From: Cytobacillus gottheilii
GTDB taxonomy: Bacteria > Bacillota > Bacilli > Bacillales > Cytobacillaceae
Reading direction: 5' to 3'
Assembly: GCF_900166665.1 (NCBI RefSeq)
Contig: NZ_LT800494.1
Location: 3,370,061-3,434,060 of the forward strand
Length of the DNA: 64,000 bases
The translations under genes were made by a program, and so were the position numbers. Shown here one piece after another: positions 1-64,000 of this stretch. Numbering within the stretch: the first letter of the stretch is position 1; each line of letters begins with the position of its first letter. A model generated the notes under the pieces. It did no database searches. It was not told the DNA's origin and saw only the letters and a program-made list of their open reading frames with translations.

Positions 1-296
1 CAAAACAAAGTGCCTTTATCATCGAGGAATTGCAATATATTTTAGAGACCATCCCTGTATTGCTGGAAAAACATTTTCCGCCCTTGTTTGAATTGGGCAT
101 TGATATAGGGATTGATACAAATGGAGCCATTTGGATCCTAGATATCAATTCAAAGCCCGGCAGAAAAGTAATGCTCACATTGTATCCAGAAAGCTCTGAT
201 GATCTATATAAAGCCCCCCTTCTATACGCTAACTATTTAGCTGATAAGAATCTGCCATCTAAGGAGGACCACCATGAAAAAACAATATCAAATTAG
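1..296 (+). CDS. YheC/YheD family spore-coat-associated protein, C-terminal part
   Basis: Only the C-terminus is present; the frame is open from base 3 with no stop, so the gene starts before the window. The visible part contains the motif ILDINSKPGRK, the same acidic/NSKPGR motif that ends the ATP-grasp-like fold of the next two genes, so this is a third paralogue. Members of this family (YheC, YheD in B. subtilis) are made in sporulation and associate with the spore; their chemistry is not established. The stop lies 23 bases inside the next gene, which implies translational coupling. Confidence 0.85.
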   Translation, partial: KQSAFIIEELQYILETIPVLLEKHFPPLFELGIDIGIDTNGAIWILDINSKPGRKVMLTLYPESSDDLYKAPLLYANYLADKNLPSKEDHHEKTISN

Positions 297-1635
297 CAGA
301 TCTGAGGATTTGCATAATACGATTATTGTACCAAGCAGCCTAAAGCTGCCACAGCAGATGAAAATAACATTTGGCACCCATTCAGCAGAAAACGTAGAAG
401 TAAAATCAGCAGGAAAAGAAGGAAGAGTCATCCTTAGCTCTGAGCTTGCAAAACGTTTATTACTTCCGGATCTAAAGGTGCCTCTTCATTTATTTATTGA
501 AGGAGAGGAAATGGTCATCGGACCGCTAATTGGCATTTTCACTTCCGGATTTACCTCCTTCCCAATGAGACCAATTGGTGATCGGACGATGTTTTTTGCC
601 AAGCTGCTGTCTGTGAAAAGCAACATAGGTGCGATTCCATTTGTTTTTGGAGAACAGCATATCAATTGGGAACAAGGCACGATTAATGGATACTTTTACT
701 TTAAAGAAGGCTGGATTACAATGGAAGTCCCTTACCCTAATGCTATTTATGATCGCTTGCCGAACCGAAAAACAGAAAGACAAAAGCAATATCGTGCCGT
801 TAAAGCACGGCTGCAGGAAGAATACTTCATTCCTTGGTATAACCCAGGATTTTTTAACAAGTTGGATATCAGTGAAAGACTTCAGCAAACTTCTGTAGAA
901 AAATACTTGCCGGAAACACATCCTTTCACTTCTTTTTCCATTGTTGAAAGAATGCTGGCTGACTATGGGCATGTTTATATGAAGCCAATAAACGGCAGCC
1001 TGGGACTGGGTATTCATCAGATTATTTATGATCGCCAAGGTGAGGCTTATTATTGCCGATACCGAGATGAAAATAAACAAAATAAATTGCAAAAGTTCAG
1101 CAGCCTTGAGGCTTTAAGTAAATACATTTTTAAAAGCAGAAATCTTAATAGTATGCTTGTTCAGCAAGGTATTCATTTAATCCGCAAAGAACAGCGTCCT
1201 ATTGATTTCCGTGTGCATACAAACAAAGATGAACATGGAGAGTGGCAGATTTCTGCCCTCGCAGCTAAGGTTGCCGGCCGGGGAAGTGTGACGACACATG
1301 TAAAAAGCGGTGGAGTCATTATGACAGCTGAAGAAATCTTTACAAACAAAGAGGAACAAAAACAGGCTGTAGATGCATTAAGTAAAGCAGCTCTAGAGAT
1401 AAGCAAAGCTTTGGAAGGAACAGTAGAAGGGCTAATCGGTGAAATCGGTTTTGATCTTGGACTCGACCGTCTGGGAAATGTATGGCTCTTCGAAGCTAAC
1501 AGCAAACCTGGCCGCTCTATTTTTAAACACCCTGAGCTGAGAGAATTTGACTTGCTGACCCGGAAGCTCAGCTTATCCTATGCTGTCTTTTTGACTGAAA
1601 AGTCCATCACTTCACCTGGGGAAGTTATTAAATGA
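274..1635 (+). CDS. YheC/YheD family spore-coat-associated protein
   Basis: The product has 453 residues, the usual size for the family. The start is set by AAGGAGG about 8 bases upstream. The N-terminal ~100 residues form the YheC/D-specific domain (IGPLIGIFTSGF). The C-terminal ~250 residues look ATP-grasp-like, with YMKPINGSLGLG (nucleotide loop type), IDFRVH and FEANSKPGRS near the end. It overlaps the upstream paralogue by 23 bases and the downstream one by 4, giving a three-gene operon. Family knowledge places it at the forespore or spore surface. No signal peptide or membrane segment is visible. The ATP-grasp ligase idea is an inference from fold motifs. Confidence 0.9.
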   Translation: MKKQYQISRSEDLHNTIIVPSSLKLPQQMKITFGTHSAENVEVKSAGKEGRVILSSELAKRLLLPDLKVPLHLFIEGEEMVIGPLIGIFTSGFTSFPMRPIGDRTMFFAKLLSVKSNIGAIPFVFGEQHINWEQGTINGYFYFKEGWITMEVPYPNAIYDRLPNRKTERQKQYRAVKARLQEEYFIPWYNPGFFNKLDISERLQQTSVEKYLPETHPFTSFSIVERMLADYGHVYMKPINGSLGLGIHQIIYDRQGEAYYCRYRDENKQNKLQKFSSLEALSKYIFKSRNLNSMLVQQGIHLIRKEQRPIDFRVHTNKDEHGEWQISALAAKVAGRGSVTTHVKSGGVIMTAEEIFTNKEEQKQAVDALSKAALEISKALEGTVEGLIGEIGFDLGLDRLGNVWLFEANSKPGRSIFKHPELREFDLLTRKLSLSYAVFLTEKSITSPGEVIK

Positions 1636-2825
1636 ATGTATTCTATTGCCTTTCTGACAAAAGCTGGTATAGCGATGAAGTCCTGACATTTGGAAGCAGC
1701 GGGAAGCCAGTTGAAAGGAGGGAGACAGGGAATCATGAGATGATTCCTTTCTCTCTCTCCTTAAAGGGCAACAGTGCTGGCCCCTTAGTCGGTATTTTAA
1801 CAGGTGAAGATAAACACGGAAACCTTGCCGGAAACGGACCTTTGTTTATGCGCCTGCAGAAAGAGCTCCTGCACCAAGGGGGAGTTTCTGTTGTGTTCAC
1901 CTCAAAACATTTGCACGAAAACGGTGTAAACGGCTTTCTTTATTTGCCTGCAGAAGAAAGATGGATTCCCGTGTCATGTCCATTGCCCCATTTAATTTAT
2001 AACCGAGCACCATTTCGAAAGCACGAAAATACACAAAGCTTTCATAAAGCTATTACAAATATTCGTAAAATGAATATCCCTTTCTTCAATCCAGGTTTTA
2101 TTGAAAAAAGAGAACTTTATGAGTTAATCAGTTCCTCAGAGGACTTAGCTCCATATTTGCCGGCCACCTTAACAAACCCCAATGCATCCCAGCTTGAATC
2201 GCTGCTTCAACAGTATAAGCGCGTCTATTTAAAACCTTCACGCGGAGCCAAAGGAAAAGGCATATATGTTGCAGAATGGAATGAAGACCATTCTATTGCG
2301 CTCACATCACACACTGCGCAATCTCTCTATCCCTCTTTTCAACTATTTTGGAAAGATATAGAAAGCCAGTTTAAATTTAAAGATTATATCGCTCAGGAAG
2401 CCATTTCCCCTGCTTTAATACACGGCTCCCGCTATGACTTTCGTATACTTGTACACTACGCTGATCACAGCTATAAAGTGACAGGAATTGGGCTGAGGGT
2501 CTCCAATTCTCAGCAGATTACCACACATATCCCGAACGGAGGAAAAATCCTTCCTTATACTCTCATTCAAACAAAGCAACATGATCAATTCATTGAGGAT
2601 ATTGCAGCAAAACTCGGACACCTCTTATCTGAAGCGTACGGTTTTTTTGGGGAATTCTCCATAGATGCCGGCATTTCAGACACAGGAGATTATTATCTTT
2701 ATGAGGTTAATTCCAAACCGATGAGTTTTGATGAAGAAGAAATCGAATCAAAAAGAATTCAGCAGCTTTGCACCCTGTTTTTTAAAGAAACTGGATTTAA
2801 ACCCTTTCAAAAGAGGATGAAATAA
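1632..2825 (+). CDS. YheC/YheD family spore-coat-associated protein
   Basis: The product has 397 residues and its ATG overlaps the preceding stop (ATGA). It shows the same order of motifs as its neighbour: GPLVGILTGED near residue 55, YLKPSRGAKGKGIY in the middle, YDFRILVHY, and YEVNSKPMS near the C-terminus. The last motif has lost the GR of NSKPGR seen in the other two copies, so the three paralogues have diverged at the putative active site. It is the last gene of the operon and is followed at once by a strong terminator. Confidence 0.9.
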   Translation: MNVFYCLSDKSWYSDEVLTFGSSGKPVERRETGNHEMIPFSLSLKGNSAGPLVGILTGEDKHGNLAGNGPLFMRLQKELLHQGGVSVVFTSKHLHENGVNGFLYLPAEERWIPVSCPLPHLIYNRAPFRKHENTQSFHKAITNIRKMNIPFFNPGFIEKRELYELISSSEDLAPYLPATLTNPNASQLESLLQQYKRVYLKPSRGAKGKGIYVAEWNEDHSIALTSHTAQSLYPSFQLFWKDIESQFKFKDYIAQEAISPALIHGSRYDFRILVHYADHSYKVTGIGLRVSNSQQITTHIPNGGKILPYTLIQTKQHDQFIEDIAAKLGHLLSEAYGFFGEFSIDAGISDTGDYYLYEVNSKPMSFDEEEIESKRIQQLCTLFFKETGFKPFQKRMK

Positions 2826-2856
2826 AGCCAGGCGAAACCTTCGCCTGGCTTTTTTA
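2826..2856 (+). terminator. Intrinsic terminator of the yheC/D operon
   Basis: There is a perfect 11-bp stem (AGCCAGGCGAA with TTCGCCTGGCT), a 3-base loop and then five T. It begins directly after the stop codon. Confidence 0.95.
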
Positions 2857-2867
2857 CAGCTTTATCT

Positions 2868-2990
2868 TTAGGAACGTTTTGAGTTTGTAAAGGATTGAAA
2901 CTGCTGTTTTAATTTTTGACGAGCGTCTTTATTTCTCATTAAGTAAGCTGCTCCTAATGCTACTGTTGTAAATGCTAATTTATTTTTCAT
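2868..2990 (-). CDS. Small 40-residue protein with hydrophobic N-terminus
   Basis: A short gene reads leftward: ATG at 2990 preceded by GGAGG 7 bases upstream, 40 codons, TAA. The product starts MKNKLAFTTVALGAAY, a short hydrophobic stretch with an ALGAA core, followed by a basic tail rich in K, R and Q (RNKDARQKLKQQF). It resembles the tiny YrzQ/DUF3918-type proteins of Bacillus, but that is only a resemblance of pattern. It faces the yheC/D operon and shares its terminator region. Function unknown. Confidence 0.6.
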   Translation of the reverse strand: MKNKLAFTTVALGAAYLMRNKDARQKLKQQFQSFTNSKRS

Positions 2991-3197
2991 AAAGAATCCC
3001 TCCTGAATGTATCATATTGTTTCTATTCCCTCTATTTCAGAAAAAAAACACTTGTCACGAATAGGCATGACTAACTGTAAGTTTCCCTGAGAATACGCCG
3101 TTTAATCTGCTTAAACAGAAAAGTTATTTTCCTTGTATTTAATTGTTGGGATTTTAATTATAAGCAGTTACAATTGAGTATAAAAGGGGGAATATTC

Positions 3198-3407
3198 GTG
3201 CTTCAGCATTTTCAGTTTAAACCTTTATACAATGCTTCACAGCTTCCAGGATGGACCATTCATTTTTATTTTGAAAAACAAAAGTATGATGGTGTTTATC
3301 ATCAGGATGGCAAAATTGAATGGACACATTCCGAACCTCCTGCACAGGATCTCGATAAAATTAAATCGCAAATTCATGAATTAATGCTTTTTCATGTATA
3401 CGAATAG
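3198..3407 (+). CDS. yheE: YheE-like small protein (DUF5342 type)
   Basis: The product has 69 residues starting at GTG 3198, chosen because GGGGG lies 7 bases upstream; an in-frame TTG at 3174 has no ribosome site. It contains the family pattern HFQFKPLY...PGWTIHFYF...YDGVYHQDGKIEWT. YheE of B. subtilis lies beside yheC/yheD, so position supports the assignment. No function is known. The protein is acidic at the C-terminus and has no membrane segment. Confidence 0.75.
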   Translation: MLQHFQFKPLYNASQLPGWTIHFYFEKQKYDGVYHQDGKIEWTHSEPPAQDLDKIKSQIHELMLFHVYE

Positions 3408-3501
3408 GCTTTATCTTTTTTTCAAAGGCTATGTATAAGCACTTCTGAGCATATGTTAGTTGCTCAATGCTAATTTGCCTTTCTAAAAAGGAGTTTTTTT
3501 T

Positions 3502-3702
3502 ATGAGCAGACATAAAAAGAAGAATATGCCGCAAGACCTGCAATATGAAGGAAAAGACAAAGTTTATATGGACGTTGACCGTATGATCAATGAAGGTTTA
3601 TCGGGCGGATCCGTTCATAGAAAAGATGAGTTTGCCAATATTGAGGAAGCCGTTGATTTTCCGGAAGAAACACCGCCGCATAATTCTGAATTGAATCGAT
3701 AA
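3502..3702 (+). CDS. Conserved small acidic protein of unknown function
   Basis: The product has 66 residues with AAAAAGGAG about 9 bases before the ATG. It begins with a basic cluster (SRHKKKN) and continues with an acidic body (YEGKDKVYMDVDRMINEGLS, then FPEETPP). I recall similar small proteins in many Bacillaceae, often mislabelled as multidrug ABC components; no ATPase motif is present here. It is monocistronic, with its own terminator just after the stop. Confidence 0.65.
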   Translation: MSRHKKKNMPQDLQYEGKDKVYMDVDRMINEGLSGGSVHRKDEFANIEEAVDFPEETPPHNSELNR

Positions 3703-3707
3703 GCGAA

Positions 3708-3742
3708 AAAGGACATTTGAAAATCTTCAATGTCCTTTCTTT
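3708..3742 (+). terminator. Intrinsic terminator
   Basis: The 10-bp stem AAAGGACATT/AATGTCCTTT closes a loop that can add TGAA/TTCA pairs; TCTTTG follows. It lies 6 bases after the preceding stop. Confidence 0.8.
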
Positions 3743-3830
3743 GTATGCTAAAAATGTACACTAACCTTAAAACTATTTCATAACCAAGGTTATGCTATAA
3801 TTTTTTTAAAAGGAAAATCGAGGTTTTATC

Positions 3831-4721
3831 ATGCTCTTAAAAATACATCGTCATTATCCCCATTCGATTTTAAGCGACTCTGTCCAAAATAAAATTGAAT
3901 ATCATTGGTTTCAGGAAGACACTCAATGGTTAGGCATTCGGAAGGCTGATTTAACAGATGAAGAACTATATTTATTACAGACATTATTTCCAGCGCAAAT
4001 ATTAAATCAGAATCATTCACCTGCTGCCGAGTCATGGCGCCAATTTTTAGCAGAGGACGGGGCATATCCAGATCATTCGAAAGATGCAGACTATCGAATT
4101 ATTCACTTTTCTCTTACAAAAGGCGACTGGACTCCCTACGATTTTGAAACAGCCTTTAAAGGTTTTTTTCACCAAAGTATGATCATGTTTTGGAAGAATA
4201 AGTTCGAAGGCGCCATTATTGAAGAATATAATCATCACTCACCTCAATCAGATGAATTTGAAGGAATCTGCCATGCGATTGAGAGTGATTTCTTAACGGA
4301 TTTAACATTATACATTGGTACACCGCAACGAGTTACAAAAGATTTACCAAGAAACTTTCAACATGATCAGACCATATTTGAAACAGTAAAAAAAGAAAAC
4401 CAAGCTGAAAAGATCTTTACATTTGAGACTCTTCTTCCCGTCATCCTTATTAATGAAATGCCAGAATACATACAGAACAGTCTGCTGGCTAGATTTTCAT
4501 TTCTTTTGGATGACCAAGAACTTTTAACTACTATAATGTTCTTCTTGAATAATGGGTCCAATGCTTCCATGACTGCGAAAAAATTATTTATTCACCGCAA
4601 TACACTGCAGTATAGACTGGATAAGTTTAGTGAAAAAACAGGGATTAATCTAAAAGACTTTAAACAGGCATCTACCGTTTATCTTGCCTGTTTGTACTTA
4701 AAGCAAAGCAGCAAAGAATAA
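3831..4721 (+). CDS. PucR/CdaR-type transcriptional regulator
   Basis: The product has 296 residues. The last ~60 form the helix-turn-helix of the PucR/CdaR (sugar-diacid regulator) family: NNGSNASMTAKKLFIHRNTL, then QYRLDKFSEKTGINLKD. The N-terminal ~230 residues have no motif I recognise and would be the ligand-sensing part. It precedes msmX, co-directional with a 155-base gap that holds a cre-like site. This linkage occurs in other Bacillus genomes as I recall it, but the ligand is unknown. Confidence 0.75.
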   Translation: MLLKIHRHYPHSILSDSVQNKIEYHWFQEDTQWLGIRKADLTDEELYLLQTLFPAQILNQNHSPAAESWRQFLAEDGAYPDHSKDADYRIIHFSLTKGDWTPYDFETAFKGFFHQSMIMFWKNKFEGAIIEEYNHHSPQSDEFEGICHAIESDFLTDLTLYIGTPQRVTKDLPRNFQHDQTIFETVKKENQAEKIFTFETLLPVILINEMPEYIQNSLLARFSFLLDDQELLTTIMFFLNNGSNASMTAKKLFIHRNTLQYRLDKFSEKTGINLKDFKQASTVYLACLYLKQSSKE

Positions 4722-4780
4722 CTCTTCACTATTGGTTTTGCCAATTGTGTATAGCATTTAAAATCTTTTTCAGCACATTG

Positions 4781-4796
4781 CATAAAACGCTTTCAT
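4781..4796 (+). promoter_or_regulatory. cre-like catabolite site upstream of msmX
   Basis: CATAAAACGCTTTCAT reads on the other strand as ATGAAAGCGTTTTATG. It keeps the TGAAANCG core of the CcpA site with mismatches only in the right arm. It lies 80 bases before the msmX start. Confidence 0.5.
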
Positions 4797-4876
4797 TTTC
4801 TTTGTGCATGTTTCCCATATGGTTTTAGAAGCATGTGTTTTACAATAAACCTATCTAAAACGGGGAGCTGATACAT

Positions 4877-5974
4877 ATGGCAGAATTGAAATTAGACCAC
4901 ATCTATAAAATTTATGATAATAAGGTAACAGCTGTAGAAGATTTTAATTTGCATATTAAAGATAAGGAATTTATTGTCTTTGTTGGACCTTCTGGATGCG
5001 GAAAGTCAACAACACTTAGAATGATTGCCGGACTTGAAGAAATTTCTCAAGGTGATTTTTATATTGATGAGAAACGTGTAAATGATGTTGCCCCTAAGGA
5101 TCGTGACATCGCCATGGTATTCCAGAACTATGCACTATATCCACATATGAGTGTATATGATAATATGGCTTTTGGATTAAAGCTGCGGAAGTTTCCAAAG
5201 GAAGAAATTGATCGCCGTGTGCAGGATGCAGCAAAAATTCTTGGGCTTGAAGCCTATTTAGAACGAAAGCCAAAGGCTTTATCAGGCGGACAGCGTCAGC
5301 GTGTAGCATTAGGACGCGCGATTGTCCGAGATGCTAAGGTATTCTTAATGGATGAGCCGCTCTCCAACCTGGATGCTAAGCTTCGTGTACAAATGAGAGC
5401 TGAAATCGCCAAGCTTCATCAGCGACTGCAAACAACTACAATTTATGTTACGCATGACCAAACAGAAGCAATGACTATGGCGACTCGTCTCGTAGTTATG
5501 AAAGATGGCATCATCCAGCAAGTCGGAGCACCAAAAGAAGTATATGAAAAACCTGAAAATGTATTTGTCGGCGGCTTTATTGGCTCACCTGCTATGAACT
5601 TTTTCAATGGCAAGTTAAAGGAAGGCAAATTTCATATTGGCGATGTGGCCCTGGCTGTTCCAGAAGGAAAATTAAAGGCACTTCGTGAACAAGGTTATGA
5701 AGGGAAAGACATTATTTTTGGCATTCGCCCTGAGGATATTCATGATGAGCAGCTTATGATTGAATCATTTCCAGAGACGACCATTCAAGCCAAAATTGAT
5801 GTTTCCGAACTAACTGGAGCTGAAACGATGATTTACGCAAGCCTGGCAGGTCAGGATTATATTGCACGTGTTGATTCCCGTTCTGATATTAAACCAGGAC
5901 AGTCTCTGCAGCTTGCATTTGATATGAACAAAGGTCATTTCTTTGATGCTGGCACTGAACAGAGAATTCGCTAA
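4877..5974 (+). CDS. msmX: Multi-sugar ABC transporter ATPase (MsmX/UgpC family)
   Basis: The product has 365 residues, the normal length. Walker A is GPSGCGKST near residue 37, followed by Q-loop QNYALYPHMS, signature LSGGQRQRVALGRA, Walker B VFLMDEPLSNLD and switch histidine THDQTEAM. The C-terminal ~130 residues form the MalK/UgpC regulatory OB domain (FGIRPEDIHD). In B. subtilis MsmX energises several carbohydrate importers encoded elsewhere; here too no permease genes are adjacent. The ribosome site GGGGAGCTG precedes ATG. A single-gene transcript bounded by terminators is likely. Confidence 0.93.
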   Translation: MAELKLDHIYKIYDNKVTAVEDFNLHIKDKEFIVFVGPSGCGKSTTLRMIAGLEEISQGDFYIDEKRVNDVAPKDRDIAMVFQNYALYPHMSVYDNMAFGLKLRKFPKEEIDRRVQDAAKILGLEAYLERKPKALSGGQRQRVALGRAIVRDAKVFLMDEPLSNLDAKLRVQMRAEIAKLHQRLQTTTIYVTHDQTEAMTMATRLVVMKDGIIQQVGAPKEVYEKPENVFVGGFIGSPAMNFFNGKLKEGKFHIGDVALAVPEGKLKALREQGYEGKDIIFGIRPEDIHDEQLMIESFPETTIQAKIDVSELTGAETMIYASLAGQDYIARVDSRSDIKPGQSLQLAFDMNKGHFFDAGTEQRIR

Positions 5975-5989
5975 TTTAGGTTAATGTAA

Positions 5990-6025
5990 AATAAATCCCC
6001 GGGTTGATTCATCCGGGGATTTATT
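5990..6025. terminator. Bidirectional terminator between msmX and the TRAP/hxl operon
   Basis: A 13-bp stem, AATAAATCCCCGG with CCGGGGATTTATT, encloses a 10-base loop. A/T tracts on both sides let it end transcription of the convergent genes from either direction. Confidence 0.85.
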
Positions 6026-6048
6026 ATTTAAAGAGTTTTATATTTGCA

Positions 6049-6666
6049 TTATTGAAGAGTTGCTTTCATCGTGCGTGCAGCCGCCGCCGGGTTTTCCGCA
6101 CCTGTTAGAGAGCTGCCAGCGATGATGATATCTGGCTTGTGGTCAGCAATATCCCGTACATTATCCAGCTTAATTCCACCTGCTACTGCCACATCAAAAT
6201 CAAAGCCTGACACTAGAGAAAACAATTCTGTGTTAAACTTCCCTACGGTTTGCTGATCTTTACCTACATGCAAACTGACAAGCTTGACACCAAGTTCTTT
6301 AAGCTCCTCTATTCTTGCCCTCGAATGAACCTCTAATAAATCTACCATGACCTGTTTACCCATTTCGCGGGCAGCCTGCAATGTATCCTTTATGGTCAGA
6401 TCTGATGAAAACGCCATGACGGTTGTAATATCTGCACCTGCTTCAAAGGCTTGTCGAGCTTCATGCTTACCTGCATCACATGTCTTCATATCAGCAAGGA
6501 TCATTTTGTCTGGAAAAAGGGTGCGCAATTCTCGAATGATAGACATTCCGTACTCTTTAATGACACCTGTTCCAACCTCGATAATATCAATGCTCTCCTC
6601 TGTTTCTTTCGCAATGGTCATACACTTCTCTTTTGTTAATCGATCTAATGCCAGCTGTAATTTCAC
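6049..6666 (-). CDS. hxlA: Hexulose-phosphate synthase / 3-keto-acid-6-phosphate decarboxylase family enzyme
   Basis: The product has 205 residues, a single (beta/alpha)8 barrel of the OMP-decarboxylase suprafamily. Visible motifs are LQLALD (first Asp), DIIEVGT, LADMKTCDAGK (catalytic D-x-K-x-x-D), MVDLLEV, LHVGKDQQ and AVAGGIKLD/IAGSSLTGA (phosphate site). The Asp in VDL matches hexulose-6-phosphate synthase, whereas DAGK resembles 3-keto-L-gulonate-6-phosphate decarboxylase, so the reaction is ambiguous. The start is GTG, with AGGTG 6 bases upstream. It is the last gene of the leftward operon. The symbol is provisional: neither formaldehyde condensation nor decarboxylation is proven. Confidence 0.8.
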   Translation of the reverse strand: MKLQLALDRLTKEKCMTIAKETEESIDIIEVGTGVIKEYGMSIIRELRTLFPDKMILADMKTCDAGKHEARQAFEAGADITTVMAFSSDLTIKDTLQAAREMGKQVMVDLLEVHSRARIEELKELGVKLVSLHVGKDQQTVGKFNTELFSLVSGFDFDVAVAGGIKLDNVRDIADHKPDIIIAGSSLTGAENPAAAARTMKATLQ

Positions 6667-6687
6667 TATAACACCTCATTTCGCTTT

Positions 6688-6809
6688 CGTTCCACAACGG
6701 CCAATTCCTGATACAGTTGAGTGATCTATTATTATCTTTCAATCCGTTCCACAACGGCCAATTCCTGATACAGTTGAGTGATCTATTATTATCTTTCAAT
6801 CCGTTCCAC
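6688..6809. repeat. 57-bp tandem duplication at the kinase/hxlA junction
   Basis: Bases 6688-6744 and 6745-6801 are identical 57-mers, followed by 8 bases of a third copy (CGTTCCAC). The unit is 19 codons long. It carries the kinase stop codons, so the second copy forms extra spacer before the hxlA ribosome site. Confidence 0.97.
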
Positions 6810-7739
6810 TTCTCCCAGTCTAGCCTGAACATCATGCAAATAGGGCAAGCCTTCATTATCTCCCTTAACCGAAACAACCATGGAACCAATCGTATTCGCA
6901 AAATGAAGACTCTTTTCAAGAGACCACTGATGTAAAAATCCATAAATGAAACCTGCATTAAATCCATCCCCTGCTCCAACCGTGTCAACGACCTTTGCCG
7001 CTTTCACAGGCGCAGCATTCACAGTATTACCTTCCATATACCCAACAGAGCCTTTATCGCCTTGCTTTATTGCAATCACTGAAATTCCTAGTTCTCTCGC
7101 TTTTTCGATGATTATGGCTGGATCCTTTTCGCTGAGAATAATTTCCATTTCTTCATCACCAGCTAGTAAAATATCGACGTGCGGAAGAATTTCTAATAGT
7201 ACTTTGCGGGCCTCTTCCTTACTCCACATGCGAAGGCGAATATTAGGATCAAACGAAACCTTCACGCCATTTTTTTTGGCGTATTCAATCGCCTTCTTAA
7301 TCACTCCAATGTTTTTCTCGCCTATTGCAGGATAGATGCCTGTAATATGAAGAATTTTTGCCTGACTGATATACGTTTCATCTAAGTCCTGCCCTGTCAT
7401 TGTCAATGTCGGTGACTTATCTCGGTAGAAAAAGGTTCGTACATTGCCGTCTTCCATGATCTCTTTGAAATTAACGGAAGTCGGATAGCCGTCTACAAAT
7501 TCAACTTGTGAAACATCGATGCCTTCTCCGCGGGCATAATTTAGAATATACCTTCCAAATTCATCATTCCCCAGTCTGCTGATGAAGCCAGCTTTTAAGC
7601 CAAGACGGGCACAGCCAATCGCTGTGTTAAGCTCTGCACCGCCTATTCTTTTCTCAAAACTGTTTACAAATTTCATCGGACCTGTTGCTGTTGGGTTAAA
7701 TGCGATCATCGCTTCCCCAATCGTAATAATATCCATCAT
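6789..7739 (-). CDS. kdgK: PfkB-family sugar(-acid) kinase, 2-keto-3-deoxygluconate kinase-like
   Basis: The product has 316 residues. PfkB signature 1 is GGAELNTAIGCARLG near residue 34 and signature 2 is DTVGAGDGFNAGFIYG near residue 250, with the GAGD catalytic Asp. The N-terminus DIITIGEAMIAF is typical of KDG kinases and related 2-ketogluconate/fructose kinases. ATP phosphorylates the terminal hydroxyl of an imported sugar or sugar acid; which one cannot be told from sequence. ATGATG follows GGAGG by 7 bases. The C-terminal end is altered by a tandem duplication: reading on past the stops gives a coherent extension, so the natural C-terminus may once have been longer. Confidence 0.82.
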   Translation of the reverse strand: MMDIITIGEAMIAFNPTATGPMKFVNSFEKRIGGAELNTAIGCARLGLKAGFISRLGNDEFGRYILNYARGEGIDVSQVEFVDGYPTSVNFKEIMEDGNVRTFFYRDKSPTLTMTGQDLDETYISQAKILHITGIYPAIGEKNIGVIKKAIEYAKKNGVKVSFDPNIRLRMWSKEEARKVLLEILPHVDILLAGDEEMEIILSEKDPAIIIEKARELGISVIAIKQGDKGSVGYMEGNTVNAAPVKAAKVVDTVGAGDGFNAGFIYGFLHQWSLEKSLHFANTIGSMVVSVKGDNEGLPYLHDVQARLGEVERIER

Positions 7740-7787
7740 GTTGAAGCCTCCAAACTTTTGTCCCCTGATTCTTTCTCTTGGAGAATA

Positions 7788-8462
7788 CTACTCTTGCTTT
7801 TTTTGAAACAATTCGATTTCTCCCTTGTTGGCAACAATCACTTTGTCTGCCATATCTGCAAAAATCCCCGTGTCCACTACTCCAACCAATTTAACTAATG
7901 TTTCATGTAATCTAGCAGCATCATCGATGTGGCCAAAGGAACAATCAAGGATGTAGTTCCTATTATCACTAATAAAAACTTCCCCATCTTTTCTTCTTAA
8001 TACTGGGTCACCGCCTAGCTTTTTAATATATTCAGCGGTGACTTCAAAACCAAACGTCAAAACTTCAACCGGCAGTGGAAACCGTCCTAATGTGGAAACC
8101 ACTTTCGATGAATCCGCAATAATAATCAGCTCATCTGCACAAGCATCGACTACTTTTTCTCGAACGAGCGATCCGCCGCCTCCTTTGATGAGATTCAAGG
8201 AGGGATCAATTTCATCGGCTCCATCAATCGCCAAATCAATATGTGTGGTTACTGAAAAATCTACTAGCGGAATGCCTAATTCTTTTGCTAGCTTCTCCGT
8301 CTTTTTCGATGAAGGAATTCCTTGTATTTGGAGCCCTTCTTGAACCCGTCTCCCAAGCGCATGAAGCATGAAATCAACGGTTGATCCTGAGCCTAAACCA
8401 ACAGTCATGCCATTTTTCACATATTTCACAGCTTCCTCAGCAGCTATACGTTTATCGTCCAT
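7788..8462 (-). CDS. rpiA: Ribose-5-phosphate isomerase A
   Basis: The product has about 224 residues with GLGSGSTVDFM (phosphate loop), DGADEID and IKGGGGSLVREKVV, the last holding the catalytic Glu and Lys of RpiA. It interconverts ribulose-5-P and ribose-5-P. The start could be ATG 8462 or TTG 8471, because GAGGAG sits 3 bases before the TTG and 12 before the ATG. Having rpiA inside a sugar operon suggests that the pathway delivers a pentulose-5-phosphate, with ribulose-5-P the obvious candidate. Confidence 0.9.
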   Translation of the reverse strand: MDDKRIAAEEAVKYVKNGMTVGLGSGSTVDFMLHALGRRVQEGLQIQGIPSSKKTEKLAKELGIPLVDFSVTTHIDLAIDGADEIDPSLNLIKGGGGSLVREKVVDACADELIIIADSSKVVSTLGRFPLPVEVLTFGFEVTAEYIKKLGGDPVLRRKDGEVFISDNRNYILDCSFGHIDDAARLHETLVKLVGVVDTGIFADMADKVIVANKGEIELFQKKQE

Positions 8463-8490
8463 AGTAAACAATCACTCCTCAAACATTAAC

Positions 8491-9777
8491 TTAGAATAAT
8501 CCCGGATTAATCGCTTTCGGAATAAAGAATGCAATCTCTGGGAAAAACGCGATAAACAGCAGGACAATCACAACAATTGCAATATAAGGAATAACAGCTA
8601 CAAACGATCTTTCGATTGACATATCGCCAATTTTTGCTGCCAGTAATAGACAAAGCCCATATGGCGGTGTAATCAGCCCAATTGCTAAGGTGATTACAAC
8701 AATAAGTCCTAAATGAACTGGATCCATTCCAAATTCTAGAGCTGTTGGCAAAATGACTGGCACGAATAATATCATTGCCGGAATTGCATCCATAAAAGTT
8801 CCAATAAAAAGGAAGAATACAATAAGAATAATAATGAACAGCCATTCTGAGCCAACATTATTTGTAAAGAATTCTTGCGCTGCTGTTCCCAGCTGATAAT
8901 AACTCATCAATTCGCCAAGGGCGCTGGCACAAGCTAAAGCAAATAAAGACAACGAACTTAATGCAAGTGTATCCATTAAAATCTTCGGCAAATCTTTTAC
9001 TTTCAGCGTTTTATAATAAAACATACAAACAAGCAACGTATACAGTGATGCCACTGCAGCAGCCTCTGTGGCTGTAAAAAACCCGGTTACAATTCCCCCA
9101 ATAATGATAATCGGTGTAAGCAACGCAGGAATTGCCTCAAGGAATAGCTTTGCAAATTTTTTAAATTCAACCGCTTGAGAACGAGGATAATTTCTTTTTA
9201 CAGCGAGTATATAGACAAAAAGCATCATGCCTAAACCAATTAAAATTCCTGGTACAATCCCCCCAAGGAACAGTGCACCAATACTAGCGTTTGTTAAACC
9301 AGCAAAAATAATCATTGGAATACTTGGCGGTATTACAACGCCTACCGTAGAAGAGGCAGCTGTAACACCAACAGCAGTTTCTTTGTCATAGCCTTTTTTA
9401 AGCATGCTGGGAATAAGGATTTTCCCTACTCCAGCTGTATCTGCCTGTGAGGCTCCAGATACACCAGCAAACATCATGGACACAAGAATATTGGCATGTG
9501 CCAAACCGCCGCGGATCGGTCCTACAATCGCGAGTGCCAGATTAATAAGTTTCTCTGAAATCTTACCTGAGTTCATTAAATTAGCTGCCAATATAAATAA
9601 TGGTACCGCTAACAAAACAAAGGAATCGAGTCCATTGACCATCTTCATTGGAACAGTGGCTTCAGGAGTGTAAGGGATACCTGTGATGCCCAGAAGAGCA
9701 ACAATCCCTATAACAAAAGCAATTGGCACACCAATTAACATCAAGATAATAAATAAGCCAAGAAGTAAAAATCCCAT
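8491..9777 (-). CDS. TRAP transporter large permease (DctM-like)
   Basis: The product has 428 residues, almost entirely hydrophobic, with about 12 membrane segments typical of the ion-transporter-like M subunit. Characteristic stretches are GSGQ-type loop SGASQADTAGVGKILIPSM and VGVVIPPSIPMIIFAGLTNASIG. It couples substrate uptake to the sodium or proton gradient. Its ATG overlaps the stop of the Q subunit (TAATG), so the two are translationally coupled. It is more similar in layout to the C4-dicarboxylate/sugar-acid TRAP group than to fused DctQM forms. Confidence 0.92.
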   Translation of the reverse strand: MGFLLLGLFIILMLIGVPIAFVIGIVALLGITGIPYTPEATVPMKMVNGLDSFVLLAVPLFILAANLMNSGKISEKLINLALAIVGPIRGGLAHANILVSMMFAGVSGASQADTAGVGKILIPSMLKKGYDKETAVGVTAASSTVGVVIPPSIPMIIFAGLTNASIGALFLGGIVPGILIGLGMMLFVYILAVKRNYPRSQAVEFKKFAKLFLEAIPALLTPIIIIGGIVTGFFTATEAAAVASLYTLLVCMFYYKTLKVKDLPKILMDTLALSSLSLFALACASALGELMSYYQLGTAAQEFFTNNVGSEWLFIIILIVFFLFIGTFMDAIPAMILFVPVILPTALEFGMDPVHLGLIVVITLAIGLITPPYGLCLLLAAKIGDMSIERSFVAVIPYIAIVVIVLLFIAFFPEIAFFIPKAINPGLF

Positions 9778-10262
9778 TACGCTCTAACCTCCTTCTCTTT
9801 AAGAGATTGGATGTGACTCAGCAGATGTGAAAGAGAATAAATCAGCATGGTTCCTGCCATAACTGGGATGGCAAGCCAAATATAGCCCATTTGCATTTCA
9901 GGAAATGTTGCCCATGTGTAATTCCAAAATTCCCTTACGACAATGATTCCCAAAAAGAAAATACAAACGTTAAAAGCAATTAAAACAAGATCATTAAAGA
10001 TATTAAGAAAGACTCTATTTTTTCCTTTTAATTTTCTTTGGAAAAAGTCAAAATTAAAGTGTTCACGACGGTTGACCATAACGGCTGCACCCATAAACAT
10101 CGCCCAAATAAAGGAATAATTAGCGACTTCTTCTGTCCATAAAATCGATATGCCTAAATGCCTTGTAATGATTTGCAATAAGATAACCGCAAAAAACACC
10201 GTTAAAAAGACAATTCCGAGTGTCATTTGGATTTTTTCAAGTGTCTGAACAAAACGTTTCAT
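9777..10262 (-). CDS. TRAP transporter small permease (DctQ-like)
   Basis: The product has 161 residues with four predicted membrane segments and the family pattern WTEEVANYSFIWAMFMGAAVMVxRxxHF (here split around residues 42-72). It is the Q subunit that partners the M subunit and the extracytoplasmic receptor. GGGGGGAT-type ribosome site precedes ATG. It lies between the receptor and M-subunit genes, the standard dctPQM order. Confidence 0.9.
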   Translation of the reverse strand: MKRFVQTLEKIQMTLGIVFLTVFFAVILLQIITRHLGISILWTEEVANYSFIWAMFMGAAVMVNRREHFNFDFFQRKLKGKNRVFLNIFNDLVLIAFNVCIFFLGIIVVREFWNYTWATFPEMQMGYIWLAIPVMAGTMLIYSLSHLLSHIQSLKEKEVRA

Positions 10263-10280
10263 CCCGATCCCCCCTCTAGA

Positions 10281-11303
10281 TTATTCCAGGTCAACAATTT
10301 TCTGCAGCAGCTCTTCTACTTCAATTTCCTTTGCAAAATCTTCTAGAATAGGTCGTGCAATATCAATAAAAGGCTGTGTATCTATTTCGTTAACCGTCGC
10401 ACCTTCATCAATAGCCTTTTCCTTATACTCAACATCTTGAGCATTTGTTGCATCACGCTCTGCTTTCACAGATTCTTCCGCTGCTTTTAAAATAATTTCT
10501 TGATGTTCTTTTGAATATTGATCAAATTTTTCCCCATTAATTAATAGAAATCTAGTTGTATAGTCATGACCTGTTTCTGTAATATATTTTCCGTTTGGCG
10601 TCGTATGATGGGATTGCTGCACAAAAAACGGGTAAGCGTTTTCAGATGAGTCAACAACATCCTGCTGCAATCCTTGATATAGTTCTCCCCAAGAGATTCC
10701 TGATGGAATTGCTCCAGTTGCTTCCCAGAAGTCAGAAACGACACCAGACGTTTGTGTTCTTAATGAAACACCCTGCAGGTCCTCTACAGCGTTAAGCGGT
10801 TTCTTGCCATAGTAATGACGGACACCAGCAGACCAATAGCCTAACAGTTTAAAAGAATTATTGGACTTTTCATTGATAATATCTCCCATCTCTTTTCCAA
10901 TCTCACCATCCACTACATTTAGCCAATGATCATAACTGGTAAACAGATATGGAGCAGAGAATAAATCAACTTCTCTAATTCCGGTTTGAGTCATAAATCC
11001 TGGAGAAACAAGAACCACATCCGCCGCACCTAACTGAAGCTTTTCAACCAGCTGTGATTCTTCTGTACCGATCGTCCCAGCATGCACTTCTACTTCTATA
11101 CTTCCGTTTGATTCACGTTCGGCCACTTCTTTGAACTTTAGCATGCCAACCTGATAAGGATTATCTGGAGAGGTTTGATTATGTGCTGCAATAATTTTTA
11201 TTTTGCCGTCCCCATCGCCATCAACTTCATTGCTGCTGCATGCAGCCAAAATACCAATGGTCATACTAATAAGTAATAGAAAAGTAAATTTGTGTTTCAG
11301 CAT
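10281..11303 (-). CDS. TRAP substrate-binding lipoprotein (DctP-like)
   Basis: The product has 340 residues. A signal peptide ends in lipobox ILAAC (Cys ~22), so the mature receptor is anchored outside the membrane. DctP-family landmarks are NPYQVGMLKFKEV, GAADVVLVSPGF, and LQGVSLRTQTSGVVSDFW. The Arg in SLRT corresponds to the conserved residue that salt-bridges the ligand carboxylate in this family, so a carboxylated ligand such as a sugar acid is favoured. A ligand of this kind would fit the kinase and decarboxylase/aldolase enzymes of the operon. Confidence 0.9.
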   Translation of the reverse strand: MLKHKFTFLLLISMTIGILAACSSNEVDGDGDGKIKIIAAHNQTSPDNPYQVGMLKFKEVAERESNGSIEVEVHAGTIGTEESQLVEKLQLGAADVVLVSPGFMTQTGIREVDLFSAPYLFTSYDHWLNVVDGEIGKEMGDIINEKSNNSFKLLGYWSAGVRHYYGKKPLNAVEDLQGVSLRTQTSGVVSDFWEATGAIPSGISWGELYQGLQQDVVDSSENAYPFFVQQSHHTTPNGKYITETGHDYTTRFLLINGEKFDQYSKEHQEIILKAAEESVKAERDATNAQDVEYKEKAIDEGATVNEIDTQPFIDIARPILEDFAKEIEVEELLQKIVDLE

Positions 11304-11339
11304 GTTTCTTTCCCCCTTGTCGTCATTGTCCGTCCAAAA

Positions 11340-11897
11340 CTACTCTAAATTTGCATGTTTCTGATTTAGACTATTATGGCTTTTTCCTTCAGGCTGCTGC
11401 TCAAGCAGATAAACCACAATCGCATCTAAAAGCAGATGTGCTGCCTGATCGAATTGACTACCAAGCGGCTGAATCGTCTCTGGCTCTGTGGCAAGGCGCT
11501 TTTTTGTTGCAGCCGGGATCACTACCGTACACTCGCTAAGTTCTCCAATTACAGAATCTTTGTTCGTCGTTACTAACGCTACTTTTGCATCAATTTCTTT
11601 TGCTTTTTTGGCATATTGCAATAATGTGCCCGTGCTGCCTGAACCGGAAATTGACAGCAGCACATCTCCCGTTTCAATACTTGGCGTAATGGTTTCACCG
11701 ACTACGTAAACAGGATATTCGCTATGCATGAGCCTCATGGCGAATACTTTGCCGACCAGACCGGAGCGACCTGTCCCTGCAATAAAAATTCTCTTTGCGT
11801 TTTGCAGAATATCTGCCAATTGCTTTGCTTCCTTTTCGTCAATCTTTGCTAATACGCCAGCAATTTCTCCAGCGATTGTATCAATGATTCTTTTCAT
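11340..11897 (-). CDS. hxlB: SIS-domain 6-phospho-3-hexuloisomerase family protein
   Basis: The product has 185 residues, starting at ATG 11897 because AGAGGTG lies just upstream. The SIS fold shows GTGRSGLVGKVFAMRLMH, then ISGSGSTGT (phosphosugar-binding Ser/Thr) and IQPLGSQFDQAAHLLLDAI. The C-terminal HANLE is typical of PHI (HxlB). PHI swaps the keto group between C2 and C3 of a hexulose-6-phosphate. The enzyme family normally works with hexulose-phosphate synthase, and the hxlA-like gene is at the other end of the same operon. There is no hxlR-type regulator nearby. Confidence 0.87.
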   Translation of the reverse strand: MKRIIDTIAGEIAGVLAKIDEKEAKQLADILQNAKRIFIAGTGRSGLVGKVFAMRLMHSEYPVYVVGETITPSIETGDVLLSISGSGSTGTLLQYAKKAKEIDAKVALVTTNKDSVIGELSECTVVIPAATKKRLATEPETIQPLGSQFDQAAHLLLDAIVVYLLEQQPEGKSHNSLNQKHANLE

Positions 11898-11915
11898 ATT
11901 CTTCACCTCTAGAAT

Positions 11916-12920
11916 TTATAGTGATTCTCTTTGTATTAACGTTGGTTCAAAACGATAGATTTCTGCTTGATTTGCTTCTTCTTTTTGCTGAATCCTTTGA
12001 AATAATAGCTCTGCTGCCTTCTCTCCCATTTCAAAAGCTGGCTGAGCAACAGTCGTAAGAGCCGGATTATAGATATCTGCAAAGGAAACATCATCTATTC
12101 CAATCAGGCCGATGTCTTCAGGTATACTGAGCTTATTTTTCTTCACATACGACAGAAGTTCCATTAAACTGCGGTCATTTGTCGCCAAAATTGCTTTTGG
12201 CGGATCACTGAGCTGGAATAAATGATGTATAAGACTCTGCATGTCTGTCGTCTTCCCGCTCACAATAAATTCTTCCCGAATAAAAAGCTCATGGTGCTCT
12301 AGCGCTTTCTTATAACCGCTCAATCGCTCCACCCTCGGTGTAACGTCTGGCTCAATTGGCGGAGATAATACCGCAATTTTTGAATAACCGTGCTTTACGA
12401 ATGAATCTACTGCCAGGAAAGAGGCTTTCTCGTTATCAAGCAATACAGTATCCGTCTGCAGTCCAATAATCAGGCGATCAATAAATACTACAGGGTAGTT
12501 CTCAGAGATTAACTCCTGATATTGCTCAACATTCTTTCCTGTTGGAAATAAGATAAGGCCATCAACTTGCTTAGCTCTTAACATATCAATATACTTCTTT
12601 TCCTTTTCCGGCTGATCATCTGCATTGCATATGATGACGTGAAAATCCTTTTCATTACAAACATCCTCGATTGCCCGAATAACCTGTGTTGAAAAAATAT
12701 GCAAGATGTTTGCAACGATTACACCAATGGTTGTAGTTGATTTTTGCTTCAAGCTTCTTGCTAAAATATTGGGTCTATATCCGAGTACTTTAATTGTTTC
12801 TTCAATCCGATTTTTTGTATCTTCTCCCATATAATCAAAACGCTGATTTAAATATTGAGATACGGTGCTTTTAGAAACACCTGCATGCTGTGCAACATCA
12901 GCAATAGTTACTTTTTTCAT
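11916..12920 (-). CDS. LacI-family transcriptional regulator of the TRAP/hxl operon
   Basis: The product has 334 residues. The N-terminal HTH is TIADVAQHAGVSKSTVSQYL with the hinge helix NILARSLKQ, followed by a periplasmic-binding-type sensor domain (TTTIGVIVANIL ... IGLIGIDDVSFADI). It most resembles the KdgR branch. It is the first gene of the leftward operon and thus probably autoregulated through the palindromes between it and the divergent isomerase. The inducer is likely an intermediate or the imported substrate. Confidence 0.9.
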   Translation of the reverse strand: MKKVTIADVAQHAGVSKSTVSQYLNQRFDYMGEDTKNRIEETIKVLGYRPNILARSLKQKSTTTIGVIVANILHIFSTQVIRAIEDVCNEKDFHVIICNADDQPEKEKKYIDMLRAKQVDGLILFPTGKNVEQYQELISENYPVVFIDRLIIGLQTDTVLLDNEKASFLAVDSFVKHGYSKIAVLSPPIEPDVTPRVERLSGYKKALEHHELFIREEFIVSGKTTDMQSLIHHLFQLSDPPKAILATNDRSLMELLSYVKKNKLSIPEDIGLIGIDDVSFADIYNPALTTVAQPAFEMGEKAAELLFQRIQQKEEANQAEIYRFEPTLIQRESL

Positions 12921-12942
12921 TTGATATTCTCCTAGCGAAAGA

Positions 12943-13101
12943 TAAATCGATTTACTAAATCGGTTTAGTGAAAGTATAAAATAAATGTAAGCGTTTTACA
13001 ACCCGTAATTTTAAAAAAGTATTTTTATTTTCTAAACCGTCTCACAATTATGGATAAGCGCTTTCATTCATGTTATGATGTATCAGCTAAATCGATTTAG
13101 T
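12943..13101. promoter_or_regulatory. LacI-type operators and cre-like sites in the divergent control region
   Basis: Three related palindromes are visible: TAAATCGATTTA (12943-12954), ACTAAATCGGTTTAGT (12954-12969) and CTAAATCGATTTAG (13087-13100, perfect). All have the central CG of LacI-family operators. Two cre-like sequences lie between them: ATGTAAGCGTTTTACA (12985-13000) and GATAAGCGCTTTCA (13053-13066, 12 of 14 to consensus). The rightward operator lies just after a TATGAT -10-like element (13074-13079). Confidence 0.7.
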
Positions 13102-13127
13102 TCATAAACGGCCAGGGAGGTTCTATT

Positions 13128-13847
13128 GTGACAAAAGTTATTCTGCCTACACTCATTTTTAATAATCACCATTCAATAGAAGAACAAGTGGATATGATAA
13201 AGGAATTTGGTGCTGATGGGATTGAAATTCGCCGCGAGCGGCTGAAGGATGTCTTACAGGAATTGAGTTTGTTTAAGCAGGAGATTAAATTAGCTGATTT
13301 TGATGCTGTGGTTTATTCTGTACCGGTAGAACTATGGCAGGATCCAATCTCCTTAAATCCCGATGCTGTAAATGCATTAAAACAAGCAGAATTTCTAAAT
13401 GCAACACATATAAAGTTCTCGCTGGGAAAGTTTGATGCAAAACAAGCAGATGTGAAAGGGTTTAAAGAGTGGTTGGCGTCAAATTTGCCAAGTTCAATCA
13501 CAATGTTAGTGGAAAATGATCAAACTCCATATGGAGGAACGCTGGATCCAATTTTATCTTTTTTTCAATGGCAAACAGAAACGTCTGTCCGAATGACTTT
13601 TGACGTCGGCAACTGGACTGTCCAAAATGCAGACTGGAGTGCTGCTCATCAGGAGTTGAGCACTTGGATCGAATATCTTCATTTAAAGACAGCAGCAAAA
13701 ACGAATGAAGGCTGGGTTAATAAACCGGTGGATCTTGAACATTTAAAACTCCCATTTCCATCGTATACAGCGATCGAATTTCCATTAGATAACCCACAGG
13801 TTGAGGCACCTCAGTGGATTGAAATAATTAGGAAAGAAGATAACTAA
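13128..13847 (+). CDS. Sugar phosphate isomerase/epimerase-like TIM-barrel protein
   Basis: The product has 239 residues, shorter than typical xylose-isomerase-like TIM barrels (~280). Motifs are DGIEIRRERL (first metal Glu region), LVENDQTPYGG (Glu), FDVGNW (Asp) and LHLKTA (His), consistent with one divalent metal site. It is transcribed divergently from the LacI operon and shares its operators, so it probably belongs to the same pathway. Superfamily relatives include L-xylulose-5-P 3-epimerase and hydroxypyruvate isomerase; the substrate here is unknown. Confidence 0.75.
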   Translation: MTKVILPTLIFNNHHSIEEQVDMIKEFGADGIEIRRERLKDVLQELSLFKQEIKLADFDAVVYSVPVELWQDPISLNPDAVNALKQAEFLNATHIKFSLGKFDAKQADVKGFKEWLASNLPSSITMLVENDQTPYGGTLDPILSFFQWQTETSVRMTFDVGNWTVQNADWSAAHQELSTWIEYLHLKTAAKTNEGWVNKPVDLEHLKLPFPSYTAIEFPLDNPQVEAPQWIEIIRKEDN

Positions 13848-13894
13848 ATACATTACATAGGATTTAATCTTCTGGCAAATAAGGGTGGTTGTAA

Positions 13895-14077
13895 TTTGGA
13901 ATACGACCCCGGAAACCAAATGGCGGAGTGCTAAATGCTTATTCACGACACTATGATCCAGATAACGGTAAATCATGGTGTGATAAATGCTTAAACGGAA
14001 ACACTAACTCAAAATCCATACAAAGTTTTAATAAGGGGCATGGGAAATTCTTATGCCTTATTCCCCTTTTTCTTTAG
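13895..14077 (+). pseudogene. Possible gene remnant with a CxxC motif
   Basis: An open frame without a start codon reads RPRKPNGGVLNAYSRHYDP, then SWCDKC and on to a TAG at 14075. A ribosome-site-like AAGGGTGG and TTG lie just upstream but in another frame. The composition looks protein-like, which suggests a decayed or frameshifted small gene; it could also be chance. The last third overlaps the hairpin at 14030-14071. Confidence 0.3.
14030..14071 (+). terminator. Probable terminator
   Basis: AATAAGG(GG)CAT pairs with ATGCCTTATT around an 11-base loop, then CCCCTTTTTCTTT follows. The GG bulge weakens it. It would end transcripts coming from the isomerase gene. Confidence 0.5.
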
Positions 14078-14122
14078 AGCAAATCAATGTACAACCCACC
14101 TATCCCCCTCTAAGCTCTCTAT

Positions 14123-14374
14123 TTACTCCTCCAAAAGCTTCACGCTTTCCATTCCGCAATGAGAACATGTTAACAAATGTGGACACAATTGATCTCTATA
14201 ATCATTTTGATAGCCATCCTCCATCTTCATAAGGTCTGTCGGCATGTATGCACTATAGTCATCATAATAATCCATAATCTTGCCATGATCATTCATCTCT
14301 CTGCCGCATTCTCCACATAACTCATGAAGTTCTCTAAAACCATTGCATATTGAACAGACTCCCATTATTCCCAT
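14123..14374 (-). CDS. Small zinc-ribbon-like protein
   Basis: The product has 83 residues (80 if the second Met at 14365 is used; AAAGGATGG lies upstream of both). It has three CxxC pairs: CSIC, CGEC and CSHC, plus CPH, with an acidic middle segment (DYYDDY). The arrangement suggests one or two structural zinc sites. It is a hypothetical protein that I recall beside SASP genes in Bacillus. Function unknown; a role in sporulation is only suggested by position. Confidence 0.65.
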   Translation of the reverse strand: MGIMGVCSICNGFRELHELCGECGREMNDHGKIMDYYDDYSAYMPTDLMKMEDGYQNDYRDQLCPHLLTCSHCGMESVKLLEE

Positions 14375-14454
14375 CCTTTCAGCGTTTGAAGTTACTTATA
14401 GGATATGTAAAACACACTTTTTATTAGATGGAAAATATTACTGCTTTTATATCC

Positions 14455-14484
14455 CGCATAAACTTCTCAAAATCAAACATAATA
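14455..14484 (+). promoter_or_regulatory. Sigma-G type promoter of the SASP gene
   Basis: CGCATA (14455-14460), a 17-base spacer and CATAATA (14478-14484) match the forespore sigma-G consensus (TGHATR, CATWMTA) with one mismatch. This predicts a start near 14491 and a leader of about 140 bases. Confidence 0.7.
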
Positions 14485-14532
14485 GTTAGTACAAACAGCG
14501 GGTCACACACACACCGCAGCAACTCATACCGA

Positions 14533-14595
14533 TGGGTTAACCCACTAGATGGAGCAAGAAATCTTGCGCTGGTGCAAGTCCAGCTAACCCAACCA
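14533..14595 (+). ncRNA. tRNA-like cloverleaf in the SASP leader
   Basis: TGGGTTA (14533-14539) pairs perfectly with TAACCCA (14585-14591), which is followed by A-CCA. The stem encloses three hairpins: CCA/TGG (14542-14552), GCAAGA/TCTTGC (14554-14567) and GCTGG/CCAGC with the 7-base loop TGCAAGT (14568-14584), a near-canonical T-arm. It is 59 bases plus ACCA, so too short for a tRNA and without a normal anticodon loop. TGGGTTAACCCA can also fold on itself. No known riboswitch class is recognised. Confidence 0.5.
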
Positions 14596-14629
14596 TCAAA
14601 CAAAAAATTCATGAGGAGATGAATCAAAA

Positions 14630-14848
14630 ATGACAAACCAAACATCAAGCAGAAGCAATTCCTCAAACCAACTTTTAGTACCAGGAGTATCTCAAGCACT
14701 TGACCAAATGAAGTACGAAATCGCTTCAGAATTCGGTGTAAACTTAGGTGCTGAAACAACTTCACGCGCTAACGGATCTGTCGGCGGTGAAATCACTAAA
14801 CGCCTTGTGCAAATGGCTGAACAACAACTTGGCGGCGGTTCATTCTAA
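14630..14848 (+). CDS. ssp: Alpha/beta-type small acid-soluble spore protein
   Basis: The product has 72 residues, the family norm. It contains the germination-protease site region [10 protein letters not shown] and the C-terminal DNA-binding signature [15 protein letters not shown]. Such proteins coat DNA in the spore core, force an A-like form and protect against UV, then are degraded by GPR at germination. GAGGAG lies 11 bases before ATG. The strong codon bias (GGCGGC, CTTGCT-type) fits high expression. A sigma-G promoter and long structured leader lie upstream. Confidence 0.96.
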
Positions 14849-14885
14849 TATCCTTTACATTTTGTAAAAATTTAATATTATGGCT

Positions 14886-14912
14886 TGGCCCCCTTGTAAA
14901 GGGGGCCATTTC
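14886..14912 (+). terminator. Terminator of the SASP gene
   Basis: TGGCCCCCTT/AAGGGGGCCA is a perfect 10-bp stem with a GTA loop followed by TTT. It is 38 bases after the stop. Confidence 0.9.
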
Positions 14913-14917
14913 CAATT

Positions 14918-16297
14918 TCAAACCATTTTTTGCGGGTCCACCCACTGGTTAAATTCAGCTGTATTCACATAACCCGTTTTCAGCGCTGCTTCCCGTAACG
15001 TAGTTCCTTCATTAAATGCAAGCTTCGCAATTTCTGCCGCTTTTTCATATCCAATATGAGGATTCAATGCCGTTACAAGCATAAGTGAATTCTGGACATG
15101 TTCTTGAATCATTTCAACATTTGCTTCCAGACCGACCATGCAATTTTTGTTAAAAGAGGTCATTCCGTCCGCTAAAAGAGTGACGGATTGCATAAAGTTA
15201 TAAATGATCACCGGCTTAAAAACATTTAATTCGAAATTTCCTTGGCTTGCAGCAAATCCAATGGTCGCATCATTCCCAAAGATTTGACTGGCAATCATTG
15301 TAAGTGCCTCACTCTGAGTTGGATTTACTTTCCCTGGCATTATGGAGCTGCCAGGTTCATTAGCAGGAATCGATAATTCACCAATTCCGCTGCGCGGTCC
15401 ACTTGACAGCCATCTGACATCATTGGCAATTTTCATTAGATCCGCTGCCAGTGCTTTTAGCGCACCGTGGGCCAGCACTGATTCGCTATGGCTCGTTAAC
15501 GCCTGGAATTTATTATCGGAGGATTTGAATGGGTAACCTGTGAAACTGGAAATTTCTTTGGCTGTTTCTTCTCCAAATTGTTTATGTGCATTAATCCCCG
15601 TTCCTACAGCAGTCCCGCCAATCGCAAGGTCTTGTAAGTATTTTAAAGCATCTGAAATCATGTGCTGATTTTTCTCCAGGCTGCAGCGCCATCCGCTGAT
15701 CTCTTGTCCTAATGTGAGTGGTGTCGCATCCTGTAAATGTGTTCGTCCAATCTTTACAATCGATTGATATGCTTCTTCTTTTAATTTAATGGTTTGTTTA
15801 AGATCATGCAGAGCAGGCAGAAGATTTTCTGAAAGTCCTTTGTATGCAGCAATATGCATAGCCGTAGGAAAAGTATCATTCGAGCTTTGTGACATATTGA
15901 CATCATCATTCGGATGAATGCGCTCCTCCCTGCTCTCAGCTTCTAAAAATTCATTTCCACGCTTCGCGATCACTTCATTCATATTCATATTCGTTTGTGT
16001 TCCGCTTCCTGTTTGCCATACCGATAAAGGAAAATGCGTATCCCATTTCCCTTCCAGAATTTCATCACAAGCTTTTACAATAGCCGAACTCTTTGCTTTT
16101 GACAATCCGCTCAATCTTTCATTCACGATTGCAGCTGATCTCTTTAAAACGGCAAAAGCATAAATTAATTCCAATGGCATTTTTTCAATGCCGATATTAA
16201 AATTCTCTTTGCTCCTCTGCGTTTGGGCACCCCAATATTTATCCGCGGGAACATTGACTTCTCCAAGTGTATCTCTTTCAATTCTGTATTCACTCAT
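14918..16297 (-). CDS. fumC: Class II fumarate hydratase
   Basis: The product has 459 residues, full length. It converts fumarate to L-malate in the TCA cycle. Signatures are [15 protein letters not shown], the fumarase/aspartase loop [17 protein letters not shown] near residue 317, and [17 protein letters not shown] (catalytic His region). In B. subtilis the orthologue is called citG. It is convergent with the SASP gene and stands alone. The ribosome site AGGGAGG lies upstream of ATG. Confidence 0.97.
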
Positions 16298-16436
16298 GTT
16301 TCCTTAGTCCCTCCTTAAATTTCTACTACCCTAATATATTCATTTCCCCCATATTTAAACGTTCATAAACATATTTGGCAGTTAAAATGTAAAAAGGTTT
16401 TTAATTAGTCATGAGGCAGGAAACACTCCCCCTAAC

Positions 16437-16474
16437 CACAAAAAAACTGCCGTACGGAAACCCGCAGGCAGTTA
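16437..16474 (-). terminator. Terminator of the 27-residue peptide gene
   Basis: On the minus strand AACTGCC-TGCGG pairs with CCGTA-(C)-GGCAGTT and runs into seven T. It overlaps the stop codon of the small gene. Confidence 0.85.
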
Positions 16475-16555
16475 CGCTTTCGCAATAGCATAACCAATAA
16501 AGTACCCAAGTACCATGATACTTGCTATTGCTAATGTAATTGAAAAGTCCTCCAT
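16472..16555 (-). CDS. 27-residue hydrophobic membrane peptide
   Basis: ATG at 16555 follows AAAGGGGG by 8 bases. The product is 27 residues: an acidic start (MEDF), a single hydrophobic helix (ITLAIASIMVLGYFIGYAIA) and KA at the end. The good ribosome site and a dedicated terminator overlapping the stop argue that it is real. One membrane span with GxxxG-like glycines suggests a membrane micro-protein. Function and partners are unknown. Confidence 0.65.
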   Translation of the reverse strand: MEDFSITLAIASIMVLGYFIGYAIAKA

Positions 16556-16660
16556 CTATGTTATCCCCCTTTAAAAGGAATCTTCCTTTTTAACATACCA
16601 TGCAAAAGAAAGGGGTTTTCATACATGTCAGTACGATTCTGTGTCCTTTATTTGAACAAT

Positions 16661-18421
16661 TTATGAACGGATACCGAGAGCAGATTCCTTATACAGTGAC
16701 TTTGCCTGCATTTCGTACATTTGCTGATAAATTCCGCCACTCTCCAAAAGCTCGTCATGAGTGCCTTGTTCTTTAATGACACCTTTTTCGAGCACAATTA
16801 TCCGATCTGCATTTTTGATCGTTGATAGACGATGTGCAATGATAAATGTCGTACGTCCTTGCTTTAAGACATCCATAGCATGCTGAATGATTTCTTCCGT
16901 CTCTGTATCAATATTGGAGGTTGCTTCATCTAAAATAAGAATAGCCGGATCAAAGGCTAAGGCTCTTGCAAATGAAATGAGCTGACGCTGACCCGAAGAT
17001 AATGTGCTCCCCTTCTCAATAACAGGTTCATCAATGCCTTTCTCCAAATGTCCTAACACACGGTCGGCACCTACTGCTTTTAATGATGCTTCCACTTTTT
17101 CTCTTGAAATCGTTGAATCATTAAGATTGACGTTAGAAGCAATTGTTCCTGTAAAAAGGTAAGGATCTTGAAGCACAATCCCCATATGTTTGCGGATGGA
17201 TTGTCTTGGCAGAGAGGTGATATCCATCCCATCAATCATAATTTTCCCTTTTGATGGATCATAAAATCGGAATAGCAGGTTCATAATTGAACTTTTTCCA
17301 GAACCCGTATGACCCACAAGTGCGATGGTTTCTCCTTTTTTCGCTTCAAAGGATAAATCCTTCAAAACGTAGTTGTCGGCTTTATATGCAAAGGAAACGT
17401 GATCAAAAACAACATGGCCATCATATCGCGGAATATTCTCTTCAGACACTTCTTCTCCTGTCATCTGCAGAACTTCAAAAACACGGTTCCCCGCTACTAA
17501 TGAGCGCTCGAGCTGCGAAAACTGATTAACAACATTGGTAATAGGATTAAATAAACGTGTTAAATAGTCTACAAAGGCATACAATGTACCTGCCGATGCA
17601 ACTTCTCCTGCTGTAAATGACTGTGTGCCAAAATAGATAATAAAAATCATAAACATAATCAGACGGATCGTATTCACTAGATTAAACGAAGTGGCTGAGT
17701 CCAAAAACAGCAGCTTCCGCTGATTTTCATAATGAGATTCATTCATCTCATCAAATTCTTTTGTCATTTGTTTTTCGCGGCGAAAAGCCTGAATGATGGT
17801 CATTCCCTGTATTGACTCATTAATCATGGCATTCAGATCTGCAATTTTTGTCCGAATGATGTCATTATATTCAGCTGCATATTTGCGATAAAGAATCATC
17901 CATAAATAAACAATCGGGATCATAATCAAAGCTATTGCAGCCATTTTCCAGTTCAGTATGAATAATGCTGCATACACACCCAAAATCGATATTGCGCTTG
18001 TCGCAAAATTGGATAACACCTGAACATACAAATTTCGAATCGCTTCTGTATCATTGGTAACACGAGCGACAACCTTACCAGCTGGAAGATGATCAAAGTA
18101 TTGAATCGGCAGCTTTTGGATATGTCCAAAAACGTCTTTTCGCAATTTCTGAATGATCCTATTAGCGCCCATCTGCAAATAAATATACATAAAATATCTC
18201 AACAGCGCGGTTGCCAATGCTAATACAAAGTATAAGCACAAAAGCCATGCAATCGGTTCAATTTGCAGATCTCCCACAACCATATGTTCATCAATGATAT
18301 ATTTAGCAATGAACGGACCAGCAAGCTCTGTCAAAACAGCGATTGATAAGAAAAACAATCCTAAGAATATCGGTTTCTTAAAATACATGGCATATTGAAA
18401 TAATTGTTTACCTGTATTCAT
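16661..18421 (-). CDS. bmrD: Heterodimeric multidrug ABC exporter subunit (YheH/BmrD-like)
   Basis: The product has 586 residues: six membrane helices (residues ~15-310) and an ATPase domain. Walker A is GHTGSGKSS, signature LSSGQRQLISFARAL, Walker B AILILDEATSNID, switch AHRLSTIKNAD. The signature is LSSGQ, and a normal Glu follows Walker B, so this is the catalytically competent half. It starts two bases after the stop of the partner gene. In B. subtilis BmrC/BmrD exports drugs and is induced by ribosome-targeting antibiotics. Confidence 0.9.
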   Translation of the reverse strand: MNTGKQLFQYAMYFKKPIFLGLFFLSIAVLTELAGPFIAKYIIDEHMVVGDLQIEPIAWLLCLYFVLALATALLRYFMYIYLQMGANRIIQKLRKDVFGHIQKLPIQYFDHLPAGKVVARVTNDTEAIRNLYVQVLSNFATSAISILGVYAALFILNWKMAAIALIMIPIVYLWMILYRKYAAEYNDIIRTKIADLNAMINESIQGMTIIQAFRREKQMTKEFDEMNESHYENQRKLLFLDSATSFNLVNTIRLIMFMIFIIYFGTQSFTAGEVASAGTLYAFVDYLTRLFNPITNVVNQFSQLERSLVAGNRVFEVLQMTGEEVSEENIPRYDGHVVFDHVSFAYKADNYVLKDLSFEAKKGETIALVGHTGSGKSSIMNLLFRFYDPSKGKIMIDGMDITSLPRQSIRKHMGIVLQDPYLFTGTIASNVNLNDSTISREKVEASLKAVGADRVLGHLEKGIDEPVIEKGSTLSSGQRQLISFARALAFDPAILILDEATSNIDTETEEIIQHAMDVLKQGRTTFIIAHRLSTIKNADRIIVLEKGVIKEQGTHDELLESGGIYQQMYEMQAKSLYKESALGIRS

Positions 18422-18422
18422 T

Positions 18423-20165
18423 TTATGCCTCGCCTCCTTCTAGCTGCTGGCGGTCATATTGCTCTTTGTACCAGCCTTTTTGCTGCAGGAGCTCTTCATG
18501 TGTACCTTGTTCAATAATTTGCCCGTTTTCCAGAACAATGATTAAATCTGCATGCTGTATTCCAGACAAACGATGTGTAGTGATAATCGTCGTTTTATCA
18601 CTTCTTTCACTTTGAATATTTTTAATAATGCTCGTTTCTGTTTTGGCATCTACTGCAGATAACGAATCATCAAGGATCAGAATTTCTGGATCTTTTATTA
18701 AGGCGCGGGCGATGGAAACACGCTGCTTTTGGCCTCCAGATAACGAGACACCTTTTTCTCCCACAAGCGTATTTAACCCATCAGGCAGATTTTCTAAATC
18801 CTTTGTAAAGTGAGCAAGGTAAATCGCCTTATTAATATCATCTTCAGTAGCATTTTCCTTACCGAAGAGGATATTTTCTCTGATCGTTCTTGAAAATAAA
18901 ACATGATCCTGCGGCACATATCCGATCCAATCCAGGATTTGTTCTTTCGTCTGCGAAGCTATATCCACATCATTGATATTTAATCGGCCTGCTCCAATTG
19001 GATACTCACGAAGCAATTGTCTTAAAAAAGTTGTTTTTCCAGCTCCTGTTTTGCCTACAATTCCTAGCGTTTCTCCTTTTTTCAAGGCTAATGAGATTTC
19101 CTGCAGGTTTTTCACCTGACTTGTTGGATACTGGAACATTAAAGATGTAAATCCAATTGAATCAGGGTTTTTTACGGCAATAGGGGATTCACTATCCTTC
19201 ACATCTGCTTGATAATTCAATGTCTCTTGTACACGATCAAGCGATGCATTTCCCTGCTGCATAACATTAATAAGCTCTCCGATTGCAAAAATTGGCCAAA
19301 CAACAATACCTAAATATACATTGAATGTAACAAGCTGCCCGACAGTAAGCTCTCCTGCTGATACAAGAACAGCTCCATAACCAATCGCTACAACATAGCT
19401 GATGCCCGTTCCAATTTTGGTGATTGGATTAAAGAGTGCATTGATCTTAACGGTATCCATATTCTTTTGGTATACGTCCTCAGACATATCAGCAAAGTTC
19501 TTTTCATCCTTCTTTTCCTGCACATATGCACGTACAACTCTGACACCTGCAACAGATTCTAGAACATTGTCATTTAGCACACCAAATGAATCCTGAGCAA
19601 GCATATACCTTTGATGAACAAGCTTGCCCAGATACTGAATAAGAATCGCCATAATCGGTACAGGCAGCATTGCAAAGAAAGTAAGCTTCCATGAAATGAG
19701 AAAACCCATCGCACAAATAATGGCTCCCATAAAAAGAGTCGAATCAATTAATGTCATAATACCGAAGCCAGCCGTCAGAGAAACCGCGTTTAAATCATTG
19801 GTTGCACGGGCCATTAAGTCCCCTGTCCGGTTTTTTTCATAAAATGTAGGTGTCATCTTCAAAAACTGCAGCATTAACTTCCGGCGCATAATTTTCTCTA
19901 AATCAATTGCACCGCGAAATAAACGGTATTGCCAAATAAAGTTTAGAATATAGCCACCTATAATAATCCCAATAAAAATATAAACATACTGTAATAGATC
20001 TGCTCTGGTAAATTCTCCAAACGTAATCTGATCAATTATTTCTCCCAGCAAAAAGGGAGGTATGACCTCTAAAACACTTGCGATAATCAGCAGTACAATC
20101 GCTACTGTATATTGCTTCCAATACTGTTTAAAAAACCAGCCAAGCTTGCCTAATACATCAAACAT
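18423..20165 (-). CDS. bmrC: Heterodimeric multidrug ABC exporter subunit (YheI/BmrC-like)
   Basis: The product has 580 residues: N-terminal membrane domain and C-terminal ATPase with GKTGAGKTT, LSGGQKQRVSIARAL and ILILDDSLSAVD. The residue after Walker B is Asp (LDDS), not Glu, which marks the degenerate, non-hydrolysing site typical of heterodimeric exporters. It is the first structural gene after a leader peptide and an attenuator hairpin. The partner subunit follows immediately. Confidence 0.9.
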   Translation of the reverse strand: MFDVLGKLGWFFKQYWKQYTVAIVLLIIASVLEVIPPFLLGEIIDQITFGEFTRADLLQYVYIFIGIIIGGYILNFIWQYRLFRGAIDLEKIMRRKLMLQFLKMTPTFYEKNRTGDLMARATNDLNAVSLTAGFGIMTLIDSTLFMGAIICAMGFLISWKLTFFAMLPVPIMAILIQYLGKLVHQRYMLAQDSFGVLNDNVLESVAGVRVVRAYVQEKKDEKNFADMSEDVYQKNMDTVKINALFNPITKIGTGISYVVAIGYGAVLVSAGELTVGQLVTFNVYLGIVVWPIFAIGELINVMQQGNASLDRVQETLNYQADVKDSESPIAVKNPDSIGFTSLMFQYPTSQVKNLQEISLALKKGETLGIVGKTGAGKTTFLRQLLREYPIGAGRLNINDVDIASQTKEQILDWIGYVPQDHVLFSRTIRENILFGKENATEDDINKAIYLAHFTKDLENLPDGLNTLVGEKGVSLSGGQKQRVSIARALIKDPEILILDDSLSAVDAKTETSIIKNIQSERSDKTTIITTHRLSGIQHADLIIVLENGQIIEQGTHEELLQQKGWYKEQYDRQQLEGGEA

Positions 20166-20304
20166 CTTTCACACCTGCTTTCTCTTCCTCCACTCGTAAG
20201 CCGAAGCTACCCACTATCCAGCAGCACCTTTTTAAAGTTCAGTTGGGTTTGTCTGTTCCATATCATCATCCACTAGCTCCTTTTATTTCACGTCACTAAA
20301 TTTA

Positions 20305-20345
20305 GGCAAAAATAAAGATGCATACCCTAAAAAGAGCATGCATCT
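20305..20345 (-). terminator. Attenuator terminator in the bmrCD-like leader
   Basis: On the minus strand AGATGCATGC pairs with GTATGCATCT across a 10-base loop and is followed by TTATTTTTG. It lies between the leader peptide stop and bmrC, so transcripts must read through it to express the exporter. Confidence 0.8.
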
Positions 20346-20353
20346 CATCTCAG

Positions 20354-20379
20354 GAGGTATAGTGATTTGCTCATACCTC
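20354..20379 (-). promoter_or_regulatory. Upstream hairpin of the attenuator
   Basis: GAGGTAT pairs perfectly with ATACCTC around a 12-base loop, between the leader peptide stop and the terminator. It may be a pause or alternative-structure element; the anti-terminator partner is not obvious. Confidence 0.6.
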
Positions 20380-20397
20380 ACGTATAATCGCCAAAAT

Positions 20398-20463
20398 TTA
20401 CGCCAAATTCGGATATGAACAATGTATGAAGTTGGATTTATCTACTAGTCTTTTCATTTCCAT
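20398..20463 (-). CDS. 21-residue leader peptide controlling the ABC exporter (BmrB-like)
   Basis: The ATG at 20463 follows the strong site AAGGAGGAGAGAACA. The product is 21 residues beginning MEMKRLVDKSNFIH. It ends just before two hairpins, the second an intrinsic terminator, ahead of bmrC. B. subtilis bmrCD is controlled by ribosome-mediated attenuation through the bmrB leader peptide; the layout here is the same, though the peptide is shorter than I recall for BmrB. Ribosome stalling on it would presumably let polymerase pass the terminator. Confidence 0.75.
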   Translation of the reverse strand: MEMKRLVDKSNFIHCSYPNLA

Positions 20464-20504
20464 TGTTCTCTCCTCCTTTTTTGTAAAAATATTAGTGCTC
20501 TTGA

Positions 20505-20534
20505 AGATTACCATTTTTTTCTGATAATTGTCAA
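20505..20534 (-). promoter_or_regulatory. Sigma-A promoter of the exporter operon
   Basis: On the minus strand TTGACA (20534-20529), an 18-base spacer and TAATCT (20510-20505) lie about 40 bases before the leader peptide start. Confidence 0.7.
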
Positions 20535-20571
20535 CAGTCAGAAGTCCATATTTACACTTTTTAAATAATCA

Positions 20572-20889
20572 TCATTCTTCCACATATACCGCCGTTCCAT
20601 AAGCGATGATTTCAGCAGCATTCTGCATAACGCCAGCTGTTTGCATGCGCATCCCAACAATCGCATTTGCTCCTTTGCTCCTTGCATCTTCTACCATTCG
20701 GCCAATTGCTTTTTGACGCGCTTCTTCCATCATTTCAGTGTACTCGCCAATCTCACCGCCAACAATCGTTTTTAATCCGGCAAGAATGTCTTTTCCAATA
20801 TGCTTTGACTGAATGGTACCTCCTCTGACAAATCCTTTCCATTCTTTAATGACCTTACCAGGTACCGTTTCAGTAGTTGTGATAATCAT
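20572..20889 (-). CDS. YbjQ/UPF0145 family protein
   Basis: The product has 105 residues from ATG 20889 (site GAGGAGG 9 bases upstream). It is the YbjQ-like domain: ITTTETVPGKVIKEWKGFVRG, then YTEMMEEARQKAIGRMVEDA and GANAIVGMRM, ending GTAVYV. The family forms small beta-rich oligomers once annotated heavy-metal-binding; the role is unsettled. Its start overlaps the previous gene by 20 bases, so it is part of the sigma-factor operon. Confidence 0.85.
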   Translation of the reverse strand: MIITTTETVPGKVIKEWKGFVRGGTIQSKHIGKDILAGLKTIVGGEIGEYTEMMEEARQKAIGRMVEDARSKGANAIVGMRMQTAGVMQNAAEIIAYGTAVYVEE

Positions 20890-21082
20890 TTTGATCGTCC
20901 TCCTCTTTTTCCTTTTTACGCTCTGCAATTAGAACAATAATTAATATAATGACAGCAGCAAAGTATATGATATAAAAAATAATGGCAGTCCAAATATTAA
21001 TAAATAACATGACAAAACAAAGCAATTGTCCTAATAGTCCTAACCATAAAAGCCATTGTTTCATTCTCTGCATAGGCATCAT
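20870..21082 (-). CDS. Small two-helix membrane protein of the sigma module
   Basis: The product has 70 residues: two membrane helices (LLWLGLLGQLLCFVMLFINI and a second at ~35-53) and a highly charged tail (ERKKEKEEDDQ). It lies between a YxlD/E-like gene and the ybjQ-like gene in the operon. By position it would correspond to an accessory membrane component of the SigY/YxlC system. It has no motif of its own. Confidence 0.65.
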   Translation of the reverse strand: MMPMQRMKQWLLWLGLLGQLLCFVMLFINIWTAIIFYIIYFAAVIILIIVLIAERKKEKEEDDQNDYHNY

Positions 21083-21087
21083 TTCCT

Positions 21088-21297
21088 TTACCTTTTATCG
21101 TTCTTTCGCCCTTGCTTTTTAATAAAAAACAAATAAACCAGCAATGGCATTGGAGCCTGAATCATACCGATAATTCCCCAAAACCAATAATTATGTCCAT
21201 TTTTTCTTGCATCTCTAAACAGATAGATGCTTTGACAAATCAATATAACTGCCGCAGTGATCATAATAGAAATAGGATGCTCAACATCGGTGTTCAT
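21088..21297 (-). CDS. YxlD/YxlE-like membrane component of a sigma/anti-sigma system
   Basis: The product has 69 residues with two membrane helices and the loop DARKNGHNYWFWGIIGMIQA, then PMPLLVYL, the pattern of the phospholipase-D-like N-terminal (PLDc_N) membrane motif found in YxlE of B. subtilis. Its start overlaps the YxlC-like stop by four bases. In the B. subtilis sigY operon such proteins assist the anti-sigma factor. Confidence 0.65.
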   Translation of the reverse strand: MNTDVEHPISIMITAAVILICQSIYLFRDARKNGHNYWFWGIIGMIQAPMPLLVYLFFIKKQGRKNDKR

Positions 21298-21626
21298 GAC
21301 TGTCCACCTCTTTTTAGGGAACTAGAGAATGTACCATAGATCGAGATGAGTAGGAAAACAGCTATTTGAATCAGAAGAAAAATCTCTGGACTAGTATACA
21401 GCGTGAATAAGACGAAGCATAAAACTGTTAAACCTATAAAGGCAAAGAGCCAGTTGTCTCTATGCTGCTTTTTCTTAATATGCTGTATTTGATGTACTGT
21501 ATACCGTTCAAACCAGTCTAAACCCCTGTCTTCATTCTCTATACTATTATCTAATCCGCTCAGACCGCGAACTAGCTCATCTTCTATTCTTTTCAGTTCC
21601 TCATCTTGCCTATTTTGATTCTCCAT
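21294..21626 (-). CDS. yxlC: YxlC-like anti-sigma factor
   Basis: The product has 110 residues: a charged N-terminal cytoplasmic half (EELKRIEDELVRGLSGLDN) and two C-terminal membrane helices (NWLFAFIGLTVLCFVLFTLY and FLLIQIAVFLLISIYGTF). This is the layout of YxlC (DUF5345), which holds SigY inactive at the membrane. It overlaps the sigma gene by 17 bases, so the two are co-translated. Confidence 0.78.
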   Translation of the reverse strand: MENQNRQDEELKRIEDELVRGLSGLDNSIENEDRGLDWFERYTVHQIQHIKKKQHRDNWLFAFIGLTVLCFVLFTLYTSPEIFLLIQIAVFLLISIYGTFSSSLKRGGQS

Positions 21627-22146
21627 TATCTGTCTTCAGCTCCTTTCTGATCGCTTCGATCCCATTGTGTACCCTTGACTTTATGGTCCCTTCGGATTTA
21701 TTCATCATCTCAGCAATATCGGCGTAAGAATAGCCGTAATAATGCTTTAATATGATAGGTATTCTCATGTTATCTGAAAGAGTGCCAAGTGCCTGCATCG
21801 TATCATTCCAGTCTTCATTTCGGTATTCCATTTGCCATCTCATTTGCCGCTGCTGCATTTGGTCTTGTTTCCAAAGCTGGTGCCGGCTATTTTTCCGCTT
21901 ATTGTCTACATATACATTTGTCGCAATGGTAATCAGCCATGAAGAAAACTTTGCTTCTCCTTTGTATAATGAAATTTTTTCAATCACCTTTGCTATCGTT
22001 TCTTGTGTAAGATCTTCGGCCGTATGTTTGTTCATTGTAAGCTTGATGCAATATTTAAAAAGGAAAGAATAATGTGAATGCAGCAGCACTGCCAGGGAAT
22101 GTTGGTCACCTTTTTTAGCTTTTTGTATTAATATCTTATCTTCCAT
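21610..22146 (-). CDS. sigY: ECF RNA polymerase sigma factor (SigY-like)
   Basis: The product has 178 residues from ATG 22146, chosen because GGGGG precedes it by 6 bases and it matches the usual ECF N-terminus; longer in-frame extensions run into the promoter. Region 2 is HYSFLFKYCIKLTMNKHTAEDLTQETIAKV with SSWLITIATNVYVDNKRK, and region 4 is YADIAEMMNKSEGTIKSRVHN. An anti-sigma gene follows. A TGAAC/CGTC promoter just upstream suggests autoregulation. The signal sensed is unknown. Confidence 0.88.
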   Translation of the reverse strand: MEDKILIQKAKKGDQHSLAVLLHSHYSFLFKYCIKLTMNKHTAEDLTQETIAKVIEKISLYKGEAKFSSWLITIATNVYVDNKRKNSRHQLWKQDQMQQRQMRWQMEYRNEDWNDTMQALGTLSDNMRIPIILKHYYGYSYADIAEMMNKSEGTIKSRVHNGIEAIRKELKTDNGESK

Positions 22147-22180
22147 CCAAAACCCCCGCTTCTGCTCCACTTGTCTATAA

Positions 22181-22205
22181 GACGTATTAATCGAAAAAAA
22201 GTTCA
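22181..22205 (-). promoter_or_regulatory. ECF-type promoter, probably autoregulatory
   Basis: On the minus strand TGAAC (22205-22201), a 16-base spacer and CGTC (22184-22181) match the Bacillus ECF pattern. It is 35 bases before the sigma gene start. Confidence 0.75.
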
Positions 22206-22254
22206 TTTTAATATTAAATTTTTTCCACAAATGATTTTTGCCCAAGACAATATG

Positions 22255-22392
22255 TCTGTTGATTGAAACTGAATGTTGCGAAACTCCAGCAAGACGAGTG
22301 GGTAGCTTAGACCCCACAGAAGCTGTATGCGACGAGGAAACTCAGTACCCGCCTCGCCGAAAAGCGCGTGCTATGAAGCGGAATCTAACTAA
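22255..22392 (+). repeat. Interspersed ~135-bp intergenic repeat, copy 1
   Basis: The block runs from TTGATTGAAACTGAATG through GACCCCACAGAAGC to GCCGAAAAGCGC. It is a diverged copy of the element at 23501-23630 (same order of GACTCC, GAGACCCC, GAGGA, CTCAG and AAGCG blocks). The remaining bases between it and the sigma-B promoter at 22481 show no feature. Confidence 0.75.
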
Positions 22393-22480
22393 CCTAATAA
22401 TAGAAAAACAAGTAGTAATGACATGCAAATTGGGATTTTTTTAAAAATAATAGTTCCATTTACACATTTTCCTTTGAACG

Positions 22481-22506
22481 GTTTACTTTGTTTTTTCGGC
22501 GGGTAA
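22481..22506 (+). promoter_or_regulatory. Sigma-B type promoter
   Basis: GTTTAC, 14 bases, GGGTAA: five of six matches to each half of the GTTTAA/GGGTAT general-stress consensus. It precedes the HPr-like and universal stress genes by about 60 bases. Confidence 0.7.
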
Positions 22507-22564
22507 TTTTCTGATAACAAAGCAAGGTGATCAGATAATTTCATCACTAAAAGGAGTTTTTATT

Positions 22565-22879
22565 ATGAATAACATCGAATCTGCATCTGTGATTATAAAA
22601 AACAAAATGTCTATGAAATCAATTTTAGATCTTTACCAAAAAAGCAAAAGCTTTAAGGGCACAGCATTTTTATATAGCGGGGATAAACTAACTCAAGTAA
22701 AGAATTTACCTAAACTTGTATCTTTCTTATTGACTGTTACTCCAGGCAGTATTGTTAAAATTATTGTCGAAGGAACACACTCAGAAAAACATCTGCAAAG
22801 CATCTCTGAAATCTGTCAGCAGCCTGCAGGTAAGCATTCTCTAAACAAAGAATCAGCTTATAATTCTATCCAAATTTGA
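22565..22879 (+). CDS. HPr-like protein lacking the phosphorylatable histidine
   Basis: The product has 104 residues. The body (residues ~7-85) follows the HPr beta-alpha fold order: ASVIIKNKMSMKSILDLYQK, GTAFLYSGDKLTQVKNLPKL, SIVKIIVEGTHSEKHL. Where HPr has the active His15 (GLHARPA) this protein has KMSMKSI, so it cannot act as a PTS phosphocarrier. The site AAAAGGAG precedes ATG. It is probably co-transcribed with the universal stress gene from a sigma-B promoter, which hints at a stress role. Confidence 0.6.
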   Translation: MNNIESASVIIKNKMSMKSILDLYQKSKSFKGTAFLYSGDKLTQVKNLPKLVSFLLTVTPGSIVKIIVEGTHSEKHLQSISEICQQPAGKHSLNKESAYNSIQI

Positions 22880-22911
22880 TTAAACGAAAAATGCTAAGGA
22901 AGGTGAGAAAC

Positions 22912-23430
22912 ATGAATGAACAATTTAACTGTATTGTAGTTGCTTATGATGATTCAACAGCAAGTCAAAATGCACTGAAAATGGCTAGTAATCTTGCAAA
23001 AGGCAATCCTGATTGTTCATTATATATTGCTCACGTATTTGAAGAAAAGGTTGCAAATAGGACATTACAGACTCAGCCTGGCTATCAGCCGCTTCGTGCA
23101 AATGGTTTTGGCTTAGAAGGCATGCCTATTCCACCCGCAGAGGATCGACATGAAGATATTTATCCTGACACACATGCACAAGTCAGCAATAGTGCAGATC
23201 AAGCCCTTTTTAATGCAAAGCAAATTGTCGCAGGATCCCATGCGAAAACGGACTATGAAGTGTTAAATGGAGATCCTGCCGAAAGCGTCTGCGAATTTGC
23301 ATCACAAAAAAATGCAGACCTTATTTTAACAGGAAGTTCCCACAAAAGCGGCCTAAAGAAACTATTCCTAGGCAGCACGAGCGAAAAAATCCTAAAAAAT
23401 GCCCCATGCTCTGTTTTAGTTGCACAATAA
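22912..23430 (+). CDS. Universal stress protein (UspA family)
   Basis: The product has 172 residues starting at ATG 22912 (site AAGGAAGGTGAG). An alpha/beta Rossmann-like domain begins CIVVAYDDSTASQNAL and ends with the nucleotide-binding pattern LTGSSHKSGLKKLFLGSTSE followed by KNAPCSVLVA (G-2x-G-9x-GS type). A ~45-residue insert after the first helix is longer than in minimal Usp. It likely binds ATP. It lies 32 bases after the HPr-like gene, in one operon. Confidence 0.88.
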   Translation: MNEQFNCIVVAYDDSTASQNALKMASNLAKGNPDCSLYIAHVFEEKVANRTLQTQPGYQPLRANGFGLEGMPIPPAEDRHEDIYPDTHAQVSNSADQALFNAKQIVAGSHAKTDYEVLNGDPAESVCEFASQKNADLILTGSSHKSGLKKLFLGSTSEKILKNAPCSVLVAQ

Positions 23431-23500
23431 GTAGAAAAACTCTTATAAAAAAAGATTATTGTACCTTTAACTACTTTATAAGGATATTTTAGCAGTATGC

Positions 23501-23630
23501 TTGTTGATTGAAACGGAATGGTGCGAGACTCCTGCGGGACGAGTGGGGAGCTGAGACCCCGCAGGAGCGTAGTGACGAGGAGGCTCAGCGCCCGCCCCGC
23601 CGGAAAGCGAGTACCATGGAGTGGAAATCT
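23501..23630 (+). repeat. Interspersed ~130-bp intergenic repeat, copy 2 (best preserved)
   Basis: It begins TTGTTGATTGAAACGGAATG and ends GAGTGGAAATCT. It has internal complementarity (CTCCTGCGGG with CCCGCAGGAG) so it can form an RNA hairpin. It lies downstream of the universal stress gene and is GC-rich compared with its surroundings. Related copies are at 22255, 25680 and 34558, and inside the elements at 53956 and 56963. Confidence 0.85.
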
Positions 23631-23644
23631 AAAAGCAGCAAAAA

Positions 23645-23678
23645 AGAAAACACTTCACGTGGTGTTTTCTTTTTTTTC
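23645..23678 (+). terminator. Intrinsic terminator after the stress genes
   Basis: AGAAAACAC/GTGTTTTCT encloses an 8-base loop and is followed by eight T. Confidence 0.9.
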
Positions 23679-23817
23679 CCTCCATAAAAATCTCAGCAAC
23701 CTATCTATAATCGAGCTCTTCTGCAAAAAAAAAGCAGCCTCAGCCGCTTATCAATCGTTTCATATATTCTAATTATGCTTAAAAAGCTTCCTTCATCTGA
23801 AATACAATGATAAAAAG

Positions 23818-24255
23818 TTAAAAGTACTCCTTCACTGCTTCCTGAAACCTCTCTTTAGAAGATTGTTCATCAAAACTGCTATAAATGCGAAAGTGATCTT
23901 GATCAATAATACGGAAATGCTGACTAATAATGTTCTGCTGGAGAATTAACCCATCCTTTTTCTCCACTTCACGCCACCAGATTTTACCACCCATTGTTTT
24001 TTCTTTTCTGTAATCAATTCCTTCTCTTGCAATTGTTTCAAGGACTTCCAATGGTTCATTCCCAAATAAAAACCTTACTGTTTCGGTTTCACGAAAAAGT
24101 GCACATACAGCTACAACAGTAGACCAGCCGGCTTCAGCCCTGCCTTTTTCAATTTGCACGAGCGTTTTTTTTGAAACACCAATAATCTCTGCCATTCGAT
24201 CTTGAGTGTATCCTGCTTCAGTTCGAATAAGCCGTAATTTTTCGGATACTTTCAT
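23818..24255 (-). CDS. Xre-family helix-turn-helix regulator
   Basis: The product has 145 residues from ATG 24255; an in-frame ATG at 24324 would add 23 residues but neither has a strong ribosome site. The N-terminal HTH is KLRLIRTEAGYTQDRMAEII with GVSKKTLVQIEKGR. The C-terminal ~75 residues carry no named domain (KTMGGKIWWREVEKKDGLIL). It is divergent from a histidine kinase gene. Target unknown. Confidence 0.75.
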   Translation of the reverse strand: MKVSEKLRLIRTEAGYTQDRMAEIIGVSKKTLVQIEKGRAEAGWSTVVAVCALFRETETVRFLFGNEPLEVLETIAREGIDYRKEKTMGGKIWWREVEKKDGLILQQNIISQHFRIIDQDHFRIYSSFDEQSSKERFQEAVKEYF

Positions 24256-24489
24256 AATAATTTCTTCTCGAGTCAATATTGATTCAGTCCTTTTGGATTC
24301 GTGTAAAATTACACATGATACCACTATTATAAAACGAATTCCTTATTTATTTCAAATTCTAGATATTTTTTTTTATGCAACTAAATAACGATTTTTCAAT
24401 TTTCGACATCACCTAAAAGGAATTTATTAATTGTAAGCGAATCTATTATAGTATTTAAAACGATAATTCACTATATTATGGAGGCCTTC

Positions 24490-25611
24490 ATGCAAACTGT
24501 CACAAAAGAAACTGTACTGCGTTGTCTGCAAGCTAAAAAACAAGAGCTGTTAAGCGATTGGATGGGACAGCTTAAAACGAAAACCAATGACCCTCATGCC
24601 CAGCAGATTTATCAGAACGGAAACGATATGTTTGAATTATTTGTTGAGTCCCTTTTTGATCAAGAACATGTCCTTAAGGAAAAAATCAGTACATTCGCAT
24701 TAAAGATTGCACATCAGCGTGTAGAAGCCAATATAAATATTGGCGATTTTGTTTACAATGTGAACAGCGGAAGAGCCGTTATTTTAAAATTTGCATTAAC
24801 CTTACAGTTAGAAACAGAAGAACTGCAGATTTTTGTTGATCAATTGAATTCATGCTTTGATCAGTTCCTTTACTACTCTGTCTCTCATTATAGTGAAACC
24901 CAGAATAATATTATTAAAGAAAAAACACAATTTATCGACTCTACCCATAAAGATAGACTGACATTACTTGGACAGATGACATCAAGCTTTATTCATGAAT
25001 TTAGGAACCCGCTTACATCAATCCAAGGCTTTATACAGCTTTTAAAAGCTGAACATTCTGACATGAAATATTTGGATATTATCTCAAATGAAATTGAACA
25101 GCTAAATTTCCGCATCTCTCAATTTTTGCTTCTATCAAAAAAAGAATTGATTGGAAAAGATAAAATTGTCTTTTCTTTAAATGATTTAATAGATGAAGTC
25201 CTTATTTTCCTTTATCCCAGTATTCTGGATGGCAAAGTTAAAATTGTACAAGATCTTGCCGAAGATACCTATCTTGAAGGCTATGAAGATGAGATTAGGC
25301 AAGTGTTTATTAATATCATTTTCAATGCAATTGATGTATTAAGTCCCGACAGAATAAATCCAATAATTGAAATCAAGTCATCCATTGTTGATGGCAGGAT
25401 AAAAGTCGATATTGCGAATAATGGACCGGAAATACCTGAGAACCTTGTTTTGACAATTTTCGAACCGTTTTTCACAACCAAAACCCTTGGAACTGGACTA
25501 GGTTTATTTGTTTGCCGGGAAATTATTGAGAAGCATCGCGGCACACTCACATGTACATCAGAGACAAGTAAAACCGTTTTTACCATGCTGCTTCCAATCG
25601 CGAAAAAATAA
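24490..25611 (+). CDS. Sensor histidine kinase with HisK_N-type N-terminal domain
   Basis: The product has 373 residues from ATG 24490 (TGGAGG 6 bases upstream). No membrane helices are seen, so it is cytoplasmic. The N-terminal ~150 residues look like the helical HisK_N sensor. The H-box is SSFIHEFRNPLTSIQGFIQL, and the ATPase domain has N-box FNAIDVL, IANNGPEI and GTGLGLFVCREI. No response regulator is adjacent. Orphan kinases of this type in Bacillus often feed the sporulation phosphorelay, which is a possibility here. Confidence 0.85.
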   Translation: MQTVTKETVLRCLQAKKQELLSDWMGQLKTKTNDPHAQQIYQNGNDMFELFVESLFDQEHVLKEKISTFALKIAHQRVEANINIGDFVYNVNSGRAVILKFALTLQLETEELQIFVDQLNSCFDQFLYYSVSHYSETQNNIIKEKTQFIDSTHKDRLTLLGQMTSSFIHEFRNPLTSIQGFIQLLKAEHSDMKYLDIISNEIEQLNFRISQFLLLSKKELIGKDKIVFSLNDLIDEVLIFLYPSILDGKVKIVQDLAEDTYLEGYEDEIRQVFINIIFNAIDVLSPDRINPIIEIKSSIVDGRIKVDIANNGPEIPENLVLTIFEPFFTTKTLGTGLGLFVCREIIEKHRGTLTCTSETSKTVFTMLLPIAKK

Positions 25612-25679
25612 CTTGTTCATTCATTGTTGTCATCAAATAAAAAGTGATGCCTCTACAATACGAAAAAGGTTAAGCTTCA

Positions 25680-25770
25680 ATATAAGTCCTTTTCCTTACC
25701 CTGCGGAGTCTCACCCATTCCTCTATGGCTCGGCGACCGTGGGGCTCCGCTCTATTCATCAAGTTAAAAA
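25680..25770 (-). repeat. Degenerate interspersed repeat, copy 3 (reverse orientation)
   Basis: TACCCTGCGGAGTCTCACCC and GGGGCTCCGCTCTATTCA correspond to the reverse complement of the repeat core. It is joined to the same CCGAATGATTAG hairpin seen in the elements at 53956 and 56963, so it is probably an eroded copy of that longer element. Confidence 0.6.
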
Positions 25771-25789
25771 ATGTATTTTATGCAACAAT

Positions 25790-25833
25790 AAAAAACCGAA
25801 TGATTAGAGCGTGTTATTGTTCTAATCATTCGG
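25790..25833 (-). terminator. Terminator of the symporter gene, repeat-derived
   Basis: CCGAATGATTAGA/TCTAATCATTCGG forms a perfect 13-bp stem with a 12-base loop. On the minus strand it runs into TTTTTT. It sits 73 bases downstream of the symporter stop. Confidence 0.85.
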
Positions 25834-25905
25834 ACGTATCACTGTGGTAAATTCTTATGTCGAGCTGTCATTTTATTGTGTTTTAAATAAAGAAATTCAG
25901 TGAGT

Positions 25906-27129
25906 TTATACGGCTTTATGCTTTCTCTTTTTTTCAGTATTGGCGACAACTACAGCACATGCAGCGTCACCTGTGATATTGACCGAAGTTCTTACCATAT
26001 CAAGCAAGCGGTCAATCCCAATAATTAAAGCAATTCCCTCAACTGGCAGATCAACTGATTGCAGCACCATTGCCAGCATGATTAGGCCAACCCCAGGAAC
26101 ACCAGCCGTTCCTATGCTTGCTAACACGGCTGTTAAAACGACGGTCAGCAACTGGGTGAATGATAAATCGGTTGCAAATACTTGTGCAATAAAAATAGTT
26201 GCTACACCTTGCATAATGGCCGTTCCATCCATATTAATAGTGGCTCCCAAAGGCTGAACGAAACTGCTGATCGGCTCTGGCACGCCTAATTTTTTCTGCG
26301 CAGTTTCCATCGAAAGCGGCAATGTTGCATTACTGCTTGATGTACTAAAGCCTACTCCCATTGCTGGAGCAAACCCTTTAAAGAATGTGACCGGATTCAT
26401 ACCGCCCAGGAAGTAAACGGATGATCCATACGTTACAATCGTATGAATAAGTAAAGCCCCTAATACAACAAGCATGTATACACTCATCGCCTTGATAGCA
26501 GAAAAACCTTGACTGCCTATTGCAGAAGCAATTAATCCAAAGGTTCCATAAGGTGCCACCTTCATCGCCAAGCCAACTAAATACATCATGATTTCGTTTC
26601 CTTGCTCGATTAGGTTTACAATCCCTTTTGTTTTTTCTCCTAACCTTGTTAACGCAAAACCTACTAAAACAGCAAACACAATGATCTGCAGCATATTTCC
26701 AGAGGTTAAGGCTTCAAATGGGTTGACAGGAATAATATTTAATAATGTGTCACTGACAGGGGGAGCTTCTTCTGCACTATATTCAGCTCCTGAAGTATCA
26801 AAATCTCCGACCAGGCCGGGCTTGATAATAAGAGACAAGCCTAATCCTATAACGATGGCAATTGCGGTTGTCAATAAGTAAAAACTAACCGTCTTTATTC
26901 CAATTCTACCAAGACTTTTCGGTTCACCTAAGCCCGTGACACCTAAAATAATAGAAAATAGAACGATTGGAACAACTAGCATACTAATAAGATTAATAAA
27001 TATGGTCCCTAATGGATTAAATAAATACGTATCAAAGGCAGAAAAAAGATCTGGGGCATACAGGTTCAATAAAATCCCGACGATCGCTCCAGCAATTAAC
27101 CCAATGATTATTTTTGTTGTTAACTTCAT
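25906..27129 (-). CDS. Dicarboxylate/amino acid:cation symporter (DAACS, GltP/GltT-like)
   Basis: The product has 407 residues from ATG 27129 (GGAGG 9 bases upstream). Family motifs are FSTSSSNATLPLSMETA (the serine-rich reentrant loop), NMDGTAIMQGVATIFIAQ and DRLLDMVRTSVNITGDAACA, the last with the substrate-binding Asp/Arg region. It imports glutamate, aspartate or C4-dicarboxylates with Na+ or H+. Single-gene unit with a repeat-derived terminator. Confidence 0.92.
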   Translation of the reverse strand: MKLTTKIIIGLIAGAIVGILLNLYAPDLFSAFDTYLFNPLGTIFINLISMLVVPIVLFSIILGVTGLGEPKSLGRIGIKTVSFYLLTTAIAIVIGLGLSLIIKPGLVGDFDTSGAEYSAEEAPPVSDTLLNIIPVNPFEALTSGNMLQIIVFAVLVGFALTRLGEKTKGIVNLIEQGNEIMMYLVGLAMKVAPYGTFGLIASAIGSQGFSAIKAMSVYMLVVLGALLIHTIVTYGSSVYFLGGMNPVTFFKGFAPAMGVGFSTSSSNATLPLSMETAQKKLGVPEPISSFVQPLGATINMDGTAIMQGVATIFIAQVFATDLSFTQLLTVVLTAVLASIGTAGVPGVGLIMLAMVLQSVDLPVEGIALIIGIDRLLDMVRTSVNITGDAACAVVVANTEKKRKHKAV

Positions 27130-27380
27130 GTATGTCTTCCTCCGTCTTTCATTTTTCGAGCTGAAAACCAATAAAGGAAAATCCTTCTAATTTTCGTATT
27201 TATACCCTTAAATATTATATACGAAACTATACCCTCAACAAAATAAAACACATTAATCAGAAGGGTTATATATTGAATCAATGTTCATCAGTATTTTTTA
27301 AAAAATTTCACAATAATATATATTTTTTCATATTCGTTCGATATGATGATGATAATTCAAAGGGCAAAGGGGGAATCATC

Positions 27381-27938
27381 ATGTTTACTTTAAAAGTGGA
27401 TGAAGAGTTAGAACTGCAATTATTTCAGCTTCATCATGCTGAAGAATTATTTACTTTAGTGGATGTAAATCGTCACCATTTACGCAAATGGCTGCCATGG
27501 GTTGATACTACAACCTCAGCTGCACAATATCATTCCATTATTCCCATGTGGCTAAAGCAGTTTTCCGATAACAATGGCTTTAATGCCGGCATCCGTTATA
27601 AAGGCAAATTAGCGGGATCGATTGGATTTCACCACATCGATTGGCACAATAAACAAACAAGCATAGGATATTTTCTTGGTGAGGGCTTTCAAGGCAATGG
27701 CATAATGACAAGAAGTGTGCAAGCATTAGTGAACTACAGCTTTTTTGATCTGCAGTTAAATCGGATTGAAATCCGCTGTGGAATTAACAACACCAAGAGC
27801 AGAGCTATTCCTGAAAGACTGGGATTCACACAAGAAGGAATCATCCGCGACGCAGAATTTCTTTACGACCATTTTCATGATCTCGCCGTATATAGCCTGC
27901 TTTATCGAGAATGGAATGACATGTTAAAGAACAGCTGA
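27381..27938 (+). CDS. GNAT acetyltransferase (RimJ/RimL type)
   Basis: The product has 185 residues from ATG 27381 (AAAGGGGG 7 bases upstream). It begins with the RimL-type pattern LQLFQLHHAEELFTLVDVNR with HHLRKWLPWVD, and ends with GYFLGEGFQGNGIMTRSVQA (acetyl-CoA loop) and IRCGINNTKSRAIPERLGF. These enzymes acetylate ribosomal protein N-termini or small amines; the substrate is not evident. It stands alone. Confidence 0.9.
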   Translation: MFTLKVDEELELQLFQLHHAEELFTLVDVNRHHLRKWLPWVDTTTSAAQYHSIIPMWLKQFSDNNGFNAGIRYKGKLAGSIGFHHIDWHNKQTSIGYFLGEGFQGNGIMTRSVQALVNYSFFDLQLNRIEIRCGINNTKSRAIPERLGFTQEGIIRDAEFLYDHFHDLAVYSLLYREWNDMLKNS

Positions 27939-27945
27939 ATACGGT

Positions 27946-27995
27946 GATCCTCCCATGATGCCCAAAATACAAACAGAACATCATGGGACAGGATC
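27946..27995. repeat. Long inverted repeat without T-tract
   Basis: GATCC-T-CCCATGATG pairs with CATCATGGG-ACA-GGATC around an 18-base loop. It lies 8 bases after the acetyltransferase stop. The absence of a U run makes simple termination doubtful. The following 150 bases hold nothing I recognise. Confidence 0.5.
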
Positions 27996-28146
27996 AAAGT
28001 ATTGCCCCATTTATTCACGAATCACACAAACCCTTCCGTTATGGTATTAATAAAATATTATAATTAAAAGTCAGAATATTTAGTTATCATTTTTATTCAG
28101 CCAATTTCATATGATATGTTAAATCCATTTTTTTCAACTGCAACGT

Positions 28147-28176
28147 TTGACTGTATGGTTTTTAGTAACGTATAAT
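28147..28176 (+). promoter_or_regulatory. Sigma-A promoter of the MerR gene
   Basis: TTGACT, 18 bases, TATAAT. The perfect -10 lies 33 bases before the ATG. Confidence 0.75.
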
Positions 28177-28208
28177 AATGACAATTAATGATAAGCTGAG
28201 GTGGTAAG

Positions 28209-28627
28209 ATGGGGCATTATATCGCATCGGTGAACTAGCAGAAATCGCTAACGTCTCGAAAAGAACAATAGATTACTATACAAGTATTGGTTTAATTCAG
28301 GCAAGTCGTTCTAAGTCTAATTATCGAATTTATTCTGAAGAAGTATTAATTGATTTACGCTTTATCGAGGAATGCAAAAAACTGCATATTCCTTTAGATG
28401 AGATTAAGAGAAAACTAGAAATGAGGTCAAATAGGGAAATTCGCTCAAGAGAAGTTGAGAAGCAAATTGATGCAGTTACACTGCAAATGAAGCAGCTTCA
28501 AAATGAAATATCCGTCCTTATGCCGCTCATTAAGAATTTAGATGAGAAAAACAAAAACGGTTTTTCTAAAAAGCTATCACTAGAGGGGTCTGCATTATTG
28601 CAATCACTTGTCAGTATAACGAGTTAA
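28209..28627 (+). pseudogene. MerR-family regulator with a frameshift at the fifth codon (YhdQ-like position)
   Basis: The ATG at 28209 has GAGGTGG upstream, but the frame closes after MGHYIASVN. From 28220 another frame reads YRIGELAEIANVSKRTIDYY, TSIGLIQASRSKSNYRIYSE and on for 135 residues: a complete MerR HTH, dimerisation helix and C-terminal part. Removing one AT from TATAT at 28219-28222 would join them as MGHYRIGELA. It is therefore either a 2-base insertion mutant, a sequencing error, or a gene using a non-standard start. The next gene is yhdP-like, as yhdQ-yhdP are neighbours in B. subtilis. Confidence 0.75.
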
Positions 28628-28691
28628 CCTTATTTTTCCATTAATCAGGAGGTGACACCCTGCCCGTTCACACGGGATAAGGGGAACTTAT

Positions 28692-30068
28692 TTGGACATA
28701 TTTAACTTGGTTATTTTCGCCACTTTAATTGCTTTGACGGCATTTTTTGTAGTTTCAGAATTTGCCATTGTGAAGATTAGAAGCTCACGAATCGATCAAT
28801 TAATTGAAGAAGGCAGTACAAGAGCGATAGCCGCAAAAAAATTAACGACCAATTTAGATGAGTATTTATCAGCATGTCAGTTAGGGATAACCATTACTGC
28901 GTTAGCACTCGGATGGCTTGGAGAGCCTACTTTTGAAGTATTGCTTAGCCCAATCATTCAATTCTTTGGTTTATCACAGTCTGTTTCACACGTACTCATT
29001 ATTGCATGTGCATTTTTAATTGTAACATTCCTTCATGTCGTAGTTGGAGAACTCGCACCAAAAACACTGGCGATTCAAAAGGCTGAAGCAGTGACATTAA
29101 TAATTGCACATCCGCTTATTTGGTTCTATCGCATCATGTATCCATTTATTTGGTTCTTAAACGGGTCTGCACGCTTTTTAACTGGATTGTTTGGGTTAAA
29201 GCCTGCATCCGAACATGAACTTGCCCATTCAGAGGAAGAGCTTCGCATCATTCTTTCAGAAAGCTATGAGAGCGGAGAAATTAACCAATCAGAGTTCAAG
29301 TATGTAAATAAAATATTTGAGTTTGACAATCGTATTGCAAAAGAAATTATGGTTCCACGGACAGAGATTATCTCCCTGTCTAAGGAAGACAACGTAGAAA
29401 CCGTTTTGCAGACCGCACAAACGGAGAATTTCACAAGATATCCTATAATTGATGGAGATAAAGACCATATTATTGGCATGATTAACATGAAGGAAGTCAT
29501 GACCGATCTCATTGCGAAAAAAAATACAGCGGTGAAAACACTTGAACCATATATCCGTCCGATTATACGCGTTATTGACAGCATTCCTATTCATGATTTG
29601 CTGTTAAAAATGCAGAAAGAACGGATTCATATAGCCATTCTAATGGATGAGTATGGTGGTACATCTGGTCTTGTCACCGTAGAAGATATTATTGAAGAAA
29701 TTGTTGGAGAAATTCGGGACGAATTTGATAGTGATGAAATACCAATGATCCAAACGGTCACGGATGATCACTATATTATTGATTCAAAAGTGCTTGTCAG
29801 CGAGATCAATGATCTGCTGGGCCTTGAGATCAATGATGAAGACGTTGATACAATCGGCGGCTGGGTACTAACAGAGAACTACGAAGCACAAGAAGGCGAC
29901 GTTATTACCCATGGGTCATATTCCTTCAAAGTGATGGAAATGGAAGATCATCATATTAAATACGTTGAAGTAATTCGCCTAGCTGAAATTGCAGAGAGAG
30001 TACCTCAAGTCCAGCCACAGCTGCAATCACAGCCAGTGGCCTATACAGAAACAGAAGTTATGCCATAA
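28692..30068 (+). CDS. mpfA: CNNM/HlyC-CorC family protein with CBS domains (YhdP/MpfA-like)
   Basis: The product has 458 residues from TTG 28692 (AAGGGGAAC upstream). The N-terminal DUF21 domain has four membrane helices (ALTAFFVVSEFAIVKIRSSR; LGITITALALGWLGEP). Two CBS domains follow (IMVPRTEIISLSKEDNVETV; HIAILMDEYGGTSGLVTVED), then the CorC/HlyC domain (DDEDVDTIGGWVL). In B. subtilis YhdP (MpfA) exports Mg2+. The last ~20 residues are a Gln/Pro-rich tail. A strong terminator follows. Confidence 0.88.
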   Translation: MDIFNLVIFATLIALTAFFVVSEFAIVKIRSSRIDQLIEEGSTRAIAAKKLTTNLDEYLSACQLGITITALALGWLGEPTFEVLLSPIIQFFGLSQSVSHVLIIACAFLIVTFLHVVVGELAPKTLAIQKAEAVTLIIAHPLIWFYRIMYPFIWFLNGSARFLTGLFGLKPASEHELAHSEEELRIILSESYESGEINQSEFKYVNKIFEFDNRIAKEIMVPRTEIISLSKEDNVETVLQTAQTENFTRYPIIDGDKDHIIGMINMKEVMTDLIAKKNTAVKTLEPYIRPIIRVIDSIPIHDLLLKMQKERIHIAILMDEYGGTSGLVTVEDIIEEIVGEIRDEFDSDEIPMIQTVTDDHYIIDSKVLVSEINDLLGLEINDEDVDTIGGWVLTENYEAQEGDVITHGSYSFKVMEMEDHHIKYVEVIRLAEIAERVPQVQPQLQSQPVAYTETEVMP

Positions 30069-30070
30069 TA

Positions 30071-30110
30071 AACAAAACTCCCGGCTGTTTTGCCGGGAGT
30101 TTTGTTTTTA
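30071..30110 (+). terminator. Intrinsic terminator of the mpfA-like gene
   Basis: AACAAAACTCCCGGC/GCCGGGAGTTTTGTT is a perfect 15-bp stem with a 6-base loop, followed by TTTT. Confidence 0.95.
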
Positions 30111-30159
30111 ATCTTGTAAATCTTATCGGGTGCAATCCCTGAAACAAAAAAAAGTACTT

Positions 30160-31569
30160 TTATATTTCATTTGGCAACTCAATGAAAAATGATGTTCCTT
30201 TCCCTTTTTCACTCTTCACTTCAATCTTTCCATTATGCAATTCCACTAGCTGTTTCACAATTGATAGGCCAATGCCAAATTCTCCAAAAGAATTGCTGGT
30301 CCGAGAAACGTCCGCTTTGTAAAAACGCTCCCAGATCATTTCCACTTCTTCTGGATCTATCCCAATTCCGTTGTCTTCAATGATAATATGTGTTTCTTGA
30401 TCACGATCCTCACTTCGCAAGTAAATCTCCCCATCTTCAGTGAATTGAATGCTATTTTTCACTATATTAACGAGAATTTGCACTAATCGATCATAATCGG
30501 CTATAACCGTTGTTTCTGGGTCTGCCTTTATAATAATTGTATTATTTTTTTCTTCTGCTTGAAGCAATAGCTGGTCAGCAACGACCTCAAAAGCGTCGAG
30601 CAGATTTACATTTATTTTGTGCAGCTGTAACTGATTAGATCGAATTTTTTCATAATCGAGATTCTCATTGACTAAGCGAATCAGCCTCTTAGCCTCCCGA
30701 TCAATTAGATTCATCCCCTTTTCCATTTCCTGCTCTGGAATCAGATTGTTTTTAATCCCTTCGGCTAAGCCGCTTATCGTTGTCAGGGGAGTACGCATTT
30801 CGTGTGAAACATCAGCTATAAATTTCCTTCTTCTGTTTTCAAGCCGGTCGATTTCTTCATTCGATTTTTTCAGCCTAGCTGCCATCTCATTAAAATCCTT
30901 TGCCAGCTGTCCAATCTCATCCATATAGAGATGAGGAACATTGACATCGTAATTCCCAGAAGAAATCATCGAAGTGGCATCGCGGATATCACGAATTCGT
31001 TTAATTAAATTCTTTGCAAGAAACCAGCTTAACAGGATCGTTGCCGTTAAAGAAATAATAATTGTGTATAACAGAAATTTATTCAGCTGACTGATCATTT
31101 GGATCGCCCCACTAATCGGCGAAAGAAGAATAACTCCACCGATTAGCTGGTCCCCATTCATATAAGGCAGCGCAACAAGGGTTACCTCCTGATCGAAACG
31201 TTTAATATCGTGCAGAACAGATATCCCTTTTCCAGCAGAAAGTTCAAGCCACTCCTGTTCAGATAAAAGGACAACCGGCTCCTGCTGCAGCTCAGGATAA
31301 AGCACCCTGCCCTTTCGATCAAATAAAATATACTGAATATTACGAGCCTCAAGAAGCTGGCTATATTCATTTAAAAATTCTTCTGTCCCTTCAATTCTGA
31401 CTGTTAACTCGGTCAGGATCTGATTGCCAAATGATTCAAGCTCGTCTACTTTATTTTCAAAAATATAATTTTCCAAGAACTGCGAAAACAGCAAACTAAG
31501 CAGCAGAAAAGCGAGAACGAGAATAATAATATGGCTGATCAGCAGCTGATAAAAATACTTAATTTTCAT
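30160..31569 (-). CDS. Membrane sensor histidine kinase
   Basis: The product has about 469 residues (ATG 31569; ATG 31575 is also possible). It has two membrane helices flanking a ~130-residue extracellular domain, then HAMP (LAKNLIKRIRDIRDATSMIS), H-box FIADVSHEMRTPLTTISGLA, N-box VNIVKNSIQF, IEDNGIGID and GEFGIGLSIVKQLV. Its start overlaps the response regulator stop. The pair is divergent from a secreted His-rich protein, which may be its target. Confidence 0.9.
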   Translation of the reverse strand: MKIKYFYQLLISHIIILVLAFLLLSLLFSQFLENYIFENKVDELESFGNQILTELTVRIEGTEEFLNEYSQLLEARNIQYILFDRKGRVLYPELQQEPVVLLSEQEWLELSAGKGISVLHDIKRFDQEVTLVALPYMNGDQLIGGVILLSPISGAIQMISQLNKFLLYTIIISLTATILLSWFLAKNLIKRIRDIRDATSMISSGNYDVNVPHLYMDEIGQLAKDFNEMAARLKKSNEEIDRLENRRRKFIADVSHEMRTPLTTISGLAEGIKNNLIPEQEMEKGMNLIDREAKRLIRLVNENLDYEKIRSNQLQLHKINVNLLDAFEVVADQLLLQAEEKNNTIIIKADPETTVIADYDRLVQILVNIVKNSIQFTEDGEIYLRSEDRDQETHIIIEDNGIGIDPEEVEMIWERFYKADVSRTSNSFGEFGIGLSIVKQLVELHNGKIEVKSEKGKGTSFFIELPNEI

Positions 31570-32260
31570 GTCCATCCGCACTTTCATCAAACTTATAGCC
31601 GATTCCCCATACCGTATGAATAAACGGCTGGCTCTCTGTCCCAATCTTCTTCCTTAAACGCTTAATATGTACGTCAACCGTCCGCTCATCACCATAAAAC
31701 TGGTATCCCCACACCTTATCAAGCAGCTGCTCTCTCGTAAATACCTGCTTCGGATTTTTCACAAAGTAATACAAAAGATCAAACTCTTTAGGTGTCAGGT
31801 TCCCGAGCAGTTCTCCATTAAAATAAGCTTCTCTTGTATCTTTGCTGATTTTAAAGTGAGAAGAAATAATGTACTGCCCCTCCTCTTTCTCATCTGTTTC
31901 CATATGGAATCTTCTTGTGACCGCTCTAATTCTTGCCATTAGCGTTAAGGGGCTGAACGGTTTTGTCACATAGTCATCTGCCCCCATTTCTAGACCTAGC
32001 ACTTGATCTGATTCGCTATCCTTAGCTGTCAGCATAATAATAGGCACTTTGCTGAGCTCCCGTATTTTCCGGCATAGTGTTACACCATCCATCACTGGCA
32101 GCATCCAATCTAAAATAATTAAATCCCAGGATTCCTTATTAAAATGCTCAAAACCAGATTGCCCATCATGAATGAATTTCCCTTCATAACCTTCTTTCAT
32201 AAAAAACATTTCCAGCATCGAGCAAACACTCTGATTATCTTCGACTACTAGTATTTTCAT
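31559..32260 (-). CDS. OmpR/PhoB-family response regulator
   Basis: The product has 233 residues from ATG 32260 (AGGATGGTG upstream; an in-frame ATG at 32269 sits too close to any ribosome site). The receiver begins MKILVVEDNQSVCSML with phospho-acceptor Asp in LIILDWMLPVMDG and Lys in YVTKPFSP. The winged helix has LTPKEFDLLYYFVKNPKQVF and DVHIKRLRKKI. It controls genes together with the adjoining kinase. Confidence 0.93.
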   Translation of the reverse strand: MKILVVEDNQSVCSMLEMFFMKEGYEGKFIHDGQSGFEHFNKESWDLIILDWMLPVMDGVTLCRKIRELSKVPIIMLTAKDSESDQVLGLEMGADDYVTKPFSPLTLMARIRAVTRRFHMETDEKEEGQYIISSHFKISKDTREAYFNGELLGNLTPKEFDLLYYFVKNPKQVFTREQLLDKVWGYQFYGDERTVDVHIKRLRKKIGTESQPFIHTVWGIGYKFDESADGHEN

Positions 32261-32451
32261 ATTCACCATCCTAAGGCTCTGTCATCTTTCATACGGTTAT
32301 GTATACCTACATTAAATCGAAATACGTTCATTTTTTCAATTTTTAAATGCTCTTACACGAACTTTCTATAATTTAGCAAATTGACTCTCATGGTTTTCCT
32401 ATTTTTGGACATGCTAACATTTGAATTTACTCATGAAGAGGAGGACTACAC

Positions 32452-33069
32452 ATGAAAAAAATATTTATCCTGATTCTTTCAATTTTCACGCTTCTTTTCC
32501 CATCACTGGGAAGTGCTTTTGCTCAGGAAGGCGGAGAAGGACATCACGAACACCATCATTTTATGAACAAGGAACAGGTTGATTCCTTAATGAATAAAGG
32601 CTATACGAAAGAAGAAATCTACAAAGCTTCGTTTATTGCAAAATTTTCAAAATCGAAAGTTGAAGACGTACTAGCGGCTTATAAAAAGAACGGATCATCT
32701 TGGGATAAAACAGCGAAAAACTTTGGTGTCGATTTACAAAAGATGAAACAGCATTATAAAGCAAAGGGACGATTTCTCAAGAAGCATCAGGCGGAGGTTC
32801 TCCAAACTTTATCCGTTTATACAGGTAAAAAAGAAGCTGATCTTGAAGCTTTGGTAAAAGAAGAAAATATGAGCCTGCACTTCATAATAATGGCGGTAGC
32901 CATGTCAAAATCTTCAGGTAAAGATTTGAATGAAGTCATTCAATTGAAAAAGGATGGAAAAAACTTTCATGAAATGAAGAAACAGCTTAACTTGAATGAT
33001 GACAAGCTTCACCAGGAAATGAAAACCCTTATGGGCGCAATAAAAGATAGCATTAAAGAAAAAGAATAA
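32452..33069 (+). CDS. Secreted His-rich helical protein of unknown function
   Basis: The product has 205 residues with a clear signal peptide ending near GSAFAQ, followed by a metal-binding-looking HHEHHHF segment. The rest is highly charged (K/E) and predicted helical, with repeated patterns of the form Y-K-K-N/D-G-x-W and K-K-D-G-K-N-F-H-E-M-K-K, suggesting two or three copies of a ~45-residue helical unit. It is divergent from a two-component system. Site GAGGAGG precedes ATG by 7 bases. An envelope-stress or metal-sensing role is possible but unproven. Confidence 0.7.
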   Translation: MKKIFILILSIFTLLFPSLGSAFAQEGGEGHHEHHHFMNKEQVDSLMNKGYTKEEIYKASFIAKFSKSKVEDVLAAYKKNGSSWDKTAKNFGVDLQKMKQHYKAKGRFLKKHQAEVLQTLSVYTGKKEADLEALVKEENMSLHFIIMAVAMSKSSGKDLNEVIQLKKDGKNFHEMKKQLNLNDDKLHQEMKTLMGAIKDSIKEKE

Positions 33070-33074
33070 CCAAT

Positions 33075-33112
33075 AAAGAAAACCACCTACAAGAAGATCG
33101 GTGGTTTTCTTT
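33075..33112 (+). terminator. Intrinsic terminator
   Basis: AAAGAAAACCACC/GGTGGTTTTCTTT forms a 13-bp stem with a 12-base loop, just after the secreted-protein gene. Confidence 0.85.
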
Positions 33113-33167
33113 GCTGTATGCTTCAATCGGGATTATAATAGCAGTACATTAGGAGGTGCACTTTGCA

Positions 33168-33488
33168 ATGACAAATGACCAGCCATACTCTATTTCTGAA
33201 GACGATTTTGATGAAGAAACCTTATTTATAGTTTCTCAAACATTTAAAGCATTATCAGACCCGACCCGGCTGCGCATCCTGCATTTGCTTTCCAAAGGAG
33301 AGTATTCGGTCAATGATATTGCTGAAAAGCTTTCATTACTGCAATCAACTGTTTCCCACCAGCTGCGATTTCTAAAGAATCTGCGTCTAGTTAAGTTTCG
33401 CCGCGAAGGTACGACCCTTTATTATAGTCATGATGATGAACATGTCTTAAGTATTCTTAAACAAACCATCGATCATGCACAGCATTAA
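33168..33488 (+). CDS. czrA: ArsR/SmtB-family metal-responsive repressor (CzrA-like)
   Basis: The product has 106 residues from ATG 33168 (AGGAGGTG 9 bases upstream). The winged helix is [20 protein letters not shown], then [20 protein letters not shown]. The C-terminal helix ends [18 protein letters not shown], holding the Asp/His residues of the alpha-5 zinc site. It is convergent with a zinc exporter gene, overlapping it by four bases. It would release the exporter operator on binding Zn2+ or Co2+. Confidence 0.87.
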
Positions 33489-34408
33489 TTACAAGTGCCA
33501 TGATGACTCGGACATCCTTCTGTCTTCCCTTCAACCTGAATCGTACTGTGCTCAATTGCGTATTCATCATGCAGAATCTCTTGAGCCTCTTTAAGCACAG
33601 TATCATGACCATGATCTCCGTTTAAAACGACATGACAGCTCAATGCAGGAAAACCAGATGTAATCGTCCATATATGCAAATCATGCACATCCTCTACCTG
33701 GTTTATATGGAGAAGTGATGCTTTTATTTTTTCTGGATGCAGATTCTCTGGGGTTCCCTCCATTAATATATGGAAGGAATCCTTCATGACTCTCCATCCG
33801 CTGATCAAAATCAAGATGGCTACGATAATACTTGCAATAGGGTCAGCAATTCCCCATCCAAAGAAATACATAAGTAATGCAGCTGTGATAGCCCCGACCG
33901 ATCCAAGCAAATCACCAATTACATGCAGAAATGCACTGCGGACATTTAAATTATGATCTTTATCCCCGCTCATTAAAATAAATGCAGCAATAATATTCAC
34001 TACAAGTCCAATGACAGAGATCGTCAGCATGCCAAGACTTTGAACCTCAGGCGGATTGAGAAGCCTGTGATAGGCTTCATAAAAGATATATAAAGAAATA
34101 ATTAAGAGTGTCAGTCCGTTAATCCAGGCTGCAATGATTTCAAATCGTTTATATCCAAAAGATTTGCTGATGGTGGCCTTTTTTTCTCCCAGCTTAATAG
34201 CTAAGAAGCTTAAACCTAAAGCAGCAGCATCGCTAAGCATATGCCCTGCATCTGACAAAAGCGCTAGACTATTTGTAACGAGCCCTCCAATTACCTCTAC
34301 AATCATAAAACCGAATATTAAAATAAATGCGGTAAGCAACGCTTTTTTATTATTAGTTGAATGATGGTGATGGTGATGCGAATGACCATGTGAGTGTGAA
34401 TGTCCCAC
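33485..34408 (-). CDS. czcD: Cation diffusion facilitator, zinc/cadmium exporter (CzcD-like)
   Basis: The product has 307 residues from GTG 34408, set by GGGAGGG 6 bases upstream; the longer in-frame ATG starts lie inside the operator. The N-terminus is His-rich ([14 protein letters not shown]). Six membrane helices follow, with [20 protein letters not shown] (HxxxD metal site in helix II) and [12 protein letters not shown] (helix V). The C-terminal domain has [10 protein letters not shown]. It exports Zn2+/Cd2+ in exchange for protons. Confidence 0.9.
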
Positions 34409-34433
34409 CGTATTCCCTCCCTTTTTTTCACTC

Positions 34434-34457
34434 ATATATGAGTATGTGTTCATATAT
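34434..34457 (-). promoter_or_regulatory. ArsR/SmtB-type operator of the zinc exporter
   Basis: ATATATGA and TTCATATAT are inverted around 7 bases, with ACTCATATATGAGT as an overlapping palindrome. This matches the TATGAA...TTCATA pattern bound by CzrA. It lies 26 bases before the exporter GTG. Confidence 0.65.
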
Positions 34458-34557
34458 ATTATGTACCACTCTTACGAATTGTTCAATCATTTTAATAAAA
34501 AATAAATGCTCTTTTCTGAACCATAGGTTGTTTAAATATTCATTTTTTTGCTAATAT

Positions 34558-34643
34558 ATCTGTTTATTGAAACGAAAGAGTGCGAGACCAGCTCAAACTA
34601 AGCGCCAGTTCCGCCAGAAAGCGAGTACTTTAAAGTGGAAATT
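34558..34643 (+). repeat. Truncated interspersed repeat, copy 4
   Basis: TGTTTATTGAAACGAAAGAG, then TGCGAGACCAGCTCA and GCCAGAAAGCGAGTACTTTAAAGTGGAAATT match both ends of the 23501 copy but ~45 bases of the middle are missing. The rest of the 34458-34841 gap shows no gene. Confidence 0.7.
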
Positions 34644-34841
34644 TTTTCATTAAAGTAAAAGCAACAAAGTTAGCGAAAACAGCCAAAATAAAAAAATCCT
34701 CAATCAAGCAAGCAGCAGTTTTTAATTGCCTGACTATATTTTTTAACAGTTGTTATTTTTCATGCTTAAAGGGTAAAAAAAGAATACAATAAGTTTATCC
34801 ATTAAATGACGCTTAACTAGGACAACTACAGGAGGGATAGA

Positions 34842-35153
34842 ATGTTTATTGTGTATGCAAGTATTGCTGTAATTGTGCTTGCCATTGTGTTTTTTATTAT
34901 TTCGGCGGTAAAGACTTTAAAACAAGCACAGCCAAGTATTGAACGACTGAATGAAACAAATAGCCGATTGCAGCATAAGGTCAATGTACTAAAAAATGAA
35001 ACAGATGCACTAAAAGTGCAGCAGGAACGTCTGCAGGAAGATTTTGAGTTTAAAAAAGGAGTTTTCACATCGCTTATATCATCCGTTAAGGAGACACCAA
35101 AGGTAATTACCAAGTGGTGGAAAATTAAAATTCCTTTTATTCATAAACTCTAA
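34842..35153 (+). CDS. DUF948-type membrane-anchored coiled-coil protein
   Basis: The product has 103 residues: one N-terminal membrane helix (YASIAVIVLAIVFFIISAV) followed by a heptad-rich coiled coil (LNETNSRLQHKVNVLKNETD). GGAGGG precedes ATG. This is the layout of DUF948/YtxG-like proteins of Bacillus, some of which are general-stress genes. It is bounded by its own terminator. Function unknown. Confidence 0.75.
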   Translation: MFIVYASIAVIVLAIVFFIISAVKTLKQAQPSIERLNETNSRLQHKVNVLKNETDALKVQQERLQEDFEFKKGVFTSLISSVKETPKVITKWWKIKIPFIHKL

Positions 35154-35167
35154 AGATTAATCGACAG

Positions 35168-35198
35168 AAAAAAGCGAGGAGCTCTCCTCGCTTTTTTT
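35168..35198 (+). terminator. Intrinsic terminator
   Basis: AAAAGCGAGGA-GCTC-TCCTCGCTTTT is nearly a perfect palindrome flanked by A and T runs, so it works in either direction. Confidence 0.9.
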
Positions 35199-35259
35199 TC
35201 GTCTTGTAATGCTGTCTTCCATCCAAACATCAAAATGATCATATCTTTCTCACTCACTC

Positions 35260-36111
35260 TTACATCACGGCTGTTTTTTGTTTATTCAAAGCTTGTCCCT
35301 TTTTTCTTCTATGAAGCAGAGCGTTGATTTCTCCCCCAAGCACAAATGTTAAGCCTGTTAAGTAAAACCACAGCATAAGCACAATGACACCACCAAGACT
35401 TCCATATGTGGCTGAGTAATTGGCAAAGTTATTGACATATATGGATAATCCAAAAGAAATGATTTGCCAAATGACAGTGGCTGCAATCGCACCAGGTAAG
35501 ACTTCTTTAAACGGATAATGCTTATTTGGCGCAAATTTATAAAGACCAGCCAGCACTGCGGCCATTACGACAATAGCAATGACATAGCGCAAAATATTAA
35601 TCAATACTTCCAGATTATTGGGGATATATATAAATTGTCCAACAAAGTCGACAATAACATTCCCGAAAACCGGGAGTAGCATTGCTGTGACAATGGCAAG
35701 AATTAAACCAAGCGTTAGCCCAATAGATATAAGCCTTACAATGATAAAGGATCTGGATTCCTCTACATCAAATGCCGTGTTCATAGCACGAATAAAGGCC
35801 ATCATTCCATTGGAAGCCGACCAAATTGTACCGATGATCCCGAATGTCAGCAGTCCTCCATTGGGCACGGTTATAATATTAATGACATTTTCTTCGATTA
35901 AGCTGAACGTATCACCAGGTAAAATACTGCCTAAATAAGTTTGCACCGTTTGCGGATCGATTGATAAATATGGCAAAATAGAAATCATTAAGATCAATAA
36001 CGGGAAAATAGCTAACATATAATAATACGCCTGCTCAGCTGCGAGCCCTGTTGCACGATCTTCTTTTAATTCTGCAGACAGCTTTTTTCCAAAAGTAATT
36101 GCACGGTTCAC
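35260..36111 (-). CDS. YihY/BrkB-family inner membrane protein
   Basis: The product has 283 residues from GTG 36111 (AAGGATGTG upstream). Six membrane helices are visible. Family landmarks are AEQAYYYMLAIFPLLILMIS, GTIWSASNGMMAFIRAMNTA, FDVEESRSFI, and TYGSLGGVIVLMLWFYLTG near the C-terminus. Members were once called RNase BN; no nuclease motif is present. Transport function unknown. Confidence 0.9.
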   Translation of the reverse strand: MNRAITFGKKLSAELKEDRATGLAAEQAYYYMLAIFPLLILMISILPYLSIDPQTVQTYLGSILPGDTFSLIEENVINIITVPNGGLLTFGIIGTIWSASNGMMAFIRAMNTAFDVEESRSFIIVRLISIGLTLGLILAIVTAMLLPVFGNVIVDFVGQFIYIPNNLEVLINILRYVIAIVVMAAVLAGLYKFAPNKHYPFKEVLPGAIAATVIWQIISFGLSIYVNNFANYSATYGSLGGVIVLMLWFYLTGLTFVLGGEINALLHRRKKGQALNKQKTAVM

Positions 36112-36277
36112 TTTTATTCACATCCTTTAATGGAATTAGAGAGTATAGTCTCCTTTTCCCAGTTCAGAACAGAGATAATCATTTAACATTGGTTCTTTTT
36201 TATTAGACTGTACAGAATTTTCAATCTTTTCTTTCTTATAGTGTTAAAATAGAGTTGATATGAGAGGAGGTTTGTTG

Positions 36278-37171
36278 ATGGCAATCACAACAGAAGAAAT
36301 GAGCAGTCAGCAGCTGCATAAAGCTACAACTAAAGGAAAAGTGCTTAAAAGGATCATTTTTATTATCATTGGCGCCATTTTCATGGGGATTGGCATTGAG
36401 GAATTTTTAGTGCCTAATCAAATTCTGGATGGCGGGATTGTCGGAATATCCATTATATTGTCTCATTTAACCAATATAAAGCTTGGGATCTTTATTTTTC
36501 TCCTGAACATTCCCTTCTTTTATATAGGCTATAAACAAATCGGGAAAACCTTTGCTCTGTCTACCTTGCTTGGCATAGGTGTACTCTCCCTTACCACATT
36601 GCTGCTACATAATGTACCTGTTTTTACGACTGATCTCTTATTAGCCACCGTTTTTGGAGGCATCAGTTTAGGGATCGGCGTTGGCATTGTTATTCGTTAT
36701 GGCGGGTCCTTGGATGGGACAGAAATTCTTGCGATTTTACTGAATAAAAATCTTCCGTTTTCTGTTGGCGAAATTATTATGTTTTTTAATGTCTTTATTT
36801 TTGCCACAGCCGGCTTTGTTTTTGGCTGGGATCGGGCCATGTATTCAATAATTACATACTTTATCGCCTTCAAAACCATTGACATCGTCATTCAGGGCTT
36901 AGATGAATCCAAATCAGCTTGGATCATTAGTGAAAATCACCAGTTGATTGGAGAAGCCATTTTGGCTCGTCTTGGCAGAGGGGTTACGTATTTAAAAGGC
37001 GAAGGCGCTTTTACAGGGGACGATAAAAAAGTCATTTTCGTTGTCATTACGAGGCTGGAAGAAGCAAAATTAAAATCAATTGTAGAAGAATTGGATCCGA
37101 ATGCGTTTCTTGCTGTTGCGAATATATCTGAAGTACGGGGCGGCAGATTTAAGAAGAAGGCGATTCATTAG
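36278..37171 (+). CDS. YitT-family membrane protein (DUF161/DUF2179)
   Basis: The product has 297 residues from ATG 36278 (AGAGGAGG upstream). Five to six membrane helices occupy residues ~25-195 (IGAIFMGIGIEEFLVPNQIL; GGSLDGTEILAILLNKN). A C-terminal cytoplasmic DUF2179 domain follows (GVTYLKGEGAFTGDDKKVIF). The glycine-rich GGSLDGTEI is the family signature. Paralogues are numerous in Bacillus; function unknown. Confidence 0.9.
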   Translation: MAITTEEMSSQQLHKATTKGKVLKRIIFIIIGAIFMGIGIEEFLVPNQILDGGIVGISIILSHLTNIKLGIFIFLLNIPFFYIGYKQIGKTFALSTLLGIGVLSLTTLLLHNVPVFTTDLLLATVFGGISLGIGVGIVIRYGGSLDGTEILAILLNKNLPFSVGEIIMFFNVFIFATAGFVFGWDRAMYSIITYFIAFKTIDIVIQGLDESKSAWIISENHQLIGEAILARLGRGVTYLKGEGAFTGDDKKVIFVVITRLEEAKLKSIVEELDPNAFLAVANISEVRGGRFKKKAIH

Positions 37172-37192
37172 TAATTCTAGATTCAATTTTAA

Positions 37193-37238
37193 AGGAGCCG
37201 CAAATAAGCACAAAAATCCATGCTTTTTCGCGGCTTAT
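37193..37238. terminator. Weak hairpin between convergent genes
   Basis: GAGCCGC/GCGGCT with an inner AAGCA/TGCTT lies between the convergent yitT-like and spoVR genes. There are only short T runs, so termination is likely but not strong. Confidence 0.45.
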
Positions 37239-37251
37239 CATATTTTTGAAG

Positions 37252-38664
37252 CTATAAGTACTTGCGATGTATAGACTTTCCATCATAAGAAAATAACATT
37301 TCCTTGCCTTCTACCATGCTTTCCATGTGGACATTTCTCCCCCACAGCTGATGAATATAAGGAAGTACCTTTTCCAAATATTTCAGGTCAAGCTCAATGC
37401 CTTCATACCAATGTTTGATATATAGCTCGCCATTTTTCAGATAATCGCCATCCGTTACTGTTAGATAAGGAAAGCCGCCATTTACTCTCATGCCAACTAA
37501 CTGATCACGTACGCTTTCCCATTGTTTATCAACAACTTTGTAATCCTTGCCCTGCTTTTGGAATAAGTACATATCCTCTCTCATCACAAGGTCCTTAGTT
37601 AAATAATTGCGTAAAAATGAAATATCGGATTCAATTTCACGTACTTCAAACATTTTTTCACGCCCTGAACCTGGCTGAACCCCACGGCGTTTCATTTCTT
37701 CAGTTGGATGATTATAGCGCTCTTCAATATCTTCAAACACTTTTAAGCCAAGATAATAAGGATTGATGCCCGTTCTCGATGGCTGTACAACACCAGCATT
37801 TAATTTTGCAAATTCAATGGCTTCTGCACTTGTTAAGTCAAGCTCTCTTAAAATACGCTGATGCCAATAGGATGCCCAGCCTTCATTCATAATCTTCGTT
37901 TCAAGCTGCGGCCAAAAATACAGCATTTCCTCGCGCATCATCGTTAAAATATCACGCTGCCAATCTGTCAATTCACGGCTATAGCTTTCAATAAAAAGCA
38001 TTAAATCCTTCTCAGGACGAGGCGGAAATTTGCGTTTTTTCTTTATTTTTTCCTGCTTGGGCCCGCGATCATCTAAACCCCATAAATCATCGTATGGAGA
38101 AGCCGCTATAGTATCAGAGCTTTCAAATTCACTTTCTTCTGTGCTCCAAGCAAACTTAGGCCGCATTAAGGAAGGATCAATATGTTCCTCAATGGCAAGA
38201 ACAGCATCTAAAAATGTTTCAACCTCTTTTCTGCCATGTTCTACTTCATATAAGCGTATTCTTTCAGCTGTTGCTGCCATGCTTTCAACCATATCGCGCT
38301 TTGTATTCTGAAAGCGAACATTGTTTTTGAAGAAGTCGCAGTGAGCCAGAACATGCGCAACGATGAGCTTATTTTGTATAAGTGAATTCGAATCAAGCAA
38401 AAAGGCATAGCATGGATCAGAATTGATCACAAGTTCATATATTTTTGAAAGTCCAAGATCATATTGAAGCTTCATCTTAAAGAACTGCTTGCCAAAGCTC
38501 CAGTGAGAGAAACGAGTTGGCATTCCATAGGCTCCAAATGTATAAATTATATCAGCAGGACAGATTTCATAACGCATCGGATAAAAGTCGAGACCAAACC
38601 CACTGGCAATTTCCGTAATTTCCTGTATCGCATATTCGAGTGCTTTCGCATCCTCCACTTGCAT
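37252..38664 (-). CDS. spoVR: SpoVR family stage V sporulation protein
   Basis: The product has 470 residues, normal for SpoVR. Motifs include [32 protein letters not shown] (His pair), [15 protein letters not shown] and [16 protein letters not shown]. In B. subtilis SpoVR is needed for normal spore cortex; the biochemical role is not established. AAAGGGGGAGTG lies upstream of ATG. It stands alone between terminators. Confidence 0.94.
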
Positions 38665-38763
38665 TTGCCACTCCCCCTTTAAGTCCTTATCCTAATCTAT
38701 GAGCAGGGACGGGGAATGATGATTCTTGCTTGTATTTTTATAGATTGGTCATTTACAGAAAAA

Positions 38764-38786
38764 AAAACAGGCTGATAAACAGCCTG
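38764..38786 (-). terminator. Terminator of the two-domain PepSY gene
   Basis: On the minus strand CAGGCTG-TTTAT-CAGCCTG is followed by a run of T. Confidence 0.85.
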
Positions 38787-38793
38787 CCGGAAA

Positions 38794-39390
38794 TTAGTCA
38801 TTATCGTTGTCGAATTCAAGTTCCAATACTTCGCCTGTTACTGCATCTAATTCAACCTCTGCTTCTCCATTATTTGTACGAAGCTCAAACTCATACTTCA
38901 TTCTGCCATCATCACTATCCAAGTCGATTTCCTTTACTTTGCCGTTCGCTTCTTTTTCTGCAATGGCAATTGCATCTTTTTCAGATAAAATCTTTTGATC
39001 AGCTGTTTGCGTATTTTGTTCTGATGTTGAAGTATTTGCTTGGTTGTTTTGTACATCATCATCTTGGTCATCGTAATGATCATCGTCATCATCATGATCT
39101 TTTCTAACAGATAACACTTCCCCCGTATAGGCATCAAGGTCCACATCATAATCCATTCGATCATCGTTGTTATCGATATCTACGTCATAGTAGCGTCCGT
39201 TGAAATGACTTTCCAGCTCAATGCTTTCAATCACTCCAGGCTGTTCTTTTAAAGCAAGCTCTTTTGCCTTCTCTAATGTGATCATTTCTTTTTCAGCCTG
39301 TTCTGCTGATTTTTGTGTGGCTCCAGCTGCTGCTGCTCCTCCTAATACGACTAATCCTGCAAGTGCACCGATCCAAATTTTCTTTTTCAT
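38794..39390 (-). CDS. Exported protein with two PepSY domains
   Basis: The product has 198 residues from ATG 39390 (GGAGGAAAC upstream). An N-terminal membrane/signal segment (IWIGALAGLVVLGGAAAAG) is followed by PepSY repeat 1 (MITLEKAKELALKEQPGVIE) and PepSY repeat 2 (ILSEKDAIAIAEKEANGKVK), each ending DAxTGEVL. Between them lies a very acidic linker (KDHDDDDDHYDDQDDD). PepSY domains are thought to inhibit or chaperone proteases at the envelope. It is the last gene after a two-component system and another PepSY gene. Confidence 0.88.
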   Translation of the reverse strand: MKKKIWIGALAGLVVLGGAAAAGATQKSAEQAEKEMITLEKAKELALKEQPGVIESIELESHFNGRYYDVDIDNNDDRMDYDVDLDAYTGEVLSVRKDHDDDDDHYDDQDDDVQNNQANTSTSEQNTQTADQKILSEKDAIAIAEKEANGKVKEIDLDSDDGRMKYEFELRTNNGEAEVELDAVTGEVLELEFDNDND

Positions 39391-39575
39391 GTTTGTTTCC
39401 TCCTTCAATTTGTTTTCTACATTATCAATATAGTCTTCTTATCTTAAAGAAACGGTAGAATAAGATTAGAAAACAATGAGAAAGACATGAAATTTACTCA
39501 TTTAGATGTGAAACAGTTCATGGAGAAGCTAATTCTCCTGAGTGAACAGCGAAACCACTCGCTGATTTAGATATA

Positions 39576-39611
39576 AAAAATGGCCAAGGGAACCTCTATC
39601 CCGTGGCCTTA
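39576..39611 (-). terminator. Terminator after the membrane-anchored PepSY gene
   Basis: On the minus strand AAGGCCA-CGGGA pairs with TCCCTTGGCC and runs into TTTTTT. Confidence 0.8.
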
Positions 39612-39614
39612 ACT

Positions 39615-40322
39615 TTAGTCCTCTTCCCATGAAATGGTGTATTTACCGGTGATGGCGTTGATTTGGATGACGGCTTCGCGGTCATCGTCCGTTTCAATTT
39701 CTACTAGGTAATATGGCTGTTCATTGATTGATTCAAAGTCAATGTCGTCGATATCGTCCATTGTGCCATTAATTGTTTTTAAGGCAATGTCTTTTGCTTG
39801 CTCTTCTGTCAGGATTTTTACGTCTTCTTCAAATGGAGTTGTTTTGAGAATTTCACCTGATTTTGCGTCAATTTCAAGTTCACTTTTTTGATTCTCTTTC
39901 TCTACTACAGCAAGATAGATCTGCTGCTCACCTAGTGCTGCAATTTTCAGGGAATTAACTGTAAAACCAGAAGCCTTCAGTTGATCTGATACCTGCTGTT
40001 CAGAAACCATTTCCTCTACTTCCTTCTCATCTGTTTGTTGAGGAGGATCATTGCTTATGTTATCTCCCGTTTTTTCAAGTGATCGCGTTTCTCCATTATA
40101 AGCATCAATGCTTACTTGATATTGACCGTTTTCACGATTCAACTGAGCAACGTACTCCCCATCTTTTTCTTCAATATTCGAAATCTCTCCAGTATAGCGG
40201 TTGGCAATAAGTGTTTTTGCTTCCTCGATGGTGATTGCTTTTTCTTGATTAAACAGAAAGAAGCCTGCAATAAATCCTGCTAAAACGAATACAGTCAGGA
40301 TCCATATCCAATTTCTCTTCAT
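39615..40322 (-). CDS. Membrane-anchored protein with two PepSY domains
   Basis: The product has 235 residues: one N-terminal membrane helix (IWILTVFVLAGFIAGFFLF), PepSY 1 (ITIEEAKTLIANRYTGEISN, ending IDAYNGETRSL), a middle segment (residues ~80-155) and PepSY 2 (ILTEEQAKDIALKTINGTMD, ending INAITGKYTISWEED). The acidic surface is like that of the neighbouring PepSY protein. It is 64 bases downstream of the kinase gene and probably co-transcribed with the two-component genes. Confidence 0.85.
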   Translation of the reverse strand: MKRNWIWILTVFVLAGFIAGFFLFNQEKAITIEEAKTLIANRYTGEISNIEEKDGEYVAQLNRENGQYQVSIDAYNGETRSLEKTGDNISNDPPQQTDEKEVEEMVSEQQVSDQLKASGFTVNSLKIAALGEQQIYLAVVEKENQKSELEIDAKSGEILKTTPFEEDVKILTEEQAKDIALKTINGTMDDIDDIDFESINEQPYYLVEIETDDDREAVIQINAITGKYTISWEED

Positions 40323-40386
40323 GTTCCCCCTCCATCCTTCTCTCCATATTATGAATCATAAAAATGAGAAAGTGATGAGAAAATCC

Positions 40387-41724
40387 TTAATTAAATATTA
40401 AAGTCACAGTAGTACCTTCGTTTTTTTCACTTTTAAGCTCAAGCTTTATTCCGATTACATCTGCAATCTCTTTAGCAAGTGACAGACCAAGACCTGTACC
40501 GCCATTTTGTCTCGTTCTCGCTTCATCAACCCGATAAAAGCGATCGAATACTCGAGGCAAATCCTTTTCAGCAATTCCTCCACCGAAGTCTTGAATATGA
40601 ATCAGCGTTTCCTGGTCTTTTTTTTCACATTGAAGAATGATGTTGCCATCACTATATTTCCGGGCATTATCCAGGAAAATAAACAACAGCTGCTTTAACT
40701 TTTGTTCATCTGAACTTACAACCGAAGAATCGTCACATATAAAAGATATCTGTCTATTATACGCCTGTTCAAATGCTTTCACGGTCTGCTGTAAAAATGG
40801 CTTTAACTTAATGTCCTTGCTCTCTACATTCCATTGCTCATGATGTTTTGCAAGCTGAAGCAGCTGTTCCGTCATTTCCCGCATCCGTATAGCCTCTGAA
40901 TGAATCGCTTCTACAGACTCTTCGAATAAAGCATGATCCTGCAACCCTCTTCGTTTCAATAGACTCGCATAGCTTTCAATGACGGTTAAGGGCGTTTTAA
41001 ATTCATGGGAGGCGTTGGATACAAACTGCTTCTGCTTTTCATAATTGGCTTCCAAGAGGGTAATCATATGGTTAAAGGTGTCTCCCATTAAATGAAGCTC
41101 ATCCTTTGATTTCCCATCGAGTGTCAGCCGTTTAAATTGACCGCTTTCCCTAATTTCCTTCATGGTGTCGATCATATTGATAATCGGGTTCATAATTAAA
41201 CTGCTGAGTATTCTGCTTGAAATCAAAACAGGAACAAGTGTCAGCAATGTAATAATGATGAGGACAATTCTAAATAACTGTAGTATGTCCATCGATGATT
41301 GAATGCTTTTGGCCATCTGCAGGTTAGCCACCTCACCATCAGGCAAGATGATTGGAATGGACGTAAAAGCATAATGCTGATGATCTTTAACCAATTCTTG
41401 CATCTGTTCTGACTGATAAAATTGTTCATCGATAAGATTCCGATATTCTTCTGAATTTGAACCTGCAGTGCTTTTTAAATCCTGTGTAACAATTTGAATA
41501 ACCCCATCCATAGGAGCATAGGCCCGAAGCAAATCCGCTTGAGGTATTTGTCCCAATGATTCGTCAATCTCCTGTGCAAGGTTTTCGGTTTCACTCCGCG
41601 CTGATTCCAATTCACTGTCAATCATCATCTTTGAAAATAGAAAAAATAATGCTGCATTCATTAAAATAATGAGGCAGGCAAATAAAACGGATGTATATAA
41701 ATTAATTTTGTTTCGAAGCTTCAT
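40387..41724 (-). CDS. Membrane sensor histidine kinase
   Basis: The product has 445 residues. Two membrane helices flank a ~120-residue extracellular sensor; HAMP (residues ~180-240) is followed by H-box FVSNASHEFKTPLTVIESYA, N-box FIFLDNARKY, IQDFGGGI and GGTGLGLSLAKEI. Its start overlaps the response regulator stop by four bases. PepSY genes follow in the same direction, an arrangement seen with CseC/YkoH-type systems. Confidence 0.92.
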   Translation of the reverse strand: MKLRNKINLYTSVLFACLIILMNAALFFLFSKMMIDSELESARSETENLAQEIDESLGQIPQADLLRAYAPMDGVIQIVTQDLKSTAGSNSEEYRNLIDEQFYQSEQMQELVKDHQHYAFTSIPIILPDGEVANLQMAKSIQSSMDILQLFRIVLIIITLLTLVPVLISSRILSSLIMNPIINMIDTMKEIRESGQFKRLTLDGKSKDELHLMGDTFNHMITLLEANYEKQKQFVSNASHEFKTPLTVIESYASLLKRRGLQDHALFEESVEAIHSEAIRMREMTEQLLQLAKHHEQWNVESKDIKLKPFLQQTVKAFEQAYNRQISFICDDSSVVSSDEQKLKQLLFIFLDNARKYSDGNIILQCEKKDQETLIHIQDFGGGIAEKDLPRVFDRFYRVDEARTRQNGGTGLGLSLAKEIADVIGIKLELKSEKNEGTTVTLIFN

Positions 41725-42416
41725 TTTGGCTCCTTTATAACATAGCCGACTCCGCGAACAGTGTGTATAAGGGGCGGTTCTCCTGCTGGTTCAATTTTTT
41801 TGCGGACATAGCGAATATAGACATCCACAACATTGGTGTCTCCCATAAAATCATAGCCCCACACCGTCTCTAAAATCTGCTCTCTTGATAAAACCTGGCG
41901 TTTATTGCGCAGCAAATAGGAGAGAAGATCGTATTCACGTGGCGTTAACTCGATTTGAATTTCCCCTCTTGTTACTTCTCTTGTTTTCTCATTCATTTTC
42001 AGATTTTCAATCCCTAATAGCTCTTCCTGTTCTTCATTCTGTTCGACCATTTTATGTCTTAATGCTACACGCACCCTTGCCAGGAGTTCCTCAATTTGAA
42101 ATGGTTTTGTGATGTAATCATTTGCACCTAAATCAAGTCCAGAAACTTTATCTTCCACTGAGCTTTTAGCGGTAAGAAGAAGGACGGGTGTGGCTTTATT
42201 GCCAGCTCGGATTCTGCGGAGCAGCTCAATTCCGCTTAAGCCTGGGAGCATAACATCAAGCAGGATTAAATCCCATGATTCTGTTCTGAATTTCTCGAGA
42301 CCTTCTAAACCATCAAACACTTTGGTCACTTCATACCCTTCAAATCCCAGCTCCAATTCAAGCAAACGGGCAATTTTCACTTCATCCTCGACAACAAGAA
42401 TTCTCTCTTTCGCCAC
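41721..42416 (-). CDS. OmpR/PhoB-family response regulator
   Basis: The product has 231 residues. The receiver starts MAKERILVVEDEVKIARLL, with phospho-Asp in LILLDVMLPGLSG and Lys in YITKPFQ. The winged-helix domain has LTPREYDLLSYLLRNKRQVL and DVYIRYVRKKI. The kinase gene follows with ATGA-type overlap. Probable targets are the PepSY genes. Confidence 0.93.
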   Translation of the reverse strand: MAKERILVVEDEVKIARLLELELGFEGYEVTKVFDGLEGLEKFRTESWDLILLDVMLPGLSGIELLRRIRAGNKATPVLLLTAKSSVEDKVSGLDLGANDYITKPFQIEELLARVRVALRHKMVEQNEEQEELLGIENLKMNEKTREVTRGEIQIELTPREYDLLSYLLRNKRQVLSREQILETVWGYDFMGDTNVVDVYIRYVRKKIEPAGEPPLIHTVRGVGYVIKEPK

Positions 42417-42582
42417 CGCCTCTGCCTCCCCACAATTTCTATTATCTTTAGACTAGCAGAAATATTTTTTAAAATCCATTTCTTGTTTCACTAAGAATAT
42501 AAATGGATTATACATTGGCTGGTTGGGAAGCTTTTGAGCAGAGAATGATATTGAAACACCGTCGCAGCAAACTCATCAGACA

Positions 42583-42645
42583 GTAAAAAACGAATGTCTC
42601 TCCATGTAATCTCATTTTAAGATTGCACGTTAAGACATTCGTTTT
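42583..42645 (-). terminator. Terminator of the DUF3889-type gene
   Basis: AAAAACGAATGTCT pairs with AGACATTCGTTTT; an inner AATCTTA/TGAGATT stem extends it. On the minus strand it ends in TTTTTT. Confidence 0.8.
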
Positions 42646-42667
42646 AAGAAAATCGATAAACCAAGGT

Positions 42668-42982
42668 TTATTTTTGTTCCTCTACCGTCAGGCTTAAAGA
42701 CTTATTATCGCTTAGCAAATGAGTCACTTTTACTAGTATCGTTTTATCTTTGCCGTCTTCTTTTACTATAAAAACAAAAGAGTCCATCACTTCATTTTCC
42801 GTCAGTTTTCTGCGGCCGCCGTATTTGTATTCCACTACATCTTCTCCGGGATAATCCTCTTTTACAACAACTGTAGCGATTCTTCCGTATTTTTCATAAT
42901 CTGGCTTTTCTTCCGCCTGTACAAGTAATCCTGCATGACCTATGAAAAAGAGCGCGAATAATAAAACTGAAATTCGTTTCAT
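42668..42982 (-). CDS. yhdC: Secreted DUF3889-family protein (YhdC/YqzG-like)
   Basis: The product has 104 residues from ATG 42982 (GGAGGCACGC upstream). A signal peptide (RISVLLFALFFIGHAGLLVQA) precedes a single compact domain with YEKYGRIATVVVKEDYPGED and a conserved C-terminal beta pattern. The YhdC and YqzG proteins of B. subtilis have this architecture, and yhdB-like and pgcA genes lie nearby as in B. subtilis. Function unknown. Confidence 0.78.
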   Translation of the reverse strand: MKRISVLLFALFFIGHAGLLVQAEEKPDYEKYGRIATVVVKEDYPGEDVVEYKYGGRRKLTENEVMDSFVFIVKEDGKDKTILVKVTHLLSDNKSLSLTVEEQK

Positions 42983-43021
42983 GCGTGCCTCCATATGTTT
43001 GTCGTTGCCTATATTTTTTCG

Positions 43022-44032
43022 TTAATTTTTATTTTTATACAGATCATTTTCTTCTTTCATCATTTTTCTTGCTTCATGTGCCAGCAGGATGCCCACATGC
43101 TGATTACGCTGCCACTCCTCCGAAAACTCCCCAATTGGGGGATGCCGCTCTTCAATCAGTTTGCATATTTCAATAGTCATGGCAGGTTTATGAAATTCCG
43201 TAATAAACCAATCTTTAAAGCCGCCTCCTACTGCTTCAGCGGATGGCTCGGATAGCGGATATCCCGTTAACTCTGATACCTGCTCCGCAATAGCACGATC
43301 TCTAGCAGAGTGGCTTCCATTGTGATAATCCCAAAATATTTCCTGTCCTGACGAATGGTATGCCACTGCAATCTCAGGCTTTATTTTTCGAACAAACCGT
43401 ATTAGAGCCTTTATTTCTGCTGTTTCAACAGGTTTTCTTCCTTTAAAAAATTGCCAGGAAGGCTCGTCGACTCCTGTTTCCAAGTCACTCCAGCCTGAAG
43501 GATATTGTCTATTTAAATCAATGCCTATTCCATTCGCTTTCCAGCTTGTGAAATCATTACGGCCATCGTTCATTCTAAGAAGCTTTTGATGGGAGCTTGC
43601 CGGGAATGCCTGAATGCCTTCTTGCTGCAATACAACTCCATCTGGATTGATCATGGGAATAAACCAGATGGAGATATCGTCTAAAAGGTCATAGGGAAAT
43701 CCGCCGATTTTACTTTTCTCTTTGTAAGCGAGAGCATAATATTCCATCATCTTCATTGTTAAACTTGATGTCAGCCACTCTCGGCCATGATGGGAACCAA
43801 TCATGAGAATATGATGCTTCCCCTTTCCAAGTCTTACCGCATAGAGATTTCGCCCATACGACGATTGACCGATCTTTTTCACTTTTAAAAAACCATATTG
43901 CCTCTTCATCTTTTTTATGTCGTTTTTCAATGTATGGTAATTATACGGTACATATGGATTGACCACGTCAGCATGTGTAAAAGTACCTCCTGCTATAAAA
44001 CACAGTAAAAATAAGAGCAAATATCGCTTCAT
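43022..44032 (-). CDS. Secreted M14-family zinc carboxypeptidase
   Basis: The product has 336 residues with a signal peptide (YLLLFLLCFIAGGTFTHA). Zinc ligands are seen in GSHHGREW (HxxE) and in VAYHSSG; the catalytic Glu is in PAMTIEICK; the substrate Arg/Asn region is GIDLNRQYPSGW. There are no LysM domains, unlike many spore-wall M14 enzymes. It could cleave gamma-glutamyl or C-terminal residues of cell-wall peptides. The start ATG 44032 is preceded by GGAAGG. Confidence 0.88.
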   Translation of the reverse strand: MKRYLLLFLLCFIAGGTFTHADVVNPYVPYNYHTLKNDIKKMKRQYGFLKVKKIGQSSYGRNLYAVRLGKGKHHILMIGSHHGREWLTSSLTMKMMEYYALAYKEKSKIGGFPYDLLDDISIWFIPMINPDGVVLQQEGIQAFPASSHQKLLRMNDGRNDFTSWKANGIGIDLNRQYPSGWSDLETGVDEPSWQFFKGRKPVETAEIKALIRFVRKIKPEIAVAYHSSGQEIFWDYHNGSHSARDRAIAEQVSELTGYPLSEPSAEAVGGGFKDWFITEFHKPAMTIEICKLIEERHPPIGEFSEEWQRNQHVGILLAHEARKMMKEENDLYKNKN

Positions 44033-44199
44033 GGGAAAAATCCTTCCTTTTTCACTACACAATTACCTTCCGCAAAAAAAAGAACCTTATACAGGTAAAA
44101 GATGAAAAAGCCTTTGCAATAGGATGACCAACATTTACAGAGAAATATAACACAGAGAAGACATACACTAATAACATCTCCTAAAGAGGAGGCAAGATC

Positions 44200-44460
44200 A
44201 TGAAAATGAATAAAGTCGATTATGACCGAGCATTATACTACACCCATCGATCTGAATGGGATAACTTGTTAATCCTTATGGTGAGAACCCAAGATCAGTT
44301 TCTTTCTAAAAAAATCGAGCATTTCCTGCATGCTTATAATTTTGAGCGTGACTACTCCATAGTTGAGAAACATTTATATTCTTTACTAAGATACATCGAC
44401 CATGCCAATGAATTGTCCGCTGAACACATTCTTGAACATACAGAAGCATACTCAATATAG
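44200..44460 (+). CDS. yhdB: YhdB-like protein
   Basis: The product has 86 residues with GAGGAGG before ATG. The sequence MNKVDYDRALYYTHRSEWDN, then LHAYNFERDYSIVEKHLYSL fits the YhdB family (about 80 residues). It has no membrane segment or metal motif. Function unknown. It faces pgcA and shares a terminator with it. Confidence 0.75.
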   Translation: MKMNKVDYDRALYYTHRSEWDNLLILMVRTQDQFLSKKIEHFLHAYNFERDYSIVEKHLYSLLRYIDHANELSAEHILEHTEAYSI

Positions 44461-44471
44461 AGAATTCCACC

Positions 44472-44510
44472 AAAAAAACACGAGCGCAGCTGCTCGTGTT
44501 TTTTTTTGCA
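44472..44510. terminator. Bidirectional terminator between yhdB and pgcA
   Basis: AAACACGAGC-GCAGCT-GCTCGTGTTT is flanked by A7 and T8. Confidence 0.95.
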
Positions 44511-44527
44511 GATCATATGACAAGTGA

Positions 44528-46267
44528 TTAATGAGATGATAACACCTGCAGTTTTTCATTTACCAACTTCATAAATGCGTCTTTAACTTCACCGAGCTTA
44601 TGTTTGCTCGCATCGAAGGAATCGGCTGTGATGCCGAAGTAAAATTTAATTTTCGGTTCCGTTCCAGATGGGCGAAGACAAATCCAAGTACCATCTTCAA
44701 AAAAGTATTTGATGACATTTGATTTCGGCAATGACATTTGTACTTCTGTTCCATCCTGTTCCGTGCGGATTCCTGTTAAGTAATCTTCAACAGCCTGCAC
44801 CTTTATATTTTTTAATTCTGTTAAAGGCTCAGAGCGGTAAGATGATAAGATTTGCTGAATGGTTTCAGCGCCTTCTTTTCCTTTTAAGGTTAAAGACTCA
44901 AGTCCTTCCATGAAATAGCCATGCGTTTCGTATATTTCAGTAAGAACATCATAAAGTGATTTTCCTTCTTTTTTATAGAAGGCAGCTGCTTCAACCGCAA
45001 GCAGTGCAGCCTGCACAGCATCCTTGTCTCGGGCAAAGTCCCCAATTAAATAACCATAGCTTTCTTCATATCCGAAGATAAATTTGTATGTGCCTTCATA
45101 TTCATTGATCTTTTCGGCAATAAATTTAAAGCCAGTTAGTACATCTTCCGTTTTCACACCAAAGGATTCGGCAATCTTGCTTCCAAGCTCGGAAGTGACG
45201 ATTGTTTTCATCATAATGCCATTGTCAGGAAGTGTTCCTTTCGCCTGTTTTTGCGTCAGCAAATAATGAAGCAATAGTGCCCCTGTCTGATTCCCACTCA
45301 ATAGCTCGTACTCTCCGTCTTGCATCTTCACTGCAAGTCCGATTCGATCCGCATCTGGATCAGTAGCTATTAATATGTCTGCATCCTCACGCTTTCCTTC
45401 TGCAATAGCGAGTTCAAATGCAGATCTTTCTTCAGGGTTTGGGCTATGTACGGTTGAAAAGTTGGGATCAGGCAATTCCTGTTCCTTCACGGTATAAATA
45501 TGTTTATAGTGAAGCGACTGAAGACCATATCGAACAGGCTTATTAGCCGTTCCATGCAGCGGAGTGAAAACGATTTTTATATCCGAATCTTCGCCGAGCT
45601 GCGGATGCTCTGAAATGGTCATTAGCTTTTGATTGTAAGCCCGGTCTAAGTTTTCCCCAATCATGGTAATAAGACCTTTTTCCTTTAACTCACCTTCATC
45701 AGCCACTTCAATCGTCAATTCATTCTCAATCTCATTAACTTTTCCGATAACTTCATCTGCTGCAGCAAGACCAAGCTGGGCACCATCTGGTCCATATACT
45801 TTATAGCCATTGTATTCAGGCGGATTGTGGCTGGCAGTGATCACGATTCCTGCAAACGCATGCAAATATCTAACTGCAAAAGAGAGCTCAGGAGTTGGTC
45901 TTAGCTCCTCAAAAACATACGTCTGAATTCCGCGGGTAGCCAGTGTTTTTGCTGCCTCCATTGCAAATTCAGGGGACATATGTCTGGAATCGTAGGCAAT
46001 CGCGACACCACGATGCTTTGCTTCTAATCCTTGTTCCTCTATGTAAGCCGCCAATCCTGCTGACGCTTTCCGGACGGTATAGATATTCATGCGGTTTGTC
46101 CCTGGTCCAATAACTCCGCGCATGCCGCCTGTTCCAAACTCTAATTCCTTGTAGAAGGCATCCTCTAAATGTTTTTCCTCTTGTTCTAAATGTTGAAGTT
46201 CAAGCTTTAAATCGTCCTGTAATTGCTCAAACTGACTCCAGCGCTGTGCTTTCACTTGCCATGTCAT
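44528..46267 (-). CDS. pgcA: Phosphoglucomutase / phosphosugar mutase
   Basis: The product has 579 residues. Motifs are [13 protein letters not shown] (N-terminal), [15 protein letters not shown] with the phospho-serine, [12 protein letters not shown] (metal-binding DxDxD) and [14 protein letters not shown] (phosphate-binding). It interconverts glucose-6-P and glucose-1-P, feeding UDP-glucose and glycolipid/teichoic acid synthesis. In B. subtilis the gene is pgcA (yhxB). It is near yhcX and yhdB as expected. Confidence 0.95.
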
Positions 46268-46328
46268 TCACCATCAGCCTCCTAAAATCCATATGTATGC
46301 TTATGTAATTCGATAAAACAAACAGAAA

Positions 46329-46384
46329 TCCTTTTGAAATCTCATCTGAATTTGTGACAATTCATGACAGAATCAAAAGGATTC
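46329..46384 (-). promoter_or_regulatory. Hairpin between yhcX and pgcA
   Basis: AATCCTTTTGA and TCAAAAGGATT form an 11-bp stem closing a 34-base loop. On the minus strand TTTCTGTTTGTTTT follows. It may be a terminator for yhcX or a leader element of pgcA. Confidence 0.55.
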
Positions 46385-46406
46385 ATATTATATATCTGCT
46401 TTAATT

Positions 46407-47945
46407 TTACTTTTTATATTCTATTCTGTAAACATCATGGCGACGATCTTTTAAATGCAGGACTGTGCCATCCTGACGCTGTCTTCTTAAAACTTCAAGA
46501 TCAACATCGCCTATCTGGACCATTTCAATATTTGCATTCGCCTCTCCAATTATCCCATCACGGGCGAATTCCACATCAGAAGGCGAAAAAATTCCTGATT
46601 GCGCATATTGAATATCCATATTTTCAGCTTGTGGCAAATTGCCAACAGTGCCTGAAATAACCGTGTAAATCTGATTTTCAATTGCACGAGCCTGTGCACA
46701 ATAGCGAACTCTTAAATAGCCTTCCCGATTGTCTGTACAAAATGGAGTAAAGATGATGTTCGCCCCTTTATCTGTTGCAATACGGGCCAGTTCAGGAAAT
46801 TCAATATCATAGCAGATCTGGATGGCGATTTTGCCACAGTCTGTATTAAAGACCTTTACTTCATCTCCCTCGCTGATTCCCCACCACTTTCTTTCGTTCG
46901 GTGTAATATGAATTTTGTATTGCTTTTCAATCGTCCCATCGCGTCGGAATAAATAGGCTATATTATAAATTTTATCATCATCTTCTTTGACAAAATGAGA
47001 GCCGCCAATAATGTTAATATTGTACCGGACCGCTAAATCAGTGAACAGCTGAATATAGTCCTCTGTATACTCTGTTAATTTTCTAATTGCCATGCTGGGC
47101 GTTTTTTCATCTAAGAAAGACAAAAGCTGGGTTGTAAAAATTTCTGGAAAAACAGCAAAATCGGATTCCGCGTCTGAAGCAACATCCGTAAAGTATTCCA
47201 CTTGATTTGCAAAATCTTCAAATGAACTAATTTGGCGCATCATATACTGAACCACACAAATTCGAACAGGATAGCTTGTTTTATAAAACCGCTTTGACAT
47301 CGGGCGGTAGTCTACATTATTCCATTCCATTAATGTTGCATATTTATTGGACTGCAAATCATCTGGTAAATAATTTGGATTAATCCGCATCATAGAAAAA
47401 CCATTTAAGAGCTGAAAAGAAAGAACAGGATCATAAATGATATGCAGTGAGACTTCATTCACATACTCTCTTGGACTCATTTCATCAGCATATTTATGAT
47501 AATTCGGTATTCTTCCTCCGATAATAATACTTTTCAAATTGAGCGCTCTTACCAATTCTTTTCTTTCCTCATACAAACGATGCCCGATCTTCATCCGCCG
47601 ATACTCTGGATGAACCATCACTTCAATTCCATAAAGATTATAGCCATCCGGATTGTGATTAGTAATATAACCATTATCAGTTACGTCTGCCCAAGTATGA
47701 CGATCATCATATTCATCGAAATTAATGATAAGACTTGAACATGAACCAATAATTTCGCCATCATATTCCGCAACAAACTGTCCTTCCGGAAAAATACTTA
47801 AATGACTTTCCAAATGCTCTCTTTTCCAAGGATCCATACCAGGAAAACATTTACCCTGCAGGCTAATAATTTCTGAAATATCTTTCGTTTGCATATTTCG
47901 AATAATCATCTTTTTTTCAAAGCGACTTAAATCAAGCTTACTCAA
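46407..47945 (-). CDS. yhcX: GNAT acetyltransferase fused to a carbon-nitrogen hydrolase (YhcX)
   Basis: The product has 512 residues from TTG 47945 (AAGGAG 9 bases upstream). Residues ~15-190 are a GNAT domain (GIEVMVHPEYRRMKIGHRLY). Residues ~225-510 are nitrilase-like with catalytic triad Glu (VFPEIFTT), Lys (YKIHITPNE) and Cys (IAIQICYDIEFPEL). It probably hydrolyses an amide or nitrile and acetylates a linked amine. The C-terminus ends VYRIEYKK. It matches the length and position of B. subtilis yhcX. Confidence 0.9.
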   Translation of the reverse strand: MSKLDLSRFEKKMIIRNMQTKDISEIISLQGKCFPGMDPWKREHLESHLSIFPEGQFVAEYDGEIIGSCSSLIINFDEYDDRHTWADVTDNGYITNHNPDGYNLYGIEVMVHPEYRRMKIGHRLYEERKELVRALNLKSIIIGGRIPNYHKYADEMSPREYVNEVSLHIIYDPVLSFQLLNGFSMMRINPNYLPDDLQSNKYATLMEWNNVDYRPMSKRFYKTSYPVRICVVQYMMRQISSFEDFANQVEYFTDVASDAESDFAVFPEIFTTQLLSFLDEKTPSMAIRKLTEYTEDYIQLFTDLAVRYNINIIGGSHFVKEDDDKIYNIAYLFRRDGTIEKQYKIHITPNERKWWGISEGDEVKVFNTDCGKIAIQICYDIEFPELARIATDKGANIIFTPFCTDNREGYLRVRYCAQARAIENQIYTVISGTVGNLPQAENMDIQYAQSGIFSPSDVEFARDGIIGEANANIEMVQIGDVDLEVLRRQRQDGTVLHLKDRRHDVYRIEYKK

Positions 47946-48307
47946 GCATAACACTCCTTAATTTTTGCATATACAATTTTAGATTTTGCGTTTACAATAC
48001 TTAACTGTTTTTTATGTATAATCAATTATTTCCTATACCCCTTTTAACTGCGACCTAACCTTTCTTCTATAATTCCCATTTTTATCATATGAATTTATAA
48101 GAAAATCTATAATCGCAATAGAAAATAATCTTTTATTCAAGACAGTTTCGTTTACTTTAAAAGAGGTGCACTTTATAATTTTTACAGCAAGGAATTTTAA
48201 CAGAATTTCTTCAACCAAATTCTAGGCTGTTTTTGAACTAATCTGGCAAGTTATATTATTCCGCTTAATAAAAAAGATGAAAGCAGCCATTCAAAAAGGA
48301 GACAAGT

Positions 48308-48751
48308 ATGAACAAGTCTGTTAAGGACAAAAGGGAGAACATACTCTTTTTCGCCTGGGCAACATCCATTATCGCGATGCTTGGCAGTCTGTATTTCTCA
48401 GAAATAAGGCAGTATGAGCCTTGTGAGCTATGCTGGTATCAGCGGATCGTCATGTATCCATTCACCATTATGTTGGGGATCGCAGTTGTGAAAAAGGACT
48501 ATAAAATTGCCTTGTACTCGATGGTTCTATCAGCTATTGGCGGATGTATCTCTCTTTATCACTATGCCATTCAAAAGCTGACCTTTTTAGCCGATGCCGC
48601 TCCATCTTGCGGACGAGTGCCATGCACAGGTCAATACATAAACTGGCTTGGATTTATTTCTATCCCATTTTTAGCATTACTTGCCTTTATTATCATTTTT
48701 ATATGCAGCTTTTTGATTTGGAAAAAATCGAAGGAGGAAAGTTCACAATGA
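48308..48751 (+). CDS. bdbC: DsbB-like thiol-disulfide oxidoreductase (BdbC type)
   Basis: The product has 147 residues with four membrane helices. The first redox pair is CELC in EPCELCWYQRIVMYP; the second is in APSCGRVPCTGQ. It transfers electrons from an exported thioredoxin-like partner to quinone. AAAGGAG precedes ATG. The next gene, a thioredoxin-like protein, overlaps its stop (ATGA), so they form an oxidant pair. The 360 bases upstream of it (47946-48307) are AT-rich and show no gene or structure I can support. Confidence 0.88.
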   Translation: MNKSVKDKRENILFFAWATSIIAMLGSLYFSEIRQYEPCELCWYQRIVMYPFTIMLGIAVVKKDYKIALYSMVLSAIGGCISLYHYAIQKLTFLADAAPSCGRVPCTGQYINWLGFISIPFLALLAFIIIFICSFLIWKKSKEESSQ

Positions 48752-49212
48752 AAAAAGTCATTATTTTTCTAGTTATCATGTTGGTTTTATTCGGGGGTGT
48801 CGGCGTTCTTACATATATGCAAAACTTAGCTCCCGAGGATAATGTTTATCAGAAAAACACACTTGACCCAGCAACAACAGCACAGCTGGATGATCCGAAT
48901 TATCAAAATATCATTCTGCCAGATGAACTTGAGGAGAAATTGGATAATGGTGAAGACGCAACAGTCTATTTTTACAGCCCAACCTGTCAGTTTTGTCAGC
49001 AGACAACACCGATCGTGTCTCCTTTAACAGAAGAAATGGGTGTTGATTTAGTTCAATACAACTTACTTGAATTTGAGCAAGGCTGGGATGACTTTAACAT
49101 TTCAGAAACACCAACGATCGTTCAATTCAAAGCTGGTGAAGAAACTGCAAGAATTACTGGTTTAAGAGAAGAAACGGTCTTTGAAGATTGGTTCAATGAA
49201 AACTCAAAGTAA
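48748..49212 (+). CDS. Membrane-anchored thioredoxin-like protein
   Basis: The product has 154 residues from ATG 48748, overlapping the bdbC-like stop; AAGGAGG lies 11 bases upstream. One N-terminal membrane helix is followed by a thioredoxin fold with active site FYSPTCQFCQQ and a cis-Pro region SETPTIVQF. Unlike BdbD (DsbA type) it is short and lacks the helical insertion, so it is closer to BdbA/thioredoxin. It would be reoxidised by the preceding DsbB-like protein. Confidence 0.85.
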   Translation: MKKVIIFLVIMLVLFGGVGVLTYMQNLAPEDNVYQKNTLDPATTAQLDDPNYQNIILPDELEEKLDNGEDATVYFYSPTCQFCQQTTPIVSPLTEEMGVDLVQYNLLEFEQGWDDFNISETPTIVQFKAGEETARITGLREETVFEDWFNENSK

Positions 49213-49220
49213 CATACAAA

Positions 49221-49254
49221 AAAAGACCTGCTGAATCTTCAGCAGGTCTTTTAC
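49221..49254. terminator. Terminator between the redox pair and yhcU
   Basis: AAAAGACCTGCTGAA/TTCAGCAGGTCTTTT forms a near-perfect palindrome with A and T flanks. It works for both convergent genes. Confidence 0.9.
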
Positions 49255-49263
49255 ATTTACCGA

Positions 49264-49665
49264 TTAGACAAGCCATTCATTTGCAGCTTTTGTATATACG
49301 CTGAAACGAGTAACATTGTTCATGTCTTTTTCATGGCTGAATTGACTAAAGTGAAACGGAAAGGAAAGTTCAAATCTTTCAAGAATTTCAACATTTCTTA
49401 TAAACATCTCTTCGTATTTTGGATCAATATTAGCCATTTCCAAAATTGAGTAGATTGTTTCCAGCGCGCAAATAACCTGATATGCCTCCCGAAGCGTACC
49501 AAAATATTCAAAATGTCGAGTGGATGTGTGGAGTACATTCAATTTTTCGAACTCCTTAATCTCCTCATCAGTAAAATATTTCGGAAAAGTCTCTGCGTAA
49601 ATTTTTTGAATGAGCCGGGCAATTCGCTGTTCCTGTTCTGGAGTGGATGCATATACAACCTTCAC
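49264..49665 (-). CDS. yhcU: YhcU-like protein (DUF5365)
   Basis: The product has 133 residues. It begins MKVVYASTPEQEQRIARLIQ and contains YFTDEEIKEFEKLNVLHTST and YTKAANEWLV, the pattern of YhcU. No catalytic motif or membrane segment is visible. It is divergent from yhcT, its neighbour in B. subtilis too. Function unknown. Confidence 0.78.
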   Translation of the reverse strand: MKVVYASTPEQEQRIARLIQKIYAETFPKYFTDEEIKEFEKLNVLHTSTRHFEYFGTLREAYQVICALETIYSILEMANIDPKYEEMFIRNVEILERFELSFPFHFSQFSHEKDMNNVTRFSVYTKAANEWLV

Positions 49666-49907
49666 CGAAAAAAACCACCTTTAAACACCTGTAATAATTT
49701 CGTAATATATAATAAGAATAGCATATTCTAATAAGGAATCAGGGTGGTAATTATACCCACGCATAAGTTAAATATTAGCAATTATCTATTCCTTTACAGC
49801 TAAGCGGAAATGCAGGAAAATTCTTGTTATAATCAGCCAATGAAAGAACTGATTTTTTATTATATGATGGAATATAATCATTTTTCTTCCAAAGATAGGA
49901 GTAATTT

Positions 49908-50813
49908 ATGGTAATTACAAAAGTGAATGGCGAATGGTTTGAAATGGTCATTCCAGACCAATGGAGTAATAATTCAGTCGACCATCTTTTCAGAACGATT
50001 TGGCAAGCGTCAAAGAAACAGATTCATTTTATGAGAATGGAGAAAATTGTATTCGTTAATGGACAAACAGCGCATTGGGAAAGGCCATTGCAGAAGGGCG
50101 ACCTGCTGCAAATGAAAATATTTTGCGGAGAAGAATCGGAAATCATGCCGGAAAATATGCCGGTAGAGGTTCTGTTTGAGGATGAACATTATATTATTTT
50201 CAATAAGCCGCCAGGGATGGATACGCATCCAAATGAACCCGGACAAAAAAATACACTGGCAAATGCTGCCGCCTCTCATGTACTCGCAGAGGGCATGCAG
50301 AGGAATGTTCGTCATATACACCGACTTGATAAAGATACATCAGGATGCATTCTTTTTGCCAAGCATTCCTTAGCCGGGGTCATCGCAGATAAAATGCTTG
50401 AAGAAAGAAAAATCAAAAGAACGTATTCAGCCCTCGTTCATGGCCAACTTAAAGAAAAGAGCGGAACCATTAAGGAACCGATCGGCCGTGATAGACATCA
50501 TCCAACAAGAAGGCGGGTTTCACCAAAAGGCCAGCATGCCATTACGCATTTTTCAACCATGAGATTTTTTGAAAAAGAAAACCTTACGTTCATTCAATGT
50601 CAGCTCGATACAGGAAGAACCCATCAAATACGCGTACATCTAAGTCATATTAAACATCCGCTAGCTGGCGATACTCTTTACGGAGGAAAACCCATTTTCA
50701 CAAGACAAGCATTACATGCAGCAAAACTGACTTTTACACATCCTTTCACGCTCGAAACCATTAACGTCACCAGTCCCCCGCCAAAAGAATTTAGCGGGTA
50801 TATGAAAAAATAA
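49908..50813 (+). CDS. yhcT: RluD-family RNA pseudouridine synthase (YhcT)
   Basis: The product has 301 residues. The catalytic motif is HRLDKDTSGC with the active Asp, near residue 142; downstream are GRDRHHPTRRRVS and TGRTHQIRVHL. An N-terminal S4-like segment (VNGQTAHWERPLQKGD) precedes it. It isomerises uridine in rRNA or tRNA. The ribosome site AGATAGGAG precedes ATG. Confidence 0.93.
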   Translation: MVITKVNGEWFEMVIPDQWSNNSVDHLFRTIWQASKKQIHFMRMEKIVFVNGQTAHWERPLQKGDLLQMKIFCGEESEIMPENMPVEVLFEDEHYIIFNKPPGMDTHPNEPGQKNTLANAAASHVLAEGMQRNVRHIHRLDKDTSGCILFAKHSLAGVIADKMLEERKIKRTYSALVHGQLKEKSGTIKEPIGRDRHHPTRRRVSPKGQHAITHFSTMRFFEKENLTFIQCQLDTGRTHQIRVHLSHIKHPLAGDTLYGGKPIFTRQALHAAKLTFTHPFTLETINVTSPPPKEFSGYMKK

Positions 50814-50832
50814 GCTAATGATAAACAAAAAC

Positions 50833-50871
50833 AGAAAAGCCTTCCTATTAATGAAGGAAGGCTTTTCTTAA
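50833..50871 (+). terminator. Terminator of yhcT
   Basis: AGAAAAGCCTTCCT/AGGAAGGCTTTTCT forms a 14-bp stem with an 8-base loop. Confidence 0.9.
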
Positions 50872-50885
50872 CTTAGGTTTATATG

Positions 50886-51146
50886 TTAGTCCGTAGATTT
50901 TCTAAAAGCTCTCATCGCAAAGCTAACAATTAGCACAAGTACAATTGCACCAATTAGAGCTGGTACGATGGCAAAGTCTGCAACCACTGGACCCCAATCT
51001 CCTAAGATTAATGATCCAAGCCACGCACCGATAAATCCGGCAATAATATTTCCAATGACACCGCCTGGTACGTCTCTTCCTGTAATAAGGCCGGCAACCC
51101 AACCAATAATACCACCTATAATTAGTGCCCAAAGAAAGCTTAACAT
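50886..51146 (-). CDS. GlsB/YeaQ/YmgE family small membrane protein
   Basis: The product has 86 residues from ATG 51146 (AAGGAGG upstream). Three membrane helices carry the glycine-rich pattern LIIGGIIGWVAGLITGRDVP, then GGVIGNIIAGFIGAWLGSLI. The family is stress-linked in many bacteria, and in Bacillus relatives are general-stress genes. No clear sigma-B promoter was found upstream here. Confidence 0.87.
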   Translation of the reverse strand: MLSFLWALIIGGIIGWVAGLITGRDVPGGVIGNIIAGFIGAWLGSLILGDWGPVVADFAIVPALIGAIVLVLIVSFAMRAFRKSTD

Positions 51147-51360
51147 TATAATTCCTCCTTGTTTGTTTCCAATAGTTTTTGTCATATAGTTTAACTTATA
51201 CAACTAGCAGAAAGTTTTCCTTTTCCACATGTGGTTTTTTCTGCTTGTACAAGTTAATTACCCCGCCTTCAAAAACTGAAACATGTTAATAAAATAGTGA
51301 TTGAATAGTTTATAATGGAAACGTTTTATTGTCCGCAGTTTAAATATTCCCTCAGAATAA

Positions 51361-51388
51361 CAAAAAGCGATTGCTCTTCGCAATCGCT
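51361..51388 (-). terminator. Terminator of helD
   Basis: AGCGATTGC pairs with GCAATCGCT; on the minus strand TTTTTG follows. Confidence 0.85.
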
Positions 51389-51445
51389 CGTTTATTTGAA
51401 CGGCTTTAGCCAGTTAGTTAGGATATTCCCGGCCAAAAATTTGTC

Positions 51446-53716
51446 CTAAACCTCTTCAAGCAAAAAATCAGACGAATGTAATCCATAAAAATATAAGCGA
51501 TGCAGCGGACGTGTCATGGCTACGTATAAAAGCTTAATATCCAGCGGGGATGCATCTGAGTAAACTTCATTCAGGGAAAAAACAATTACTGCATCAAACT
51601 CCAGTCCTTTAACCAAATACGAAGGAACAATAACTGCCTCGTCCTTTGGAATTTCTTCCTGTTCCTGCAGCAATTTTACACGTTCCTTAGAATTGTCCTT
51701 AAAAAGCTGATAAAGCTGCTCACAATCTGTCCTCGTTTTGCCAATAAGCGCAAAGGTTTTAAAGTGCTCATTTTTCAATTCCTGCAATTTTTCTTCCAGC
51801 TGCTTTACAAAAAACCTGCCTTCTTTTCGTTTGTAAAAAGCTGGTGCCTCTCCATGTCTGACAACAGGAACTACCTTTGGAAAAGACATCGGGAGTTTTT
51901 CAAGAAGAATATTGGCTTCTTGCATAATCTCTACAGTCGTCCGATAGCTTTTTTGCAATTCCGTATAAGTTGCACGGGGAAAAATACGTTCAATCACCGT
52001 TTCCCATGAAGAAAGACCTCGATAAGAATGAATGCCTTGAGCCAGATCTCCAACTAATGTAAACATATCTGTATCTGCCGCTTTTTTTAAGGATAAAAGC
52101 TCCATAAAGCTATAATCCTGAGCTTCGTCAATCACTATGTTTTTGGCTCGATGTTCTTTTTCCAGACCATATAAATGAACCTTTAAAAATAATAGGAGTG
52201 CTAAGTCCTCCCGTTCATACTCATTTTTCTTAAATAACTGCTGATTGTGGTCACAAAGCAGCTCTGCTTCCTCCATAGATAGGGTTCCGTCTGAAAGCGA
52301 ATGAAGCTCATTTGCATTCTGAAACAATTCGCGATAATAATAACGCAGATCTTTTTTAGGAAAAGGCTTCATATAGCTTCTGACTGCCCCTTTAATAGCA
52401 GACTGTATTTCCTTCACTCTTTTTTCTTTTTTATCCATGGCTTCAATTACATACTGTCGCCTTTTATCCGGATCATCCCCCCGATAGAGGGCCCGTTCAA
52501 TCCGCACATCATAGTAGGTTTGAATCTTTTCCAGCATATTTTTCTTTTTTAATCGAACATCATTCTGCAGGATTCCCTTTAATTTTTCAAGCCTGCGGTA
52601 AAGAGGCAAATAATGATAGTCATCTTTAAAAAGCTTTATAAACTTTTTATGGCTAAATAAACGGAATTTATCTACATAGAAATCCTCAGCCGGATAAAAG
52701 GTTTTGCTTATTTTTATTAAATAATTGGTTAAAATAGTTTGAAATACAGGTGATCCTTTAAGGGCGGACAGCTGCTGAATTTCTTTTGAAGACTGTGAAT
52801 CCTTATCTTCAATAATCCTAATCAGCTTATCATCCTTTTGTATCTCCATTTTCAAGTCAATACAAAGTTTGACATAGTCCTGAAAGGTTGTCTGGCGAAT
52901 TCTTTCTACCCCAAGTTCTGGCAGAGCTTCAGATATGTAATGCAGGAACAATCCGCTTGGTGCAATGATCATCAGCTGTTCCGGGGCAAAATTCTCTTTA
53001 TATTGGTAAATAAAATAACTAATCCTATGCAGTGCAATCGTCGTTTTGCCGCTGCCCGCTCCTCCCTGAACAATAATGGGCTTGTTCAAATCTGCTCGAA
53101 TAATTTTATTTTGCTCTTCTTGAATGGTGGTAATAATTTCGGTGAGGCGGTTGCTTGAGCTTTTAGCCAAAGATTCCTGCAATAATTCATCTGTTGTGGT
53201 TAAGTCAATGTCCCGTATTTCCTGCATGAGTCCGTCTTCAATCATGAATTGCCGCTTTAACGATAAATCACCAGTAAAACTCTCCTCATAGGACTCATAT
53301 TGGACCGGTCCAAGTCTGCCCTCATAATACAGATTCGCAATCGGTGAACGCCAATCTACTATGATTTGCTCCTGGCTTTCTCGAGAATACAAAGAAGTTT
53401 TGCCAAGATAGAGAACTTCTTTTTCTCCTGCACCATCACGGTTAAAATCAATTCTTGCAAAATAAGGAGTTCTTCTGGCTTTTTTTAAAGACTTTAACTC
53501 ATCTTTAGACATTTCAAAAAACCTTGCATTCGTAAGCAAAGAAGAATAGCTTAAACTCGATTCAAGCCAATCGGCATCCGAAAAGGCTTCTTTCATATTT
53601 TCCTGAAATTGTTCCTTACTGGATTCAGCTGTTTTCACAACAGCTTCAATATACCGTTTAGTAAATTCTAATCGCTGCAGTTCTGTTTCGTAATCGGGGT
53701 GGTTCTGAAGAGACAT
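51446..53716 (-). CDS. helD: RNA polymerase recycling motor HelD
   Basis: The product has 756 residues from ATG 53716 (GGAGGTAAAAAG upstream). A UvrD/Rep-like SF1 ATPase: Walker A GGAGSGKTTIALHR near residue 220, Walker B NIVIDEAQDYS, motif III LVGDLAQGIHS, motif VI VAMTRPLHRLY. The long N-terminal coiled coil (residues ~5-100) enters the RNA polymerase secondary channel in known HelD structures. It frees stalled polymerase from nucleic acid. Confidence 0.93.
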   Translation of the reverse strand: MSLQNHPDYETELQRLEFTKRYIEAVVKTAESSKEQFQENMKEAFSDADWLESSLSYSSLLTNARFFEMSKDELKSLKKARRTPYFARIDFNRDGAGEKEVLYLGKTSLYSRESQEQIIVDWRSPIANLYYEGRLGPVQYESYEESFTGDLSLKRQFMIEDGLMQEIRDIDLTTTDELLQESLAKSSSNRLTEIITTIQEEQNKIIRADLNKPIIVQGGAGSGKTTIALHRISYFIYQYKENFAPEQLMIIAPSGLFLHYISEALPELGVERIRQTTFQDYVKLCIDLKMEIQKDDKLIRIIEDKDSQSSKEIQQLSALKGSPVFQTILTNYLIKISKTFYPAEDFYVDKFRLFSHKKFIKLFKDDYHYLPLYRRLEKLKGILQNDVRLKKKNMLEKIQTYYDVRIERALYRGDDPDKRRQYVIEAMDKKEKRVKEIQSAIKGAVRSYMKPFPKKDLRYYYRELFQNANELHSLSDGTLSMEEAELLCDHNQQLFKKNEYEREDLALLLFLKVHLYGLEKEHRAKNIVIDEAQDYSFMELLSLKKAADTDMFTLVGDLAQGIHSYRGLSSWETVIERIFPRATYTELQKSYRTTVEIMQEANILLEKLPMSFPKVVPVVRHGEAPAFYKRKEGRFFVKQLEEKLQELKNEHFKTFALIGKTRTDCEQLYQLFKDNSKERVKLLQEQEEIPKDEAVIVPSYLVKGLEFDAVIVFSLNEVYSDASPLDIKLLYVAMTRPLHRLYFYGLHSSDFLLEEV

Positions 53717-53955
53717 TCTTTTTACCTCCAAAGATTAATTTCAGCCGCAATGGAGAAAGAAAAAGCAAAGTGCACTTTGTTTAGAGATTTCTAAGCCCCT
53801 AAGTCTTAAATGCAAATGCTTTTAAGTGTAGCAAAAAGCGTGAGAAGAAGAATATATTATCAGAAAAATCTGCAACAAGCAATGTTTTATGATAAAAAAG
53901 CAGCGATACATCTTGCTCGGCAATGAACTACCTTAAAGATAACTCTCCAATAAAA

Positions 53956-54277
53956 AAGAGGCTGGACAAAACGAAATTAATCTTTCTAAAACACGAATAT
54001 TCACTATCTTGGTTTGGGTGTTTAAACAAGTCCGTTCCACCTGCGCTGCGGCCCCTCGCTTTCCCTGGGGAGGAAGCTGAACCTCCTCGAAGCAAAGCTT
54101 CTGCGGGGTCTCACCTTTTCCTCTATTGCCCACAGGAGTCGAGGGTCCTCCGCTCCATTTCACTCATGTTAATAGAATATATTTTATAATCATAAATAAA
54201 AAACCGAATGATTAGAAAGATAACTTCCTAACCATTCGGTTCTATGAGTGTGTTAAATATTTATGTCCCAGCCTCTT
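53956..54277 (-). repeat. ~320-bp MITE-like element, copy A
   Basis: The ends AAGAGGCTGGAC and GTCCCAGCCTCTT are imperfect terminal inverted repeats. Inside are a GC-rich core related to the 23501 repeat (ACAGGAGTCGAGGGTCCTCC) and a CCGAATGATTAGAAAG/ CCTAACCATTCGG hairpin with a T run on the minus strand. It is an inverted copy of 56963-57275. The hairpin is positioned to terminate the cytochrome c peroxidase gene, whose stop is 15 bases away. The remaining bases back to 53717 show no feature. Confidence 0.9.
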
Positions 54278-54291
54278 CCAACTAACAATAT

Positions 54292-55347
54292 TTAAGGAAT
54301 CTCAGGTGTCTCAACTTCAGGTAATTCACCGCTTAAGCTTTCCATAAAAGCAACGAGCTGCTGCACTTCTTTATCTGTTAAGCCTAATGGATTGATCAGA
54401 TCACTTTTGTTCTCATGATCTCCTCCGCCGTCGTTATAATATTGGACCACATCTTCTAAAGTGGCAAAGCTGCCATCATGCATAAATGGTGCCGTATGAG
54501 CAACACCTCTTAAACCTGTTGTACGGAATTTCCCTTTATCTTCTTCGTTTTTGGTTACCTCGTATCTTCCTTCATCACCTGTCATTCCAAGATTGTGATA
54601 GTTATAATCTGAGAGCATCGGGCCGGCATGGCAGGTAATACAGCTTGCTTTCCCGGCAAAAAGCTTCATACCTTCTTTAGCATCCGCACTAATTGCATCC
54701 TCCTGACCCTGTAAATAGCGATCAAATGCTGTATCTGAAATGACAATGGTTCGTTCAAATGCAGCGATTGCCTTCGCGATATTATTCGCACTGATCGGAT
54801 CGTTGAAAACAGTGTTAAATTGTTCTACATATGTTGGCACACCATTAAGCTCAATGACAAGTTCATCAAGGTCCTGATTCATTTCCACTTCAGATTGTAT
54901 CGGTCCGAGTGCTTGTTCCTCCAGACTTCCTGCTCTGCCGTCCCAAAAGTATTCAGGATAATAGCCCGAATTGATAATAGTGGGACTATTTCTGCTCCCT
55001 TGTGCGCCTTCAAATCCAATAAATGTTTCAAGTCCATCTCCATAACCTGCACCTGGAGCATGACATGTCATACAGCTTAATTTATTATTTCCAGACAATC
55101 TAGGATCAAAATAAAGTGTTTTTCCTAATTCAGCCTTTTCATCCGTCATTTCATTATCCGCAGGTACCGGCATTTCACCTAATGATTCAAACATCGCTTT
55201 TGCATTTTTTAATTCTTCATCGACACCAGCTGTTTCAGTTTCAGACTGCTCATTTTCCAGAGTAGCAGCGTCCTCATTTGCATTGCTGCTGCAGCCGCCA
55301 AGCGCTATGAGTATCATCATCATAAATAACAGATTTTTTAATTTCAC
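54292..55347 (-). CDS. Di-heme cytochrome c peroxidase lipoprotein (CcpA/MauG family)
   Basis: The product has 351 residues. A lipoprotein signal ends ALGGC (Cys ~19), followed by an acidic linker. Two heme sites are present: LSCMTCHAPG near residue 94 and ASCITCHAGP near residue 237. RNSPTIINSGYYPEYFWDGR and the C-terminal FMHDGSFATLEDVVQYYNDG are family landmarks. It reduces H2O2 with electrons from cytochrome c outside the membrane. A perfect FNR-type box upstream suggests oxygen control. Attachment of heme needs Ccs genes elsewhere. Confidence 0.92.
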   Translation of the reverse strand: MKLKNLLFMMMILIALGGCSSNANEDAATLENEQSETETAGVDEELKNAKAMFESLGEMPVPADNEMTDEKAELGKTLYFDPRLSGNNKLSCMTCHAPGAGYGDGLETFIGFEGAQGSRNSPTIINSGYYPEYFWDGRAGSLEEQALGPIQSEVEMNQDLDELVIELNGVPTYVEQFNTVFNDPISANNIAKAIAAFERTIVISDTAFDRYLQGQEDAISADAKEGMKLFAGKASCITCHAGPMLSDYNYHNLGMTGDEGRYEVTKNEEDKGKFRTTGLRGVAHTAPFMHDGSFATLEDVVQYYNDGGGDHENKSDLINPLGLTDKEVQQLVAFMESLSGELPEVETPEIP

Positions 55348-55454
55348 CAGTTATTCCCCCTCTTTTCCACTCTGCAATGATAACGCTATCTTTCTTTTTC
55401 AGTTTGAGTATATAACTAAAATAAGGATCAATAAGCAATCATTTCCGAAAAGTT

Positions 55455-55470
55455 TGTGACAATTATCACA
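55455..55470 (-). promoter_or_regulatory. FNR-type box upstream of the cytochrome c peroxidase gene
   Basis: TGTGA-CAATTA-TCACA is a perfect match to the Fnr/CRP palindrome TGTGA-N6-TCACA. It lies 108 bases before the ATG. TTATTG on the minus strand about 30 bases downstream is a possible -10 for class II activation. Confidence 0.65.
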
Positions 55471-55632
55471 AATAAACTTATGCCTTGTAATCAACCTATT
55501 TACGTTATTAAGATTGCAAATTCATTTTCATAATATACTATTATCTATCACTTCTTTTTACCTATTCTCACTATAAATTTGTTCGTAAACCACTTATTGT
55601 TATAGTAATAATTTACTATTTATGTATTTTAA

Positions 55633-55662
55633 TTGAAAAAAGTGTATTAATTCCCTTATAAT
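55633..55662 (+). promoter_or_regulatory. Sigma-A promoter of the DUF5068-like lipoprotein
   Basis: TTGAAA, 18 bases, TATAAT, about 35 bases before the GTG start. The rest of the divergent 349-base gap is AT-rich. Confidence 0.75.
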
Positions 55663-55696
55663 GAACAGGAAAAAATTACATAACGAGGTGTAGACA

Positions 55697-56953
55697 GTGA
55701 AAACGAAAATTTTGGCAGTTTCTATGTTATCAACATCGCTATTATTAGCTGCATGTGGAAATGACAGCAATGAGGAAACATCCGCAGCAAACGAAACGGA
55801 GGAAACAATAAAGTCTGAACAAACAGAGGAAGTTGAACCAGCAGAACAAGAAGAAACAGAGGAAAGCAGTCAGACAAGTGAATTTTTAAATCCGTTTTTA
55901 GAAGAAACGGAAGGAACGATTGAGAGTATCTATAAAAATGAATCACCACAGTATACCCATAGTGTAGATGGTTTAAGCATCTCCGTAAATCAATATGAAA
56001 TTACTAAAATCACAGATATGAATCAGGATTATGCTTCTTATTTTGATGATCAAGTAACTGGGTATGTTGTTTCCGCAGAAGTGACACTTGAAAATACAAC
56101 AGATAAGAACCTATACTATAATAACTTCCATAAAATCCAACTGGAAAATGAATTAGATTATATTAATTCCGAGAGCAAAAATCTGATACCTGAAGACCAG
56201 CAAATTCAAAAGCTCAGAAAGAATCAAGATGAAATCAGCTTATATGAAGCTGGCGAAAAGGTAACCGGTTTGGTAACGTTTATTTTAACAGAAGCTGAAT
56301 TTGATAAACTGCAAACCGTAACACCTAAATATATTATTGAGGGCGGAGTAGCTGATAATAAGGATTACTCTGGCAGCAACCTTGAAAATTCACCTGCCTA
56401 CGATTTCGTCTATGCTGGTGAACAGGCTGCTGCTGTTGCTGATCAGCCTTCCCTTTATCAGGATCGCCTAACAACAGACAACTGGGCGGATAAAACCGTT
56501 ATTTTTGAAGAAGAGGGAATAAATGAGACAAAGGAAATCGGTGACGTTACGGTCACGCTTGCTGGTGTCCAATACACTGATGTTGTCCCGACAGATGCGA
56601 ATGCATCCATGTTCTCTGAATTTGGCGATAGCGGAATTGTTGCCTTAACCGTTAAATTGAACATTGATAATCAGTCTGGTTCTGCTGTTAATATTTCTAA
56701 TTTAGGAACGATGCTTGATGTCGATGACAGCAGAGCAAGATATTTAAATGTCGCACAAGCTGAGCCTCGAGATCCGCGAGAAATTGCTGCAGGAGAAGCT
56801 GGTGAAAAATATCATGTCTTTTTATTTAGAAAAGATGAATTTTCCATTTACAAAAAGTTCACGCTGGAATTTGGTCCATTTTACCTTGAAAGCGGCGAAA
56901 AAGCATTCAAAGGCGAGCAAGCCATCTTTGAACTTCCAAACCCGCACCAATAA
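55697..56953 (+). CDS. DUF5068-like lipoprotein with two immunoglobulin-like halves
   Basis: The product has 418 residues from GTG 55697 (CGAGGTG upstream). The lipobox is LLLAAC (Cys ~20), followed by a Glu/Thr-rich linker. Two similar halves, residues ~75-215 and ~265-410, share patterns such as ITKITDMNQDYASYF...GYVVSAEVTLEN and VTLAGVQYTDVV...IVALTVKLNI, typical of DUF4352/DUF5068-like beta sandwiches. Anchored outside the membrane; ligand unknown. Its terminator is inside the following repeat element. Confidence 0.75.
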   Translation: MKTKILAVSMLSTSLLLAACGNDSNEETSAANETEETIKSEQTEEVEPAEQEETEESSQTSEFLNPFLEETEGTIESIYKNESPQYTHSVDGLSISVNQYEITKITDMNQDYASYFDDQVTGYVVSAEVTLENTTDKNLYYNNFHKIQLENELDYINSESKNLIPEDQQIQKLRKNQDEISLYEAGEKVTGLVTFILTEAEFDKLQTVTPKYIIEGGVADNKDYSGSNLENSPAYDFVYAGEQAAAVADQPSLYQDRLTTDNWADKTVIFEEEGINETKEIGDVTVTLAGVQYTDVVPTDANASMFSEFGDSGIVALTVKLNIDNQSGSAVNISNLGTMLDVDDSRARYLNVAQAEPRDPREIAAGEAGEKYHVFLFRKDEFSIYKKFTLEFGPFYLESGEKAFKGEQAIFELPNPHQ

Positions 56954-56962
56954 TGTGCTAAC

Positions 56963-57275
56963 AAGAGGCTGGGACATAAGATTTAACACACTCATGGAAC
57001 CGAATGGTTAGGAAGTTACTTTCTAATCATTCGGTTTTTTTTATGATTAAAAATTTTATTATCATGAGTGAAATGGAGCGGAGGACCCTCGACTCCTGTG
57101 GGCAATAGAGGAAAAGGTGAGACCCCACAGAAGCTTTGCTTCGAGGAGGCTCAGCTTCCTCCCCACGGAAAGCGAGGGGCCGCAGCGCAATGGAACGGAC
57201 TTGTTTAGACACCCTACCCAAAATAGTGAATATTCGTGTTTTAGAAAGATTAATTTCGTTTGGGCCCAGCCTCTT
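56963..57275 (+). repeat. ~315-bp MITE-like element, copy B
   Basis: It begins AAGAGGCTGGGACATAAG 10 bases after the lipoprotein stop and ends GGGCCCAGCCTCTT. CCGAATGGTTAGGAAG/TTTCTAATCATTCGG is followed by eight T, making a terminator for that gene. The remaining core is close to copy A in reverse orientation. No transposase is present. Confidence 0.9.
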
Positions 57276-57516
57276 TTCTGTTTTATCCAATCCCCCGCTC
57301 AAGCTTTCCAGGCATATGTTCATGAGGGTTATTTTAAAAGTCTTGCACACTCATAGTGAAAACCCTGCACTGCTTCAAGTGAAGATATTTAATTATAAAG
57401 CTTTCTCCTTTAATGCTCTATAATTTACTATTCCCACCATGATAAAATATTTATAGTTTCATAAACTTTTAAAGCAGTTACAAATATAACGTCAATTGTA
57501 AGAATGAGGTGATCAT

Positions 57517-59331
57517 ATGCCTGATTGGTCTTATCATACAATTTTTAAATCTATATTATCTCGCCTTCCTGCTCAAACTGGCAGAGCTTTCATTCACAAG
57601 GCAATGAATACGATGGTTCATCTTCCGTTCGGCAGCAGGCTTGTTGAATTTTTAGGACATTTAAGGCCATCACTTTCTCTAGAGCAGCCATTTTTTAAAT
57701 ACCAGCTGAAAAGCAGAGTCGGATTAAGCGGAAAAATTGATCCACATTTAATTGGCACATCGGCATTTAATCAGCTTGGTTTTGGCTTCCTAGAAATTGG
57801 CCCGGTTTCCCTTCATCAGGATGTAGCCGAAGAAATGCCTTTATTTTCAGAAGATCGAACTTCCTTATATTTACCATCACAAACCTATTCAATTGGCTTA
57901 AGTCAAACCATTACACAGTTAAAAAAGCATACAATGGATATTCCATTATTAATCCGGCTTCGTCCTTCCATGGGAAATGCAATTGAAAAGCAAAACGAGC
58001 TCCGCGAAATGGCTCATAGATTAGAAGAGTTTGCAGCAGCTTTTGTGATCGAGGCAGATGGGAATGGATGGAATCTCGAGGAAATAAGCAGGATGAATGC
58101 ATCTCTTCCATGTACCGTTATTCCCGCATTAAAGGCTGAAGAAATTAGCATGATAGAATGGGAGCACTTAAAAATACATGAAATGATTTTGATTGATACC
58201 GATCATCATGGTTCAACTGAATCTCTTCTGGCAGATATTCGAAAATTAAAGCACTATACAAACATCATCGTTTCAGGTGGCATCGATGAGCCCGGTGACG
58301 CTGTAAAACTTTATCATGCCGGCTGTAAATTTATGATGCTTGCAGAAGGATATGTTATATCAGGGCCAGGACTTCCCAAACGCATTAACGAGGCACTTGC
58401 AGATGAAAGCAAAGAAGACATTTTTGAAGAGAAGCAATCTGGCTGGTTCTATTATTGGCTTTTTGGATTATGCATTTTAATTGGCGGACTTTTTGCTTTG
58501 CTGTTCAGTATGAGCACAGTGATTTTACCTTATGATGAACACTTTTTGGGCATGACAAGAGAACAGCTTTTGCTCGTTAATCCGAAAATCATCCAATTCA
58601 TGGCACATGATCGGATGACACTTGCCGGAACCATGATTTCTGGAGGATTTCTTTATATGCAGCTGGCAAAACACGCTGTCAGAAACAACATCCATTGGGC
58701 GCGAAAGGCTGTCATTATTGCAGGCACCGCAGGTTTTCTTGGTATTCTCTTATTCATTGGATTCGGGTACTTCGATTGGCTGCATGGATTACTTTGGCTG
58801 ATCCTCTTGCCTTTTTTTATCCTTGGGTCAAAAAAAACGAAGGAAGCACGACAATCTCCCTTGTCTAAAAACAGAAAAAATACAGCAGCATGGAAAACAG
58901 CCCTCTGGGGGCAGCTATGCTTTGTTGTACTCGGATTTTCATTTGTCATAGGGGGAATTGTGATCTCGGTCATTGGCGTATCAAATGTTTTTGTAAGCAC
59001 AGATTTAACTTTTATCTGTATGACACCAGAACAGCTCAGCATGTTAAATGAACAGCTGATTCCTGTCATAGCACATGACCGCGCCGGGTTTGGCAGCGCC
59101 TTGTTTAGCGTTGGCCTGCTCGTACTGATGATTTCATTGTGGGGGTTTCATGAAGGAGCAAGCTGGGTATGGAACACACTTTTGATTGGGGGAATCCCTG
59201 CTTTTGCTGCAGGGATTTCAACCCATTTTATCATCGGCTATACTTCTTTTTTCCACTTGCTTCCTGCCTATTTTGCTCTATTTTTATTTGTGGCCGGACT
59301 GCTGCTATCTAGGAAATTTTTAAGAAAATAA
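57517..59331 (+). CDS. Dihydroorotate-dehydrogenase-like protein fused to a duplicated membrane module
   Basis: The product has 604 residues. Residues ~1-300 form a PyrD-like flavin barrel: SRVGLSGKIDPHLIGTSAFN, FGFLEIGPVSLHQDVAEEMP, and IIVSGGIDEPGDAVKLYHAG with MLAEGYVISGPGLPKRI (FMN phosphate region). The usual class-2 catalytic Ser segment is not clear. Residues ~310-604 are membrane-spanning and contain two copies of a unit with MTREQLLLVNPKIIQFMAHD and MTPEQLSMLNEQLIPVIAHD, each followed by R and a glycine-rich helix. GAGGTGA precedes ATG. Substrate unknown; probably a membrane flavoprotein. Confidence 0.75.
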   Translation: MPDWSYHTIFKSILSRLPAQTGRAFIHKAMNTMVHLPFGSRLVEFLGHLRPSLSLEQPFFKYQLKSRVGLSGKIDPHLIGTSAFNQLGFGFLEIGPVSLHQDVAEEMPLFSEDRTSLYLPSQTYSIGLSQTITQLKKHTMDIPLLIRLRPSMGNAIEKQNELREMAHRLEEFAAAFVIEADGNGWNLEEISRMNASLPCTVIPALKAEEISMIEWEHLKIHEMILIDTDHHGSTESLLADIRKLKHYTNIIVSGGIDEPGDAVKLYHAGCKFMMLAEGYVISGPGLPKRINEALADESKEDIFEEKQSGWFYYWLFGLCILIGGLFALLFSMSTVILPYDEHFLGMTREQLLLVNPKIIQFMAHDRMTLAGTMISGGFLYMQLAKHAVRNNIHWARKAVIIAGTAGFLGILLFIGFGYFDWLHGLLWLILLPFFILGSKKTKEARQSPLSKNRKNTAAWKTALWGQLCFVVLGFSFVIGGIVISVIGVSNVFVSTDLTFICMTPEQLSMLNEQLIPVIAHDRAGFGSALFSVGLLVLMISLWGFHEGASWVWNTLLIGGIPAFAAGISTHFIIGYTSFFHLLPAYFALFLFVAGLLLSRKFLRK

Positions 59332-59335
59332 ACAC

Positions 59336-60991
59336 CTACAAAATGCTATTCGTAAAATCACGAATCAGTTTAGGTAAAGTATAAAACGTATATGGCTTAT
59401 ATACGCGTTCGGTCCATTTATGACCGCCTTTGCCGAATACACCTAGATTAATAGAAGGGATATTCAGCTGTGTCATTGTTTTAAGAGGCAGAGGAAAGAG
59501 AGCATCCATAGCGGGGAAGTTTTTCCGCAATGTGCTTATATCTTCCTCGCTCCCTTGAAAGGACATAAAACTTCCGTCGGCTAAATAGGGGAAATATTTT
59601 CTTATTTTAAAGGTTTCCCCTGTTTCTTCTGCTGTTTGCTCCAGGATATTCATTAAAATGGATCTTAAGCTGCTGCCTTTTGATTCTGACTCAGGCAATG
59701 AATTAGACGGTAAAAAAGGTGTTCCATAGAACAAGATGACTCGGGGCTTCTTTTCTGGATCGGCGTGCTGCAATGCTTCCACGATTTCAAAAGCAGTCAT
59801 TCTGGCATCCATCTCTGCCAACTGGCATAAATGGAGTGTCTCGCTTATGATCTCTTCTGTTTTAATTCCTTCCCTTTTGAGTCTGTCCAATAAATCTTTG
59901 AGCGTTAGAACCTCAATTGCCCAATTGACATCTCTTTTCGGAAGATTATTTGTCTTTCTGTATAACTCAAACGTATTTCCAAGCCGCTTTTCAATCGCTG
60001 TACATGCTTCGACTGCTATATTTACTAGCTCATCCGTTACGGTTTGAAGGGGTTTTTCGTATATAAAATAATGAAAAAAGATCCTGCTTGTTACTGCTGT
60101 CTGGACATCATACCTCTTTTTTTCATCTCTCATATATAAACAGCTTGGCGGCAGAACAAGCTCATCAGACAGTTTTTCAGTAAGATGAAAATTTTGATTG
60201 ATTCTTGTATTCAATTCTGCTGCAATTAAAGTTGAATCTACTCCAAGAAGACTTTCACCTACATGTGACTCTCTTCCAAAGACCGCAAAGCTCGGAAGTA
60301 ATTTCCCAGCTGCCCCTGTATAAATATATTTCGTCTCATCTCCATCTGCTAAAGGAGATATAAAATCATTGTTTATAGCAGCCACATAATGCAGACCTTT
60401 TTTCTCCTTTAATGTGATTAACTCTGAAAGCGCTGAGCGAATGCCCGCATGTTCTCCCTCTTCATCAGGATTAAACATAACCAGCAGATTCCCAGGCAAT
60501 TCTTCTCTATTTTCACAATAGTACAGCAGATTAACGAGGTGAACAGCGATGCCGCTTTGCATATCCAAAGCTCCTCTTCCGAATAACCATTGTTCTGAAG
60601 CCGCATCTTCTTCAAGCTCCGGGTCATTGGGTGAAGATGAAAAGAATTCTTTTAACCCTTGAGGGTCGTGGGCAATATCCTGTATAGCTCCATAATCCTC
60701 TGTTCCGACTGTATCAATATGAGAATGATAAACGACCGTTTCTTTTACTTCTTTACTACTTGGCAAAAAAGCAAAAACATTTTTGCGTGAAAGGGAATCA
60801 TCTTTGATTGCTGAAAGCCATACGTTTTCAGGATGATCACTGAAGTAGGGAAACTGCCCGATCAAATCTGCAATCCATTCAGCCTTTTCCACTTCTCCAT
60901 ACGTTAAAGTATAACTTTTCTGTCTTACAAGCATTTGGGTCAGGTATTCTGCCTGTTCAGGCAAGCTCAATGTCCGTAAATATGAATACAT
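59336..60991 (-). CDS. M20-family peptidase, RocB-like
   Basis: The product has 551 residues, longer than usual M20 enzymes (~400) but right for RocB. Metal-binding motifs are TVVYHSHIDTVG (His/Asp), GRGALDMQSGIAVHL (bridging Asp) and MFNPDEEGEHAG (catalytic and metal Glu). The insertion domain follows. RocB is linked to arginine use in B. subtilis; here there are no arginine genes nearby, so the substrate is open. It is convergent with the PyrD-like gene, four bases apart. Confidence 0.85.
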   Translation of the reverse strand: MYSYLRTLSLPEQAEYLTQMLVRQKSYTLTYGEVEKAEWIADLIGQFPYFSDHPENVWLSAIKDDSLSRKNVFAFLPSSKEVKETVVYHSHIDTVGTEDYGAIQDIAHDPQGLKEFFSSSPNDPELEEDAASEQWLFGRGALDMQSGIAVHLVNLLYYCENREELPGNLLVMFNPDEEGEHAGIRSALSELITLKEKKGLHYVAAINNDFISPLADGDETKYIYTGAAGKLLPSFAVFGRESHVGESLLGVDSTLIAAELNTRINQNFHLTEKLSDELVLPPSCLYMRDEKKRYDVQTAVTSRIFFHYFIYEKPLQTVTDELVNIAVEACTAIEKRLGNTFELYRKTNNLPKRDVNWAIEVLTLKDLLDRLKREGIKTEEIISETLHLCQLAEMDARMTAFEIVEALQHADPEKKPRVILFYGTPFLPSNSLPESESKGSSLRSILMNILEQTAEETGETFKIRKYFPYLADGSFMSFQGSEEDISTLRKNFPAMDALFPLPLKTMTQLNIPSINLGVFGKGGHKWTERVYKPYTFYTLPKLIRDFTNSIL

Positions 60992-61180
60992 TTAATACTC
61001 CCCCTACTCTCTGTATATGACGGTGGTGCTAAAAGATAAGTCTCGCTAACACATCAGCACCCACTTAAATTAATTCCTCTTCCAATCTATTAAAGATATA
61101 TATATTTCAGAATATTATATCAACTTTTACAAAGGTTTGGTTAGATTATGTTAAATTCATTAAAAATATGCAATTTAGAC

Positions 61181-61238
61181 TTGAAAACCTCCCTTAAAAC
61201 GAATATTATATTCATTGTGTCTTTTAATGTTCGTTTTT
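61181..61238 (+). promoter_or_regulatory. Sigma-A promoter with a PurR operator (two inverted PurBoxes)
   Basis: TTGAAA (61181), 17 bases, TATTAT (61204-61209). TAAAACGAATATT (61195-61207) and AATGTTCGTTTTT (61226-61238) are inverted matches to the PurBox AWWWCCGAACWWT, 18 bases apart; the second matches 12 of 13. The preceding 190 bases show nothing else. Confidence 0.72.
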
Positions 61239-61287
61239 ATTGAGCATACTGAGCACAAACTGTCTTTTTCCATTGGAGGATTATCTT

Positions 61288-62589
61288 ATGTTTAAATTAA
61301 AGGAAAATGGAACATCTACTAGAACCGAATTGATGGCTGGAATTACGACGTTCCTGACCATGGTTTATATTGTCGTCGTCAACCCTGGAATCTTAGCAGA
61401 TGCTGGTGTTCCTTTTGAACAGGTCTTTATAGCTACGATTATCGCCGCAGCGGCAGGTACCATTTGGATGGCTTTATTTGCAAATTATCCAATTGCCATT
61501 GCACCTGGTATGGGATTAAATGCATACTTTGCTTATTCCGTTGTCGGTACTCATGGAAATATTGATTATGCAACAGCTTTTGCAGCTGTTTTTGTAGCTG
61601 GGATTATTTTTATCATCTTATCGTTAACACCGTTTCGCAGTAAATTAATTGAAGCAATTCCTGATAATCTAAAGCACGGAATCACTGCAGGAATTGGCTT
61701 ATTCATTGCTTTTATCGGATTGCGTTTAACCGGCTTGATCACAAGTCATCCTACAAACTTAGTGGCATTAGGAGATCTTACTTCAGCTTCATCAGTCCTT
61801 GCATTGGTAGGTTTGGCCATTACATTGATTTTAATGGCATTAAACGTGAACGGTGCTTTATTCTTTGGAATGATTGCAACTGGATTAATCGCCTACTTTA
61901 CTGGACAGCTTTCATTTGAGCAGGGAATTATGGCACTGCCTTCTCTTCCTGAGGGCATCATTGTTTTCAACCCGATCGATGCAATCGGAGAAGTCGTTCA
62001 GCATGGATTATATGCTGTTGTCTTTTCTTTCTTGCTAGTAACGATTTTTGATACAACTGGAACGATGGTTGGCGTTGCCCAGCAGGCTGGCCTTATGAAA
62101 AATAATAATCTGCCGCGAGCAAGACAGGCCTTGTTATCAGATTCTGTCGCTACGACTATTGGTTCGATGTTTGGAACGAGTCCAACTACAGCTTATATTG
62201 AATCAACTTCAGGTGTTGCTGCTGGCGGCCGGACAGGTCTTACTTCATTAACCGTCGGTGTTCTGTTTATTTTAGCAGCGTTTTTTGGACCGCTTGTCAG
62301 TGCCGTTTCTGGTATTTCTGCTATTACAGCACCAGCATTAATTATAGTTGGAAGCCTTATGATGGGCAGTATCGCTCATATAAAATGGGGAGAAATTGAT
62401 GAGGCATTCCCTGCGTTTATCATAATTTTGAGCATGCCGCTTACTTCAAGCATCGCTACAGGGATTGCTCTTGGATTTATCAGCTATCCGATATTAAAAG
62501 TAGCAAGAGGTAAATGGAAAGAAGTTCATCCGCTTGTTTACGTCTTTGCAGTGTTGTTTTTATATCAATTGGCGTTTCTTCCGCATTAA
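61288..62589 (+). CDS. pbuG: NCS2-type purine permease (PbuG/PbuO-like)
   Basis: The product has 433 residues from ATG 61288 (TTGGAGG upstream). About 12-14 membrane helices. Family motifs: LTMVYIVVVNPGILADAGVP, APGMGLNAYFAY, FDTTGTMVGVAQQAGL, and FGTSPTTAYIESTSGVAAGGRTGLTS (split). It is an AzgA-type importer for hypoxanthine, guanine or adenine. PurR control fits: uptake is turned on when purines are scarce. No guanine riboswitch was seen upstream. Confidence 0.92.
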   Translation: MFKLKENGTSTRTELMAGITTFLTMVYIVVVNPGILADAGVPFEQVFIATIIAAAAGTIWMALFANYPIAIAPGMGLNAYFAYSVVGTHGNIDYATAFAAVFVAGIIFIILSLTPFRSKLIEAIPDNLKHGITAGIGLFIAFIGLRLTGLITSHPTNLVALGDLTSASSVLALVGLAITLILMALNVNGALFFGMIATGLIAYFTGQLSFEQGIMALPSLPEGIIVFNPIDAIGEVVQHGLYAVVFSFLLVTIFDTTGTMVGVAQQAGLMKNNNLPRARQALLSDSVATTIGSMFGTSPTTAYIESTSGVAAGGRTGLTSLTVGVLFILAAFFGPLVSAVSGISAITAPALIIVGSLMMGSIAHIKWGEIDEAFPAFIIILSMPLTSSIATGIALGFISYPILKVARGKWKEVHPLVYVFAVLFLYQLAFLPH

Positions 62590-62593
62590 TTTG

Positions 62594-62627
62594 ACGGGCC
62601 TGATGAGATTCAGGCCTGTTTTTTTGT
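62594..62627 (+). terminator. Terminator of the purine permease gene
   Basis: GGCCTGA-TGAGAT-TCAGGCC followed by TGTTTTTTT. Confidence 0.88.
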
Positions 62628-62692
62628 TATTTGCAGATGATTTTTTTGTTTCTTATGTGGATTTTGATTAGTTTTAGGATAGTAAGATCTCG

Positions 62693-62805
62693 ATATCCGC
62701 CGTCCTGGATAAATATCCGCCGTTAAAACGGTTTTATCCGCAGTAAAAAAAATATATCCGCCGTTATTTTCATATTCCTGCTAAAAACACCGATATATCC
62801 GCCAA
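62693..62805 (+). repeat. Cluster of short ATATCCGCCGT repeats, ~20-bp phased
   Basis: Exact ATATCCGCCGT at 62693, 62713 and 62754; variants TTATCCGCAGT at 62734 and ATATCCGCCAA at 62795; a weaker ATATTCCTGCT near 62772. Spacing is 20, 21, 20, ~18 and ~23 bases, close to two helix turns. It lies between two convergent terminators. Confidence 0.85.
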
Positions 62806-62844
62806 ACTCAAAACTCCGATGTGCAAGCTTACTGAAAACACCAG

Positions 62845-62882
62845 AAAAAAACGCCCCAGATTAGGCTGGGACGTTTTCGTTA
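62845..62882 (-). terminator. Terminator of the cystine transporter gene
   Basis: On the minus strand AACGTCCCAG/CTGGGGCGTT (one G-T pair) is followed by seven T. Confidence 0.85.
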
Positions 62883-62886
62883 TTTT

Positions 62887-64000
62887 TTATGCTTCAGCTT
62901 CTATTTTTGCATTCATATCGTTGTATGTGCCGCTGTCAATGTCACCTGTAATTCGGCTTGTAAGGATGCCTGATGTCATTGATCCGCTTACGTTTACAGC
63001 TGTACGGCCCATGTCGATTAGAGGTTCAATTGAAATAAGAAGACCTGCTAAAGCAACTGGCAAGTCTAGTGCTGAAAGGACGAGGATGGCTGCAAAAGTT
63101 GCTCCGCCGCCGACACCCGCAACACCAAACGAACATAATGCCACGATTAGAATAACTGTAAAAATAAATCCTGGTGTAAATGGATCGATTCCAACTGTTG
63201 GCGCAATCATAATGGCAAGCATCGCTGGATAAATTCCAGCACAGCCATTTTGACCGATCGTTAACCCGAATGAACCGGCAAAGTTGGCAATCCCTTCAGA
63301 AACACCTAAAGATTTTTGTGTCTTAATATTTAATGGAAGTGCACCAGCACTTGTTCTTGAAGTGAAGGCAAATGTTAAAACCGGAAATGCTTTCTTTAAA
63401 TATGTCATAGGGTTTAAACCCGCAAACGTGATTAACAATAAATGAATAATAAACATAACCGCTAAAGCAACATATGAAGCAATCACAAATTTGCCTAGGC
63501 TGACGATGGCATCAATGTTACTTGTTGCAACCGTTCTGGTCATGATCGCAAGCACGCCATATGGAGTCAACCGTAGAATCAATGTAACTACTCGCATTAT
63601 CACCGCATAAAACGCATCTACAATTTTAGCAAATAGCTCTGCATGCTCAGGTGTTTTTCTTCTTACCCCTAAATAAGCCACTCCTAAAAACGCTGCGAAG
63701 ATAACAACGCCGATGGTTGAAGTGGATCTTGCTCCAGTTAAATCAGAAAACGGGTTAGCCGGAAGCAATTCTAGAATCTGCTGCGGAAGCGTATTTCCTT
63801 CCATTTCCACTGAGCGTTCTTCCAGCATTGTTCCACGTGCTGTTTCAGCATCACCAGCTGTAATTTGACCTGCCTCAAGTCCGAATCCAAATGCGGATCC
63901 AATACCGACTGCTGCAGCAACTGCTGTTGTACCAACTAGTAATCCAAGGATTAGCACACTGATTTTCCCTATGTTATTGGTCAGCTTTAATTTTGTGAAA
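62887..64000 (-). CDS. tcyP: Sodium/proton-coupled L-cystine symporter (TcyP-like), N-terminus outside the window
   Basis: About 370 codons are present and the frame stays open to the right edge (FTKLKLTNNIGKIS before the internal GTG at 63957), so roughly 90 N-terminal residues are missing against TcyP (~460). Motifs: NNIGKIS, FTSRTSAGALPLNIKTQ (substrate loop), FGLTIGQNGCAGIYPAMLAI, and RTAVNVSGSMTSGIL. It imports L-cystine. The orthologue YhcL lies in the yhc region of B. subtilis. Confidence 0.92.
   Translation of the reverse strand, partial: FTKLKLTNNIGKISVLILGLLVGTTAVAAAVGIGSAFGFGLEAGQITAGDAETARGTMLEERSVEMEGNTLPQQILELLPANPFSDLTGARSTSTIGVVIFAAFLGVAYLGVRRKTPEHAELFAKIVDAFYAVIMRVVTLILRLTPYGVLAIMTRTVATSNIDAIVSLGKFVIASYVALAVMFIIHLLLITFAGLNPMTYLKKAFPVLTFAFTSRTSAGALPLNIKTQKSLGVSEGIANFAGSFGLTIGQNGCAGIYPAMLAIMIAPTVGIDPFTPGFIFTVILIVALCSFGVAGVGGGATFAAILVLSALDLPVALAGLLISIEPLIDMGRTAVNVSGSMTSGILTSRITGDIDSGTYNDMNAKIEAEA

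Follow-up and report, generated by a model that had tools for sequence, protein, structure and literature searches.

A kgu-type sugar-acid operon of Cytobacillus gottheilii likely to use 2-ketogluconate through HxlB and HxlA homologues

The window, namely the whole stretch of 64,000 nucleotides from Cytobacillus gottheilii that was analysed, contains eight minus-strand genes and a divergent plus-strand gene encoding a TIM barrel. All nine ORFs are open, each at its noted place, and profile comparisons confirmed the family assignment of 8 of the 9, the exception being the TIM-barrel gene. The initial annotation had described eight leftward genes that share operators with a divergent TIM-barrel gene, and this description held with respect to the ORFs, the families and the operator repeats. 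An Rfam scan of positions 3000-17000 recovered no match at gathering scores. The features of the locus are the following:

6049..6666, minus strand: hxlA-like HUMPS barrel, 205 aa (TIGR03128 HPS profile, 259 bits against a cut-off of 200), with Lys136 at the Arg139 position of 3-keto-gulonate-phosphate decarboxylase (KGPDC); predicted 3-keto-6-phosphogluconate decarboxylase
6789..7739, minus strand: pfkB, 316-aa PfkB kinase of the type that includes KDG and 2-ketogluconate kinases
7788..8471, minus strand: rpiA, ribose-5-phosphate isomerase A (NF001924, 274.7 bits, above cut-off)
8491..9777, minus strand: dctM, TRAP large permease (TIGR00786, above cut-off)
9777..10262, minus strand: dctQ, TRAP small permease (PF04290)
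10281..11303, minus strand: dctP, TRAP receptor of the hexuronate/hexonate type with R162/R182/N222 (PF03480; nearest PDB entry by sequence 4x8r)
11340..11906, minus strand: hxlB-like SIS isomerase, 188 aa (TIGR03127 PHI profile, 229 bits against a cut-off of 160), with Asp153 and His157; predicted 2-keto/3-keto-6-phosphogluconate isomerase
11916..12920, minus strand: lacI, PtxS-like LacI-family repressor (profile match)
12943-12954 and 12956-12967, no strand: two adjacent putative LacI-type operators upstream of lacI (TAAATCGATTTA/TAAATCGGTTTA)
12983..12999, no strand: palindrome TGTAAGCGTTTTACA (repeat D3), which we take to be cre-like, a possible catabolite-repression site
13051..13068, no strand: second site AAGCGCTTTC (repeat D3), likewise taken to be cre-like
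13087..13101, no strand: putative LacI-type operator preceding the TIM-barrel gene (TAAATCGATTTA/TAAATCGGTTTA at 13088-13099)
13128..13847, plus strand: KguE-like TIM barrel of the xylose-isomerase type, 239 aa

The operators are common to the lacI operon and the divergent TIM-barrel gene and are conserved; this is shown for sequence only, and both repression and the effector remain inferences. The 14-base form CTAAAYCGRTTTAG has only two exact sites genome-wide, both between lacI and the TIM-barrel gene, and the absence of an exact operator anywhere else in the genome provides no further members of the regulon. Two of the four one-mismatch sites were inspected, the first located between kduI and a gene of the IclR type, the second within an ABC permease gene, and were judged likely to be due to chance or to belong to other regulators. 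The core AAAnCGnTTT precedes lacI in 85 of the 90 distinct related loci, whereas 200 base shuffles gave 1.1 such loci on average and never more than 5. It is shared with the PtxS operator of the kgu operon, TGAAACCGGTTTCA (PMC5902321). The window operator is related to that of PtxS, yet different in sequence. A search of the window for the PtxS operator with up to 3 mismatches did not exceed chance, giving 7 matches against 3.6 expected, a number equalled or exceeded in 8 of 100 shuffles.

Three of the encoded proteins resemble components of the kgu operon of Pseudomonas and Klebsiella (ptxS-kguE-kguK-kguT-kguD). The LacI protein matches Klebsiella PtxS at 32% over 333 residues, in addition to the similarity of the operator core. 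At E 0.001 neither Pfam nor NCBIfam has a model matching the TIM-barrel protein, whose sole sequence match in the PDB is 1yx1 (E 1e-19), P. aeruginosa PA2260, which we take to be KguE; comparison with this structure gave Z 29.1 and an rmsd of 2.1 over 233 residues, and a Klebsiella gene annotated as Epimerase KguE matches at 30% over 252 residues. Homology shows this protein to be a relative of KguE, an enzyme of unknown reaction whose participation in 2-ketogluconate use was established by a knockout in P. plecoglossicida (PMC11678583). The kinase is 38% identical to Klebsiella KguK and by profile is no nearer to KguK than to KDG kinases; it falls under the curated cut-off of all 23 matching NCBIfam models (the highest scores being 242 of 400 bits for KDG kinase and 235 of 300 for IolC), and its nearest PDB matches are KDG kinases, such that by sequence a KDG kinase is equally possible. 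Taken together, the PtxS-like regulator, the KguK-like kinase and the KguE relative give the operon the appearance of a kgu operon, in which, however, a TRAP transporter takes the place of KguT, and HxlB, HxlA and RpiA take the place of KguD. The latter is neither among the operon genes nor within 10.5 kb.

The earlier proposal that DctP bears the carboxylate-binding Arg motif held, with R182, as well as R162 and N222, being retained in 20/20 aligned receptors with the same spacing as Arg150, Arg170 and Asn210 of a glucuronate receptor (PMC7660916). The structure model of DctP has a mean pLDDT of 89, and a structure search gave at least 50 TRAP receptors, without separation of ligand types.

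By cut-off, the NCBIfam models name the HxlA and HxlB homologues HPS and PHI. The DAGK motif of HxlA, which had initially been read as a decarboxylase feature, is not diagnostic and was dropped because the formaldehyde-fixing HPS of M. gastri also displays DAG; the genuine mixed feature is Lys136. This lysine occupies the column structure-aligned as r139 in KGPDC and l137 or y137 in HPS (PMC5980557 Table 1), where our HPS references have Tyr, Leu or Thr, and the positions of KGPDC Glu112, Arg139 and Thr169 are Asp, Lys and Ala in the window protein. Among distinct barrels with a kinase gene nearby (n=118), the residue-139 column has Lys in 116, Tyr in 1 and is unread in 1 truncated sequence (L062); among those without a kinase nearby (n=32), it has Tyr in 30 and Lys in 2 (L083 and L140). 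These counts derive from 162 barrel ORFs, reduced to 150 distinct ones by their last 190 residues. Lys136 is absent from all 31 Tyr-type barrels, and hxlR lies near 25/31 of these versus 1/118 of the Lys-type. The partner isomerase is marked in parallel: Asp153/His157 occurs in 119/120 Lys-linked copies of HxlB and in none of the 32 Tyr-linked copies, all of which have Glu/Leu. Asp153 stands at the position of Glu 152 in YckF, the PHI glutamate with a catalytic role.

In a tree of 66 rows, references included, built with the Lys column blanked, the Lys-type barrels form a single clade with support of 100/96. Independent origins of Lys139 in several lineages were thus not found and, as a corollary, the contexts of the Lys-type genes cannot be counted as independent events. 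To our knowledge no enzyme of the Lys-type HxlA/HxlB subfamily has been assayed.

A gene-neighbourhood search, which the initial annotation had proposed, showed that the gene set recurs. Relatives were selected by two peptide patterns, neither of which covers residue 139, and among the best 80 of the 160 found pfkB is present in 78, hxlB in 78, dctM in 78, lacI in 77 and rpiA in 48. Neighbour counts rest on BLAST against chosen reference proteins within 10.5 kb, and genes past the fetched stretch were missed. The clusters of the window's family designated K2 (n=19) encode a kinase, LacI and HxlB in all 19, and a KguE-like barrel and a KguT-like MFS transporter in 17 each, and no KguD homologue was found in them within a fetched stretch of at most 10.5 kb. 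One of these (L069) compares closely with the annotated kgu operon of Klebsiella aerogenes: its kinase shares 59% identity with the 2-ketogluconate kinase encoded there, and its MFS protein 66% with the transporter. Three Lactobacillales plasmids share the order barrel-membrane protein-kinase-HUMPS-HxlB-Eda together with a LacI gene and lack KguD, and all three have Lys139 in the HUMPS barrel and Asp/His in HxlB. In the K1 clusters the KguE-like barrel is scarce (8/99), and RpiA, found near 53/99, points to ribulose-5-phosphate. Eda-type aldolases are present in 74/99 K1 and 14/19 K2 clusters, and UxuA, UxuB, an Ldh2-type dehydrogenase and ZnADH in those of some relatives, suggesting that several different sugar acids may be substrates of such clusters.

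KguD-family dehydrogenases are encoded in 14/14 genomes tested, with a best match of 42-52% identity per genome (45% in the window's own), and a KguD-family gene of 27-50% identity lies within 10.5 kb at 15 K1-type loci from 9 genomes, some of which were fetched twice, on the strand opposite to hxlA in 14 of the 15. No Edd above cut-off was found in the 14 genomes chosen.

We consider it likely (probability about 0.65) that this is a kgu-type operon using 2-ketogluconate via the HxlB and HxlA homologues to ribulose-5-phosphate. The gene content, homologies, conserved context, subfamily-specific residues and conserved operator sequences are shown, but the identity of the substrate and each reaction are inferred without an assay. 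The absence of Edd and the separate hxlR-hxlAB and kdgK-kdgA loci of the genome also favour this reading; weighing against it are the ambiguous kinase, the Eda-type aldolases and scarce KguE-like barrels of K1 relatives, the KguD-family genes, the two Lys-type clusters without a kinase, and the HPS and PHI names assigned by NCBIfam. In this scheme DctPQM would import 2-keto-D-gluconate, which the PfkB kinase would phosphorylate at C6; the HxlB homologue would isomerise the product to 3-keto-6-phosphogluconate by a C2-to-C3 shift of the keto group, and this the HxlA homologue would convert to D-ribulose-5-phosphate and CO2, and RpiA would pass the former into the pentose phosphate pool. LacI, via the shared operators, would repress both its own operon and the kguE-like gene, with relief once the substrate or one of its derivatives is present. 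The predicted cost is one ATP and no redox cofactor, the route standing in for KguD and 6-phosphogluconate dehydrogenase. As 2-keto-D-gluconate 6-phosphate is fructose-6-phosphate with C1 oxidised, both enzymes could retain their ancestral stereochemistry, with ribulose-5-phosphate as the product. The initially proposed order of import, C6 phosphorylation, keto-group shift by the SIS enzyme, decarboxylation and RpiA is supported by the KguE relative, the PtxS-like regulator, the KguK/KdgK-type kinase, the hexuronate-type receptor, the basic residue that HxlA and HxlB have each gained in the kinase-linked subfamily, and the presence of this pair in kgu-type operons lacking KguD. By inference the substrate can be narrowed to 2-keto-D-gluconate.

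The HxlA/HxlB pair of ribulose monophosphate (hxlR-hxlAB) loci belongs to the same protein families and acts in adjacent reactions at C1-C3 of hexulose 6-phosphate; it captures formaldehyde, whereas the window pair, distinguished by Lys136, Asp153/His157, a LacI rather than HxlR regulator, a kinase and an acid transporter, is predicted to release CO2. KGPDC (UlaD/SgbH) is likewise a HUMPS barrel with a basic residue at 139 that decarboxylates a 3-keto-hexonate 6-phosphate, and in the sgb locus too the sugar acid is fed by a TRAP system. In contrast to KGPDC, the 3-keto acid would here be made by a SIS isomerase, and the predicted product is ribulose- rather than L-xylulose-phosphate.

The alternative that survives best, though unlikely, is that the same chemistry serves a different 2-keto-hexonate, such as 2-keto-D-gulonate or the product of an Ldh2-type dehydrogenase from an imported hexonate or hexuronate, 2-ketogluconate not being the main substrate. 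In its favour are the Ldh2, ZnADH, UxuA and UxuB genes of some relatives, the glucuronate held by the nearest receptor 4x8r (such ligands often co-purify, as the authors warn; PMC11668362), and the acceptance of 2-keto-D-gulonate and KDG by C. necator KguK (PMC6651773). Against it, the ORF list of the window operon has no Ldh2 or Uxu genes, different C4/C5 configurations would yield no ribulose-5-phosphate for RpiA, and the KguE- and PtxS-like partners indicate 2-ketogluconate.

Very unlikely is a KDG operon in which HxlA and HxlB perform a side job. The kdgRKAT-type KDG operons have a LacI regulator and a KdgK-type kinase, as does the window; the nearest PDB and NCBIfam matches of the kinase, and the Eda alongside in many relatives, would agree with this reading. 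However, the window operon lacks Eda by its ORF list and gains HxlAB and RpiA; a separate kdgK-kdgA pair lies elsewhere in the genome, whose one Eda match (C4:4638941) adjoins another kinase; and three loci (L107, L143 and L147) each have one kinase by hxlAB and another by Eda. KDG phosphate, lacking a 3-OH, could not be turned into a 3-keto acid by HxlB. A KDG-only operon is rejected for the window because of the missing Eda and the separate kdgK-kdgA pair.

Weaker still is the reading as ordinary formaldehyde fixation by the ribulose monophosphate pathway, forward or reverse, with genuine HPS and PHI. In its favour both proteins exceed the NCBIfam cut-offs, but it was dropped on gene context and residue marks: the acid transporter and sugar-acid kinase argue against it, Lys136 and Asp153/His157 are foreign to Tyr-type barrels and their linked HxlB, and hxlR, whose absence the initial annotation had noted, is missing near the operon, a canonical hxlR//hxlA-hxlB locus being present elsewhere in the genome.

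Returning to the 2-ketogluconate reading, no redox-free route of this kind was found in the open-access literature searched. A bolder version, towards which the balance tips slightly, is that this is a widespread, plasmid-borne third way to use 2-ketogluconate, mirroring the ribulose monophosphate pathway in a redox-neutral form. Two unassigned activities are inferred, a 2-keto/3-keto-6-phosphogluconate isomerase in the HxlB subfamily and a 3-keto-6-phosphogluconate decarboxylase in the HxlA subfamily, whereby ribulose-5-phosphate would be reached without KguD, Edd or 6-phosphogluconate dehydrogenase and, in lactobacilli, would presumably then enter the phosphoketolase pathway. If true, this would add a redox-free branch to ketogluconate use, a cofactor-free path from oxidised glucose to pentose phosphates, and make the role of KguE testable in a simple genetic background. 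Two enzyme subfamilies that profile annotation would call formaldehyde-fixing would gain a function replacing that label, and where some bacilli and lactobacilli have been credited with formaldehyde metabolism on the basis of annotation, the claim would be corrected. The route would also furnish an example from nature of the HPS/KGPDC switch, with one lysine between both uses; Gerlt and colleagues reportedly studied this switch in designed mutants (titles cited in PMC5980557). A separate candidate for a 2-ketogluconate route, the hxlAB of a Gluconobacter plasmid, was rejected: it has Leu139 and adjoins an S-(hydroxymethyl)glutathione dehydrogenase gene.

All nine genes of the operon are intact, namely eight leftward genes (lacI-hxlB-dctP-dctQ-dctM-rpiA-pfkB-hxlA) and one divergent TIM-barrel gene, in a genome of 4.78 Mb; among named relatives, Cytobacillus gottheilii is the closest here (HxlA 91% identical). 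The gene labels of the initial annotation held by profile (Pfam, NCBIfam) for all except the TIM-barrel gene, which has no match in either collection. The operon is likely (probability about 0.65) to be a 2-ketogluconate operon with a route through the HxlB and HxlA homologues, the chemistry being inferred from known reactions. Known routes use either 2-ketogluconate reductase or KguK followed by the NADPH-dependent KguD (PMC11837542); the KguK of C. necator prefers 2-ketogluconate, and also accepts 2-keto-3-deoxygluconate (KDG) and 2-keto-gulonate (PMC6651773). Structurally, 2-keto-6-phospho-D-gluconate is fructose-6-phosphate with C1 oxidised, and a PHI-type shift by the HxlB homologue would convert it to 3-keto-6-phosphogluconate, a compound familiar as a bound intermediate of 6-phosphogluconate dehydrogenase. 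Cleavage between C1 and C2 by HPS/KGPDC enediolate chemistry would then give CO2 and ribulose-5-phosphate, the predicted substrate of RpiA. In the open-licence literature searched (titles and abstract openings), no paper proposing such a route came up.

The substrate is indicated, by inference from homology, by the TIM-barrel gene. Its sole match among solved structures (searched to E 1) is P. aeruginosa PA2260 (1yx1, E 1e-19), which we take to be kguE from the genome numbering, and a structure search with its AlphaFold2 model (mean pLDDT 95) recovered 1yx1 first (Z 29.1; 233 residues superposed at rmsd 2.1) and UlaE second (Z 20.5). A knockout shows that KguE has a part in 2-ketogluconate use, its reaction being unknown (PMC11678583). 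The annotation of Klebsiella aerogenes shows a PtxS split into two pieces, followed by KguE, 2-ketogluconate kinase, a transporter labelled as one for tartrate, and 2-ketogluconate 6-phosphate reductase; the more plainly labelled K. pneumoniae copy, 88-98% identical gene by gene, served as one comparison reference, the names being those of the K. aerogenes record. Identity to these Klebsiella proteins is 30-31% for the window's TIM barrel (to KguE), 32% for its LacI (to PtxS) and 38% for its PfkB kinase (to KguK). PtxS is a LacI-family repressor that responds to 2-ketogluconate, with the operator TGAAACCGGTTTCA (PMC5902321). KguE-like barrels also adjoin transporters on Ligilactobacillus (L197) and Levilactobacillus (L199) plasmids, where the annotation of the stretch inspected names neither HxlAB nor a sugar kinase, suggesting that the family may have other uses.

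The key link is a third group of clusters in the window's family (K2), which, judged from gene content and identity, resemble kgu operons without the reductase, with HxlA and HxlB in its place. All 19 distinct K2 loci have the kinase, LacI and hxlB, 17 the KguE-like barrel, 17 a KguT-like MFS transporter and 14 Eda, while BLAST to reference proteins found KguD within the fetched stretch of none; in one (L069) the kinase shares 59% identity with the Klebsiella kinase, and the MFS protein 66% with the Klebsiella transporter. Comparable kgu-like cassettes (barrel, membrane protein, kinase, HUMPS, HxlB and Eda, plus a LacI gene) occur on plasmids of three Lactobacillales, Loigolactobacillus (L193 4401-12633), Tetragenococcus and Lacticaseibacillus (the latter two being L196 and L198). 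The three membrane proteins carry different labels (hypothetical protein, SLC13 family permease, gluconate:proton symporter), and only one of them has a Pfam match, a weak one to CitMHS; HxlB is annotated as 6-phospho-3-hexuloisomerase, and the HUMPS barrel only as OMP decarboxylase/HUMPS family protein. Two ISLpl1 copies flank the Loigolactobacillus cassette, suggesting mobility.

Among 193 genomes of the window's family, 122 have a match to the window HxlA at E 1e-20 or better. Thirty-one matches lie at 50-100% identity, with one fragment at 60%; below them identity drops to at most 45%, a range in which canonical enzymes are mixed with K2. We sampled 40 regions around HxlA matches, 40 further ones and 80 named loci from genome_contigs (the best 80 of 160). 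The arrangements of clusters sharing the window's HxlA subfamily (K1) include:

K1 arrangement 1: window type
K1 arrangement 2: lacI-pfkB-hxlA-hxlB-Eda-dctPQM-cupin, rpiA adjoining
K1 arrangement 3: lacI-pfkB-hxlB-Ldh2-dctPQM-ZnADH-Eda-UxuA-UxuB-hxlA

A few K1 clusters have ABC transporter genes in place of TRAP. The 80 named loci contain hxlB in 78, pfkB in 78, dctM in 78, lacI in 77, Eda in 56, rpiA in 48, the KguE-like barrel in 7 and hxlR in none. A contig end truncates the relevant side of both loci without hxlB (L077, L100); the two without pfkB (L083, L140) are Lys-type clusters (defined below) whose kinase may be elsewhere. Three loci (L107, L143, L147) carry two PfkB kinases, one by hxlA-hxlB-Ldh2 and the other by Eda, possibly as if each branch had a separate kinase. 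At L062 9926-10255 (genome G043) hxlA is shortened by a stop, the rest of the cluster being full.

In an alignment with E. coli UlaD and SgbH, positions 112, 139 and 169 are Asp, Lys and Ala in the window HxlA and Glu, Arg and Thr in KGPDC. Structural alignment puts position 139 in an active-site column that holds r139 in KGPDC and l137 or y137 in HPS (PMC5980557 Table 1). Among 150 distinct barrel sequences it is Lys in 118 and Tyr in 31, one being truncated, and all three lactobacillar plasmid HUMPS proteins have Lys. Of the Lys barrels, 116 have a PfkB kinase gene nearby and 1 has hxlR; of the Tyr barrels, 1 has the kinase gene nearby and 25 have hxlR; both crossing cases come from a single locus (L169), where hxlR-type and kgu-type clusters lie 6 kb apart. 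Of 120 Lys-linked HxlB proteins, 119 have Asp153 and His157 (the other is gapped), as against Glu and Leu in 32/32 Tyr-linked proteins, B. subtilis YckF included; this Glu has a catalytic role. Lys-type HxlA and HxlB thus each bear one basic residue that the canonical counterpart lacks, as expected if C1 of the substrate is a carboxylate rather than CH2OH. In a tree of 66 rows with the Lys column blanked, Lys-type HxlA forms one clade (support 100/96), which makes it a single subfamily rather than a case of repeated convergence; hence sequence counts are not event counts. A Salmonella plasmid (L202 1901-5636) combines a glucose-type PTS, a G6P-isomerase-family protein, HxlB and HxlA with Thr139, a further HxlAB context of unassigned role that is neither Lys nor Tyr type, and on a Weissella plasmid (L200 5483-8514) hxlAB (Tyr139) is joined to a glucose-6-phosphate isomerase gene.

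Several observations count against the 2-ketogluconate reading. Broader diets are suggested by the Eda and uronate genes of relatives, few clusters of the window's subfamily hold KguE (8/99 K1), and the window kinase falls below every curated NCBIfam cut-off. KguD-family dehydrogenases occur in 14/14 chosen genomes (best match 42-52% identical) and, at 27-50% identity, within 10.5 kb in 15 K1-type loci (9 genomes), 14 of these 15 genes lying on the strand opposite to hxlA. Against more ordinary explanations, the genome has a separate kdgK-kdgA pair, and Edd passed the cut-off in 0 of the 14 chosen genomes, 2 of 14 control genomes being positive. For ordinary formaldehyde metabolism speak the NCBIfam labels HPS and PHI, above cut-off, for the two enzymes, and against it stands another locus, likely the formaldehyde locus of this genome, with its families confirmed (HxlR by profile):

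L031 3336-8022 (G000:C4, about 223-228 kb): hxlR divergent from hxlA-hxlB; adjoining zwf and gnd

As to uptake in the proposed 2-ketogluconate operon, the nearest sequence to DctP is 4x8r (E 4e-42), whose ligand is glucuronate, most such ligands having co-purified (PMC11668362). DctP R162, R182 and N222 are invariant in 20/20 aligned receptors and their spacing matches that of Arg150, Arg170 and Asn210 in STM3169, a glucuronate receptor (PMC7660916) that lay outside the alignment.

The operators claimed to be shared held: three LacI-type palindrome copies lie between lacI and the TIM-barrel gene, together with two sites that we take to be cre-like. A scan of the whole genome found two exact sites for the 14-base operator, both in this gap, and the AAAnCGnTTT core precedes lacI at 85 of 90 distinct related loci (200 base shuffles: mean 1.1, maximum 5). 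At L212 a one-mismatch copy sits between a kduI-like gene and an IclR-type regulator gene that face each other, both identified by eye. Within the operon, a perfect 57-base tandem duplication (6688-6809, 2.1 copies) spans the pfkB end and the gap before hxlA, and the 100% identity of its copies suggests that it is recent.
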